Origin: an uncultured Lachnospiraceae bacterium
GTDB taxonomy: Bacteria > Bacillota > Clostridia > Lachnospirales > Lachnospiraceae
NCBI GenBank assembly: GCA_947167135.1
Contig: CAMVGV010000021.1
Location: 1-42,026 of the forward strand
Length of the DNA: 42,026 bases
Direction of reading: 5' to 3'
In this document: one piece after another, positions 1 to 42,026 of the stretch
Layout of the letters: each line of letters begins with the position of its first letter
Numbering within the stretch: the stretch's first letter is position 1
The notes under the pieces: generated by a model
Seen by the model: the letters and a program-made list of their open reading frames with translations, nothing else
Database searches by the model: none
Told to the model about the DNA's origin: nothing
Made by a program: the position numbers and the translations under genes

Positions 1-133
1 TACGGAAAACTGTGAGGGTAAGCCTGTTAAGAGTATTTATGATGTTTCTGAAGGCGAAAAGATAAGGGTCTATACCCCTGACGGAAGGATAACTGCCAAT
101 GTCGAAGGAAGAGAAAAAATCAGCCTCGGATGA
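1..133 (+). CDS. xseA: Exodeoxyribonuclease VII large subunit, C-terminal end (partial)
   Basis: Only the last 43 codons are present, read in frame from base 2 to a TGA at 131-133. The peptide ends with a charged beta-rich tail (GEKIRVYTPDGRI) typical of the end of the ExoVII large subunit. The assignment rests mainly on its position: it overlaps the start of xseB by 35 nt, the usual translationally coupled xseA-xseB arrangement. The large subunit is the catalytic chain of the single-strand exonuclease; the catalytic part lies upstream of this window. Confidence 0.75.
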   Translation, partial: TENCEGKPVKSIYDVSEGEKIRVYTPDGRITANVEGREKISLG

Positions 134-344
134 AAGGGATCTCGATTCACTTTCTGTCGAGGAGGGCTTCGGAATGCTGGAGGAAACGGTACGAAGGCTT
201 TCGGACGAGGAAATATCCCTGGAAGATTCCTTCAGGGAATTTGAGCGCGGAATGAAGGTTCTGAAAGCCGTCAATGAAAAGATCGACCGGGTGGAAAAGA
301 AGGTCAGGGTCATAACGGAAGGCGGAGAATATGATTTTCAGTAA
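99..344 (+). CDS. xseB: Exodeoxyribonuclease VII small subunit
   Basis: An 81-residue acidic, helical protein, the usual length for XseB. It carries the family pattern of a helix followed by EEGFGMLEETVRRLSDEEISLEDSF and a basic final helix (FERGMKVLKAVNEKIDRVEKKV). The small subunit wraps the coiled coil of XseA to form the holoenzyme that degrades single-stranded DNA in repair. It overlaps xseA by 35 nt upstream and ispA by 14 nt downstream, so the three are almost certainly one transcript with coupled translation. Confidence 0.93.
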   Translation: MSKEEKKSASDERDLDSLSVEEGFGMLEETVRRLSDEEISLEDSFREFERGMKVLKAVNEKIDRVEKKVRVITEGGEYDFQ

Positions 345-1254
345 AGAATTGGAAGAAAGGACTTCTTTTGCCGAAGGCGTTGTACTAAAGTATCTGCCCG
401 GGGATGCGGGATATGCCGGAAGGGTGCTGGAGGCCGCTGCCTATTCACTTACTGCAGGAGGAAAACGCCTGAGACCCGTGCTTATGAGGGAGGCCTTTTC
501 CATGTTCGGCGGGAAAGAAGAGTATATTGAGCCTTTTATGGCGGCACTGGAGTACATTCACAATTACTCTCTGGTACACGATGATCTGCCTGCCATGGAT
601 AATGATCTCTTAAGAAGGGGAAAGGAGACCACCCATGTTGTATTCGGTGACGGAATGGCAACACTGGCAGGTGACTGCCTTCTTAATCTCTCCTTTGAAA
701 CCGCTCTTAAGGCCTTTGACCTGATCCCGGAAGGAATTTCCCCGGAAGAACGGCAGAGAGCCACCCTGGGGATAATAAAGGCGCTGAAGATACTTTTTGA
801 TAAGGCCGGCATAAACGGAATGCTGGGAGGACAGTCCGCAGATGTGGACTCGGAGAAAAGGGGCCTTCCGATAGATGAAAAGAAGCTCCTGTTTATTCAC
901 GAGAAAAAGACGGCGGCTCTCATCGAAGCTGCGCTTATGACAGGTGCGGTGCTTGCAGGGGCAGAAGAAAAGGATGTTTCACTTATGGAGAGCCTGGGCT
1001 TGGATATAGGGATAGCCTTCCAGATAAAGGATGACATACTGGATGTCATAGGAGACGAGAAAAAGCTTGGAAAACACGTAGGATCCGATGCAGAAAATGA
1101 TAAAGTAACGTATGTTACCATGTACGGACTGAAGAGATCGGAGGAAGACCAGAGAAGGCTTTCCGGATCCGCCATAGAGAAGCTTGACAGCCTGGGACGG
1201 GAGAACGGATTTTTACGGGAGCTGGTTTTGTTCCTTGTAAACCGCGAGGCCTGA
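331..1254 (+). CDS. ispA: Farnesyl diphosphate synthase / polyprenyl synthetase
   Basis: A 307-residue short-chain trans-prenyltransferase. The first aspartate-rich motif (DDLPAMDND) is near residue 84, after the KRLRPVL substrate-binding segment; the second (DDILD) is near residue 234, after the FQIKD helix. It condenses IPP with DMAPP/GPP, probably giving FPP for undecaprenyl phosphate and other isoprenoids. The gene overlaps xseB by 14 nt and is followed by dxs, the first enzyme of the MEP pathway that supplies its substrates. This xseB-ispA-dxs order is standard in Clostridia. Exact chain length cannot be read from sequence alone; FPP is the default for this neighbourhood. Confidence 0.93.
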   Translation: MIFSKELEERTSFAEGVVLKYLPGDAGYAGRVLEAAAYSLTAGGKRLRPVLMREAFSMFGGKEEYIEPFMAALEYIHNYSLVHDDLPAMDNDLLRRGKETTHVVFGDGMATLAGDCLLNLSFETALKAFDLIPEGISPEERQRATLGIIKALKILFDKAGINGMLGGQSADVDSEKRGLPIDEKKLLFIHEKKTAALIEAALMTGAVLAGAEEKDVSLMESLGLDIGIAFQIKDDILDVIGDEKKLGKHVGSDAENDKVTYVTMYGLKRSEEDQRRLSGSAIEKLDSLGRENGFLRELVLFLVNREA

Positions 1255-1282
1255 CCTTTGCCACCGGTTCGAAAGAGTTAGT

Positions 1283-1346
1283 GTCATTCTGAGGGCAAAG
1301 CCCGAAGAACCTTTCTGAAAAGATCCTTCGCTTCGCTCAGGATGAC
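1283..1346. repeat. Dispersed imperfect palindromic repeat (MITE/REP-like)
   Basis: A 64-bp element in the ispA-dxs gap. Its ends are inverted copies: GTCATTCTGAG (1283-1293) and CTCAGGATGAC (1336-1346), with one mismatch. The interior has AAAGATCCTTCGCTTCGC. The same family occurs at 28865-28942, in the array to about 29095, and twice near 41390-41455. It may act as a weak hairpin between ispA and dxs; it has no coding capacity. Confidence 0.85.
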
Positions 1347-1375
1347 ATTGCCCCATAGGATTATATAGTACGATA

Positions 1376-3259
1376 ATGATACTCGATAAGATTAATAAAC
1401 CGAATGATATTAAGAAGGTCAATCCCGACGAATATATGCTCCTGTCACAGGAGATAAGGACCTTTTTGATAAAGAAAATAAGTGAAAACGGCGGACACCT
1501 GGGATCAAATCTGGGGGCTGTGGAGCTCACAATGGCTCTGCATCTCTCCTTAAACCTGCCGGAGGATAAGATCATCTTTGATGTGGGGCACCAGTCCTAC
1601 ACCCATAAGATCCTTACGGGCAGGAAGGATGCCTTTGACGATCTGAGGAAGTTTAAGGGGCTCTCAGGCTTCCCCAAAAGGAGTGAGAGCGACTGTGATT
1701 CCTTTGATACGGGGCACAGCTCCACATCGGTATCCGCAGGACTTGGGCTCGTGAAATCAAGGGATCTCAGGCAGAAAAGCTATACAGTGGTGTCGGTCAT
1801 AGGAGACGGCGCCCTGACAGGCGGAATGGTGTATGAAGCCCTGAATAACGCCGCGAGGCTCAGCACAAATTTTATCATTATCCTTAATGACAACAATATG
1901 TCCATATCCGAAAATGTGGGCGGAATATCAAGATATCTGCAGAGTATCCGCACCTTTGAGGGTTATCAGGATTTCAAGGTTGCCCTGCAGAAGCAGATAT
2001 TGAAGGTTCCTAAGGGTGACAGGATAGTGGACAGGCTGAAGCGCTACAAGAACTCCATAAAGCAGCTCTTTGTGCCGGGAATGTTCTTTGAGGATCTTGG
2101 AGTTACCTATCTCGGACCACTTGACGGACACGATATAAACAATATGGTCCGTACCATAAATGAGGCAAAAAAGATCAACCACGCCGTTCTTATCCACGTC
2201 TGTACGAAGAAGGGAAGGGGTTATGCTCCGGCTGAGCGGCACCCCGCCAGATTCCACGGAACCGGACCCTTTGACATAGAAACGGGTCTGCCCGTTAAGA
2301 ATAAGGATAAACCTGACTGGACGGATATCTTCTCCACGGTCATACTGAAGGCTGCGGCGCGAAACGACAGATTATGCGCAATAACAGCTGCCATGCCGGA
2401 CGGGGTGGGATTAAAGCGCTTTAAGAACCTGTATCCCGACAGATTTTTTGATGTGGGCATTGCTGAGGAGCACGCCGTCACCTTTGCGGCCGGGCTTTCG
2501 GCCGGGGGAATGATACCCGTTGTGGCAATTTATTCATCATTCCTTCAGCGCGCCTATGACCAGATCCTTCATGATGTGTGCATACAGAATCTGCACGTTA
2601 TATTCTGCATAGACAGGGCGGGAATTGTCGGGGCAGACGGAGAGACACACCAGGGAATATTCGATCTATCCTATCTCTCGTCCATCCCGAATATGCATAT
2701 CATGGCACCGAAAAACAAGTGGGAGCTGTCGGATATGATGAAGTTTGCGATTAATTTTGACGCTCCGGTAGCCATACGCTATCCAAGGGGAACGGCTTAT
2801 GACGGACTAAGGGATATGAGAGAGCCTGTGGAATTCGGAAAGGCGGAGCTGATCTATAAAGGAACGGATGTTTCTTTATTGGCAGTGGGCTCCATGGTGG
2901 AAACCGCCGAAAAGGTAAGAGAGCTTCTGAGTGAGAAAAATATCGACTGCTCTCTTATAAATGCCAGATTTGTGAAACCCATAGATGAGGAAATCATTCT
3001 CTCGGAAGCCCGGAACAGGAAAATTCTGGTTACTATGGAGGAAAACGTTCAAAGTGGCGGTTTTGGCGCAAAAGTACTGGAATTTCTGGAAAATAACAAG
3101 TGTAATGAAAACACACGGAATGTTAAAGTGATCACGGTTTCTATCCCGGATAAATATGTGGAGCATGGAAATCCGCTGATTTTAAAAAAGGAACTGGGGT
3201 TGGATGCGGAATCTATAGCAGAGCGTATATTCAGGGAGTTTTCCGAGATTTCCAATTAA
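1376..3259 (+). CDS. dxs: 1-deoxy-D-xylulose-5-phosphate synthase
   Basis: A 627-residue thiamine-diphosphate enzyme of normal family length that condenses pyruvate with glyceraldehyde 3-phosphate, the first step of the MEP isoprenoid pathway. Visible landmarks are the N-terminal GHQSYTHKILTGR, the ThDP motif beginning GDGALTGG at residues 143-150 with the downstream NN, the TKKGRGYAPAE segment, and the transketolase pyrimidine-binding part (GIAEEHAVTFAAGL) followed by the C-terminal transketolase domain. The start MILDKINKPNDIKK matches the usual Dxs N terminus, though the upstream ribosome-binding site is poor. The palindromic repeat 30 nt upstream could modulate expression. Confidence 0.96.
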   Translation: MILDKINKPNDIKKVNPDEYMLLSQEIRTFLIKKISENGGHLGSNLGAVELTMALHLSLNLPEDKIIFDVGHQSYTHKILTGRKDAFDDLRKFKGLSGFPKRSESDCDSFDTGHSSTSVSAGLGLVKSRDLRQKSYTVVSVIGDGALTGGMVYEALNNAARLSTNFIIILNDNNMSISENVGGISRYLQSIRTFEGYQDFKVALQKQILKVPKGDRIVDRLKRYKNSIKQLFVPGMFFEDLGVTYLGPLDGHDINNMVRTINEAKKINHAVLIHVCTKKGRGYAPAERHPARFHGTGPFDIETGLPVKNKDKPDWTDIFSTVILKAAARNDRLCAITAAMPDGVGLKRFKNLYPDRFFDVGIAEEHAVTFAAGLSAGGMIPVVAIYSSFLQRAYDQILHDVCIQNLHVIFCIDRAGIVGADGETHQGIFDLSYLSSIPNMHIMAPKNKWELSDMMKFAINFDAPVAIRYPRGTAYDGLRDMREPVEFGKAELIYKGTDVSLLAVGSMVETAEKVRELLSEKNIDCSLINARFVKPIDEEIILSEARNRKILVTMEENVQSGGFGAKVLEFLENNKCNENTRNVKVITVSIPDKYVEHGNPLILKKELGLDAESIAERIFREFSEISN

Positions 3260-3267
3260 AGATGCGA

Positions 3268-3282
3268 GTGTTATAATAACAC
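3268..3282. promoter_or_regulatory. Perfect 15-bp palindrome downstream of dxs
   Basis: GTGTTAT-A-ATAACAC lies 8 nt after the dxs stop. A second perfect palindrome, TTTTGTTAACAAAA, lies at 3384-3397 just before tlyA. Both sit in the 149-nt dxs-tlyA gap and could be operator half-site pairs. No protein can be named: the second lacks the 4-nt spacer of a typical Rex site. Confidence 0.3.
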
Positions 3283-3408
3283 GTACTTTACTGACAGTAA
3301 CAGCCGCTTTTGTTCTTTTTGGGGTAGTTTCCTGAAAAACCGGCTTGATTTTACATCCAATGGATAAAATAACGTAAGTGCTGTTTTGTTAACAAAAAAG
3401 ACCTTCAT

Positions 3409-4143
3409 ATGAAAAATAAAAAACGGCTTGATATTTTATTAGTTGAAAGAGGAATTGCTCCCTCCAGGGAAAAGGCCAGGGGATATATAATGACAGGCGA
3501 TATCTTTGTAGAGGGACAACGTGAGGATAAGGCCGGTTCTCTTTTTTCCGAAAACGTGAAGATCGAATACAAGGGACAGAAGCTAAGGTATGTAAGCCGC
3601 GGAGGGCTGAAGCTGGAAAAGGCACTTAAGGTATTCGGGCTCAATCTTAAGGGTTTAATATGTCTTGACATAGGTGCTTCCACCGGCGGTTTTACGGACT
3701 GTATGCTGCAGAACGGTGCGGGGAAGGTCTATTCGGTGGATGTGGGATACGGACAGTTTGACTGGGGATTAAGAAACGACAGCCGTGTGGTCTGTATGGA
3801 AAAGACAAATTTCCGTTACCTGAAGCCGGAGGATATTGGAGAAGAAGTGGATTTTGCTTCCTGTGACGTATCCTTTATTTCGCTTTCAAAGATTCTTCCG
3901 GCGGCGTACCCTGTCCTTAAGGACGGAGGGGAGATGGTCTGCCTGATAAAACCCCAGTTTGAGGCCGGAAAGGATAAGGTTGGGAAAAAGGGGGTTGTGA
4001 GAGAGCCTGAGACCCACAGGGAAGTAATCTCGAATGTTTTTTACTATGCACTTGACTGCGGTTTCACCATTAAGGGACTCGATTTTTCACCGATAAAGGG
4101 TCCGGAGGGAAATATTGAGTACCTGATGTATCTGTCGAAGTGA
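3409..4143 (+). CDS. tlyA: TlyA-family rRNA 2'-O-methyltransferase
   Basis: A 244-residue protein with an N-terminal S4 RNA-binding domain (RLDILLVERGIAPSREKARG through about residue 65) and a Rossmann FtsJ-like methyltransferase domain. The SAM-binding loop CLDIGASTGGFTD starts at residue 85, and later blocks CDVSFISLSK and LIKPQFEAG are conserved in the family. Known TlyA proteins methylate cytidines in 16S and 23S rRNA; older annotations call them hemolysins. The gene begins the tlyA-nadK-argR-recN cluster conserved in Firmicutes. The ribosome-binding site before the ATG is weak. Confidence 0.93.
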   Translation: MKNKKRLDILLVERGIAPSREKARGYIMTGDIFVEGQREDKAGSLFSENVKIEYKGQKLRYVSRGGLKLEKALKVFGLNLKGLICLDIGASTGGFTDCMLQNGAGKVYSVDVGYGQFDWGLRNDSRVVCMEKTNFRYLKPEDIGEEVDFASCDVSFISLSKILPAAYPVLKDGGEMVCLIKPQFEAGKDKVGKKGVVREPETHREVISNVFYYALDCGFTIKGLDFSPIKGPEGNIEYLMYLSK

Positions 4144-4191
4144 TGCCGGTAGGAAAGATCCTTACTGTTGCTTCGCAAAAGATGTTTCGAT

Positions 4192-5025
4192 ATGAATAGA
4201 TTCTTTATAATCACAAATAAAAAACGGGACAGGGATCTGTCGGTTACAAGGAGAACCGTGGATTTCCTTAAAGCCAGGGGATGTTCCGTCTATGCGGCCG
4301 AGGCAGGTCCCTCCGAGGACGGACATTATACCTCTATGGATGAAGTGCCCGGAGGAACGGACTGCGTCATAACCATAGGCGGTGACGGTACTCTTATAGC
4401 GGCAGCCAGAGATACGGCGGATCTGGATCTGCCTATCCTCGGCATAAACCAGGGTACTCTGGGCTATCTTACCGATGTGGAGGTGGATAAGACAGAGGAA
4501 GCTCTTAATAAGGTACTGCTCGGAGAATATTCCATAGAGGAACGAATGATGCTCTGCGGAATGATTTTTGATCAAAGGGGAGAACATAGAACCGAATCAA
4601 GAGCTCTGAATGATATAGTCATCCGTAACAGGATGCTTACGGTTTCGGATTATGAGCTGTTTGTCAATTCGAGGTACTTAAGCAGCTTCAAGGCAGACGG
4701 AATGATAGTCTGTACTCCAACAGGCTCAACTGCCTATTCAATGTCGGCCGGAGGCCCCATAATCGAGCCAATGGCCAGAATGATGGTGATAACCCCCATC
4801 TGTCCCCATACACTGAATACCAGGAGTATCGTGATATCGGCGGACTCAAGGGTTGAGATGACCGTCAGTGATGATAATTCCTCGGTTATATTTGACGGAC
4901 ACTTCCCATGTGCACTGAAGGCAGGAGACAGGGTCAGCATCAGACCGTCGAGCCATGTGACACGCATTGTAAAAACCGCACAGGACAGCTTTTTGAATGT
5001 ACTGAGCAGAAAGATCAATTCATAA
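4192..5025 (+). CDS. nadK: NAD kinase
   Basis: Phosphorylates NAD to NADP using ATP or polyphosphate. The GGDGT motif lies in VITIGGDGTLIAAARD, followed by GINQGTLGYL, the ALNDIVI segment, the conserved TPTGSTAYSMSAGGPI loop and a C-terminal beta-sandwich. I chose the ATG at 4192 (MNRFFIITNKK, 277 aa), because this N terminus looks like the family's first beta strand; an in-frame TTG at 4168 would add eight residues. The gene sits 48 nt after tlyA and before argR, the canonical order. Confidence 0.93.
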   Translation: MNRFFIITNKKRDRDLSVTRRTVDFLKARGCSVYAAEAGPSEDGHYTSMDEVPGGTDCVITIGGDGTLIAAARDTADLDLPILGINQGTLGYLTDVEVDKTEEALNKVLLGEYSIEERMMLCGMIFDQRGEHRTESRALNDIVIRNRMLTVSDYELFVNSRYLSSFKADGMIVCTPTGSTAYSMSAGGPIIEPMARMMVITPICPHTLNTRSIVISADSRVEMTVSDDNSSVIFDGHFPCALKAGDRVSIRPSSHVTRIVKTAQDSFLNVLSRKINS

Positions 5026-5078
5026 GTACAGCCGGAAGCTATAGGGCAGAGCGGACAGATCCGGGAAACCAATAAGAC

Positions 5079-5528
5079 ATGAAGAAAAAACGACAGGAAA
5101 AACTGCTCTCACTTATAAGGGAACAGAATATCGATACCCAGGAGGGCTTATGCGAAGCGCTTAAGTCTTCGGGATTTGACGTGACCCAGGCCACGGTTTC
5201 AAGAGACATCCGTGAGCTGAAGATAAGCAAGGTAACCTCCGAAAACGGAGGACAGCATTATGTTGCGGGGGAGCAAAGCCGTCGAAAGGATGACGGCACC
5301 ATAAGGACTATATTTAAGGAGGCTGTGGTATCCCTGGAGGATGCGGGGAATATCCTTGTGATAAAGACCTTAAGCGGGATGGCCATGGCTGTGGCCGCGG
5401 CCATAGATGCCATGAGCATACCGGAGATCGTTGGAAGTATCGCAGGGGACGATACCATTATGTGTGTCATAAAGACCGCTGAGGAAACCGTTCTTCTGAA
5501 GAAGAAGCTTTCGGATATCATTGAATAA
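5079..5528 (+). CDS. argR: Arginine repressor
   Basis: A 149-residue ArgR of normal length. The N-terminal winged helix carries the family block VTQATVSRDIRELKISKV (about residues 36-53). The C-terminal oligomerisation and arginine-binding domain includes the GTIAGDDTI-like segment, here GSIAGDDTIMCV. It binds ARG boxes upstream of arginine metabolism genes in response to L-arginine. In Firmicutes argR sits immediately before recN, as here (21 nt gap). I see no ARG box in the short upstream gap. Confidence 0.95.
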   Translation: MKKKRQEKLLSLIREQNIDTQEGLCEALKSSGFDVTQATVSRDIRELKISKVTSENGGQHYVAGEQSRRKDDGTIRTIFKEAVVSLEDAGNILVIKTLSGMAMAVAAAIDAMSIPEIVGSIAGDDTIMCVIKTAEETVLLKKKLSDIIE

Positions 5529-5549
5529 AGTACAGGAGTTTATCGTCAA

Positions 5550-7277
5550 TTGTTATTAAGCTTAAGTGTAAAAAATCTGGCGCTTATCGAGAATGCGGAG
5601 GTGAGCTTCGGGCATGGGCTGAATGTCTTCACCGGGGAGACCGGTGCGGGAAAATCCCTTGTTATCGGAAGTGTGAACCTGGCGCTCGGAGGCAGGGCAA
5701 AGTCTGATATATTAAGGGATGAGAAGATACCGGCGGAAATAGAGCTGGTATTCTCCCTGGATGAGGGTGAAAAGCTTCAAAGGATAAGGGAAATGGATAT
5801 TCCCGTGGAAGAGGACGGAAACGTGATAATCCGCCGGAGGATCTTCGGAGGCAGGACCACGGCAAAGGTTAACGGACGGACTCTGACCGGCAGTGAGCTT
5901 AGGGAGCTCTGCTCGCTTTTAATAGATGTCCACGCCCAGTCAGAGCACCAGTCCCTGCTTCACGAGAAGCAGCACCTTATATTTCTTGACAGATTTGCGG
6001 GGGAAGAGGCGGAAAAGGCTCTGGCAAAATACCGTGAAAGATATGACAGCTGGAGGAAGATCACGGAAGAACTGGAAAGCATGGACAGGGATGAAAATGT
6101 CAGAAAGAGGGAAGCGGATCTTTTGGAATTTGAGATAAACGAGATCATTGGAGCCGGTTTGAAGCCGGGTGAGGATGCAGGGCTTGAGGACAGGTTCCAT
6201 TTAATGAATAATTCAAGAAAAATAGCCGAGGTTCTGGTAGAGGTCTCCAATCTGATCTCCGGTGACAATGAGGGGGCATCAGCACGGATCTCAAGGGCTC
6301 TCCGTTCGATTTCAAACGTTATTGAATCGGGAGGCGGTATTTCCGACCTGTACGGGGAGTTAAGCGGGATAGATTCCCTTTTAGGCGATTTCAAGAGGGA
6401 TATGGAGGATTATTTAAGCAGTCTCGAGTTTTCACCTGAGGAATATAACGAGGTGACGGAGAGGCTGGATCTTATTAATGACCTTAAAAAGAAATACGGA
6501 CAGAGCCTTGAGGATATCGGCTATGCCTTAAAGGAAAGGCAGGACAGGCTTGAGATCCTGACTAATTATGACGAGCATCTGAACAGCCTGAAGGAGCGTG
6601 AGGGGGAAGCCTGTAAGGAAATGGCGGAGGCTTCGGCGGTTCTTACGGATATAAGGAAAAGAGCTGCCATTACCATGGGAGAAGCCATGGAGCAGGGCTT
6701 AAGGGACTTGAATTTTGACGAAGCCCTTTTTGAGGTCAGGGTGGATGAGGCCGAAGACTTCGGACCTGACGGCAGAGACAAAGTCTGTTTCTTTATTTCC
6801 ACCAATCTCGGGGAAAACGTAAAGCCCTTAAAGGATGTTGCCAGCGGGGGCGAGCTATCGAGGATAATGCTCTCATTGAAGACGGTGCTTGCGGATATGG
6901 ACGATATCCCGACTATGATCTTTGACGAGATAGATACGGGAATAAGCGGCCGCACGGCTCAGAAGGTTTCCGAAAGCCTTCTCAAGCTGTCAAAGGAGCA
7001 TCAGCTCATAGTCATCACACATCTGCCGCAGATAGCGGCTATGGCGGATGACCATTTCTCCATAGAAAAGCGGCAGTCCGACGGCAGGACCAGAACCGAG
7101 ATCACAGCCTTAAACAGGGACGAGATGATAAAGGAGCTTGCAAGGCTTCTTTCGGGAGAGAGTATTACCGAAACGGTATTGAAAAACGCCGGGGAAATGA
7201 AGGATCTGGCGGATAAAAGGAAGGAAAGTAACTATTCGGGACAGCCCGCAGCACCTGCAGCTGAGGGTTCTGAATAG
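5550..7277 (+). CDS. recN: DNA repair protein RecN
   Basis: A 575-residue SMC-like ATPase acting early in double-strand break repair. Walker A is GETGAGKS at residues 29-36; a long coiled-coil middle follows; the ABC signature is ASGGELSRIML and Walker B is PTMIFDEIDTGISG near the C terminus. Translation starts at a TTG (5550), preceded by AGGAG at 5534-5538. The last 20 residues (SGQPAAPAAEGSE) are a low-complexity tail. In spore-forming relatives spoIVB and spo0A usually follow; here the next gene is glgA. Confidence 0.96.
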   Translation: MLLSLSVKNLALIENAEVSFGHGLNVFTGETGAGKSLVIGSVNLALGGRAKSDILRDEKIPAEIELVFSLDEGEKLQRIREMDIPVEEDGNVIIRRRIFGGRTTAKVNGRTLTGSELRELCSLLIDVHAQSEHQSLLHEKQHLIFLDRFAGEEAEKALAKYRERYDSWRKITEELESMDRDENVRKREADLLEFEINEIIGAGLKPGEDAGLEDRFHLMNNSRKIAEVLVEVSNLISGDNEGASARISRALRSISNVIESGGGISDLYGELSGIDSLLGDFKRDMEDYLSSLEFSPEEYNEVTERLDLINDLKKKYGQSLEDIGYALKERQDRLEILTNYDEHLNSLKEREGEACKEMAEASAVLTDIRKRAAITMGEAMEQGLRDLNFDEALFEVRVDEAEDFGPDGRDKVCFFISTNLGENVKPLKDVASGGELSRIMLSLKTVLADMDDIPTMIFDEIDTGISGRTAQKVSESLLKLSKEHQLIVITHLPQIAAMADDHFSIEKRQSDGRTRTEITALNRDEMIKELARLLSGESITETVLKNAGEMKDLADKRKESNYSGQPAAPAAEGSE

Positions 7278-7298
7278 ATAAAGAAAAGGAGGAAGAAT

Positions 7299-8744
7299 AT
7301 GAAAAACGTGCTTTTTGCGGCATCAGAAGCGGTTCCCTTTATCAAGACCGGAGGTCTGGCGGATGTGGTGGGGTCATTGCCTTCCTGCTTTGACAAGAGA
7401 TATTTTGATGTCAGGGTGATGATACCGAAGTATAACTGCATGGCGCAGAAATTTAAGGATATGCTTCAGTATATCACCAATTTCTATATGGAATATAACG
7501 GGCAGAATACCTATGTGGGCATATTCAGGGCCGAGTGGAACGGTGTCACCTATTATTTCATTGATAACGAGTATTATTTTTCCGGAAACAGTCCCTACAC
7601 CACCGACGGAAAGTGGGATCTTGAGAGATTTATCTTCTTTTCCAGGGCTGTGCTCTCCGCACTCCCCCTGATTGATTTTCATCCCGATATCATCCACTGC
7701 CACGACTGGCAGACAGGCCTTATCCCGGTATACCTTCACGATTCCTTCAGGGAAGGCGAGTTCTTCAAGTATATGAAGTCTGTGATCACCATTCATAACC
7801 TGAAGTTCCAGGGCTGCTGGGATGTGAAGACCGTGCAGCAGTTCAGCGGTCTCTCGCCCTACTACTTCGCTCCGGACAAGCTGGAAGCCTATAAGGATGC
7901 AAATGTACTGAAGGGCGGTATAGTCTACGCGGATGCCATAACAACGGTAAGCCGTACCTATGCGGAGGAGATAAAAACCCCCTTCTACGGGGAAAAGCTG
8001 GACGGACTTCTTCGTGCCCGTGACCACGATCTCCGGGGTATAGTAAACGGTATAGATTACGACGAATACAATCCCGAGACCGACAAGTTCCTTGACAAGA
8101 CCTATAACCAGAAGAATTTCCGTAAGGAGAAGATAAAGAATAAGAGGGCGCTGCAGAACCAGCTGGGTCTGGAAAGACGGGACGATGCCTTTATGATAGG
8201 CATAGTTTCAAGGCTCACGGATCAGAAGGGCTTTGATCTGATAGCATATGTTATGGATGAGCTTGCCCAGGATGATATCCAGCTCATAATCCTCGGTACC
8301 GGTGAAGAAAAGTATGAAAATATGTTCCGTCACTACGACTGGAAGTACAATAATAAGATAAGGGCGAATATCTACTATTCGGAGGAGCTGTCCCACAAGA
8401 TCTACGGCTCCTGTGATGCTTTCCTGATGCCATCGCTTTTTGAGCCCTGCGGACTTTCCCAGCTGATGGCGCTCCGCTACGGTACAGTGCCCATAGTAAG
8501 GGAGACCGGGGGACTGAAGGACACGGTTGAACCTTATAACGAGTATGAGGGAAAGGGAACGGGCTTCTCCTTCTCAACCTACAATGCCAACGATATGCTG
8601 GGTGCGATACACTACGCTCATAATGTTTATGTAAACCATAGGAGAGAGTGGAATAAGATTATCGACAGAGCCATGAAGGCTGACTTCTCCTGGTCGGTTT
8701 CCGCAAGACAGTACCAGGATATGTACGACTGGCTGAAGCCCTGA
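7299..8744 (+). CDS. glgA: Glycogen synthase (ADP-glucose type, GT5)
   Basis: A 481-residue GT5 glycosyltransferase that extends alpha-1,4-glucan from ADP-glucose. The ADP-glucose-binding KTGGLADV motif is at residues 16-23. The C-terminal GT-B half contains EPCGLSQLMALRYGTVPIVRETGGLKDTV, the family's nucleotide-sugar and catalytic loop. A strong AGGAGG site precedes the ATG. It lies 21 nt after recN on the same strand, an unusual neighbour, away from other glg genes in this window. It may be transcribed with recN or from an unrecognised promoter. Confidence 0.94.
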   Translation: MKNVLFAASEAVPFIKTGGLADVVGSLPSCFDKRYFDVRVMIPKYNCMAQKFKDMLQYITNFYMEYNGQNTYVGIFRAEWNGVTYYFIDNEYYFSGNSPYTTDGKWDLERFIFFSRAVLSALPLIDFHPDIIHCHDWQTGLIPVYLHDSFREGEFFKYMKSVITIHNLKFQGCWDVKTVQQFSGLSPYYFAPDKLEAYKDANVLKGGIVYADAITTVSRTYAEEIKTPFYGEKLDGLLRARDHDLRGIVNGIDYDEYNPETDKFLDKTYNQKNFRKEKIKNKRALQNQLGLERRDDAFMIGIVSRLTDQKGFDLIAYVMDELAQDDIQLIILGTGEEKYENMFRHYDWKYNNKIRANIYYSEELSHKIYGSCDAFLMPSLFEPCGLSQLMALRYGTVPIVRETGGLKDTVEPYNEYEGKGTGFSFSTYNANDMLGAIHYAHNVYVNHRREWNKIIDRAMKADFSWSVSARQYQDMYDWLKP

Positions 8745-8815
8745 CGGGACAGGCGCACGGGATGCCAGGGAGTATTGGGACAGGGCATATTCGAAAGGAG
8801 CAAAGGCCTTAAGGG

Positions 8816-9346
8816 ATGAAGGACAGAAAAAATGAGCTGTTAAAGGAGCTGGAAGCAGGATTAAAAGAGGACAGTGGTATAGGGGAAATATCAATGTTTA
8901 CGGCTGAGGAGCTGGAGACCCCCATGGGCATTCTCCGCTCTGAGATCACCGGATTCGGACCGGGCCTTATAAGTGTTCTCGGGGAATTCTTTTTTCTTCC
9001 CATAGAGGATGATGATCATTTCTTTTTCTCAACCGTCATCACGCTGTCCGGCACTGTGCCGCCGGAGGCCGCGCCGGACGTGGCTTCTGCCATTGCAAGG
9101 CTGAATTATTATGTACCGGTTGGATGCTATGCCCTCGGAGATGATGATAAAAATCTCATCTTCCGCCTGACAGCCTTAATTAACATAAGCGATGACATAA
9201 AGAAACAGTCGGGAGAGATACGGAAAGCAGTCAATATCGCCCTCGGAGCCGGAGAAAAGTATTTCGGCTATCTCCTTATGGTCATCAATAATGAGATCAG
9301 TGTGGATGATATGATGAAAATGCTGGGCGGAGGAACGCTTCCTTAA
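8816..9346 (+). CDS. Small acidic YbjN/CesT-like protein (module A, possible chaperone)
   Basis: A 176-residue acidic protein with no signal peptide or membrane segment. I do not recognise a named family with certainty. The middle (HFFFSTVITLSG, then a helix PPEAAPDVASAIARLN, then two strands ending IFRLTAL and a long helix) has the strand-helix-strand plan of YbjN and type III class I chaperones. The protein at 17277-17885 has a similar order of elements, and both stand upstream of a giant protein, so a shared role as a dedicated partner is likely. The ATG at 8816 is the only start close to the beginning of the frame. It is the first gene of module A. Confidence 0.7.
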   Translation: MKDRKNELLKELEAGLKEDSGIGEISMFTAEELETPMGILRSEITGFGPGLISVLGEFFFLPIEDDDHFFFSTVITLSGTVPPEAAPDVASAIARLNYYVPVGCYALGDDDKNLIFRLTALINISDDIKKQSGEIRKAVNIALGAGEKYFGYLLMVINNEISVDDMMKMLGGGTLP

Positions 9347-9361
9347 AGGGAGGAGCAGGAA

Positions 9362-10192
9362 TTGAAGATAAGAAGGATCACAAACCAGAATTTAAAATAT
9401 TTCCGTCCGCTTTTAACCGGAGGCAGGCTTAAGGGCAGGCATAATGTGATCCGTCTCGGCCTGCTTACCGATGATGATGTGGTAGCGGGTGCGATACAGG
9501 CAAGAATATATGAAAAAACAGCTGATATTAAAAGTCTGTATATTTATCCTCAATACAGAAAACAAGGGGGCGGAAGCGCTCTGTTAAAGGTGATTTCGGG
9601 TTTAGTCAAAGCCCGGGGATTTGAGGCTCTGACAGGAGAATTTCTTGATGATCCTGCCGCCGTCAGCTTCGCAAGATCCCTGGGCTTTGAGCTTTTTCCG
9701 GGGAGGAATCAGTATTACTTCAGCCTGAAGGAGTATTACAGGTCGCCTCTCTATAAGAAGTTCGTGGAGGGAAGGGAGAAAAGCAGGATGAAAACCGTCT
9801 CCTCCTTAAGCAGCAGGGAGCAGGCCATTTTCCGGAGCTTTATTAAATACGGAGACTATGATCCCGAATGGAGTACTGCCCATATCGAAAAGGGAAGGGT
9901 TTTAAGCTGCATGATGGTAAAGCCGGAGGGAAACTGTATCTCCGTGCCTTTTTTATATTCCGTAAGCAGTGACAGGATGGAATTTCTGAATCATATACGC
10001 TCTCTTTCCCAAAAGGTGTCGGGGAGAGTGAGTAACAGGGACGTGATCGTCAGGATGACCTTTCAGCAGGATAAGTATGAGCAGAGCTTTAAAAGGCTCA
10101 TAGGCGGAAAAGAGCATATGCATAAGGACGGGCAGTATATGACGGCTGTTAAGCTTCTGCAGGAAAGAGGTTCGGATGTCAGACGCAGGTAA
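9362..10192 (+). CDS. GNAT-family N-acetyltransferase with extra C-terminal domain
   Basis: A 276-residue protein. The N-terminal half (about 1-125) is a GNAT fold: the acetyl-CoA-binding motif A is LYIYPQYRKQGGGSALL, near residues 56-72, followed by the motif B-like helix AAVSFARSLGFELF. Residues 130-276 form a second domain I do not recognise. The start is TTG at 9362, preceded by GGGAGGAG, 15 nt after the preceding gene. Its end overlaps the giant gene by 17 nt, so translation is coupled. Context suggests it modifies one of its module partners, but the substrate is unknown. Module B lacks a counterpart. Confidence 0.8.
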   Translation: MKIRRITNQNLKYFRPLLTGGRLKGRHNVIRLGLLTDDDVVAGAIQARIYEKTADIKSLYIYPQYRKQGGGSALLKVISGLVKARGFEALTGEFLDDPAAVSFARSLGFELFPGRNQYYFSLKEYYRSPLYKKFVEGREKSRMKTVSSLSSREQAIFRSFIKYGDYDPEWSTAHIEKGRVLSCMMVKPEGNCISVPFLYSVSSDRMEFLNHIRSLSQKVSGRVSNRDVIVRMTFQQDKYEQSFKRLIGGKEHMHKDGQYMTAVKLLQERGSDVRRR

Positions 10193-13100
10193 AGAAAAGC
10201 TATTACGGCAGGTCAATGTAAGAACCCAGGAAACGCTGCAGCTGTCACAGAGTACACAGGCAGATCAGTTTCAGGATCTGGAAACTCTTTTACAGGCACA
10301 GGAGTTTCAGGGTCAGATAACGTCTCCGCTTTTATGGCACAGTGTCAATGCCTTGCCGGTGGCTAAGCCGCAAGCGCAGGTGCAGGTCAGTGATGTGACA
10401 AATGCCTATAGAGACGTTAAGTTAACGCTTTCATCAAATTCCCATAAGGCAGAAGAGAGGCGGGCGGAGGCACAGGCTAAACGGAATGAACAGTCTGACC
10501 TGATCGGCCGGCATAATGCTTATGAAGCACAGGCTGCTCAAGTAAAACAACAGGAAAAGGTGCATGAACAGACACGGCTTGGAGAGATCAGGACAGAGTT
10601 GAGTCAAAAGCCCGGTCAGGATCAGACCACGCTGGACAGAGATGCAAAGGCACAGCTGGAATCAGAGCTTGAAGAAAAAAAGCTTATCAGGCAGAAAAAT
10701 GTTTTTTCTGTATTCATAACTGATTATAAGGATCTGGAAAAACTACTGGAACACAAAAAGGGTGAGTCATATTTTGTTCTGCTGAGAAGAAATTATGGCA
10801 AACTGAAAGGCATTTCAAAAAACCTTCCTGACTATTATAAGGAGATAAAGAGGCGTTTATCACTTTCATCTCTTGATGAAGGGGAAAAGGATTCTCTTCA
10901 AAAAGCTCTCTCCCATGCCATGGCTCTCGGGGATATCTGTGCCCATTTTAACATCATTGAAAATCTGATGATGAATAAGTATTATTCTCTGGTCCCGGAG
11001 AAGGAGATGCTTTCACTTTCAGCAGAGGAGCTGGATAAACGGTTAAAGGAGCAGTATGCTGCCAATCCTCCCGCTAATCAGGAGCTTATCGACTTTTATC
11101 TGAATCTACGGAGGCTTAAGAATATAGGCTTTGTGGACGGGGAGACTGTTACGGAAAGGCAGGAAAGATACTATTCCGACATAAAGCAGAGCGACGAATT
11201 ACAGCAGCAGCAGGGCCAGCAGCAGGGCCAGCAGCAGGGAGCACAGGCACAGCCGCAGGTTAAGCTGAGCTCAAAGGAAATGAAAGCCCTGGAAAAAAGG
11301 GTAAATAGTATTGCCGATTCCTTTGAAAAGCTTGAGAAGCTTACGGGGTCAAAGGGCGCACTTGTTGATAAATCAGCGTACTATCAGCAGTTTTTCAGAA
11401 CCTTTGGAAAAGATATAAGTGATTTTGATGCTAATTACAGCGGAGACAGGACGAAGCTTTCCAAAGTATTATTCCGGATGATCGTTGAAAGCAGGAACTG
11501 GGCCTTTGAGGAGACACAGCAGGGTCAGGCACAGCAGCCTCAGCCCATTGCTCTTGATCCGGTACAGAAAAGCATCAGAGACGACATTAGCGGCCCGCAG
11601 CCTCAGCAGCAGGGAGCACAGGCACAGCCTCAGCAGCAGGGACTGGCGCAGGGGATCAACGAAAAGACCCTTGAATTCTCCCAGTCCACTTTAGGTATAG
11701 AGCTTCTCCCAGAGCAGACGGAGGGCGCAAGGAGCATAGAGAAATATCTTCTAAGCTATGCATTGTATGAAGCAAAGGGACACGAAGCCTTTGTATTTAA
11801 TTTGCTTAAGGTAAGTCCGGAGCAGCGTATGCTGGTATTTTACCTTATAGAGAGGGGGATGGAGGGAAGCGCCGGAAAAGCCGACTATGTTGCCGCCCTC
11901 CATAATTATACGCCAAACAGGGAGAGATTCACGAAAGCAACGGGAAAAGGTGGCTTCTGGGGTAAGCTTTCCTTGGCACTCCGTGCTTCCATGTCGATCT
12001 ATGAAGACATTAAGCAGTACGGACAGGCTGCAGAAGAAGTAGAGCAGAGTGACCAGGCTATTAAGAGGGATAATGATCCTGCAAATGCTGCCCAGGTTCA
12101 GGATCAGGACAGGGCAGACCACATAGTGGCAGCCATTTCCGCCAGAGGGAAATTATTATTGGCCATGTACAGGAGTGCAGGGCTTTCGGACAAAATGCCG
12201 CCGGATATGGCGTCTGACCCCGTTACAAGGCAAAAGCTGTTTGACGAATACGGTAAGATCATCTCTCTTGTAGGTGATCTTGACAGGCTCTTAAAAAGCC
12301 GGCAGGGTCAGGCAGCTCCGCAGGGTCAGGCACAGCAGGGACAGGCAGCCCCCCAGGCGCCGCTGCAGGTGAATGCGACTGACTACAGTATGGCTCAAAG
12401 GCAGGGAGGTCCCATAGAGGGTAAAAAGGAGGGGGTTATCAAGAGGGCAATCGAGAAAGCCGGTATGGTCAGGAAACCCGGTGATATCGTTACTAAGGTT
12501 GGAGACGGAATTACAAAGGCTTTCGGGCTGGGAGGCGGTGCAGCTGCATATGTGACCGGAGGAGCCGCTTATCTTTCATCTGCAGCAGGAGTCTTTGCCG
12601 CAGGTGGTCTTGTGGGATTTATTGCTGTGCTTACGAAGATCCTTTCCGCAATTAATGATAGAGAGAAGATCACCGCCGCAGATAAGGCTATGAAGGGAAT
12701 TGAAATATCGGGTGATATTTTTGGCTTGGGTGCAGCAGGTACAAAAACTGCCGGAGGGATAATTGCTGCAATGCATACAGGCATTACCGGCAGCACCGGA
12801 AGCTGGCTCGGTTCAGAATTCTTCAGTACTGCGGGTACGACGGCACAGCTTTCACTCTCTGCCGGAGCACTCGGAGTAGCAGCCGGAGTGATGAAATTTG
12901 CCTCATCCACAGGACAGCTGGTAAGGGAGGAAAAGGCCAAAAAGGAGCTTGAGGCAGCCGAAGCGGCGCAGAAGGCGCAGCAACTGGCGCAGCAGCAGGG
13001 ACAGGCTGCACAACCGGCACAGCAGCAGGATGATACGCTTACAAGATTTTTGAGCCATCAGAAAAGAGATATCGAAAGAAAGAAAAATAGCGCCGGTGCC

Positions 13101-13655
13101 GGTATGGGAACCGGTTTTGCGCTTACTTTGGCAGGAGTATTTGCAATGACGGGAGCACTTGCCCCTCTCGGAGCCATAATCGGGATCCCTGCGGTGGTAT
13201 TTGATCTGGTCTTTAGATATGCTATTGACAAATCTAAGAGAGATGAAAACAGGACTCGGGCTGTGGATGAATTTCTTAAGCTCGATCAAATGCTGGCACA
13301 TACGAGGGCTATCCCGGCAACGGCACAGAGAATAAGCCAAATGGATGATGAAGTGCTCCGGGAAAGCGTCAGGCAGGAAGCGATGGCATCCATGGGCTTT
13401 GCTTCCGTGGAGGATTGCTTCCGCGAAATATGCTTCCGCTTTGCGGATGTGCTTCACAGGAATGTATTCAGTAACCAGGGTCAGGGTCAGGGACAGGGTC
13501 AGGGACAGGCGCAGGGACAGGCTCAGGGTCAGGGACAGGCGCAGGGTCAGGATCAGGCCATGTATGAAAACGCCCTGCGATCATTGAATCTCAAGGTTGA
13601 CATTGCTAAAGGGATCCCCTCGGTTGAGGCCATAGTGGAAAGGATGATGTCCTGA
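10176..13655 (+). CDS. Giant Q/G-linker protein with hydrophobic C-terminal third (module A)
   Basis: A 1159-residue protein with no recognised domain and no signal peptide. It begins MSDAG. Helical, coiled-coil-prone blocks are separated by Gln/Gly/Ala/Pro linkers at about residues 343-363, 447-458, 474-494, 709-731, 928-952 and 1100-1129. Gly/Ala-rich hydrophobic stretches lie at about 783-827, 844-872, 883-915 and 972-1018, then a helical tail ends the protein. The start ATG follows AGGAAAGAGG and lies inside the GNAT gene. The segment RFLSHQKRD...FRYAIDK aligns with the equivalent part of the giant at 17897. A secreted effector or pore/translocator-like protein is a possible reading; an intracellular scaffold is another. 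Confidence 0.8.
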   Translation: MSDAGKEKLLRQVNVRTQETLQLSQSTQADQFQDLETLLQAQEFQGQITSPLLWHSVNALPVAKPQAQVQVSDVTNAYRDVKLTLSSNSHKAEERRAEAQAKRNEQSDLIGRHNAYEAQAAQVKQQEKVHEQTRLGEIRTELSQKPGQDQTTLDRDAKAQLESELEEKKLIRQKNVFSVFITDYKDLEKLLEHKKGESYFVLLRRNYGKLKGISKNLPDYYKEIKRRLSLSSLDEGEKDSLQKALSHAMALGDICAHFNIIENLMMNKYYSLVPEKEMLSLSAEELDKRLKEQYAANPPANQELIDFYLNLRRLKNIGFVDGETVTERQERYYSDIKQSDELQQQQGQQQGQQQGAQAQPQVKLSSKEMKALEKRVNSIADSFEKLEKLTGSKGALVDKSAYYQQFFRTFGKDISDFDANYSGDRTKLSKVLFRMIVESRNWAFEETQQGQAQQPQPIALDPVQKSIRDDISGPQPQQQGAQAQPQQQGLAQGINEKTLEFSQSTLGIELLPEQTEGARSIEKYLLSYALYEAKGHEAFVFNLLKVSPEQRMLVFYLIERGMEGSAGKADYVAALHNYTPNRERFTKATGKGGFWGKLSLALRASMSIYEDIKQYGQAAEEVEQSDQAIKRDNDPANAAQVQDQDRADHIVAAISARGKLLLAMYRSAGLSDKMPPDMASDPVTRQKLFDEYGKIISLVGDLDRLLKSRQGQAAPQGQAQQGQAAPQAPLQVNATDYSMAQRQGGPIEGKKEGVIKRAIEKAGMVRKPGDIVTKVGDGITKAFGLGGGAAAYVTGGAAYLSSAAGVFAAGGLVGFIAVLTKILSAINDREKITAADKAMKGIEISGDIFGLGAAGTKTAGGIIAAMHTGITGSTGSWLGSEFFSTAGTTAQLSLSAGALGVAAGVMKFASSTGQLVREEKAKKELEAAEAAQKAQQLAQQQGQAAQPAQQQDDTLTRFLSHQKRDIERKKNSAGAGMGTGFALTLAGVFAMTGALAPLGAIIGIPAVVFDLVFRYAIDKSKRDENRTRAVDEFLKLDQMLAHTRAIPATAQRISQMDDEVLRESVRQEAMASMGFASVEDCFREICFRFADVLHRNVFSNQGQGQGQGQGQAQGQAQGQGQAQGQDQAMYENALRSLNLKVDIAKGIPSVEAIVERMMS
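13474..13557 (+). repeat. In-frame CAGGGN hexanucleotide repeat tract
   Basis: About 14 degenerate 6-bp units (CAGGGT, CAGGGA, CAGGCG, CAGGCT) encode an alternating Gln-Gly/Gln-Ala linker near the C terminus of the 1159-aa protein. Because the unit is six bases, slippage would change linker length without breaking the frame. Confidence 0.9.
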
Positions 13656-13678
13656 TCTCTGCTGTTTTGGTAAAGACT

Positions 13679-15442
13679 TTATGCTTCCGTCAATGTCAGG
13701 CCCTCAAGCCCCGGAGCAATGGCCATTGAGAAATTTGTGTAGTATACGCAGAAGCCGGGTTTTGAGCCGGCGGGCTTCTTCACTTCTTTTTTCAGGACAT
13801 AGTCGATCTCAACCTTCGACTGGTCTCTCCCCTTACTGTAATAGGCAGCCAGAGCGCCTGCCTCATTAAAAGCACGGTCCGGCACCGCATCCGGCCCGTC
13901 CTTCTTAACCTTCAGTATCACATGGGACCCCGGAAATTTCTTTGAGTGGAACCACCAGTCATTTCCGTTTGCGAGCTTAAATGTCAGATAATCATTCTGG
14001 AAATTATTTTTTCCCACATAGAGGTCGTAACCGTCACTTGAGACATAATGCAGAGGCTTGCCGCTTTCTGTTTTTTTCTTACCCTTACCGAGTCCTTTCC
14101 ACTTTATGTATCCCGCATCCATAAGCTCACGCCTTACTTCCCCGATATCCGCTTCATTTTCGATGGTATCAAGGGAAGCATGCACAGATAGAAGGTGTTC
14201 GAGATCCGCCTTTGTCTCCTTAAGCTGCTCCGTCACGGCTTCCTCCGTGCGCTTCAGCTTCTGATAGCGTTCAAAGTACTTTTGGGCATTTTCCAGCGCT
14301 GTTTTCTGTGGATCAAGGGGAATTAAGATCTCTTCATTACTGTAGTAATTTAAGCAGGTCAGGGACTTATCCCCGGGAGATGCGGTATATCCGTAGGTAT
14401 TTAGTAGCTCCCCATAGATCCTGTATTTTTCCTTTTTTTCGGTGCTTTTAAGCTGCTTAAGCTGTATATCGTACTTCTTTGAATCCCTCTCTATTATTGT
14501 GGAAACTATTTTCCGGAGATCTGCGGAGCGCTGCTTGATCCTCTCAGCCCTGTTCTTTTCCGCATAAAAGCGTTCCAGAACCTCCGAAACGGAGTCAAAT
14601 CCCCTTATTTCAAGATCCCGGTACTGTAGAAGATGAACCGCGGCAAAATCCACCGGAGCGCCCTTTTTGTCATAAATGATCTCCGGGGAAAAACTGCCGT
14701 TATTTATTGCTTTGATCAATTCGGAAAAAGCGTCATACAGCCTTTCCAGAGCGTCATCCCCTATGGCTGCCACCGATGAATTCCCGTCTATCCCTGCCCT
14801 GAAGCAGAGGTCGCTTGCTTCTACAGGAGAAATACCGGTGAAATTATTATATACAGCCTTTATCACATTATCCGGAGTGCTCTTAATGGTTGACATAAAA
14901 TCAGAACGTTCCACAGAACTCAAAGGGTCTGTCTTATTCTGTGTTTCCGGGATAAAATACGCTTTTCCCGGCAGTACCTCACGTACGGAGCTCACTGAAG
15001 CGCTGATATGCTTTATACTGTCTATCACAGTGTCACTGCCGTCAACAAAGATGATATTGCTGTATTTTCCCATAAGCTCGATAACAAGGTACTTTTCTGT
15101 CATATCCCCCATTTCATCCATATGCTCTATGCCTATCCTTATCACACGCTCGAGACCGGGCTGCGTAACACTCGTTATCCTCCCGTTCTGGGCGTGTTTA
15201 CGGAGCAGCATACAGAAATTCGGGGCAGTGGCAGGGCTTTGCTTGTTTTTTTCCGTAAAATACACGAAAGGAAGAGACGCAGAGACTGAAATAAAAAGTC
15301 TCCGCGTCCCTCCGTCATTTGTTTTTACCGTTATCAGTATTTCGTCATTTTCCGGCTGGGCGATCTTGTAAATACGTCCGTCCAGGACTTCCCTTTTTAT
15401 CTCATGGGTGATCGCCGCAACCGTAATTCCGTCTAATGCCAT
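13679..15442 (-). CDS. rqcH: NFACT-family ribosome rescue factor RqcH
   Basis: A 587-residue NFACT protein. The N-terminal NFACT-N domain begins MALDGITVAAITHEIKRE and contains the conserved E98-R99 pair (GLERVI), at the position where characterised RqcH has an acidic-Arg pair. A coiled-coil region follows at about 290-420. The C-terminal NFACT-R domain holds YVGKNNFQNDYLTFK and DWWFHSKKFPGSHV. RqcH binds obstructed 50S subunits and recruits tRNA-Ala to add poly-Ala degradation tails; it was earlier named fibronectin-binding protein FbpA. AAAGG lies 8 nt before its ATG. It converges on the giant gene with only 23 nt between stops, and no clear terminator is visible there. Confidence 0.93.
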   Translation of the reverse strand: MALDGITVAAITHEIKREVLDGRIYKIAQPENDEILITVKTNDGGTRRLFISVSASLPFVYFTEKNKQSPATAPNFCMLLRKHAQNGRITSVTQPGLERVIRIGIEHMDEMGDMTEKYLVIELMGKYSNIIFVDGSDTVIDSIKHISASVSSVREVLPGKAYFIPETQNKTDPLSSVERSDFMSTIKSTPDNVIKAVYNNFTGISPVEASDLCFRAGIDGNSSVAAIGDDALERLYDAFSELIKAINNGSFSPEIIYDKKGAPVDFAAVHLLQYRDLEIRGFDSVSEVLERFYAEKNRAERIKQRSADLRKIVSTIIERDSKKYDIQLKQLKSTEKKEKYRIYGELLNTYGYTASPGDKSLTCLNYYSNEEILIPLDPQKTALENAQKYFERYQKLKRTEEAVTEQLKETKADLEHLLSVHASLDTIENEADIGEVRRELMDAGYIKWKGLGKGKKKTESGKPLHYVSSDGYDLYVGKNNFQNDYLTFKLANGNDWWFHSKKFPGSHVILKVKKDGPDAVPDRAFNEAGALAAYYSKGRDQSKVEIDYVLKKEVKKPAGSKPGFCVYYTNFSMAIAPGLEGLTLTEA

Positions 15443-15495
15443 ATTATGCCTTTATATCTTCATAGACCCTGAGCAGGAAGCATTTACAGCACTTG

Positions 15496-15678
15496 CAAGT
15501 TGGGTAAAGATACTATTTCGAAGCAATCAGCCAAAAGTTCTTAGTGAAAGCCTCTTCGATTAGCCCGATTCGAGGACTGTTTGAGCGAAGCGAGTTCCGC
15601 AGAATCGGGCTGTATATGAGAAGATGCTTGAGCTTAGAACTTTTGAGCGCGGAGAAATAGTATCTTATACCCAACTTG
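15496..15678. repeat. Long imperfect inverted repeat between pfp and rqcH
   Basis: The outer arms are 15496-15519 (CAAGTTGGGTAAAGATAC...) and 15654-15678 (...GTATCTTATACCCAACTTG), nearly perfect complements. A second pair is AAAAGTTCTTA at 15533-15543 with TTAGAACTTTT, and a third is AGCCCGATT (15562-15570) with AATCGGGCT (15603-15611). The tip contains TTTGAGCGAAGCGAGTTCCG. The nested pairing can fold as one arm of about 183 nt. It fits a MITE-like element or a structured RNA; being 34 nt past the pfp stop it could also end pfp transcripts. Confidence 0.85.
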
Positions 15679-15711
15679 CCATGTGTATGGATGTATCTCA
15701 CTCAGTTTTTT

Positions 15712-16971
15712 CTACAGCAGCTCCTGATAGCCCGGAACATAGAGGTGGCGGGGTATTCCGTCAACCATAACCGGAGCGACATCTCCCTGGATAAGAGGTC
15801 TTACGTAGGTGATGAACTCGCTTGTGACATAGGTTCCGTCCTTGGTGATCCATTCCCTCGGAACAAGCCTCTCGTCATTGGCGATCTTATGAACGTCCTT
15901 AACCTCGGTTCCTGCCTGGTAAGGATCGTCGGAAAGCCTCTCGATGACAACCATCTTTCCACTGTCTCCCTCGTCAGCTGCCTTCATTGCGGCACCGCCG
16001 ACTTCGTATGCTTCAAGGATATCAACCCTTGATGAGCAGTGGCTTGCGGCTCTCTGCAGGGTTGAAAGTTCGATAGCCCTTGTCTTGCAGCCGATCTCGT
16101 TTGAGAGAACCTCGCAGAGGTATCTTGCCGTACCTGTAAGCTGCTTATGTCCGAATGCATCAACATAGTCTGTGGCATTGCCCATCTCGCTGATATATGT
16201 TCCGTCTTTGGTGTGTATTCCCTCTGAAACCGCGATAACCACGGATGACTTTTTCTTTAAGAGTTCCTTACACTTCTTCACAAAGGCCTTTACATCAAAG
16301 TCAAGCTCGGGAAGGTAGATGGCATCGGGACCGTCACAGTCCTCTCCCTTTGAAAGGGCTGCAGCTCCGGTAAGCCAGCCTGCATTACGTCCCATTATCT
16401 CAACGATTATGATCTGTCCGTTTGAAGTCTCAAGACTCCAGCCGTCCCTTATGATCTCCTTAACCGATGTGCCGATATACTTAGCAGCTGAACCGTATCC
16501 GGGAGTATGGTCGGTAAGAGCGAGGTCATTATCGATGGTCTTCGGGCAGCCAACAAAGCGGATCTCGGAGCCGATGACTATCGCATAATCGGAAAGCTTC
16601 TTTATCGTGTCCATGGAGTCATTTCCGCCAATATAGATAAAGCAGTCGATCTCAAGGTCATCAAGGATCTTGAAGATCTTGTCGTAAACATCCCTGTCCT
16701 CATTTATGCCGGGGAGCTTGTAACGGCAGGAGCCGAGATAGGCACTGGGGGTGCGCTTTAAGAGCTCTGCGTCAAGACCGGTTCTGATATGATCGGAAAG
16801 GTCGATATAGCGTCCCTCAAGAAGCCCTTGCACTCCGTGGAGCATTCCGTATACCTTGCTGTATCCCCTGTCCTTCGCAGTTCTGAAAACACCTGCAAGG
16901 GATGAATTGATGGCTGCGGTCGGTCCGCCCGACTGGCCTACGATAACGTTTCTCTTTTTCTGTTTTGTCAT
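15712..16971 (-). CDS. pfp: 6-phosphofructokinase, pyrophosphate-dependent type
   Basis: A 419-residue phosphofructokinase. It phosphorylates fructose 6-phosphate to the 1,6-bisphosphate in glycolysis. Two positions separate ATP from PPi enzymes. ATP enzymes have GGDGS and PGTIDND; here they read GGNDS (residues 115-119) and PKTIDND (K144), the pattern of PPi-using enzymes, so pyrophosphate is the predicted donor. The MGRNAGWL segment binds the sugar phosphate. The start has a good AAAGGAG site. It is divergent from module B and has its own promoter; rqcH lies downstream on the same strand. Confidence 0.9.
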   Translation of the reverse strand: MTKQKKRNVIVGQSGGPTAAINSSLAGVFRTAKDRGYSKVYGMLHGVQGLLEGRYIDLSDHIRTGLDAELLKRTPSAYLGSCRYKLPGINEDRDVYDKIFKILDDLEIDCFIYIGGNDSMDTIKKLSDYAIVIGSEIRFVGCPKTIDNDLALTDHTPGYGSAAKYIGTSVKEIIRDGWSLETSNGQIIIVEIMGRNAGWLTGAAALSKGEDCDGPDAIYLPELDFDVKAFVKKCKELLKKKSSVVIAVSEGIHTKDGTYISEMGNATDYVDAFGHKQLTGTARYLCEVLSNEIGCKTRAIELSTLQRAASHCSSRVDILEAYEVGGAAMKAADEGDSGKMVVIERLSDDPYQAGTEVKDVHKIANDERLVPREWITKDGTYVTSEFITYVRPLIQGDVAPVMVDGIPRHLYVPGYQELL

Positions 16972-17090
16972 GTTATTTCTGCTCCTTTGTTTTATTTACG
17001 AACGTTCCTTACGTTCCTTCTCCGCTCTAAGATCCTTATGCATATCAGATTTATGAAAGGTTCCCAGACGGTCAGAATCCAACGGAAAAT

Positions 17091-17119
17091 AGTATATCAA
17101 AAAAAATACATACGGTAAA
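17091..17119 (-). promoter_or_regulatory. Predicted sigma-A promoter for pfp
   Basis: On the minus strand, -35 TTTACC (17114-17119), a 17-nt spacer and -10 TATACT (17091-17096), with an extended -10 TG one base upstream. It predicts a pfp leader of roughly 113 nt. Confidence 0.6.
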
Positions 17120-17176
17120 TGGAAAAAACACAAGAGATGCGACTTTTTGCGCCCGGTCTTCTGCTCTCTTTTCCGA

Positions 17177-17205
17177 TTGAAAACAGCGGGGTATTCTGAT
17201 AGAAT
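17177..17205 (+). promoter_or_regulatory. Predicted sigma-A promoter for module B
   Basis: -35 TTGAAA (17177-17182), exactly 17 nt of spacer, -10 TAGAAT (17200-17205), with an extended -10 TGA immediately before it. Transcription should begin near 17212, about 65 nt before the small YbjN-like gene. It is one of the best promoter matches in the window. Confidence 0.75.
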
Positions 17206-17276
17206 CAAAATGGCTGTTTCGGCGGAATAATACGGCGTTTAAGGGGAGCTGCCGGACAGAAATTTAAGGACGGATC

Positions 17277-17885
17277 ATGGCTATTAACAGTATTTCTGAT
17301 TTTGAAGCTGCTCTCCGGGAGAGCATGGAAACACTCTTTGGAAACTGCAGGACATATGAAGATGTCCTGAGGTCAGTATGCACCCATCTCGGGGTTTCGG
17401 ACACGGGCGCAATTATAGAAGCGGCTTTTGAAGCGGGGTTTAATCCTGACGCGCCCTATCCGGTTCTGCATTTTCATACGACTCTCGCTCAAAAGATAGA
17501 TGAAGAAAAGATTCCCGGGATACTTAAGGGGATAAATGAGCTGAATACCGTGATCTCGGCCGGAGCTTTCCCATCATTCGGATGCTTCGGATTTTACGCG
17601 CCTTTAAGCCAGATCTACTTAAGCTACAGGATGCCGGTGAATCCGGAGGTGCTGGAGGCGGAATTTGAAAATGCCAGGTTTTACCTTGGTTCGCTTTATG
17701 AGGAACTGGATCTTTTTACGGACTTCATTATGTTCCTCTGCAATGATCCGGAAAATCTTACCATAGATGCTTATATGGATTATCTTGATACCATAGCCGA
17801 TCTTGATAATATTGAGGCAAGGCTTGAGTTTTTGGAAAAAGTTGTCGGGGAGTACGGGAAAGATCAGAATGAAGAAGGGGAGTAA
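17277..17885 (+). CDS. Small acidic YbjN/CesT-like protein (module B, possible chaperone)
   Basis: A 202-residue acidic protein with no signal peptide. The N-terminal 55 residues are helical. Then follow PYPVLHFHTTL, a helix EEKIPGILKGINELN, paired strands around FGCFGFYAPLSQIYLSYRMPV, a long helix and LTIDAYMDYLD. This order of elements matches the protein at 8816-9346 (TVITL, AAPDVASAIARLN, NLIFRLTAL, ISVDDMMKML) and resembles YbjN or type III class I chaperones. I infer distant homology from pattern, not from strong identity. It lies 11 nt before the giant gene of module B, so the two are surely co-transcribed from the promoter at 17177. Function is unproven. Confidence 0.72.
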   Translation: MAINSISDFEAALRESMETLFGNCRTYEDVLRSVCTHLGVSDTGAIIEAAFEAGFNPDAPYPVLHFHTTLAQKIDEEKIPGILKGINELNTVISAGAFPSFGCFGFYAPLSQIYLSYRMPVNPEVLEAEFENARFYLGSLYEELDLFTDFIMFLCNDPENLTIDAYMDYLDTIADLDNIEARLEFLEKVVGEYGKDQNEEGE

Positions 17886-17896
17886 GGAGACAAGCT

Positions 17897-20800
17897 ATGC
17901 CTGATGCCGGACACGCGCAGGGTAATACAGCCGAAATGAAATTTGAAAAAGGCTTGCTTTCGGATACCGGAGCCCTTAATACCGATCAGACTATCCGTGA
18001 CGGTCTCACGGATGAAATGCGCTCCTTTATGGATAAGGGAGGGGATGATTTCTTCGATGATGAGGGTCCGAGACGAAACCTGATACCCAGGATACGGGAA
18101 ACCATCCTGAAGCGGATGATAAAGGAAAATGAGGACTCAAGTCATGACGCCGTCATAACGAGGAATAAGCATGATGAATTTACCAAAGAGAAAATGATGC
18201 CGCTTATTGAATCGTTTAAGAAAACGAAGAGAAAGTTTGTTTTGGCAGAGGCTGAGTATGACAGGGAGCTTATTCGCGCGAAAAAGCCTTCTTTATCCGG
18301 GAAATATGATGATCAGGGAGACAGCCTGATCGCTCCGAGGGTGCGGTTTTTATCGGGCCGTTCGGAGGAGGATGAGGGCTCGGAAAGCTCTGAAGCATTT
18401 TCTTCAGGCAGAAAGGGGACTGAGAGCGTTTCTCCCGAGGAAAGTATATCCGGATCCGGGAAGCTTGATGACGAAGATATCACCGTTGGGACAGGACTCT
18501 CCCCTGACGCAGTACCCTCCACCGGCACGGCCTCCACCACCGGCATTGATCTCGTAGAAGACACTTCCTCGGGAGCGTCGGAAGAGGAGGCGGAAGATCA
18601 GCCTCTTAGGCCGGTTACGGAGATAGATGCGAAGGAAAAGGCTGAGGATGACAAGAAGCTCGCAGAAATCCGGGAAAAGATAGCAATATACCAGAACCGC
18701 AGAAGAAAAGGTTATTTTTCCGACTTAGGACTCTTCCATTTCAGGAGGGCATATGAACGCGCGGCTTCTTCATACAGGAATGATAGATCGGCACTTATTC
18801 TTCAGCTTGCGAAGCTTTCCACTGAATGGGATAACATAAGAAAAGCGCGGCGGATCAGCACATTCAGGGTTCATTACAATAACTATGACAAATATGCCAC
18901 AGCACTCTACAAGTTTACGAGAGAGCTGGAAGGATTAACAACCAGAAAGATCGGACAGATCGGTAATAAGGATGCCTCAAAGAAGATAGCGGAATATACG
19001 GGACAGTACAATGCAAATCAGCTTGCCGGTATCGCTGATGAGATAGACAGAAACCCTTATAAGAGGTTCGGGCTTGAGAGGGTTAAGAGCCATAAGGATC
19101 TGGATGCGGATTCCTTTAATGAAGAGAGCCAGGACGGTCTTATTAAATATCATAAGACCATTGTTATGACTGCGTTTGAGGACGGTGTACGCACTCTTGC
19201 GGAGGAACAGGCGGCCGGGACCAAAAGGATCCGTATGAAAATGCTGAGTGATTTTCACGGATACAGGGCAAAAAACCAGTTTACGAGCAGAACTGACAGA
19301 ACAGCTTTAGATGTGGGAACCGATGCACGGAAAAGAGCATTGAAGCAGGATCCTGACGCACAAAATACAGATGCTCAGTCCTTGAACCTCGTTGCCGATG
19401 AAAGAGGAAAAAACGGAGAATATCTGGAATCGGAAAAGTCCGCATATATGCATCAGGTTGTTACGGATTCCCGGCGTAGCGTTTATGCATTTTACAGTGG
19501 TGGTGAGCTGTATTCGGAAAATTTTGCCGTGATGCGGGGAAAAGATCAGATATTACATTCCGTGAATGCTGAAAAGATCGAGCATGATGAGAGCCTGAGG
19601 CTTGCTATCAGGCGGTCGGATTTTTTCCGTCATATAAATGCCGGAACCATACAGTATTATATGGCCTACAATCCGGATGACGAATTTCACTCTGCAGAAA
19701 GTCTGCAGGCATTGCAGGGACAGGCAAACAGGGGACAGGGAGGACAGGGTACGCCTTCCTATCTGGCAATGAGGACAGTTCAGAATTATTTGAATAACAC
19801 TGCAACTATCGCTGACGTAAATCTTGCAGTTACCAATGCCGGTAAGAATGATGATATTGAAAATGTTAGAAAGCTCGGTATCTGGCTTCTTTCAGATGAT
19901 AACCACCCAGAATTATGGGATTCCGCGAGAACCCTGGCGCAGAATACCTGGGGGAAATTTGGGGGTCAGGGACGTTTCCGCCACCGTCTGCAGTCACTAC
20001 CGAAAAGCGGACAGGTAATGCGTATCGCCCTGATAGAAGAATTTGCAAAGGACAGGAGCATTGCAGATATGGGATGGAACGCTCTTTTCGACCTGAGAAC
20101 GGCAATCCTCCCTGATGATCTGAATATGCATTTTGAGGATCTGTCCGCAAAGCGTGACAGCACCTTTTCCCTGACAAACTTCAGGCAGAGTCTGGTGGAC
20201 GGAACAGTTGTCAGAGCGCTTTCGGGTGCAGCATCAGCTGTAAGCAGTGGTATATCCATAAGAGATCCCCAGGATGCCTGGGCTTCATATACAAAGAATT
20301 TTGCGATCTTATCACAGAGAGTCGGAGGCGGAGCAGTCGGAGCCGCAGGCGGGCTCAGCATTCCGGTATCGAATATTGCAGACTCCAATTCTCCGGGTTC
20401 AGATATAGCGGGAGCCATTGCGTCAGGTATTTCCGCGATAATGGACATAGCAAAGATATGGAGGATCTATAAGAAAAATCAGGATAACGCGGATCCTTAT
20501 ACCATGGGCCAGAATACAATAGAAATAGGCAAGCTGGTACTTAAAGCGATCTTTGACATAGTAGACTGTATAGTATCAATTGTTTCGGCTGTAGTTGACA
20601 AGATGCCTGCTGTGGTTTCGGGGATCATTGGGGCGATCAAGAATTTCATTGCCATTGTAAAGGATATTTGTATTCTTATTAAAACCGGAGCGGAGAAAAG
20701 CAGAATTACCGAATCTGACAAGGATATGAAGACCGCCCTTACGGAACACCAAAATAACCCTCAGGGTCAGTCGGAAAAGGAAATGCTTGGGACTGCGGTG

Positions 20801-21403
20801 GAAAACAGCTCCTATGGAAAGCACTTCCTTTCCTTAGCGAGAAAACGTGCGAATAAGGAGCAGCTAAATGCCGGCTTTGATATAGCTACGAACAGTGCGG
20901 ATCTTGTGGGAAACGGTCTTGTGGCCGGGGGAGTGGCTCCGTGGGGCTTCGGCTTTAAGCTCGGAGCGAAGGTTATTTCTTTTTTGGGATGGTGTGCCGG
21001 AAAGAAATATGACGCAAGTAATATGGACGAGATGATAGGTGCAGCTCTCGGAGATAAGAAATTTGCGTCGAGCCACTTCTACGATATTGACGGTGTCCTG
21101 AAGCGTGAAACCGGAATAGCAAACCGGCACTATCTTATGGATCTCTCCCGTATCTTTATGTCAATAGATACCCATCATCTGGTTCACTCGCCTAATCTGG
21201 ATCCCGGGGAGACCGCTCTTGCGATCAATCTGATGCGTCCGGTACTGGATCTGGTCGGAAGCGGGGAAAGAGCATATACAGATCAGCATAACAAGGCAGC
21301 AAATATCGCCAAGATGCAAGGCGCCACCCTTAAAAGGATAATGGGTGCCGTGGGAGCTCCGGGGAACTGGAGAGCGGTACTAAGGCAGTCCATATCGGGA
21401 TAA
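17897..21403 (+). CDS. Giant helical protein with hydrophobic C-terminal third (module B)
   Basis: A 1168-residue protein with no signal peptide and no domain I can name. It begins MPDAG, like the module A giant's MSDAG. Residues about 140-235 are an acidic Ser/Glu/Thr-rich disordered region; 240-600 are charged and helical; a short Q/G linker (QGQANRGQGGQG) lies near 608-619. Hydrophobic stretches are at about 809-856, 877-932 (very long, IVSIVSAVV and IIGAIKNFIAIV) and 999-1036 (LVGNGLVAGGVAP, then KVISFLGWCAG). A GGAGTAAGGAG site precedes the ATG. The HFLSLARKRANKE to GKKYDASN segment aligns with RFLSHQKRDIERK to DKSKRDEN of the other giant. It reads as a divergent paralogue. Confidence 0.8.
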   Translation: MPDAGHAQGNTAEMKFEKGLLSDTGALNTDQTIRDGLTDEMRSFMDKGGDDFFDDEGPRRNLIPRIRETILKRMIKENEDSSHDAVITRNKHDEFTKEKMMPLIESFKKTKRKFVLAEAEYDRELIRAKKPSLSGKYDDQGDSLIAPRVRFLSGRSEEDEGSESSEAFSSGRKGTESVSPEESISGSGKLDDEDITVGTGLSPDAVPSTGTASTTGIDLVEDTSSGASEEEAEDQPLRPVTEIDAKEKAEDDKKLAEIREKIAIYQNRRRKGYFSDLGLFHFRRAYERAASSYRNDRSALILQLAKLSTEWDNIRKARRISTFRVHYNNYDKYATALYKFTRELEGLTTRKIGQIGNKDASKKIAEYTGQYNANQLAGIADEIDRNPYKRFGLERVKSHKDLDADSFNEESQDGLIKYHKTIVMTAFEDGVRTLAEEQAAGTKRIRMKMLSDFHGYRAKNQFTSRTDRTALDVGTDARKRALKQDPDAQNTDAQSLNLVADERGKNGEYLESEKSAYMHQVVTDSRRSVYAFYSGGELYSENFAVMRGKDQILHSVNAEKIEHDESLRLAIRRSDFFRHINAGTIQYYMAYNPDDEFHSAESLQALQGQANRGQGGQGTPSYLAMRTVQNYLNNTATIADVNLAVTNAGKNDDIENVRKLGIWLLSDDNHPELWDSARTLAQNTWGKFGGQGRFRHRLQSLPKSGQVMRIALIEEFAKDRSIADMGWNALFDLRTAILPDDLNMHFEDLSAKRDSTFSLTNFRQSLVDGTVVRALSGAASAVSSGISIRDPQDAWASYTKNFAILSQRVGGGAVGAAGGLSIPVSNIADSNSPGSDIAGAIASGISAIMDIAKIWRIYKKNQDNADPYTMGQNTIEIGKLVLKAIFDIVDCIVSIVSAVVDKMPAVVSGIIGAIKNFIAIVKDICILIKTGAEKSRITESDKDMKTALTEHQNNPQGQSEKEMLGTAVENSSYGKHFLSLARKRANKEQLNAGFDIATNSADLVGNGLVAGGVAPWGFGFKLGAKVISFLGWCAGKKYDASNMDEMIGAALGDKKFASSHFYDIDGVLKRETGIANRHYLMDLSRIFMSIDTHHLVHSPNLDPGETALAINLMRPVLDLVGSGERAYTDQHNKAANIAKMQGATLKRIMGAVGAPGNWRAVLRQSISG

Positions 21404-21427
21404 CACCTGATACAAAAACCGTATAAT
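21400..21427 (+). promoter_or_regulatory. Possible promoter for murE cluster
   Basis: A perfect -10 TATAAT at 21422-21427 with a weak -35 ATAACA at 21400-21405 and a 16-nt spacer. It directly precedes the leader hairpin and would start transcription near 21434, within the hairpin's left arm. Confidence 0.4.
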
Positions 21428-21429
21428 GA

Positions 21430-21476
21430 GCAAACGCTCAATACTTAGAAACAAACGGCAGTCAATTGCGTTTGCG
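21430..21476 (+). promoter_or_regulatory. Leader stem-loop upstream of murE
   Basis: A perfect 8-bp inverted repeat, GCAAACGC (21430-21437) and GCGTTTGC (21469-21476), with a 31-nt loop, followed by GGGTTTAAC. Nearly the same parts (TATAAC, GAGCAAA, GCGTTTGCGAGTTTAAC) lie at 38631-38666 upstream of rnr. It may be a shared leader element or a dispersed repeat. Confidence 0.55.
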
Positions 21477-21501
21477 GGTTTAACAAAGGATGAATAATGA
21501 A

Positions 21502-22995
21502 ATGAAATTAACTGAGCTATTAAGGGATATAGAGTACGAGGTTATAAACGGGGATCCGGAGAAAGCGGAGATAAGGAGCGTGATCTACGATTCCCGGAAG
21601 GCAGAAAAGGGATGCCTTTTTGTATGCATTACCGGAGCCAATTCCGACGGGCACAGCTTTGCGGCAGAGGTGGTGGAGAAAGGGGCATCAGCCCTTATTA
21701 CGGAAAAGGATGTGCTGACGGAAAACTCTTCCGATACCGTGATAATCAAAGTAAAAAACACGCGTTACGCTTTGGCTCTTATTTCCGCCGCCTGGTTTGA
21801 TCATCCGGCGGACAGCCTGAAGATCATCGGAGTCACCGGGACAAAGGGAAAGACCACCACCACCTACCTTACAAAGGCAATACTGGAAAACGCGGGACAT
21901 AAGGTAGGGCTTATCGGTACTATAGAATCGGTTATCGGAGACAGTCATATTCCTTCAAAGAACACCACTCCCGAATCCTATGTGCTGCAGGAGACATTCA
22001 GGGAAATGGCGGATAATGGCATAGATACCGTCGTGATGGAGGTTTCATCTCAGGCACTCATGATGGACAGAACCGCGGGATTTATTTTTGACACCGGTGT
22101 TTTTACAAATATCGAAGCGGATCATATAGGACCGAATGAGCATAAGGATTTTGATGATTACCTTCACTGCAAGTCCCTTCTTTTTAAGCAGTGCAGGTTT
22201 GCTGTATTGAATGGTGACGACAGGCATCTCCCCGATATTCTAAAGGATAGCGCTTGTGATTTTATCACCTTCGGCCTAAATAAGGAGAATACCCTTGGAT
22301 CGGATAATGATCTTCGGGTCCTTAATGAGGAGCTTATCAAGGTTCCCGGTGAGCTGGGAGTCAGCTTTGATATAGAGGGAAAGCAGAGTATAAGGAAGGT
22401 GGAGGTCGGAACCCCCGGAGATTTCAGTGTTTATAACGCGCTCTGCGCAGCGGGCATCGCTCTTCACTACAATGCCGGTGAGGACGCCATAAGAAGCGCC
22501 CTTAAGTCGGCACGTGTCCGGGGAAGGATCGAATCCGTGAGCGTTTCGGACAAATTCAGTCTTATCATTGATTATGCCCATAATGCAATGGCTCTTGAAA
22601 GCCTTCTCCTGTCCTTAAGGAAATATGAGCCTTCCCGCCTTATATGTCTTTTCGGCTGCGGCGGCAACCGCTCGAGGAGCCGGAGATTCGAGATGGGCGA
22701 GGTTTCGGGAAGGCTTGCGGATCTAACCGTAATAACCTCGGACAATCCCCGCTTTGAGGAGCCTTCCGCCATAATAGACGATATAGAGACCGGGATCAAA
22801 AAGACCGGGGGAAAGTATATCAGGATAGAGGACAGAAAGGAAGCTATTGCCTGGGCCATAAAGAACGGGGAGAGCGGAGATCTTATCATACTGGCGGGCA
22901 AGGGGCATGAGGATTATCAGGAGATAGAGGGCGTTAAGCATCCAATGGATGAAAGGGTGCTGATAAACGAGATCCTTGGCAGAAAAGTTGTCTAA
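21502..22995 (+). CDS. murE: UDP-MurNAc-tripeptide synthetase (meso-DAP type)
   Basis: A Mur ligase of about 497 residues that adds the third amino acid to UDP-MurNAc-L-Ala-D-Glu in the cytoplasm. It shows the ATP loop GVTGTKGKTTTTYL, the NTTPES and SSQALMMDR substrate segments, and the C-terminal DNPRFEEP motif. DNPR marks enzymes that add meso-diaminopimelate rather than lysine. I choose the ATG at 21502 (MKLTELLRDIEYE): AAAGGA at 21485-21490 is correctly spaced for it but overlaps the in-frame ATG at 21490. Its end overlaps priA by 20 nt. Confidence 0.95.
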   Translation: MKLTELLRDIEYEVINGDPEKAEIRSVIYDSRKAEKGCLFVCITGANSDGHSFAAEVVEKGASALITEKDVLTENSSDTVIIKVKNTRYALALISAAWFDHPADSLKIIGVTGTKGKTTTTYLTKAILENAGHKVGLIGTIESVIGDSHIPSKNTTPESYVLQETFREMADNGIDTVVMEVSSQALMMDRTAGFIFDTGVFTNIEADHIGPNEHKDFDDYLHCKSLLFKQCRFAVLNGDDRHLPDILKDSACDFITFGLNKENTLGSDNDLRVLNEELIKVPGELGVSFDIEGKQSIRKVEVGTPGDFSVYNALCAAGIALHYNAGEDAIRSALKSARVRGRIESVSVSDKFSLIIDYAHNAMALESLLLSLRKYEPSRLICLFGCGGNRSRSRRFEMGEVSGRLADLTVITSDNPRFEEPSAIIDDIETGIKKTGGKYIRIEDRKEAIAWAIKNGESGDLIILAGKGHEDYQEIEGVKHPMDERVLINEILGRKVV

Positions 22996-25318
22996 ATTCG
23001 CAGATATCATCATAGACATTTCCATAGAAAAGCTGGATAAGACCTTTCAATACAGGATACCGGAGGAAATGGAAGGAGACATTGCCCCCGGTGTTTCTGT
23101 GTGCGTCCCCTTCGGAAAAGGGGGACGTTCGCTGAGGGGCTATGTGCTGTCAATATCAGAAACACCTGTTATCGAAGAAGACCGGATAAGGGACATCATT
23201 TCCGTGATCCACTCCGGAGGAAAGGGTAAGGCTGAAGGGGAGCTTATTAAACTTGCCTTCTGGATAAAAAACCACTACGGCGGAACGCTTTCCCAGGCTC
23301 TGAAGGTGGTTTTTCCGATAAAGAAGTCGGTCAGGGAAAGAAAGAGGGTGAATATCATCCCGCTTAAAAGCCCTGAGGAGTTACTTAAGGAAGCGGATAT
23401 CTCGGGTAAGAAGCATTATACCGCAAGAGAGCGTGTATTAAGGGCTCTGGCCGGGACGGGTGAGATAGATGCTTCTCTGCTTACGGATAAGCTGAATGTA
23501 GGAAAGAGTGTGTTGAAAGCCCTGGAGGATAAGGGTTATATAAGACTTGAGGCTCTTCGGGAGTACAGGAATCCGGGAATCCGAGAGGGAGAAAAGTCAG
23601 GGATTCTTTCTTTTTCCGATGAGCAGAAGCTGATATATGAAAGCTTTATCCATGATTATGATATGGGTTTAAGGGAGACCTGCCTGATAAGAGGTGTTAC
23701 GGGCTCGGGAAAGACCCTTCTCTATATCGAAATGATAGCGCATGTGGTGAGAGGAGGAAAACAGGCGATCATGTTGATCCCGGAGATCGCCCTTACCTTT
23801 CAGACCGTTATGCGCTTTCACCAGCGCTTCGGCGACAGGGTTTCCTATATGCATAGCCGCCTTTCTCAAGGGGAGAGATACGATCAGTACGAGAGAGCAC
23901 GAAACGGTGAGATAGATATTATGATAGGTCCCCGCTCGGCGCTTTTTACTCCATTTAATGACCTTGGGATAATAATAATAGATGAGGAGCATGAGAACAG
24001 CTACAAGGCCGATAATATGCCGAAGTACCACGCAAGGGAGACTGCAGGGGAACGGGCATTTAACGCGGGCGCAATGCTTGTCCTCGGCTCTGCCACACCC
24101 TCCGTTGATGCGGAGTACAGGGCAAGGCGGGGAGAGTACCGGCTTTTCACCATGGAAAAACGCCCTACCGGAGGGAGTCTCCCTGAGGTAAGTATCGTTG
24201 ACTTAAGGAATGAATTGAGAAAAGGAAACCGTTCCATGTTTTCCCTGAAGCTTCAGGAGCTTATGGCTGACAGGCTAAGGAAGAATGAGCAGGTAATGCT
24301 TTTCTTAAACAGGAGAGGGTATTCGGGCTTTATCAGCTGCAGAAGCTGCGGCCACGTGATGAAATGTCCGCATTGTGATGTGTCATTAACCTCACACAGG
24401 GACGGTTTTTTGACCTGTCACTACTGCGGCTACAGGGAGAAAGCCGTGAAAGTCTGCCCTGTATGCGGTTCAAAGTACATTGGAGGTATGAGAGCAGGAA
24501 CCGAGCAGATTGAGGAGGGGGTAAGTAAGCTTTTTCCGGATGTACGGATCTTAAGGATGGACGGGGACACGGTAAGACATAAGGATGACTATGACAGGAT
24601 ACTGTCAGACTTTAAGGATCACAAGGCTGATATCCTGATAGGAACCCAGATGATAGTAAAGGGGCATGACTTTCCGCTTGTAACCCTTGTGGGAATAATA
24701 CTTGCGGATCTCTCCTTAAACTCCTCGGACTATCGGTCCGCCGAGCGCACCTTTGATCTTCTTACCCAGGCAGCGGGAAGAGCCGGAAGGGGGAAGAGTG
24801 CCGGGGAGGTGGTGATACAGACCTACGAACCGGAGCATTACAGTATTGAAGCCGCAGCCCAACAGGATTATAATATGTTTTATTCAAAAGAGATAATGTT
24901 CAGGGAGCTTATGTCCTACCCTCCGGTTTCACATCTTCTGAAGGTTCTTATTGAGGGCAGGGATGAGGAAAAGGTAAAAATGGAGGCCGCCCGCCTTGCC
25001 GGTCTGGCAAGGGGAAGCCTTTCCGCAGGGGATGGATACGTACTTTCCGCAGGGGAGGGATCCGGATCTTCCGGAGGGGAAGGATCAGGACTTTCGGAAG
25101 GGGAAAGTATCTCCGCCGGGAAAGAAGGGCAGCCCCATCAGGTGATAGGACCTGCACCGGATGTGATCTCGAAAATAAAGGATGTTTTCCGCGAGGTTTT
25201 CTATATCAGGGACGGAGACTACGGAAAGCTTACGGAAATAAGGGAAAAGATAGAAAATAACAGGCGTGATGAAAATAGATATGATACCTTTGTGTCATAT
25301 GACTTTGATCCGTTGTGA
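22976..25318 (+). CDS. priA: Primosomal replication restart helicase PriA
   Basis: A 780-residue 3'-5' helicase that reloads the replisome at stalled forks. The N-terminal DNA-binding domain is followed by Walker A GVTGSGKT (about 240-247), the DEEH box, and the zinc region with eight cysteines in CxxC pairs (about 455-502). Helicase motif QAAGRAGRG comes later. The start is TTG at 22976, overlapping murE by 20 nt; a TTG at 22988 is a possible alternative. The C-terminal domain contains an extra Gly/Ser/Glu-rich stretch at about residues 680-722, not expected from the family core. Confidence 0.95.
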   Translation: MAEKLSKFADIIIDISIEKLDKTFQYRIPEEMEGDIAPGVSVCVPFGKGGRSLRGYVLSISETPVIEEDRIRDIISVIHSGGKGKAEGELIKLAFWIKNHYGGTLSQALKVVFPIKKSVRERKRVNIIPLKSPEELLKEADISGKKHYTARERVLRALAGTGEIDASLLTDKLNVGKSVLKALEDKGYIRLEALREYRNPGIREGEKSGILSFSDEQKLIYESFIHDYDMGLRETCLIRGVTGSGKTLLYIEMIAHVVRGGKQAIMLIPEIALTFQTVMRFHQRFGDRVSYMHSRLSQGERYDQYERARNGEIDIMIGPRSALFTPFNDLGIIIIDEEHENSYKADNMPKYHARETAGERAFNAGAMLVLGSATPSVDAEYRARRGEYRLFTMEKRPTGGSLPEVSIVDLRNELRKGNRSMFSLKLQELMADRLRKNEQVMLFLNRRGYSGFISCRSCGHVMKCPHCDVSLTSHRDGFLTCHYCGYREKAVKVCPVCGSKYIGGMRAGTEQIEEGVSKLFPDVRILRMDGDTVRHKDDYDRILSDFKDHKADILIGTQMIVKGHDFPLVTLVGIILADLSLNSSDYRSAERTFDLLTQAAGRAGRGKSAGEVVIQTYEPEHYSIEAAAQQDYNMFYSKEIMFRELMSYPPVSHLLKVLIEGRDEEKVKMEAARLAGLARGSLSAGDGYVLSAGEGSGSSGGEGSGLSEGESISAGKEGQPHQVIGPAPDVISKIKDVFREVFYIRDGDYGKLTEIREKIENNRRDENRYDTFVSYDFDPL

Positions 25319-25348
25319 AGAAAAATGAAATGAGGTAATTGACAGATA

Positions 25349-25840
25349 ATGGCTTTGAGACAGATAAGGGAGATCGGTGACGAGATCCTGCAGAAGAAGT
25401 GCAGGGAAGTTAAAGAGGTAACGCCAAGGGTAAGAGAACTGATCGATGATATGTTTGAAACCCTGTATGAAGCGGACGGTGTGGGACTTGCGGCTCCGCA
25501 GATCGGGATATTGAAGAGGATAATCGTAATCGATATCGGGGAAGACCCGCATGTACTGATAAATCCGGTTCTTTTGGAAACCAGCGGAGAGCAGAGAGGA
25601 AATGAGGGCTGTCTTTCCGTACCGGGCAAGTATGGTGTGGTAACGAGACCGAATTATGCCAGGGTCTCATATTATGACGAGAATATGGAGCAGAAGGAGC
25701 TTGAAGGAACAGAGCTTCTGGCTAGGGCTATATGTCATGAGCTTGACCATCTGGACGGAAAGCTTTATGTAGATCTGGCAGAGGACGGACTGCACGACGT
25801 GGAGGAAATGGAAGCGGTAACGGAAGAGGAGAGTGAGTAA
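25349..25840 (+). CDS. def: Peptide deformylase
   Basis: A 163-residue metal-dependent deformylase that removes the formyl group from nascent N-terminal methionine. All three family motifs are visible: GVGLAAPQIG, EGCLSVPG and HELDH (in CHELDHLDGKLYVD). The C-terminal acidic tail is slightly extended. Its stop codon directly abuts the ATG of fmt, the enzyme that formylates initiator tRNA, so the formylation-deformylation pair is co-translated. Confidence 0.97.
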   Translation: MALRQIREIGDEILQKKCREVKEVTPRVRELIDDMFETLYEADGVGLAAPQIGILKRIIVIDIGEDPHVLINPVLLETSGEQRGNEGCLSVPGKYGVVTRPNYARVSYYDENMEQKELEGTELLARAICHELDHLDGKLYVDLAEDGLHDVEEMEAVTEEESE

Positions 25841-26785
25841 ATGCGTATCGTCTTTATGGGAACTCCGGATTTCGCCTCCGCAGCACTCCGAAAGCTTTCC
25901 GAAAGCGGGGAGGACGTCGTGATGGCAGTCACCCAGCCTGACAGAGCAAAGGGCAGGGGAAAGGGGATAGCCATAAGCCCCGTCAAGGAATATGCCCTGG
26001 AGAAGGGAATAGAGGTTTTTCAGCCGGAAAAGGTAAAGGAAGCCTACGCTGTACAGCATATCAGGGAGAAGGCACCGGATCTTATAATAGTAGCGGCCTT
26101 CGGTCAGATCCTTTCAAAGGAGATACTTGAGATCCCGAAGTATGGATGTATCAATATACACGCCTCCCTTCTTCCGGAATACAGAGGAGCATCACCAATT
26201 CAGAGCTGCATTATGGATGGGAAAAAGGAAACTGGTGTTACCATAATGCGGATGGATGAAGGGCTTGATACGGGGGATATTATTCTCAAGCGCAGTATCC
26301 CAATCGCTCCGGATGAGACAGGGGGCAGTCTTTTTGATAAGCTGGCTGAATTAGGGGCATCCCTGGTGATTCAGGCTGTATCGGATTTAAGAGATGGAAA
26401 AGCTGCTTTTGTTCCCCAGGACAACTCAAAATCGTCATATGCAGCACTTTTGAAAAAGGATAGCGGGCGTTTGGATTTTTCCGGGGATGCGGTTAGGCTG
26501 GAGAGGATGATCCGGGCTTTGAATCCCTGGCCCAGTGCGTGGACAAAATACGGTGAAAAAACCTTAAAAATATGGAAAGCACGTGTTACAGAGAATAATA
26601 TTACAGATGATACGGTAAAATCCGGAGAAATAATAAGCGTTACAAAAGATGATTTTACGGTAAAGTGTGGAAACGGTGCACTCGTTATTGAAGAATTGCA
26701 GCTGGAGGGGAAGAAAAGAATGTCCTCACACGATTTTTTGCTCGGCATGAAGATAAAAACAGGCGATATTTTGAAAGGAGAATAA
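25841..26785 (+). CDS. fmt: Methionyl-tRNA formyltransferase
   Basis: A 314-residue enzyme that formylates initiator Met-tRNA using 10-formyl-THF. The N terminus MRIVFMGTPDFA and the catalytic block INIHASLLPEYRGASPIQ with the later DTGDI are diagnostic, and a C-terminal OB-like domain (about 205-314) completes the normal length. The ATG starts at the base after the def stop. A def-fmt pair followed by yugP and rsmB is the standard clostridial order. Confidence 0.97.
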   Translation: MRIVFMGTPDFASAALRKLSESGEDVVMAVTQPDRAKGRGKGIAISPVKEYALEKGIEVFQPEKVKEAYAVQHIREKAPDLIIVAAFGQILSKEILEIPKYGCINIHASLLPEYRGASPIQSCIMDGKKETGVTIMRMDEGLDTGDIILKRSIPIAPDETGGSLFDKLAELGASLVIQAVSDLRDGKAAFVPQDNSKSSYAALLKKDSGRLDFSGDAVRLERMIRALNPWPSAWTKYGEKTLKIWKARVTENNITDDTVKSGEIISVTKDDFTVKCGNGALVIEELQLEGKKRMSSHDFLLGMKIKTGDILKGE

Positions 26786-26789
26786 AAAA

Positions 26790-27509
26790 ATGTATTACCC
26801 AATGGGATTATATTCCCTCACATACAACTGGACCTATATTTTAGTAATAATAGGCGCTATTTTATCCATGGCGGCTTCGGCCAAAGTCAACTCGACCTTT
26901 AGAAAATACTCTCAGATCCGCTCGGGAAGCGGTATTACAGGGGCAATGGCTGCGGAAGAGATACTGAGAAGGAATACAATAACTGATGTTTCTGTACAGC
27001 ATATCCCCGGAGAACTGACAGATAACTATAATCCTGCAAGAAAAACGGTAAATCTTTCGGATTCGGTCTACGGTTCAGGATCGGTGGCGGCTATCGGTGT
27101 GGCAGCACATGAGTGCGGACATGTTATGCAGCATGCGGACGGTTATCTTCCCCTTTCCATAAGGGCGGCCCTGGTGCCTGCCGCAAATTTCGGATCCAAG
27201 CTGGGTCTTCCTATCTGCATTATCGGTCTCTTCATGGGAAGTATGGGTCACACGATTATAACGATAGGGATATGGCTATTTTCGCTGGCGGTATTATTCC
27301 AGCTCGTTACCCTTCCTGTGGAATTTGATGCAAGTAAGAGAGCTTTGGTACAGCTTGAAAGTAACGGAATGCTTTCTACCGAAGAGTTGAAATGCACGAA
27401 AGAAGTGCTGTCGGCTGCGGCACTTACCTATGTTGCAGCTGCAGCAGCCTCCATTTTGCAGCTCTTAAGGCTTCTTATCCTTTTTGGAGGAAACCGTAGG
27501 CGTGACTAA
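26790..27509 (+). CDS. yugP: YugP-family membrane zinc metallopeptidase
   Basis: A 239-residue membrane protein with the zinc motif HECGH at residues 107-111 (AAHECGHVMQH). Hydrophobic segments are at about 16-32, two in the middle (about 125-172) and one near the C terminus. This is the neutral zinc metallopeptidase family typified by B. subtilis YugP; its physiological substrate is not established. It starts 4 nt after fmt, with AAAGGAG upstream, and its end overlaps the chosen rsmB start. Confidence 0.9.
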   Translation: MYYPMGLYSLTYNWTYILVIIGAILSMAASAKVNSTFRKYSQIRSGSGITGAMAAEEILRRNTITDVSVQHIPGELTDNYNPARKTVNLSDSVYGSGSVAAIGVAAHECGHVMQHADGYLPLSIRAALVPAANFGSKLGLPICIIGLFMGSMGHTIITIGIWLFSLAVLFQLVTLPVEFDASKRALVQLESNGMLSTEELKCTKEVLSAAALTYVAAAAASILQLLRLLILFGGNRRRD

Positions 27510-28941
27510 CGGGAAGAAAGATCTACGGGAGACGGCTCTCGACATCCTCCTTAAATATGAAAAAAGCGGAGAGAAGCTGAATTCTGTAATCCAGGATGTT
27601 TTTTTGACAGGGGATTATCCCGATAAGAAGGACAGAGCTTTTATAAAGATACTCTCTGAGGGAACAGTGGAGCGGCGGATCACATTGGACTATGTGATCG
27701 ACCGCTTTTCCAATGTAGAGACCGGCAGAATGAAGCCTCTTATAAGAAATCTCCTTAGAATGGGAACGTATCAACTGTTATTTATGGATGCTGTTCCTCC
27801 GCATGCCGTATGCTCCGAATCGGTCCGCCTTGTGAAGAAAAGACATATGTCAGGGCTTTCGGGCTTTGTGAACGCTGTTTTGAGACGTATCGCAGGAGAG
27901 GGCTTTGATGTTGAGAGCATAAAGGAGCCGCATATAAAATATTCATGTCCGGAATGGATCTTTAAGAAGCTTCGTGATGAATACGGAGCGGATAAAGCGG
28001 TTGACATAATCCGTTCTTTTGTAGAAAGACAACCGGTTTACATAAGAACAAATATCACGAGGATAAAGCCGGATGAGCTGGAAAAGAGGCTTAGAGAAAA
28101 GGGACTGGAGCTTTCGAAGGTCGGAAACCGTCCATACGCCTTTTCCATAAGCGGTTTTGGGGATCTCTCTTCTCTTGCAGAGTTTGAGAAAGGATTTTTT
28201 TCCGTTCAGGATATAAGCTCTATGTCAATAGGGGATGAGATCAGGGAGATCTTATATAAAGACAGACCTGAAAGCTTCAGGATACTTGATCTCTGCGCTG
28301 CCCCGGGAGGTAAATCCTGCCACAGTGCCGAGATACTGACCGCATACAGGAGTGAAAGGAAGGAACGTAGCCTTTTTCCCGGAAGGGATGCTTTTTTTGT
28401 TGAGTCCCGGGATATTTCCGAAACAAAGCGGCTTCTTATTGAAGAAAATAGGGAAAGACTTGGCCTGGACTTAATAAAAACAGCTGTTCTTGATGCTTCG
28501 GACACAGATATTCCTGACGAAGACAGGGAGAGCTATGATCTTGTGATCGCGGATCTCCCCTGCTCCGGTCTGGGTGTGACCGGAAGGAAAAATGACCTGA
28601 AATACAGGGTGCAGCCGGAGGATATACCTGCCCTTAAGAAGCTGCAAAGGGATATTCTTATAAATGCGGACTGTTTTCTTAAGCGCGGGGGCTGTCTTAT
28701 TTTTTCGGTCTGTACCGTGACCCGGGAGGAAACGGAGGAGCAGGACAGCTGGATCAGGGAGAGCTTTGGGTACCATAGGATCAAAGAAAAGCTGATACTC
28801 CCCGGAGAGGGTGAGGGCGACGGGTTTTATTATGCGGTTTACATAAAAGACGGTACCGTATATTGTCATTCTGAGCGAAGCGAAGAATCTTTCATGACCG
28901 CTTGGAAAGAAAGATCCTTCGGGCTGAAGCCCTCAGGATGA
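27502..28941 (+). CDS. rsmB: 16S rRNA (cytosine-967-C5) methyltransferase
   Basis: About 479 residues. An N-terminal NusB-like RNA-binding domain (about 1-135) is followed by a SAM-dependent methyltransferase with DLCAAPGGKSCH, the DLPCSGLG block and FSVCT, which hold the two conserved cysteines of m5C enzymes. I choose GTG at 27502, placed 11 nt after GGAGG; an in-frame TTG at 27484 overlaps that site and is unlikely. It overlaps yugP by 8 nt. The last 25 residues (HSERSEES onward) are encoded by a palindromic repeat that has replaced the native stop. Confidence 0.93.
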   Translation: MTNGKKDLRETALDILLKYEKSGEKLNSVIQDVFLTGDYPDKKDRAFIKILSEGTVERRITLDYVIDRFSNVETGRMKPLIRNLLRMGTYQLLFMDAVPPHAVCSESVRLVKKRHMSGLSGFVNAVLRRIAGEGFDVESIKEPHIKYSCPEWIFKKLRDEYGADKAVDIIRSFVERQPVYIRTNITRIKPDELEKRLREKGLELSKVGNRPYAFSISGFGDLSSLAEFEKGFFSVQDISSMSIGDEIREILYKDRPESFRILDLCAAPGGKSCHSAEILTAYRSERKERSLFPGRDAFFVESRDISETKRLLIEENRERLGLDLIKTAVLDASDTDIPDEDRESYDLVIADLPCSGLGVTGRKNDLKYRVQPEDIPALKKLQRDILINADCFLKRGGCLIFSVCTVTREETEEQDSWIRESFGYHRIKEKLILPGEGEGDGFYYAVYIKDGTVYCHSERSEESFMTAWKERSFGLKPSG

Positions 28942-28942
28942 C
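28865..28942. repeat. Palindromic repeat that extends the rsmB reading frame
   Basis: Same family as 1283-1346. The ends GTCATTCTGAG (28865-28875) and CTCAGGATGAC (28932-28942) are inverted copies. The rsmB stop TGA (28939-28941) is part of the right end. The translated left end gives the familiar HSERSEES signature of this repeat type. Confidence 0.9.
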
Positions 28943-29095
28943 AAAATTAAGAAGCCCTCAGGATGACATTTGAGGAAAGATCCTTCGGGCTGAAGCCCTC
29001 AGGATGACAAAATTAAGAAGCTCTCAGGATGACATTTGAGGGAAAGATCCTTCGGGCTGAAGCCTCAGGATGACAAAATAAGAAGCCCTCAGGAT
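28910..29095. repeat. 66-67 bp tandem array derived from the palindromic repeat
   Basis: About 2.8 copies start at 28910, 28976 and 29043. Each has AAAGATCCTTCGGGCTGAAG, then CCTCAGGATGACAAAATTAAGAAG, then another CTCAGGATGACATTTGAGG (written here in parts). Copies differ by a few bases. The array fills the rsmB-rlmN gap and ends 23 nt before rlmN. Confidence 0.9.
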
Positions 29096-29118
29096 GGATG
29101 GAAAACAGGTGAGGCTGC

Positions 29119-30159
29119 ATGATCGATATTAAGTCTCTCAATATGAAAGAGCTTACAAATTTCATACTGGAGAAGGGTGAGAAGAGGTACCGGGCAGAGC
29201 AGCTTTTTTCCTGGATGCATTCACGTCTGGCAAGAAATCCCGGGGAAATGAGCAATATCCCGAAAACCGTAAAAGAGCTCTTAAAAAGCGAAGCAGAGTA
29301 TACAGCCCTTGAAACCGTTGACATCCAGACCTCGGAAGAGGACGGCACGAAAAAATATCTCTTCGGCCTTTCCGACGGAAACGTAATAGAGTCCGTTTGG
29401 ATGAGGTACAGGGATTGGAACAGCGTATGCATTTCATCACAGGTGGGCTGCCGCATGGGCTGCCGCTTCTGCGCATCAACCCTGGACGGATGCATTAGAA
29501 ATCTGACCCCTTCCGAAATGCTGGATCAGGTCTATTCCATCCGGAGAGAAAGCGGGGAAAGAATATCCAATATCGTTATCATGGGAAGCGGTGAGCCGCT
29601 GGATAATTACGATGCCCTCCTTAAGTTTCTGGAGATAATAACTGATGAAAAAGGGCTCAATATCGGGGAAAGGCATATCACGGTCAGTACCTGCGGCCTG
29701 GTGCCTGAGATAAGGCGTCTTGCAGAGCTTAAAAAACAAATAACACTCGCTATCTCACTGCACGCGCCGAATGACGGAAAGAGACGCAGCCTTATGCCGA
29801 TAGCAAATAAATACAGCGTTACAGATCTTATGGAGGCAGTAAAGTATTATTATGAAAAGACCGGCAGGAGAATCACCTTCGAATATGCCCTTGCCAGGGA
29901 TGTAAATGATACGCCTGAGGATGCGGCAGAGCTTTCCGGGCTCCTGAAGGGGCTGAACTGCCATGTAAACCTTATCCCCGTAAACCCCGTCAGGGAGCGT
30001 GCACTTCGGGGCAGCAGCGGCAGGAGGGCTTCCGACTTCAAAACCGAGCTTGAAAAAAACGGAATTAATGTTACTATTAGGAGAGAAATGGGCAGAGATA
30101 TAGATGGTGCCTGCGGACAACTGCGGCGGAAGCACCTGGAGGCTGTTTTTCATGTTTAA
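29119..30159 (+). CDS. rlmN: 23S rRNA/tRNA (adenine-C2) methyltransferase RlmN
   Basis: A 346-residue radical SAM enzyme that methylates A2503 of 23S rRNA and A37 of some tRNAs. The cluster-binding motif is CRMGCRFCAS (a CxxxCxxC), followed by MGSGEPLDNYD and ISLHAPNDGKR. The C-terminal region ends with the conserved GRDIDGACGQLR containing the catalytic Cys. A GGTGAGG site precedes the ATG. The tandem repeat array separates it from rsmB, and its end overlaps stp by 8 nt. Confidence 0.96.
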   Translation: MIDIKSLNMKELTNFILEKGEKRYRAEQLFSWMHSRLARNPGEMSNIPKTVKELLKSEAEYTALETVDIQTSEEDGTKKYLFGLSDGNVIESVWMRYRDWNSVCISSQVGCRMGCRFCASTLDGCIRNLTPSEMLDQVYSIRRESGERISNIVIMGSGEPLDNYDALLKFLEIITDEKGLNIGERHITVSTCGLVPEIRRLAELKKQITLAISLHAPNDGKRRSLMPIANKYSVTDLMEAVKYYYEKTGRRITFEYALARDVNDTPEDAAELSGLLKGLNCHVNLIPVNPVRERALRGSSGRRASDFKTELEKNGINVTIRREMGRDIDGACGQLRRKHLEAVFHV

Positions 30160-30889
30160 GACTTTTTCCGCTACCGACGTGGGCAGAAAACGACAAATCA
30201 ATCAGGACTTCGTATTCTCATCGGAAAATCCGGTGGGAAGCCTTCCAAACCTTTTTATCGTGGCAGACGGCATGGGCGGCCATGCTGCCGGTGATTTTGC
30301 CTCTTCTTTTACTACGCGCACCGTTGTGGATGCCATAAAGGTGTCGGAGCAGGATACCCCCATCAGGATATTAAGAGAAGCCATCGAAAAGGCCAATAAC
30401 GCACTTATAGAAGAAGCGGAAAAAAAGCCCGAATATGAAGGCATGGGAACCACTATCGTGGCAGCCACCATAGTGGATGACTATATCTATGTGGCAAATG
30501 TGGGTGACAGCCGGCTTTATCTGGTCAATGACGATATCGTCCAGATCACAAGGGATCATTCCCTGGTGGAGGAAATGGTTATGGCCGGCAGGATAGATAA
30601 GGAAGAAGCCAGGGTACATCCCGACAAGAATATAATAACGCGCGCTATTGGCGCTGCCCCGGATCTGAAGATCGACTTCTTTGATATGCATCTTCAGGAG
30701 GGGGACAGGATACTTATGTGCACGGACGGACTTTCCAATATGGTGGAGGACCAGGATATCCGTATGGTAATGGAAGGTGAGAATGACGTGGCGGGCATGG
30801 TCTATGCCCTTATCAAGGCTGCAAATAAGAACGGCGGCAAGGATAATATCGGCGTCATTGTGATAGAACCCTTTGCAGAGGAGATATAA
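30152..30889 (+). CDS. stp: PP2C-type Ser/Thr protein phosphatase
   Basis: A 245-residue PP2C/PPM phosphatase that reverses PrkC phosphorylation. Metal-binding blocks are DGMGGHAAGDFAS, VGDSRLYLV, CTDGLSNMV and KDNIGVIVI. I choose ATG 30152 (MFKTFSATDVGRKRQINQDF), 9 nt after GGAGG, rather than an ATG 48 nt upstream inside rlmN. It overlaps rlmN by 8 nt and is followed 33 nt later by prkC, the universal phosphatase-kinase pair of Firmicutes. Confidence 0.96.
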   Translation: MFKTFSATDVGRKRQINQDFVFSSENPVGSLPNLFIVADGMGGHAAGDFASSFTTRTVVDAIKVSEQDTPIRILREAIEKANNALIEEAEKKPEYEGMGTTIVAATIVDDYIYVANVGDSRLYLVNDDIVQITRDHSLVEEMVMAGRIDKEEARVHPDKNIITRAIGAAPDLKIDFFDMHLQEGDRILMCTDGLSNMVEDQDIRMVMEGENDVAGMVYALIKAANKNGGKDNIGVIVIEPFAEEI

Positions 30890-30922
30890 CGGTTTTTCCC
30901 CAGAGGACCGGAACGAAAGGCT

Positions 30923-33325
30923 ATGTTAAGAGAAGGAATGCTCCTTGGAGAGCGCTATGAAATAATAAGTAAGATCGGTGCAGGCGGAATGAGCGACGTC
31001 TATAAGGCGAAGGATCACCGGCTGGATCGTTTTGTTGCCGTAAAGGTCTTGAAGAGTGAGTACTCGGAGGACCGGAATTTTGTTGCGAAATTCCGTACAG
31101 AAGCCCAGTCGGCTGCAGCGCTCATACATCCGAATATAGTAAACGTTTATGACGTAGGCCAGCAGGATGGACTTTACTATATAGTAATGGAGCTTGTAGA
31201 GGGCATCACCCTGAAGCACTACATTGAAAAGAAGCTCCGCCTTTCCGTCAAGGAGGCCGTGAGCATTACAATACAGGTTTCCATGGGACTGGAGGCTGCG
31301 CACTTAAACCATGTAATTCATAGGGATGTGAAGCCCCAGAACATCATTATTTCCAAGGAAGGAAAGGTAAAGGTTACTGACTTCGGTATAGCAAGAGCCG
31401 CAACCAGTGATACCATTACGTCAAACGTGATGGGGTCGGTGCATTATACTTCACCGGAGCAGGCGCGGGGCGGATATTCCGATGAAAAGAGCGATATTTA
31501 TTCCCTGGGTATAGTGCTTTTCGAGATGGTGACCGGAAGAGTGCCTTTTGACGGGGAGACTACGGTTTCAATTGCCATTAAGCAGATACAGGAGCCCATG
31601 CCGGATCCCAGAGACTACGTGGATGATATACCTGTCAGTGTCCAGCAGATCATCTATAAATCCACGGAAAAGAATCCGGACAGGCGTTATTCAACCATGA
31701 CCGAGCTTATTGCAGATCTGAAAAGATCCCTTACCAATCCGGAGGACAACTTCGTGAGACGCATCGGGAATGAGGATATTGCCGGAGGCGCCACAAAGCT
31801 CGTCACTGATAATGAGCAGGAGGATATAAAGAGGCAGACGGGTTCCGTTGACCTTAATGATGATGTACTGAAGGCTTATGCCATATCCAGACACGTCAGG
31901 GATAAAGAGGAGAAGCGCAAGGACCGTACCCCTGACTACGACAAGGATGTCCGGGATGGATATGAGGACGACTATCCGGATGAAGATGATGATTATGATG
32001 ACGACTTCCCGAGAAGGGAGAGACGGGTAAGGAAGGAAAAAAAGCCTGTCCAGAAGAAAACGGGAAGAAGTGCCAGGAGTAAGGCTGAATCCTTCATCAC
32101 CGGAAGGAGTCAGAAAGAAGACAGGAGAAAGGAGCGGATCCGTTCAGAACGGGATGCTTCCGAAAGAGCCGCTTCCGCGAGAAAGAGACAACGGAGGCTC
32201 AGCGATGATGACGATGATTATGATGATGACGATCTGGATCCCGGAATGCAGACCATGATGACGGTTCTCGCGGTCATTGCGGTCATTATCCTCATCGTAA
32301 TAATTATTGTTTTTGTGAGAAAGTACAGCGGACTTCTTAGCTCCGTTCCTACGGATGAAGCATCCACCGAGCTCTATACCGAGGAGTCACAGGATGGCGA
32401 AAAGGTTACCATGACGGAGGTGAGCGGTATCGTATTTGCCGATGCGAAAACGAAGCTTACTGCCCTTGGGCTTGTGGTCACAAGTGAAAACAGGCCCTCC
32501 TCCGATATAGAGAAGGGCTGTGTGATACAGGTAAGTGATGAGGACGGGAATATCATCAATCCCGGAGATCAGGTGGAACAGGGCGCCACCGTTATCCTCT
32601 CCGTAAGCACAGGAGAAGACGGTGTGGAGGTTCCCGATATTTCCGGTCTTTCAAAGGCGGAAGCCCGTGTTAAGCTTGAGAGCTCGGGTTTCACTGTGGC
32701 AGAAAGTGAAGCGGAGAGCGATGAGGTTAAAGCGGGCAACGTTATTTCACAGAATCCGGCCGGAGGAAGCCAGGCAGAGGAAGGCAGCCAGGTGCTGATC
32801 GTCATAAGCAGCGGTGCGAAGGCTGCTGCCACGAAAACCGTTCCGGATCTTGTGGGTATGACGGAAATCGCCGCAAAGGCGGCTCTGGCGGCTGCAGATA
32901 TCTCCTTTGGCGAAGTAAATGAGGAAAACTCGGCCACAGTGGCAGCAGGGGTCGTAATCTCACAGTCCCCGGAAGCAGGAGCCACCGTAGGAGACAGTAC
33001 CAGCGTGAGCTTCAAGGTAAGTAAGGGACCCGGAACCTTTGGGGGAAGCATTGATGTGGCAGCTCCCGAGGGCTATACCGAGGGAACTCCGGCACAGATC
33101 ACGGTTACATCAAGTGTGGATAATTCGGTTCTTTACTCCCAGCCGGTAGCTTCCTTCCCTGTCCAGGTTACAATATCGGGTGTTACGGCACCTTCGGGAG
33201 TGATGGCTATAACCTATTCCACCTATGAAAACGTGGAATATGAGGACGATAACGGACAGATAGTAAACGATACAAAGGAAACGCCGCAGACAGTGACCCA
33301 GGTCGTTAATTTTACGGCAGAATGA
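30923..33325 (+). CDS. prkC: PASTA-domain Ser/Thr protein kinase PrkC/PknB
   Basis: An 800-residue membrane kinase. The kinase domain spans about 11-275, with the GAGGMSDVYKA loop, ATP-binding Lys41, HRDVKPQN (catalytic Asp135) and DFGIA. A long juxtamembrane linker (about 290-440) is rich in Asp/Tyr and basic runs. One transmembrane helix lies at about 445-468. Three PASTA repeats follow (about 493-565, 568-635, 637-700). The last 100 residues form a beta-rich Ig-like domain. PASTA repeats sense peptidoglycan fragments or lipid II; the kinase controls wall synthesis and growth. Confidence 0.96.
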   Translation: MLREGMLLGERYEIISKIGAGGMSDVYKAKDHRLDRFVAVKVLKSEYSEDRNFVAKFRTEAQSAAALIHPNIVNVYDVGQQDGLYYIVMELVEGITLKHYIEKKLRLSVKEAVSITIQVSMGLEAAHLNHVIHRDVKPQNIIISKEGKVKVTDFGIARAATSDTITSNVMGSVHYTSPEQARGGYSDEKSDIYSLGIVLFEMVTGRVPFDGETTVSIAIKQIQEPMPDPRDYVDDIPVSVQQIIYKSTEKNPDRRYSTMTELIADLKRSLTNPEDNFVRRIGNEDIAGGATKLVTDNEQEDIKRQTGSVDLNDDVLKAYAISRHVRDKEEKRKDRTPDYDKDVRDGYEDDYPDEDDDYDDDFPRRERRVRKEKKPVQKKTGRSARSKAESFITGRSQKEDRRKERIRSERDASERAASARKRQRRLSDDDDDYDDDDLDPGMQTMMTVLAVIAVIILIVIIIVFVRKYSGLLSSVPTDEASTELYTEESQDGEKVTMTEVSGIVFADAKTKLTALGLVVTSENRPSSDIEKGCVIQVSDEDGNIINPGDQVEQGATVILSVSTGEDGVEVPDISGLSKAEARVKLESSGFTVAESEAESDEVKAGNVISQNPAGGSQAEEGSQVLIVISSGAKAAATKTVPDLVGMTEIAAKAALAAADISFGEVNEENSATVAAGVVISQSPEAGATVGDSTSVSFKVSKGPGTFGGSIDVAAPEGYTEGTPAQITVTSSVDNSVLYSQPVASFPVQVTISGVTAPSGVMAITYSTYENVEYEDDNGQIVNDTKETPQTVTQVVNFTAE

Positions 33326-33367
33326 TACTATAAGACCTTGGACATCCGGAAGGATCCGGGGGTTAGG

Positions 33368-34288
33368 ATGGCATACAGGGGACAGATAATCAAGGCTATG
33401 TCCGGGTTTTATTACGTAAAGCCGGACAGAGATGAAAAAATCAGCAACAGCCCTTCTGAAGGCTCCGGAGTATTCCAGTGCAGGGCAAAGGGAGTATTCA
33501 GAAGGAACAATATCACTCCCCTTGTGGGTGACCGTGTACTATTCGATCTTACGGAAACGGATGATGTGGAAGGTAACGTCACGGAAATACTTGAGAGGAA
33601 GAATTTCCTTATCCGGCCAAGGGTTGCAAATGTGGATCAGGCACTCGTGATATTTGCACTTCACACACCGGAGCCTGCTACGGAGCTTCTGGACCGCTTT
33701 CTCATAGGGATGCGGAGTAAGAGGATCCCGGTAATACTGGTATTTAATAAGGATGACCTGGGAAACGAAGAGGATATTGAAGGTTTCAGGGATATATACA
33801 GAAACGCCGGTGTGAAGCTTCTGTTTACAAGCGCTCTGGAGTATAGCGGAATAGATGAGGTGAGAGAGCTTTTGCGGAATAAGCTCACCACAGTGGCCGG
33901 ACCTTCCGGCGCCGGGAAATCATCCCTTATCAATGCTTTGTCAGGTAAGGAGCTGATGAATACCGGAGACTTAAGCCGGAAGACCGGAAGGGGAAAGCAG
34001 ACCACCAGACATACGGAGCTTATCGAGATAGAAGAGGGCAGCTTCATCATAGATACTCCCGGCTTTTCATCACTGGAGTTTGACGGTCTGGAGGCCGCTT
34101 CACTTGATGGTCTTTTTCCCGAGATCGAAAGATACAAGAACGAGTGTTATTATATAGGCTGCTCTCATATTAATGAGCCGGACTGCGGCGTAAAAAGGAA
34201 GCTCTCGGAGGGATATATACCAAGGGAACGGTATGAATCCTACGTACTTTTCTATAATGAGTTATCACAAAAAAGGAGATATTCTTAA
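33368..34288 (+). CDS. rsgA: Ribosome small-subunit GTPase RsgA
   Basis: A circularly permuted GTPase that checks 30S maturation. After an N-terminal OB domain, the G motifs appear in permuted order: VFNKDDL (G4), GPSGAGKSSLINAL (G1), then DTPGFSSLE (G3). The C-terminal zinc region has CYYIGCSHINEPDCG. I choose ATG 33368 (MAYRGQIIKAMSGFYYV, 306 aa), since this is the usual N terminus; a TTG at 33338 would add ten residues without a Shine-Dalgarno site. It follows prkC and precedes rpe, as in other Firmicutes. Confidence 0.95.
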   Translation: MAYRGQIIKAMSGFYYVKPDRDEKISNSPSEGSGVFQCRAKGVFRRNNITPLVGDRVLFDLTETDDVEGNVTEILERKNFLIRPRVANVDQALVIFALHTPEPATELLDRFLIGMRSKRIPVILVFNKDDLGNEEDIEGFRDIYRNAGVKLLFTSALEYSGIDEVRELLRNKLTTVAGPSGAGKSSLINALSGKELMNTGDLSRKTGRGKQTTRHTELIEIEEGSFIIDTPGFSSLEFDGLEAASLDGLFPEIERYKNECYYIGCSHINEPDCGVKRKLSEGYIPRERYESYVLFYNELSQKRRYS

Positions 34289-34295
34289 GAATACA

Positions 34296-34952
34296 ATGAA
34301 TAAGCTGCTTTCACCCTCTATTCTGTCGGCGGATTTCAACATCCTGGGAAGCAATATTGAATGCGTTGAAAGAGAAGGGGCGGATTATCTTCATATAGAC
34401 GTTATGGACGGTAGCTTTGTACCCAGTATTTCCTTCGGGATGCCGGTCATAAAGTCCATTAGAGGGAAGAGCAGCCTTTTTTTTGATGTGCATCTTATGA
34501 TAGTCGATCCGGTGAGATACATTAAGGATTTTATAGAAGCCGGTGCGGATGGCATAACCTTTCATCTGGAGGCTGACAGGGATCCGGAACGTACAATAGG
34601 ACTCATTCACTCCGAGGGAAAGAAGGCGGGTATCGCCATAAATCCCGAGACTCCTTTAGAGGAGCTTAAGGACGACATAATAAAGCTTGCGGATATGGTG
34701 CTTATAATGACGGTTCATCCCGGTTTCGGCGGACAGAGCTATATCGGAGAGTGCACCGAAAAGATAAGGATATTACGTCAGCGTGCAGAAAAGCTGAAGC
34801 CGGAGCTTAATATAGAGGTTGACGGAGGAATAAATAAAGAAACCATACATACCGTCCTTGATGCCGGTGCAAATGTGATAGTTATGGGATCAGCCGTTTT
34901 CGGCGGAGATATTGCGGAAAACATGAAATATTATAAGAAGGTGCTCGGATGA
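34296..34952 (+). CDS. rpe: Ribulose-phosphate 3-epimerase
   Basis: A 218-residue TIM-barrel epimerase interconverting ribulose 5-phosphate and xylulose 5-phosphate. The N terminus [14 protein letters not shown], the [16 protein letters not shown] active-site block, [17 protein letters not shown] and VDGGI are all conserved. I choose ATG 34296, giving the standard family length; an upstream ATG at 34233 lies within rsgA and adds 21 unconserved residues. It starts 7 nt after rsgA and its stop overlaps the next start (ATGA). Confidence 0.95.
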
Positions 34953-36511
34953 AGAAAGCGCTTATAATCGGTGCCGGTCCCGCGGGACTTACGGCAGCAT
35001 ATGAGCTATTGAAAAGAGGCGGCGGGGAATACAGCGTAACCGTCCTTGAAGAGAGCACTGATATGGGCGGCATCTCAAAAACCGTGAACTACAAGGGAAA
35101 CCGCATGGATATGGGCGGCCACCGCTTTTTTTCGAAGGTTGAAAGGGTCAATCAATGGTGGGAGAATATGCTTCCTATGCAGGGTGCTCCCGCCTACGAC
35201 GATATTATCCTGGGTAACAGGAAGAAGCTTAAAAAAGGAGGACCCGATCCCGAGAAAGAAGACAGGGTCATGCTTAACCGTAACCGGGTTTCCAGGATCC
35301 TCTTTAATTCAAGGTTTTTTGATTATCCCATAAGCTTAAAGCCGGAAACCTTTATAAATATGGGTTTCTTAACCACACTTCAGGTTGGCTTTTCCTATCT
35401 GTTCTCCCTTCTCCACAAGAGACCGGAAAGGTCATTGGAGGACTTCTATATCAACCGTTTCGGGAAAAAGCTCTATTCCATGTTTTTCGAACATTATACG
35501 GAAAATCTCTGGGGAAGGCATCCAAGGGACATAGATCCGAGCTGGGGCGCCCAGAGGGTGAAGGGTCTTTCCATAGTGGCGATCATAAAGGACGTATTTT
35601 CAAAGCTCCTTCCCGGAAGCGGAAACCGCCATGTTGAAACCTCACTTATCGAGTCCTTTTCCTACCCGAAGCTCGGCCCCGGACAGCTCTGGGATGTGAC
35701 AGCCTCCGAAATAGAGGCTATGGGCGGAGAGATCATAAGAGAGGCAAGGGCGGTTGCCGTAAAGACAAGCATTCAGGAAGGTCTTGTAAAGGGTGTTACG
35801 TATGTAAAAAACGGTACGGAGCACTTCCTTGAAGCGGATTATGTCATCTCCTCGATGCCGATAAAGGATCTCGTGGAGGGCATGAATGATGTCCCGAGGG
35901 GAATACAGGAAATAGCCTCAGACCTGCCCTACAGGGATTATATGACCTTAGGGATACTGGTTCCGAAGATAAACCTAAAAAACGAGACGAGGATACGTAC
36001 GGTTTCCAATATTGTGCCGGATAACTGGGTCTATGTACATGAGAGAAGCGTAAAGCTCGGGCGCTTCCAGATCTACAACAACTGGTCGCCTTACCTTGTT
36101 AAGGATCTGAAGAACACGTTATGGATAGGGCTCGAATACTTTGCCAACGAAGGAGACAGGCTGTGGAGCTTAAGCGATGATAAGTTTACCCGCTTTGCGG
36201 TCTCAGAGGTTGTGAAAATGGGACTTATAGACTCTCCCGATGACGTTCTCGACAGCCATGTGGAAAGGGTAAAAAAGGCATATCCCGCATATTTTGACAG
36301 CTATGATAGAATAGATGAAGTGGTGTCATTCCTTAACGGCTTTACCAATCTTTTCTGTGTCGGAAGGAACGGACAGCATAGATACAATAATATCGATCAT
36401 TCCATGATGACCTCCTTCCTTACGGTGGACAGTATCCTTGAGGGAAAGACCGACAAGAGGGATATTTGGAATGTAAACACTGAAAAAGAATATCACGAGA
36501 ATAAAAAGTAA
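34949..36511 (+). CDS. FAD/NAD(P)-binding oxidoreductase (amine oxidase/UGM-like)
   Basis: A 520-residue protein with an N-terminal dinucleotide-binding loop [14 protein letters not shown] (G8 to about L21) and a conserved [10 protein letters not shown] flavin-binding segment. The C terminus has [15 protein letters not shown], typical of the flavin amine-oxidase superfamily that includes UDP-galactopyranose mutase and protoporphyrinogen oxidase-like proteins. Length exceeds classical Glf enzymes. Related proteins often serve polysaccharide or lipid modification, but the substrate cannot be read here. Its start overlaps rpe by 4 nt (ATGA), where thiN is commonly found in Firmicutes. UDP-sugar mutase is a possibility only. 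Confidence 0.85.
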
Positions 36512-36527
36512 GAAAGGAAATATTATT

Positions 36528-38072
36528 ATGGGTAAAAAACCTGCAGTTCTTCTGATAATGGACGGCTTCGGCTTAAATGAAAACCACGAGCACAATGCGG
36601 TTTACGCAGCAAAAACACCCGTTATCGACAACCTTATGAAGGAGTACCCCTTTGTAAAGGGCTATGCCAGCGGTCTTGCGGTGGGACTTCCCGACGGCCA
36701 GATGGGTAATTCCGAGGTCGGTCATATGAATATGGGAGCCGGAAGGATCATCTATCAGGAGCTCACCCGCATAAGCAAGGAGATCGAGGACGGCGACTTC
36801 TTTAAAAATGAAGCACTGTTAAAGGCTGTGGAGAATGTGAAAAAGAATGATTCCAGCCTCCACTGCTACGGTCTTGTATCCCCCGGCGGTGTTCACAGCC
36901 ACGATACGCATATTTACGGTCTTCTGGAGCTTGCAAAGAGAGAGGGCTTAAAGAAGGTCTACGTTCACTGCTTCCTTGACGGACGTGACACGCCTCCCGC
37001 ATCGGGCAAGGAATATGTGGAAAATCTGGAGAAGAAGATGGCGGAGATCGGAGTCGGCGAGGTGGCATCCGTACATGGCAGATATTACGCCATGGACAGG
37101 GATAATAATTATGACAGGGTTCAGAAGTCCTATATCGCGCTGACTCAGGGTATAGGCGAGGAAGCGGAGTCGGCAACGGAGGGTATCCAGGCTTCTTATG
37201 ACAAGGATATTACGGATGAATTCGTTGTTCCTTTTGTGGTAAAGAAGGACGGAAAGCCCATTGCCACCATTAATGACGGAGATTCCATAATCTTCTACAA
37301 TTTCAGGCCGGACAGGGCAAGGGAAATAACACACTGCTTCTGTGATGATGAATTTGACAAGTTTGACAGGGGACCGAGGAAAAAGGTGACATACGTCTGC
37401 TTTACCGACTACGATCCTTTGATCAAAAATAAGGAGATCGCGTTCAAGAAGCAGGAGATAAATAATACCTTCGGAGAGTATTTATCGTCTCTCGGAATGA
37501 AGCAGTGCCGTATCGCCGAGACAGAGAAGTACGCACATGTAACCTTCTTCTTTAACGGCGGGGTGGAAAAGCCAAACCCGGGAGAGGACAGGATTCTCGT
37601 TAACAGCCCGAAGGATGTGGCAACCTATGACCTGAAGCCCCAGATGAGTGCTCCCGGCGTATGTGAAAAGCTGGTGGAAGCGATAAAATCGGGGAAATAT
37701 GATGTGATCATCATAAACTTCGCAAATCCGGACATGGTTGGACATACAGGAGTTGAAAGTGCCGCTATCAAAGCCATCGAGACCGTTGATACCTGTGTCG
37801 GAAAAGCAGTTGATGCGGTTAAGGAGATGGACGGAGTGATGTTTATCTGCGCGGATCACGGAAATGCGGAGCAGATGATAGATTACGAAACGGGAGAGCC
37901 CTATACAGCGCATACCACAAACCCCGTCCCCTTCATACTTGTCAATTATGATGAGGGCTACGGACTTAAGGAGGGGGGAAAGCTCTGCGATATCGTTCCC
38001 ACCCTGATCGAGTGTATGGGCCTTGAGAAGCCTGAGGAAATGACGGGAGAATCCCTTCTTATCAAAAAATAA
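36528..38072 (+). CDS. gpmI: 2,3-bisphosphoglycerate-independent phosphoglycerate mutase
   Basis: A 514-residue Mn-dependent mutase interconverting 3- and 2-phosphoglycerate in glycolysis. The N-terminal metal site LLIMDGFGLN and the catalytic serine S62 in GNSEVGHMN are visible, as are HGRYYAMDRD and the C-terminal metal ligands in FICADHGNAEQM and TAHTTNPVP. Length is normal. AAGGAAA lies before the ATG, 16 nt after the FAD enzyme. It precedes secG, rnr, smpB and ssrA, as in many Clostridia. Confidence 0.97.
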   Translation: MGKKPAVLLIMDGFGLNENHEHNAVYAAKTPVIDNLMKEYPFVKGYASGLAVGLPDGQMGNSEVGHMNMGAGRIIYQELTRISKEIEDGDFFKNEALLKAVENVKKNDSSLHCYGLVSPGGVHSHDTHIYGLLELAKREGLKKVYVHCFLDGRDTPPASGKEYVENLEKKMAEIGVGEVASVHGRYYAMDRDNNYDRVQKSYIALTQGIGEEAESATEGIQASYDKDITDEFVVPFVVKKDGKPIATINDGDSIIFYNFRPDRAREITHCFCDDEFDKFDRGPRKKVTYVCFTDYDPLIKNKEIAFKKQEINNTFGEYLSSLGMKQCRIAETEKYAHVTFFFNGGVEKPNPGEDRILVNSPKDVATYDLKPQMSAPGVCEKLVEAIKSGKYDVIIINFANPDMVGHTGVESAAIKAIETVDTCVGKAVDAVKEMDGVMFICADHGNAEQMIDYETGEPYTAHTTNPVPFILVNYDEGYGLKEGGKLCDIVPTLIECMGLEKPEEMTGESLLIKK

Positions 38073-38084
38073 CCGGTGATACTC

Positions 38085-38113
38085 TTGCTTTATCCATAAA
38101 GAAGTGTTATCCT
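38085..38113 (+). promoter_or_regulatory. Possible promoter for secG
   Basis: -35 TTGCTT (38085-38090), 17-nt spacer, -10 TATCCT (38108-38113), with an extended -10 TGT before it. The hexamers are only moderate matches, so this is a candidate; read-through from gpmI is also possible. Confidence 0.35.
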
Positions 38114-38165
38114 TTCTTTTGTCTGTCAAAAACAGGTGAAGTAGTTTAAGGAGTAAAAAAAGAAA

Positions 38166-38396
38166 ATGAGAGTTTTTGTTTCCGTTATATTTATGCTTGT
38201 ATGTGTGGGACTTACCGCGATAGTGCTTCTGCAGGAAGGAAAGAGTGCAGGCCTCGGAGCCATTCAGGGCGCTGCGGATACATATTGGGGAAGGAATAAG
38301 GGACATTCCATGGAAGGGATGCTGATAAAGATAACCAGAGTGCTGGCTGTTCTCTTTTTCGTTTTATCGGTAGTGCTGAATATGAAGTTCTTCTGA
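38166..38396 (+). CDS. secG: Protein translocase subunit SecG
   Basis: A 76-residue membrane protein with two hydrophobic helices (about 2-22 and 56-75) around a conserved loop LLQEGKSAGLGAIQGAADTYWGRNKGHSMEG (shown in family as QegkgsGlga and a charged stretch). SecG is the accessory subunit of the SecYEG preprotein channel. AAGGAG lies 12 nt before the ATG. A strong terminator 42 nt after its stop ends the gpmI-secG unit, and rnr follows. Confidence 0.93.
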   Translation: MRVFVSVIFMLVCVGLTAIVLLQEGKSAGLGAIQGAADTYWGRNKGHSMEGMLIKITRVLAVLFFVLSVVLNMKFF

Positions 38397-38437
38397 TAAG
38401 ACAGGATCCCGGAAAACATTTTCCAGAATGATTTTGA

Positions 38438-38467
38438 CCCCGCCCGTGAATTGCAGGCGGGGTTTTT
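38438..38467 (+). terminator. Rho-independent terminator after secG
   Basis: Stem CCCCGCC (38438-38444) pairs with GGCGGGG (38456-38462), followed by five T residues. It would end transcripts from gpmI-secG. Confidence 0.9.
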
Positions 38468-38532
38468 ATTCCTGCGGTAACAGGTGTCGCTATAGGAGCG
38501 GGCGGTGCCACAGGAAGGATGATATATAAAAT

Positions 38533-38577
38533 AATCAAGATAACCCACCACCTTTAGGTGGTGGGAATATCTTGATT
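38533..38577. repeat. 45-nt near-perfect palindrome (IS200/IS605-end-like)
   Basis: Outer arms AATCAAGATA (38533-38542) and TATCTTGATT (38568-38577) are perfect complements, and inner arms CCCACCACCT and AGGTGGTGGG form a 10-bp stem with a TT tip; one base is bulged between them. Such compact tipped hairpins occur at ends of IS200/IS605 elements and as orphan REP-like units. No transposase is present here. Confidence 0.75.
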
Positions 38578-38578
38578 T

Positions 38579-38607
38579 CGGGTGCGGGGTTATAAGCCCC
38601 GTACCCG
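38579..38607. repeat. GC-rich hairpin in the secG-rnr gap
   Basis: CGGGTGCGGGG (38579-38589) pairs with CCCCGTACCCG (38597-38607) with one G-T mismatch and a 7-nt loop. A smaller hairpin, GCTGC-GTCA-GCAGC, follows at 38612-38625. Neither has a T run, so they are not plain terminators. Confidence 0.7.
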
Positions 38608-38630
38608 GAGAGCTGCGTCAGCAGCGATTT

Positions 38631-38666
38631 TATAACGAGCAAAAAGCGAAGCGTTTGCGAGTTTAA
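38631..38666 (+). promoter_or_regulatory. Leader element upstream of rnr
   Basis: TATAAC, GAGCAAAAAGCG and GCGTTTGCGAGTTTAAC lie directly before the rnr ATG. Arms GCAAA and TTTGC can pair. The same order of words precedes murE at 21422-21483. No ordinary ribosome-binding site lies between this element and the ATG. Confidence 0.5.
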
Positions 38667-38674
38667 CTAATTCT

Positions 38675-40894
38675 ATGACTGATAATAAGCTGTTTGAAAA
38701 CCGAAAAGCCATGATCCTTGAATTTATGGAGAGTGATCTTTATGCTCCGATGAGGATAAAGGATATGGCAGAGCTTATGCTGGTTCCGAAGAATGAACGC
38801 AGCGACTTCAAAGCCGTAATAAACTCACTGGCAGATGATGGAGATATCATCATTAGCCGCCGCGGGTTATTAAAGCTTTCACCTCCGAAGCTTATTGGAT
38901 CCTTTGAAGCCCACGCCGGAGGCTTCGGCTTTGTCATAGTCGAGAACCGTGACAAGGATATTTTTATCAGAGGTGACGATACTCTTGGAGCCATGAACGG
39001 CGACACGGTGGAAGTCCGGATAGAAAGGAAACGGCACAGGCCGGAGGGTATTATAGTCAACATAATATCGAGAGCGGTAACCGATGTTGTGGGAACGTAT
39101 GAATCAGCCAGTAAAAAGGGTTCATACGGCTTCGTAATACCCGATGATAATAAAATAACTGATGATATATTTATTCCGTCTGACAGCCGGATGTCTGTTC
39201 CGGATGGAATGAAGGTTGTAGTCCACATTGAGAAATACGGAGACAGATTTCATAACTGTGAGGGCAGGATAACCGAGCTTATCGGTATGAAGGATGATCC
39301 CGGGGTCGATATCGAGTCGGTGATAAGATCATATGGCCTTCCGGGGGAATTTGAACAGAATGTTCTTAAACAGGCTGATAACGTGGCTAAACCCGTGTCG
39401 GATGCAGATATGGCAGGAAGACGCGATCTGAGGGGTCTTTTAACCGTTACGATAGACGGAGAGGATGCGAGGGATCTGGATGATGCCGTAAGTCTTTCAA
39501 TAGATGAGGACGGGAATTTCGATCTTGGAGTGCATATTGCCGATGTGGCTAATTATGTTCAGGAGAATTCAGCTCTTGACAGGGAGGCTTTTGAACGGGG
39601 CACGAGCGTGTATTTTCCGGACAGAGTCATCCCGATGCTTCCCACTGCCCTTTCAAACGGATGCTGTTCGCTGAATGAGAGGGAGGACAGACTGACTCTT
39701 TCCTGTCTAATGAAGCTTGACGGAAAGGGAAGGGTGATACAGTCAGATATCTGCGAAAGTGTGATAAATTCCGACCGCAGAATGTCGTACAATGAGGTAA
39801 AGGATCTCCTTCGGGGAACGGCTTCGGAGGAACTGAAGGAAGAATGTGCCTTTCTTTTGCCAATGCTTAAGGATATGGAAAGGCTTTCCGCCATACTGAT
39901 ATCCATGCGGAAAAAAAGGGGAGCCATTGACTTTGACTTTCCGGAAACAAAAGTAATCCTGGATGAAAGAGGACGGGTGGACAGACTGGAGCCGAGACTT
40001 TCAAATGTCGCCACAAAGATGATAGAGAGTTTCATGCTCGCTGCAAATGAGACGGTTGCCGAATACTCCTGTTTTCAGGAGCTTCCCTTTGTTTTCAGGA
40101 CACATGAGGAGCCTGATCCCGAGAAAATAAAAGCCTTGAGGGATTTTGTGATTAACCTTGGTTTTTCAATGAAGATAAGCCGTGACGGTATACATCCGAA
40201 GGAAATACAGAAGCTCTTAAACAGCATTGAAGGAACGCCGGAGGAAGGCCTTATCGCAAGGATGACGCTTCGGTCAATGAGACAGGCAAAATATACTACC
40301 GAAGCGGTCGGGCATTTCGGGCTTGCAGATAAGTATTACTGTCACTTTACCTCCCCCATCAGACGCTATCCGGATCTTCAGATACACAGGATACTTAAGG
40401 ATATGCTGAGAGGGCGTATGAACGGTGTCAGGATATCCCATTATGATGCGATACTTCCTCAGGTCTCGCTCAAGTCAAGTCAAAGGGAGAGAAGAGCCGA
40501 TGAGGCAGAACGGGATGTGGAAAAGCTGAAAAAAGTGGAATACATGCTTGACCACGTAGGAGATGAATATGAGGGTGTGATCTCAGGGGTTACTTCCCAT
40601 GGGATATATGTGGAGCTTCCCGATACCGTTGAGGGTATGGTACGCTTAAATGACATTTCCGATGACTTTTATGTTTTTAACGAGATAATGATGGAGGTCA
40701 GAGGAAAGAACACTGGCAGGATCTTTAGAATGGGTGATGCGGTAAAAGTAAAGGTCCTGTCTGCCGATAAAGATATGAGGACTATAGATTTTGCACTGAT
40801 AACGGATGACCGGGAAGCAGGTAAAACAGAGAAAAAGAGAGATATAAAAAATGCCATCAAAAAAGAACGAAGGAAAAAAGCTTATAGCAAATAA
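38675..40894 (+). CDS. rnr: Ribonuclease R
   Basis: A 739-residue RNase II/R family 3'-5' exoribonuclease that degrades structured RNA and works with SmpB-tmRNA. An N-terminal helix-turn-helix (about 20-65) and cold-shock domains precede the RNB catalytic domain, whose metal-binding DGEDARDLDDAVSLS starts at residue 261. An S1 RNA-binding domain lies at about 628-705 and is followed by a short basic tail. The start ATG lacks a clear Shine-Dalgarno but the N terminus fits the family. It overlaps smpB by 44 nt. Confidence 0.95.
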   Translation: MTDNKLFENRKAMILEFMESDLYAPMRIKDMAELMLVPKNERSDFKAVINSLADDGDIIISRRGLLKLSPPKLIGSFEAHAGGFGFVIVENRDKDIFIRGDDTLGAMNGDTVEVRIERKRHRPEGIIVNIISRAVTDVVGTYESASKKGSYGFVIPDDNKITDDIFIPSDSRMSVPDGMKVVVHIEKYGDRFHNCEGRITELIGMKDDPGVDIESVIRSYGLPGEFEQNVLKQADNVAKPVSDADMAGRRDLRGLLTVTIDGEDARDLDDAVSLSIDEDGNFDLGVHIADVANYVQENSALDREAFERGTSVYFPDRVIPMLPTALSNGCCSLNEREDRLTLSCLMKLDGKGRVIQSDICESVINSDRRMSYNEVKDLLRGTASEELKEECAFLLPMLKDMERLSAILISMRKKRGAIDFDFPETKVILDERGRVDRLEPRLSNVATKMIESFMLAANETVAEYSCFQELPFVFRTHEEPDPEKIKALRDFVINLGFSMKISRDGIHPKEIQKLLNSIEGTPEEGLIARMTLRSMRQAKYTTEAVGHFGLADKYYCHFTSPIRRYPDLQIHRILKDMLRGRMNGVRISHYDAILPQVSLKSSQRERRADEAERDVEKLKKVEYMLDHVGDEYEGVISGVTSHGIYVELPDTVEGMVRLNDISDDFYVFNEIMMEVRGKNTGRIFRMGDAVKVKVLSADKDMRTIDFALITDDREAGKTEKKRDIKNAIKKERRKKAYSK

Positions 40895-41324
40895 TAAAAA
40901 GGCTTTCCACGATTATTTTGTGGAGGAGCAGCTGGAGACCGGCATAGAGCTTTTCGGGACCGAGGTAAAATCAATAAGGGCAGGACACTGCAGCATAAAG
41001 GAAGCCTATGTGTTTGTCCGGCACGGGGAGCTCTTTGTCGAGGGTATGAACATTTCGCCCTACGAAAAGGGCAATATCTTCAATAAGGACCCCTTAAGAA
41101 CAAGGCGGCTACTCGCACATAAGAATGAGATATTGAAGCTTGACCAGAAGCTTAAGGAGAAGGGCTACACCCTGGTTCCTCTGGAGGTTTACTTTAAGGA
41201 AGGAAAGGTTAAGGTAAATATAGGCCTCGCCAAAGGAAAGAAGCTCTATGATAAGAGAGAGAGCATCGCAAAGAAGGACGCAAAGCGCGAGGCAGAGAGG
41301 GAGTTCAAGGCTTCCTTCAGATAA
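40851..41324 (+). CDS. smpB: SsrA-binding protein SmpB
   Basis: A 157-residue tmRNA partner that delivers tmRNA to stalled ribosomes. It shows LIANNKKAFHDYFVEE, ELFGTEVKSIRAGHCSIKEAYV, the LLAHKNEI block and the basic C-terminal tail (KKLYDKRESIAKKDAKRE) that enters the mRNA channel. The start MPSKKNEGKKLIANNKK gives the usual length and lies 44 nt inside rnr, so the overlap is genuine. ssrA follows 233 nt later. Confidence 0.97.
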   Translation: MPSKKNEGKKLIANNKKAFHDYFVEEQLETGIELFGTEVKSIRAGHCSIKEAYVFVRHGELFVEGMNISPYEKGNIFNKDPLRTRRLLAHKNEILKLDQKLKEKGYTLVPLEVYFKEGKVKVNIGLAKGKKLYDKRESIAKKDAKREAEREFKASFR

Positions 41325-41338
41325 AGCTGCGGGAACTG

Positions 41339-41390
41339 CTTGCCATCCGATTTGTCATCCGGTTTGCCATCCGGTTTGCCATCCGATTTG
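41339..41390. repeat. 12-bp tandem repeat
   Basis: About four and a third copies of TTTG(C/T)CATCCG(G/A), starting at 41339, 41351, 41363, 41375 and running into the next element at 41387. The unit resembles the left end (GTCATCC) of the adjoining palindromic repeat, from which it probably expanded. Confidence 0.85.
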
Positions 41391-41455
41391 TCATCCTGAG
41401 CGTTAGCGAAGGATCTTTCTTCTTACCTGTCATCCTGAGCGTTAGCGAAGGATCT
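41390..41455. repeat. Two direct copies of the dispersed repeat half-element
   Basis: GTCATCCTGAGCGTTAGCGAAGGATCT (in parts: GTCATCCTGAG, CGTTAGCG, AAGGATCT) occurs at 41390-41416 and 41429-41455. Same family as 1283-1346 and 28865-28942, but without the inverted right end. They lie between smpB and the ssrA promoter. Confidence 0.9.
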
Positions 41456-41469
41456 TAACTATTAGTTTA

Positions 41470-41498
41470 TTGAAATGTTTATATTTTAGTCTTATAAT
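41470..41498 (+). promoter_or_regulatory. Predicted sigma-A promoter for ssrA
   Basis: -35 TTGAAA (41470-41475), 17-nt spacer, perfect -10 TATAAT (41493-41498). Transcription would start near 41505, giving a 53-nt precursor leader that contains a hairpin (ATCCGCC 41508-41514 with GGTGGAT 41524-41530) and would be removed by RNase P. Confidence 0.8.
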
Positions 41499-41557
41499 TC
41501 CTATATGATCCGCCGATAAATATGGTGGATTCAAATGGTCATATATAAATTAAATAC

Positions 41558-41902
41558 GGGGTAGTACTGGTTTCGACAGGATTCCTGCAGCTGGAGAAGC
41601 TATCCGTGGGAGGTTCACGTAAAAACCCAAACTTAAATTTAAACGCAGACGATAATTACGCGTTAGCAGCTGCCTAAGCGCAGCCGCCGTCGGCACGGTT
41701 CTACCTGTGGTCCCGTTTACCGGCGTCATCATCACAGGAAACGACTATGGCAAAGCTTTGAGTCATAGGGCGTAATATGAAGCTACCGAACCCTTAAGGC
41801 TGTGCATTGCCGTAAGGCGGAGGGAATCCCAAATAATGCACTATGATAGTAGAAGGACAGGGAATGGTTTTTTGGACAGGGGTTCGACTCCCCTCTACTC
41901 CA
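41558..41902 (+). ncRNA. ssrA: Transfer-messenger RNA
   Basis: The 5' end GGGGTAGTACTGGTTTCGAC and the 3' end GGGGTTCGACTCCCC-TCTACTCC form the tRNA-like domain: acceptor GGGGTAG (41558-41564) pairs with CTACTCC (41895-41901), and the T arm has GGTTCGACTCC. The 3' CCA is not encoded (ATCA follows), so it must be added. The internal tag reading frame is at 41645-41677. tmRNA with SmpB frees ribosomes stalled on broken mRNAs and tags the products for proteolysis. Ends are from pairing, so may be off by 1-3 nt. Confidence 0.96.
41645..41677 (+). other. tmRNA proteolysis tag reading frame
   Basis: From the resume codon GCA: GCA GAC GAT AAT TAC then GCG TTA GCA GCT GCC TAA, giving A-DDNYALAAA. 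The hydrophobic ALAAA end is the usual Clp protease signal. Confidence 0.85.
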
Positions 41903-41906
41903 TCAT

Positions 41907-41931
41907 AAACAGGCCGAAAGGCCTGTTTTTT
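41907..41931 (+). terminator. Rho-independent terminator of ssrA
   Basis: AAACAGGCC (41907-41915), a GAAA tetraloop and GGCCTGTTT (41920-41928), followed by a T run to 41931. Confidence 0.93.
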
Positions 41932-41953
41932 GATGGAGTCAGGGGAGTCGAAC
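41931..41953 (-). repeat. Inverted copy of the ssrA 3' end
   Basis: TGATGGAGT-CAGGGGAGTCGAAC is the reverse complement of the tmRNA 3' end (41882-41905) apart from one indel and one substitution. It begins on the terminator T run and leads into a GC-rich, hairpin-prone sequence that continues to the window edge. Confidence 0.85.
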
Positions 41954-42026
41954 GGCGAGGCCGAGAGGCGGAGCCGCGAGAGGAGGCGCCGGTGGCGCGT
42001 CCGAGCCGAAGCCCGGCCTGAAAGGC

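Follow-up and report, generated by a model that had tools for sequence, protein, structure and literature searches.

Two pairs of genes from an uncultured Lachnospiraceae bacterium, each encoding a small acidic protein and a giant protein whose hydrophobic segments come late in the chain, are probably satellite cargo modules of a contractile injection system (CIS) encoded on another contig of the same genome (C4), with dedicated YbjN-like chaperones. The cargo of such systems is hard to recognise because effectors carry no common signatures. Here, sequence comparisons establish the pairing of small and giant genes, the homology within their families, the linkage of relatives to CIS loci and their co-occurrence with CIS genes. 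Relatives of the two giants are encoded in or beside CIS clusters. The original prediction, that these proteins could be cargo of an injection system encoded elsewhere, gains support from the C4 cluster, which contains relatives of the second pair, from linkage in other genomes and from co-occurrence with the sheath gene.

Gene organization of the two loci

The window, by which we mean the whole stretch of 42,026 nucleotides that was analysed, contains the following genes at and between the two loci.

8816-9346, + strand: small1, 176 aa, pI 4.40, acidic YbjN-like protein (ORF)
9362-10192, + strand: GNAT-family acetyltransferase, 276 aa, TTG start (Pfam Acetyltransf_1, E 1.3e-8)
10176-13655, + strand: giant1, 1159 aa (ORF, hydropathy, conservation profile)
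13679-15442, - strand: gene between giant1 and small2, which by eye we take to be RqcH/NFACT-like
15712-16971, - strand: gene between giant1 and small2, presumably phosphofructokinase-like, by eye
17277-17885, + strand: small2, 202 aa, pI 4.11, acidic protein, remote small1 homologue judging by sequence
17897-21403, + strand: giant2, 1168 aa (ORF, hydropathy)

The open reading frames confirm two plus-strand pairs of an acidic small protein and a giant, separated by two minus-strand genes, as originally predicted. The claim that both loci repeat one plan holds for the small proteins, which are related when enlarged profiles are compared, and for a C-terminal stretch of the giants; however, it overlooked the GNAT gene that lies between small1 and giant1. 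This gene has GGAGG upstream of its TTG start, overlaps giant1 by 17 nt and matches Acetyltransf_1 with 35.6 bits, above the cut-off of 20.7. A scan for regulatory signals gave 18 promoter-like sites (14.6 expected) and 10 terminator-like sites (12.0 expected).

The small proteins are remote homologues

Both small proteins had been likened to YbjN. Small1 itself matches Pfam YbjN (PF10722) with an E value of 0.067 and 13.9 bits, under the curated cut-off of 22, but the resemblance is better in its family, where seven of 15 members reach E≤1 and the best value is 5.4e-5. For small2, a direct Pfam search returns no YbjN match. Searches against profiles of solved structures yield nothing significant (smallest E 0.096), and DUF1795 (Eag) is absent among the listed Pfam families matched by the window proteins and the small1 family.

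When small1 and small2 are compared by hhalign, the probability is 5% for profiles of 3 versus 2 sequences, 19% for 15 versus 4 and 96% (E 9e-9) for 20 versus 5; the match is thus significant only with the enlarged sets, the smaller ones being weak. The reverse search, with a small2 HMM against the small1 family, is also weak, with three proteins at E<1e-3 and the window small1 at 0.042. With the enlarged profiles the likeness is above chance, and on this sequence evidence small1 and small2 are remote homologues. Unrelated folds for the two small proteins had been named as an outcome that would count against the proposed module; the relationship found here concerns their sequences.

The giants share a hydrophobic C-terminal region

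As had been described, neither giant has a hydrophobic N-terminus, and hydropathy confines the hydrophobic segments to the later part of the sequence, at about residues 793-828 and 972-1020 in giant1, which also has Q-rich linkers, and at about 837-932 in giant2. The conservation profile of the giant1 family reveals a conserved C-terminal hydrophobic region and a more variable N-terminal region. Profiles of giant1 and giant2 align over the C-terminal ∼110-130 hydrophobic residues only, with probabilities of 76%, 90% and 80% in three comparisons (E 2.3e-5, 1.7e-6 and 1.5e-5, respectively), and a giant1 HMM places one of four giant2 proteins under E 1e-3.

Searches of Pfam and NCBIfam with giant1 and giant2 give no match, and both proteins lack DUF4157 and known toxin domains. 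When relatives are included and PHROGs is added, the matches are confined to single members at E 0.003-1, none exceeding a curated cut-off in the cases that have one. Pfam was also searched with the N-terminal regions that vary among giant1 relatives and with part of a long giant2 from genome G152; the smallest E, 0.018, belongs to a Peptidase_C39 match in one relative, which lies under the cut-off. Calpain and Ntox11 domains occur only in other candidate effectors at CIS loci and not in the window giants, and profile comparison finds no match between giant1 and the calpain giant. Further giants and long ORFs in the vicinity of CIS loci were likewise uninformative, one of them being a sensor kinase.

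Judging from its orthologue in Lachnospiraceae bacterium AD3010 (75% identity, dN/dS 0.49), giant1 evolves faster than its neighbours small1 (97%, 0.25), GNAT (95%, 0.14) and glgA (99%, 0.03). These rates bear on an alternative to the chaperone role, in which the small protein would confer immunity to the giant or act as its antitoxin. A small acidic partner that is tightly paired with the giant and lies on either side of it would be consistent with such a role, but small1 is much better conserved than giant1, one small1 gene adjoins two giants at a further locus of the genome (C73), and the common ancestry of the small1 and small2 families contrasts with the scant similarity between their giants. 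We consider an immunity function improbable.

Further copies and a CIS cluster in the same genome

The description of the window pairs as a two-copy module proves too narrow, since the genome has three further loci of these families. Two are small1/giant1 loci, C38 and the C73 locus with its two giants, so that giant1 copies number four. The third lies in a gene cluster on C4.

C4:26254-68327: CIS cluster with Pvc16_N, DUF4280, sheath, gp19 tube, CIS_tube, Phage_base_V, gp25, Baseplate_J, Tail_P2_I and two AAA+ genes
C4 64335-67712: giant2 paralogue, directly behind the CIS AAA+ genes
C4 67719-68327: small2 paralogue, in the CIS locus

The content of this cluster (sheath, tube, spike/OB, gp25, baseplate J, AAA+ ATPase and Pvc16-type cap) is that of a contractile injection system. 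Within the stretches examined, two of three places in the own-genome paralogue set and one small1-family place in G366 lie away from CIS genes, as the window loci do. A 16-base motif occurs both upstream of the C38 small1 gene and in the C4 cluster.

Proteins of such length, with hydrophobic segments towards the C-terminus and with relatives in CIS loci, might instead be structural or tethering parts of the machine, such as tape-measure-like proteins or membrane anchors, with the small proteins serving as chaperones of the tail-assembly type. There is a precedent in the actinobacterial CIS effector Sle1, which is described as tape-measure-related and as having a transmembrane hairpin (excerpts of PMC13277306). 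However, six giants of both families are encoded in scattered loci of this genome against a single sheath, and no PHROGs match listed at E≤1 is named tape measure, although PHROGs are mostly unnamed and a remote relationship is possible. Moreover, in AD3010 no giant2/small2 pair separates AAA2 from a 562-aa gene, an absence that would suit exchangeable cargo. Among 397 family genomes, 37 of the 44 that are sheath-positive have no small1 relative, which makes the small1 family a lineage-specific option and not a general CIS part. We therefore reject the structural explanation as unlikely.

Linkage and co-occurrence with CIS genes in other genomes

Cargo status is also consistent with gene order elsewhere. 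Downstream CIS stretches were examined in 17 genomes. The order AAA1-AAA2-giant2-small2-small1-giant1-GNAT is contiguous in G152, and in G366 small2-giant2 lies two genes from small1-giant1-GNAT, both being upstream of CIS genes. The small1/giant1 pair is on one contig with CIS genes in G041, G157, G205 and G340, is counted as sharing a contig with them in G156, judging by the contig's length, and accompanies a CIS-type AAA+ gene on its contig in G374. Contiguous linkage of small1/giant1 with CIS genes spans several genera. A giant1 fragment that is cut by the contig end adjoins CIS genes in G016, where small1 has no match.

Our searches identified 27 small1-family places, of which one (L050) was set aside as its gene runs off the end. 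In 24 of the remaining 26, a giant1 relative lies no more than two genes from small1; the two places without a giant1 match are G079, which has an orphan small1, and G351, where a 552-aa ORF is truncated as the contig stops. Giants found routinely without a small partner had been proposed as evidence against the module. Giant1 has a match in four of 150 family genomes, three of which also have a small1 relative, with G016 as the exception. The giant2 profile finds only the own genome among these 150.

In 19 of the 24 places that have a giant, small1 has a match to the GNAT model no more than two genes away, and two of the other five (G151 b and G023) reach a contig end. The model derives from a lenient iterated search of a 710-protein database, so weak matches to it are uncertain, and homology was not rested on that search. 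GNATs of the same family also follow a pair of Ntox11-domain genes at the G129 CIS locus.

The sheath gene is present in eight of nine genomes picked by a scan for small1 only. Seven of 10 small1-positive genomes carry it, compared with 37 of the remaining 387 in the family (Fisher p 1.2e-5, a value that ignores phylogeny although the genomes, a drawn sample like the set of 150, are related). Individual genomes depart from this pattern in both directions. In G079, of the same genus and 99% complete, small1 stands alone, giant1 and giant2 having no match there and the sheath being absent; G389, likewise of this genus and 99% complete, has a sheath and no small1 relative. The cassette is present and the sheath absent in G153, and the sheath is also absent from G023 and G351, which are 60% and 59% complete, respectively.

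The orphan small1 of the sheathless G079 could point to a different role, in which the giants are secreted by a type VII or other system, or belong to the producer's envelope, and their association with the CIS is a matter of common lineage. Their hydrophobic segments could then work in the producer's own membrane. Long EssC matches in three of 12 genomes, two of them above the cut-off, are in line with this reading, while the contiguity with CIS genes observed across several genera speaks against it. The type VII search that had been suggested did not find EssC in the own genome, where the best match attains only 110 bits against a cut-off of 778 and the gene concerned is, by eye, presumably FtsK/SpoIIIE-like; type VII substrates are rejected for this genome on that ground. 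Overall, we regard secretion by another route or an envelope function as unlikely.

A possible mechanism and its relation to known systems

For satellite cargo modules of the C4 CIS, we infer the following course of events. The small acidic YbjN-like protein would act as a dedicated cytoplasmic chaperone that binds the giant during or just after translation, and would hold its hydrophobic C-terminal helices off the producer's membrane so that the chain stays loadable. It would then pass the giant to the Pvc15-type AAA+ ATPases of the CIS, and these might feed it into the tube. Once the CIS has fired, the C-terminal hydrophobic module might enter or cross the target membrane and expose or carry the variable N-terminal part. 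The GNAT protein, which accompanies giant1-type and other candidate CIS effectors, may modify the effector or protect the producer.

The putative chaperone role is drawn by analogy. Eag/DUF1795 proteins are dedicated chaperones for T6SS effectors with hydrophobic segments that are delivered by a contractile machine. Here, by contrast, the matches listed do not include DUF1795, the hydrophobic segments are towards the C-terminus and the machine is a phage-tail-type CIS rather than a T6SS. Like the class I chaperones of type III systems, the small proteins are acidic and adjoin a large candidate effector, but their sequence match to YbjN is weak, and the linked machine is contractile. For AmyR, a YbjN-family protein, a fold like that of class I type III chaperones has been reported (excerpts of PMC5398634).

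Among eCIS-associated toxins, a Pvc15-type AAA+ ATPase is described as aiding loading, and toxin genes as lying near CIS genes (excerpts of PMC11495950, PMC8213781, PMC11297309); the present loci differ in that DUF4157 is absent, the partner is a YbjN-like protein of its own, some loci are satellites off the cluster and a GNAT companion is present. Sle1 and Sle2 of the Streptomyces lividans CIS are helical cargo whose transmembrane hairpin lies close to the C-terminus, and resemble the present giants in this membrane segment, in a conserved separate partner and in a part that varies between species. Their partner is a DUF4157 protein and their variable part C-terminal, however (excerpts of PMC13277306), whereas here the partner is YbjN-like, the N-terminal part varies and the hydrophobic C-terminus is conserved. 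In open-licence PMC literature, titles and abstract starts among the matches listed describe no such system, and no paper contains both YbjN and 'contractile injection system'.

We tentatively raise the broader possibility, doubtful as it is, of a modular Gram-positive CIS package that combines a constant C-terminal hydrophobic vehicle dependent on a dedicated YbjN-family chaperone, exchangeable N-terminal payloads, a GNAT enzyme that turns each effector on or off by acylation, and satellite loci feeding one syringe. If so, CISs would have evolved a chaperone logic of their own, parallel to those of type III chaperones and Eag. A scattered set of giants and helpers feeding a phage-tail-like syringe would be a new type of partnership for such syringes, and would pose the problem of how proteins that carry membrane segments are loaded into a contractile machine. 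If cargo status is correct, a small YbjN-like gene next to a large unannotated gene, with GNAT optional, would offer a handle for finding CIS effectors of gut Firmicutes far from the cluster. The findings point to a CIS arsenal in Lachnospiraceae.

Genes of the module in the window

The two-copy module in the original prediction, a small chaperone-like protein and a giant that might be injection-system cargo, rested on four open reading frames, all of which are genuine and correctly placed. Both small proteins are acidic as claimed, and hydropathy bears out giants with no hydrophobic N terminus and with hydrophobic segments late in the chain.

8816-9346, +, small1, YbjN-like family
9362-10192, GNAT-family acetyltransferase, between small1 and giant1
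10176-13655, +, giant1
17277-17885, +, small2
17897-21403, +, giant2
40851-41902, outside the module, SmpB gene, then tmRNA

The proposed small1-giant1 order overlooked the intervening acetyltransferase gene (Acetyltransf_1, Pfam, E 1.3e-8), which has GGAGG upstream and overlaps giant1 by 17 nt. Small2 precedes giant2 with an 11-nt gap. Giant1 contains Q/G-rich low-complexity linkers (10% Q) that are absent from its three paralogues.

Nor is the module limited to two copies. The genome (2.9 Mb, 99.83% complete), of which the window is contig C21, carries small1 relatives on C73 (53%; order small1-giant1-GNAT-giant1) and C38 (48%; small1-giant1-GNAT), and a paralogous giant2-small2 pair, giant first, on C4.

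A contractile injection system on contig C4

The C4 pair lies directly behind the second AAA+ gene of a contractile injection system (CIS) cluster. Between Tail_P2_I and the AAA+ genes are what we take, by eye, to be STAS-like, FtsE-like ABC and histidine-kinase-like genes.

C4 26254-68327 (loci L022, L026, L027), CIS cluster: Pvc16_N, DUF4280, sheath, gp19 tube, CIS_tube, Phage_base_V, gp25, Baseplate_J, Tail_P2_I, two AAA+ ATPase genes (AAA1, AAA2)
C4 74533-81452 (L022, L024), calpain giant, acidic 321-aa neighbor (pI 4.2), GNAT gene before the giant

The genome yields one sheath match, and a search of it for the T7SS component EssC found none. The calpain giant, ∼7 kb beyond the pair, is 1,590 aa long from a GTG start or 1,667 aa from an upstream ATG and matches PF00648, a calpain-type protease domain, at E 2.8e-16. 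Judged from sequence, this giant, its acidic neighbor and the GNAT are a candidate further effector set of the CIS.

The same 16 bases, spotted by eye and hence post hoc, lie upstream of the C38 small1 (L005 5139-5154) and upstream of the long gene preceding the CIS cluster (C4 21705-21720). Within 161 kb of this genome the 13-base core of this stretch (at most one mismatch) recurs nowhere else except in inverted form at C4 21742; the C38-like loci L055 and L057 retain the core.

Association with CIS genes in other genomes

Scanning the genome collection with small1 gave 12 loci in nine genomes, with a sheath in all but one (G153). The records are from Lachnospiraceae, including AD3010, presumably a rumen isolate, and the rumen is named for four of the nine genomes. 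Among 397 family genomes, small1 relatives occur in 10, the sheath in 44 and both in seven (Fisher p 1.2e-5, relatedness ignored; 7.7e-5 excluding the genome under study). For genomes with ≥90% completeness and ≤5% contamination, the sheath is present in 4/5 with small1 versus 29/315 without (p 4.4e-4, relatedness ignored). In a 150-genome draw, the giant1 profile matched four genomes, three with a sheath, and the giant2 profile matched the genome under study alone.

Small1/giant1 pairs sit near CIS genes in several genomes. G152 has contiguous AAA1-AAA2-giant2 (2,093 aa)-small2-small1-giant1-GNAT, G157 has baseplate-AAA1-441 aa-small1-giant1-GNAT plus more GNATs and a calpain-giant relative, and in G366 small2-giant2, two genes and small1-giant1-GNAT run up to CIS genes; the 18 kb examined at a second small1-family place in G366 (contig C9) contain no CIS gene. 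The G041 set, small1-giant1-GNAT, stops ∼3 kb ahead of the first CIS-cluster homologue. Reversed giant1-small1 pairs adjoin CIS genes in G205 and G340 and a CIS-type AAA+ gene in G374. AD3010 lacks giant2/small2 between AAA2 and a 562-aa gene, equated with its C4 counterpart by equal length and relative orientation, which agrees with exchangeable cargo.

The linkage is not strict. Small1-positive, sheath-negative genomes are G079 (99% complete), G023 (60%) and G351 (59%), the last with a CIS-type AAA+ match close to the small gene. G079 is a genuine counter-example: its small1 (L069 4812-5363) is an orphan, with neither giant match nor sheath, beside an 875-aa gene that by eye is presumably pyruvate phosphate dikinase-like. 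This orphan may be a remnant, or small1 may have a second role. G389, of the same genus as the genome under study, carries a sheath but lacks a small1 match, and in G016 a giant1 fragment, truncated where the contig stops, adjoins AAA1 and baseplate genes while a search of that genome found no small1; both count against strict pairing or linkage.

Pairing and divergence of small and giant proteins

Small1-family genes occur at 27 places, one of which, truncated within the gene, was set aside. At 24 of the remaining 26, a same-strand match within two genes is found with a giant1 profile whose construction left out the five most divergent giants. In 19 of those 24, an iterated, lenient GNAT model has a match no more than two genes away from small1.

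The small families are remotely related. With 20 and 5 sequences, hhalign aligns small1 and small2 over 138 columns (probability 96%, E 9e-9); the probability was 5% and 19% for smaller sets. Searched with the small1 profile, ∼735 proteins yield all five small2 sequences at E≤4.2e-5 and the next protein at E 0.22; the reverse search is weak. Giant1 and giant2 align only over ∼110-130 C-terminal hydrophobic residues (probability 76%, 90% and 80% in three comparisons), and the G152 giant2 is ∼900 aa longer than other giant2 proteins. Within the giant1 family, also profiled per 50 residues, model positions ∼400-1010 are matched in all 21 members (small gaps, one cut by a contig end), and the first 280 are unmatched in six, five of which were excluded from model building.

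Compared with AD3010, giant1 retains 75% identity (dN/dS 0.49) and the readable part of giant2 90% (0.28), versus 97% for small1 (0.25), 98.5% for small2 (0.06), 95% for the GNAT (0.14) and 99% for glgA (0.03). A small protein matched to its giant as immunity protein fits this pattern of constant partner and changing giant less well than a chaperone that would bind a conserved part of the giant.

Possible role in effector loading

The GNAT family goes with various candidate CIS effectors: the G129 CIS locus (L075 8675-14306) has, between Tail_P2_I and AAA1, a pair of Ntox11-domain genes (E 2.6e-50 and 1.1e-30), with a GNAT of this family after each one. These GNATs may modify effectors or protect the producer.

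Pvc15 is reported to stabilize cargo with a signal peptide and to be required for loading (PMC11495950). The nearest precedent found among the matches listed from open-licence PMC papers is Sle1 of Streptomyces lividans (PMC13277306), a CIS cargo that has a transmembrane hairpin and a conserved DUF4157 protein as its separate partner. Sle1 resembles the giants as proposed here in having a separate partner protein, although the partner families differ (DUF4157 versus YbjN-like) and conserved and variable parts are placed differently. By our reading, the YbjN-like protein would maintain the solubility of the giant's hydrophobic module ahead of AAA+-driven loading, and this module might work on the target membrane once the CIS has fired.
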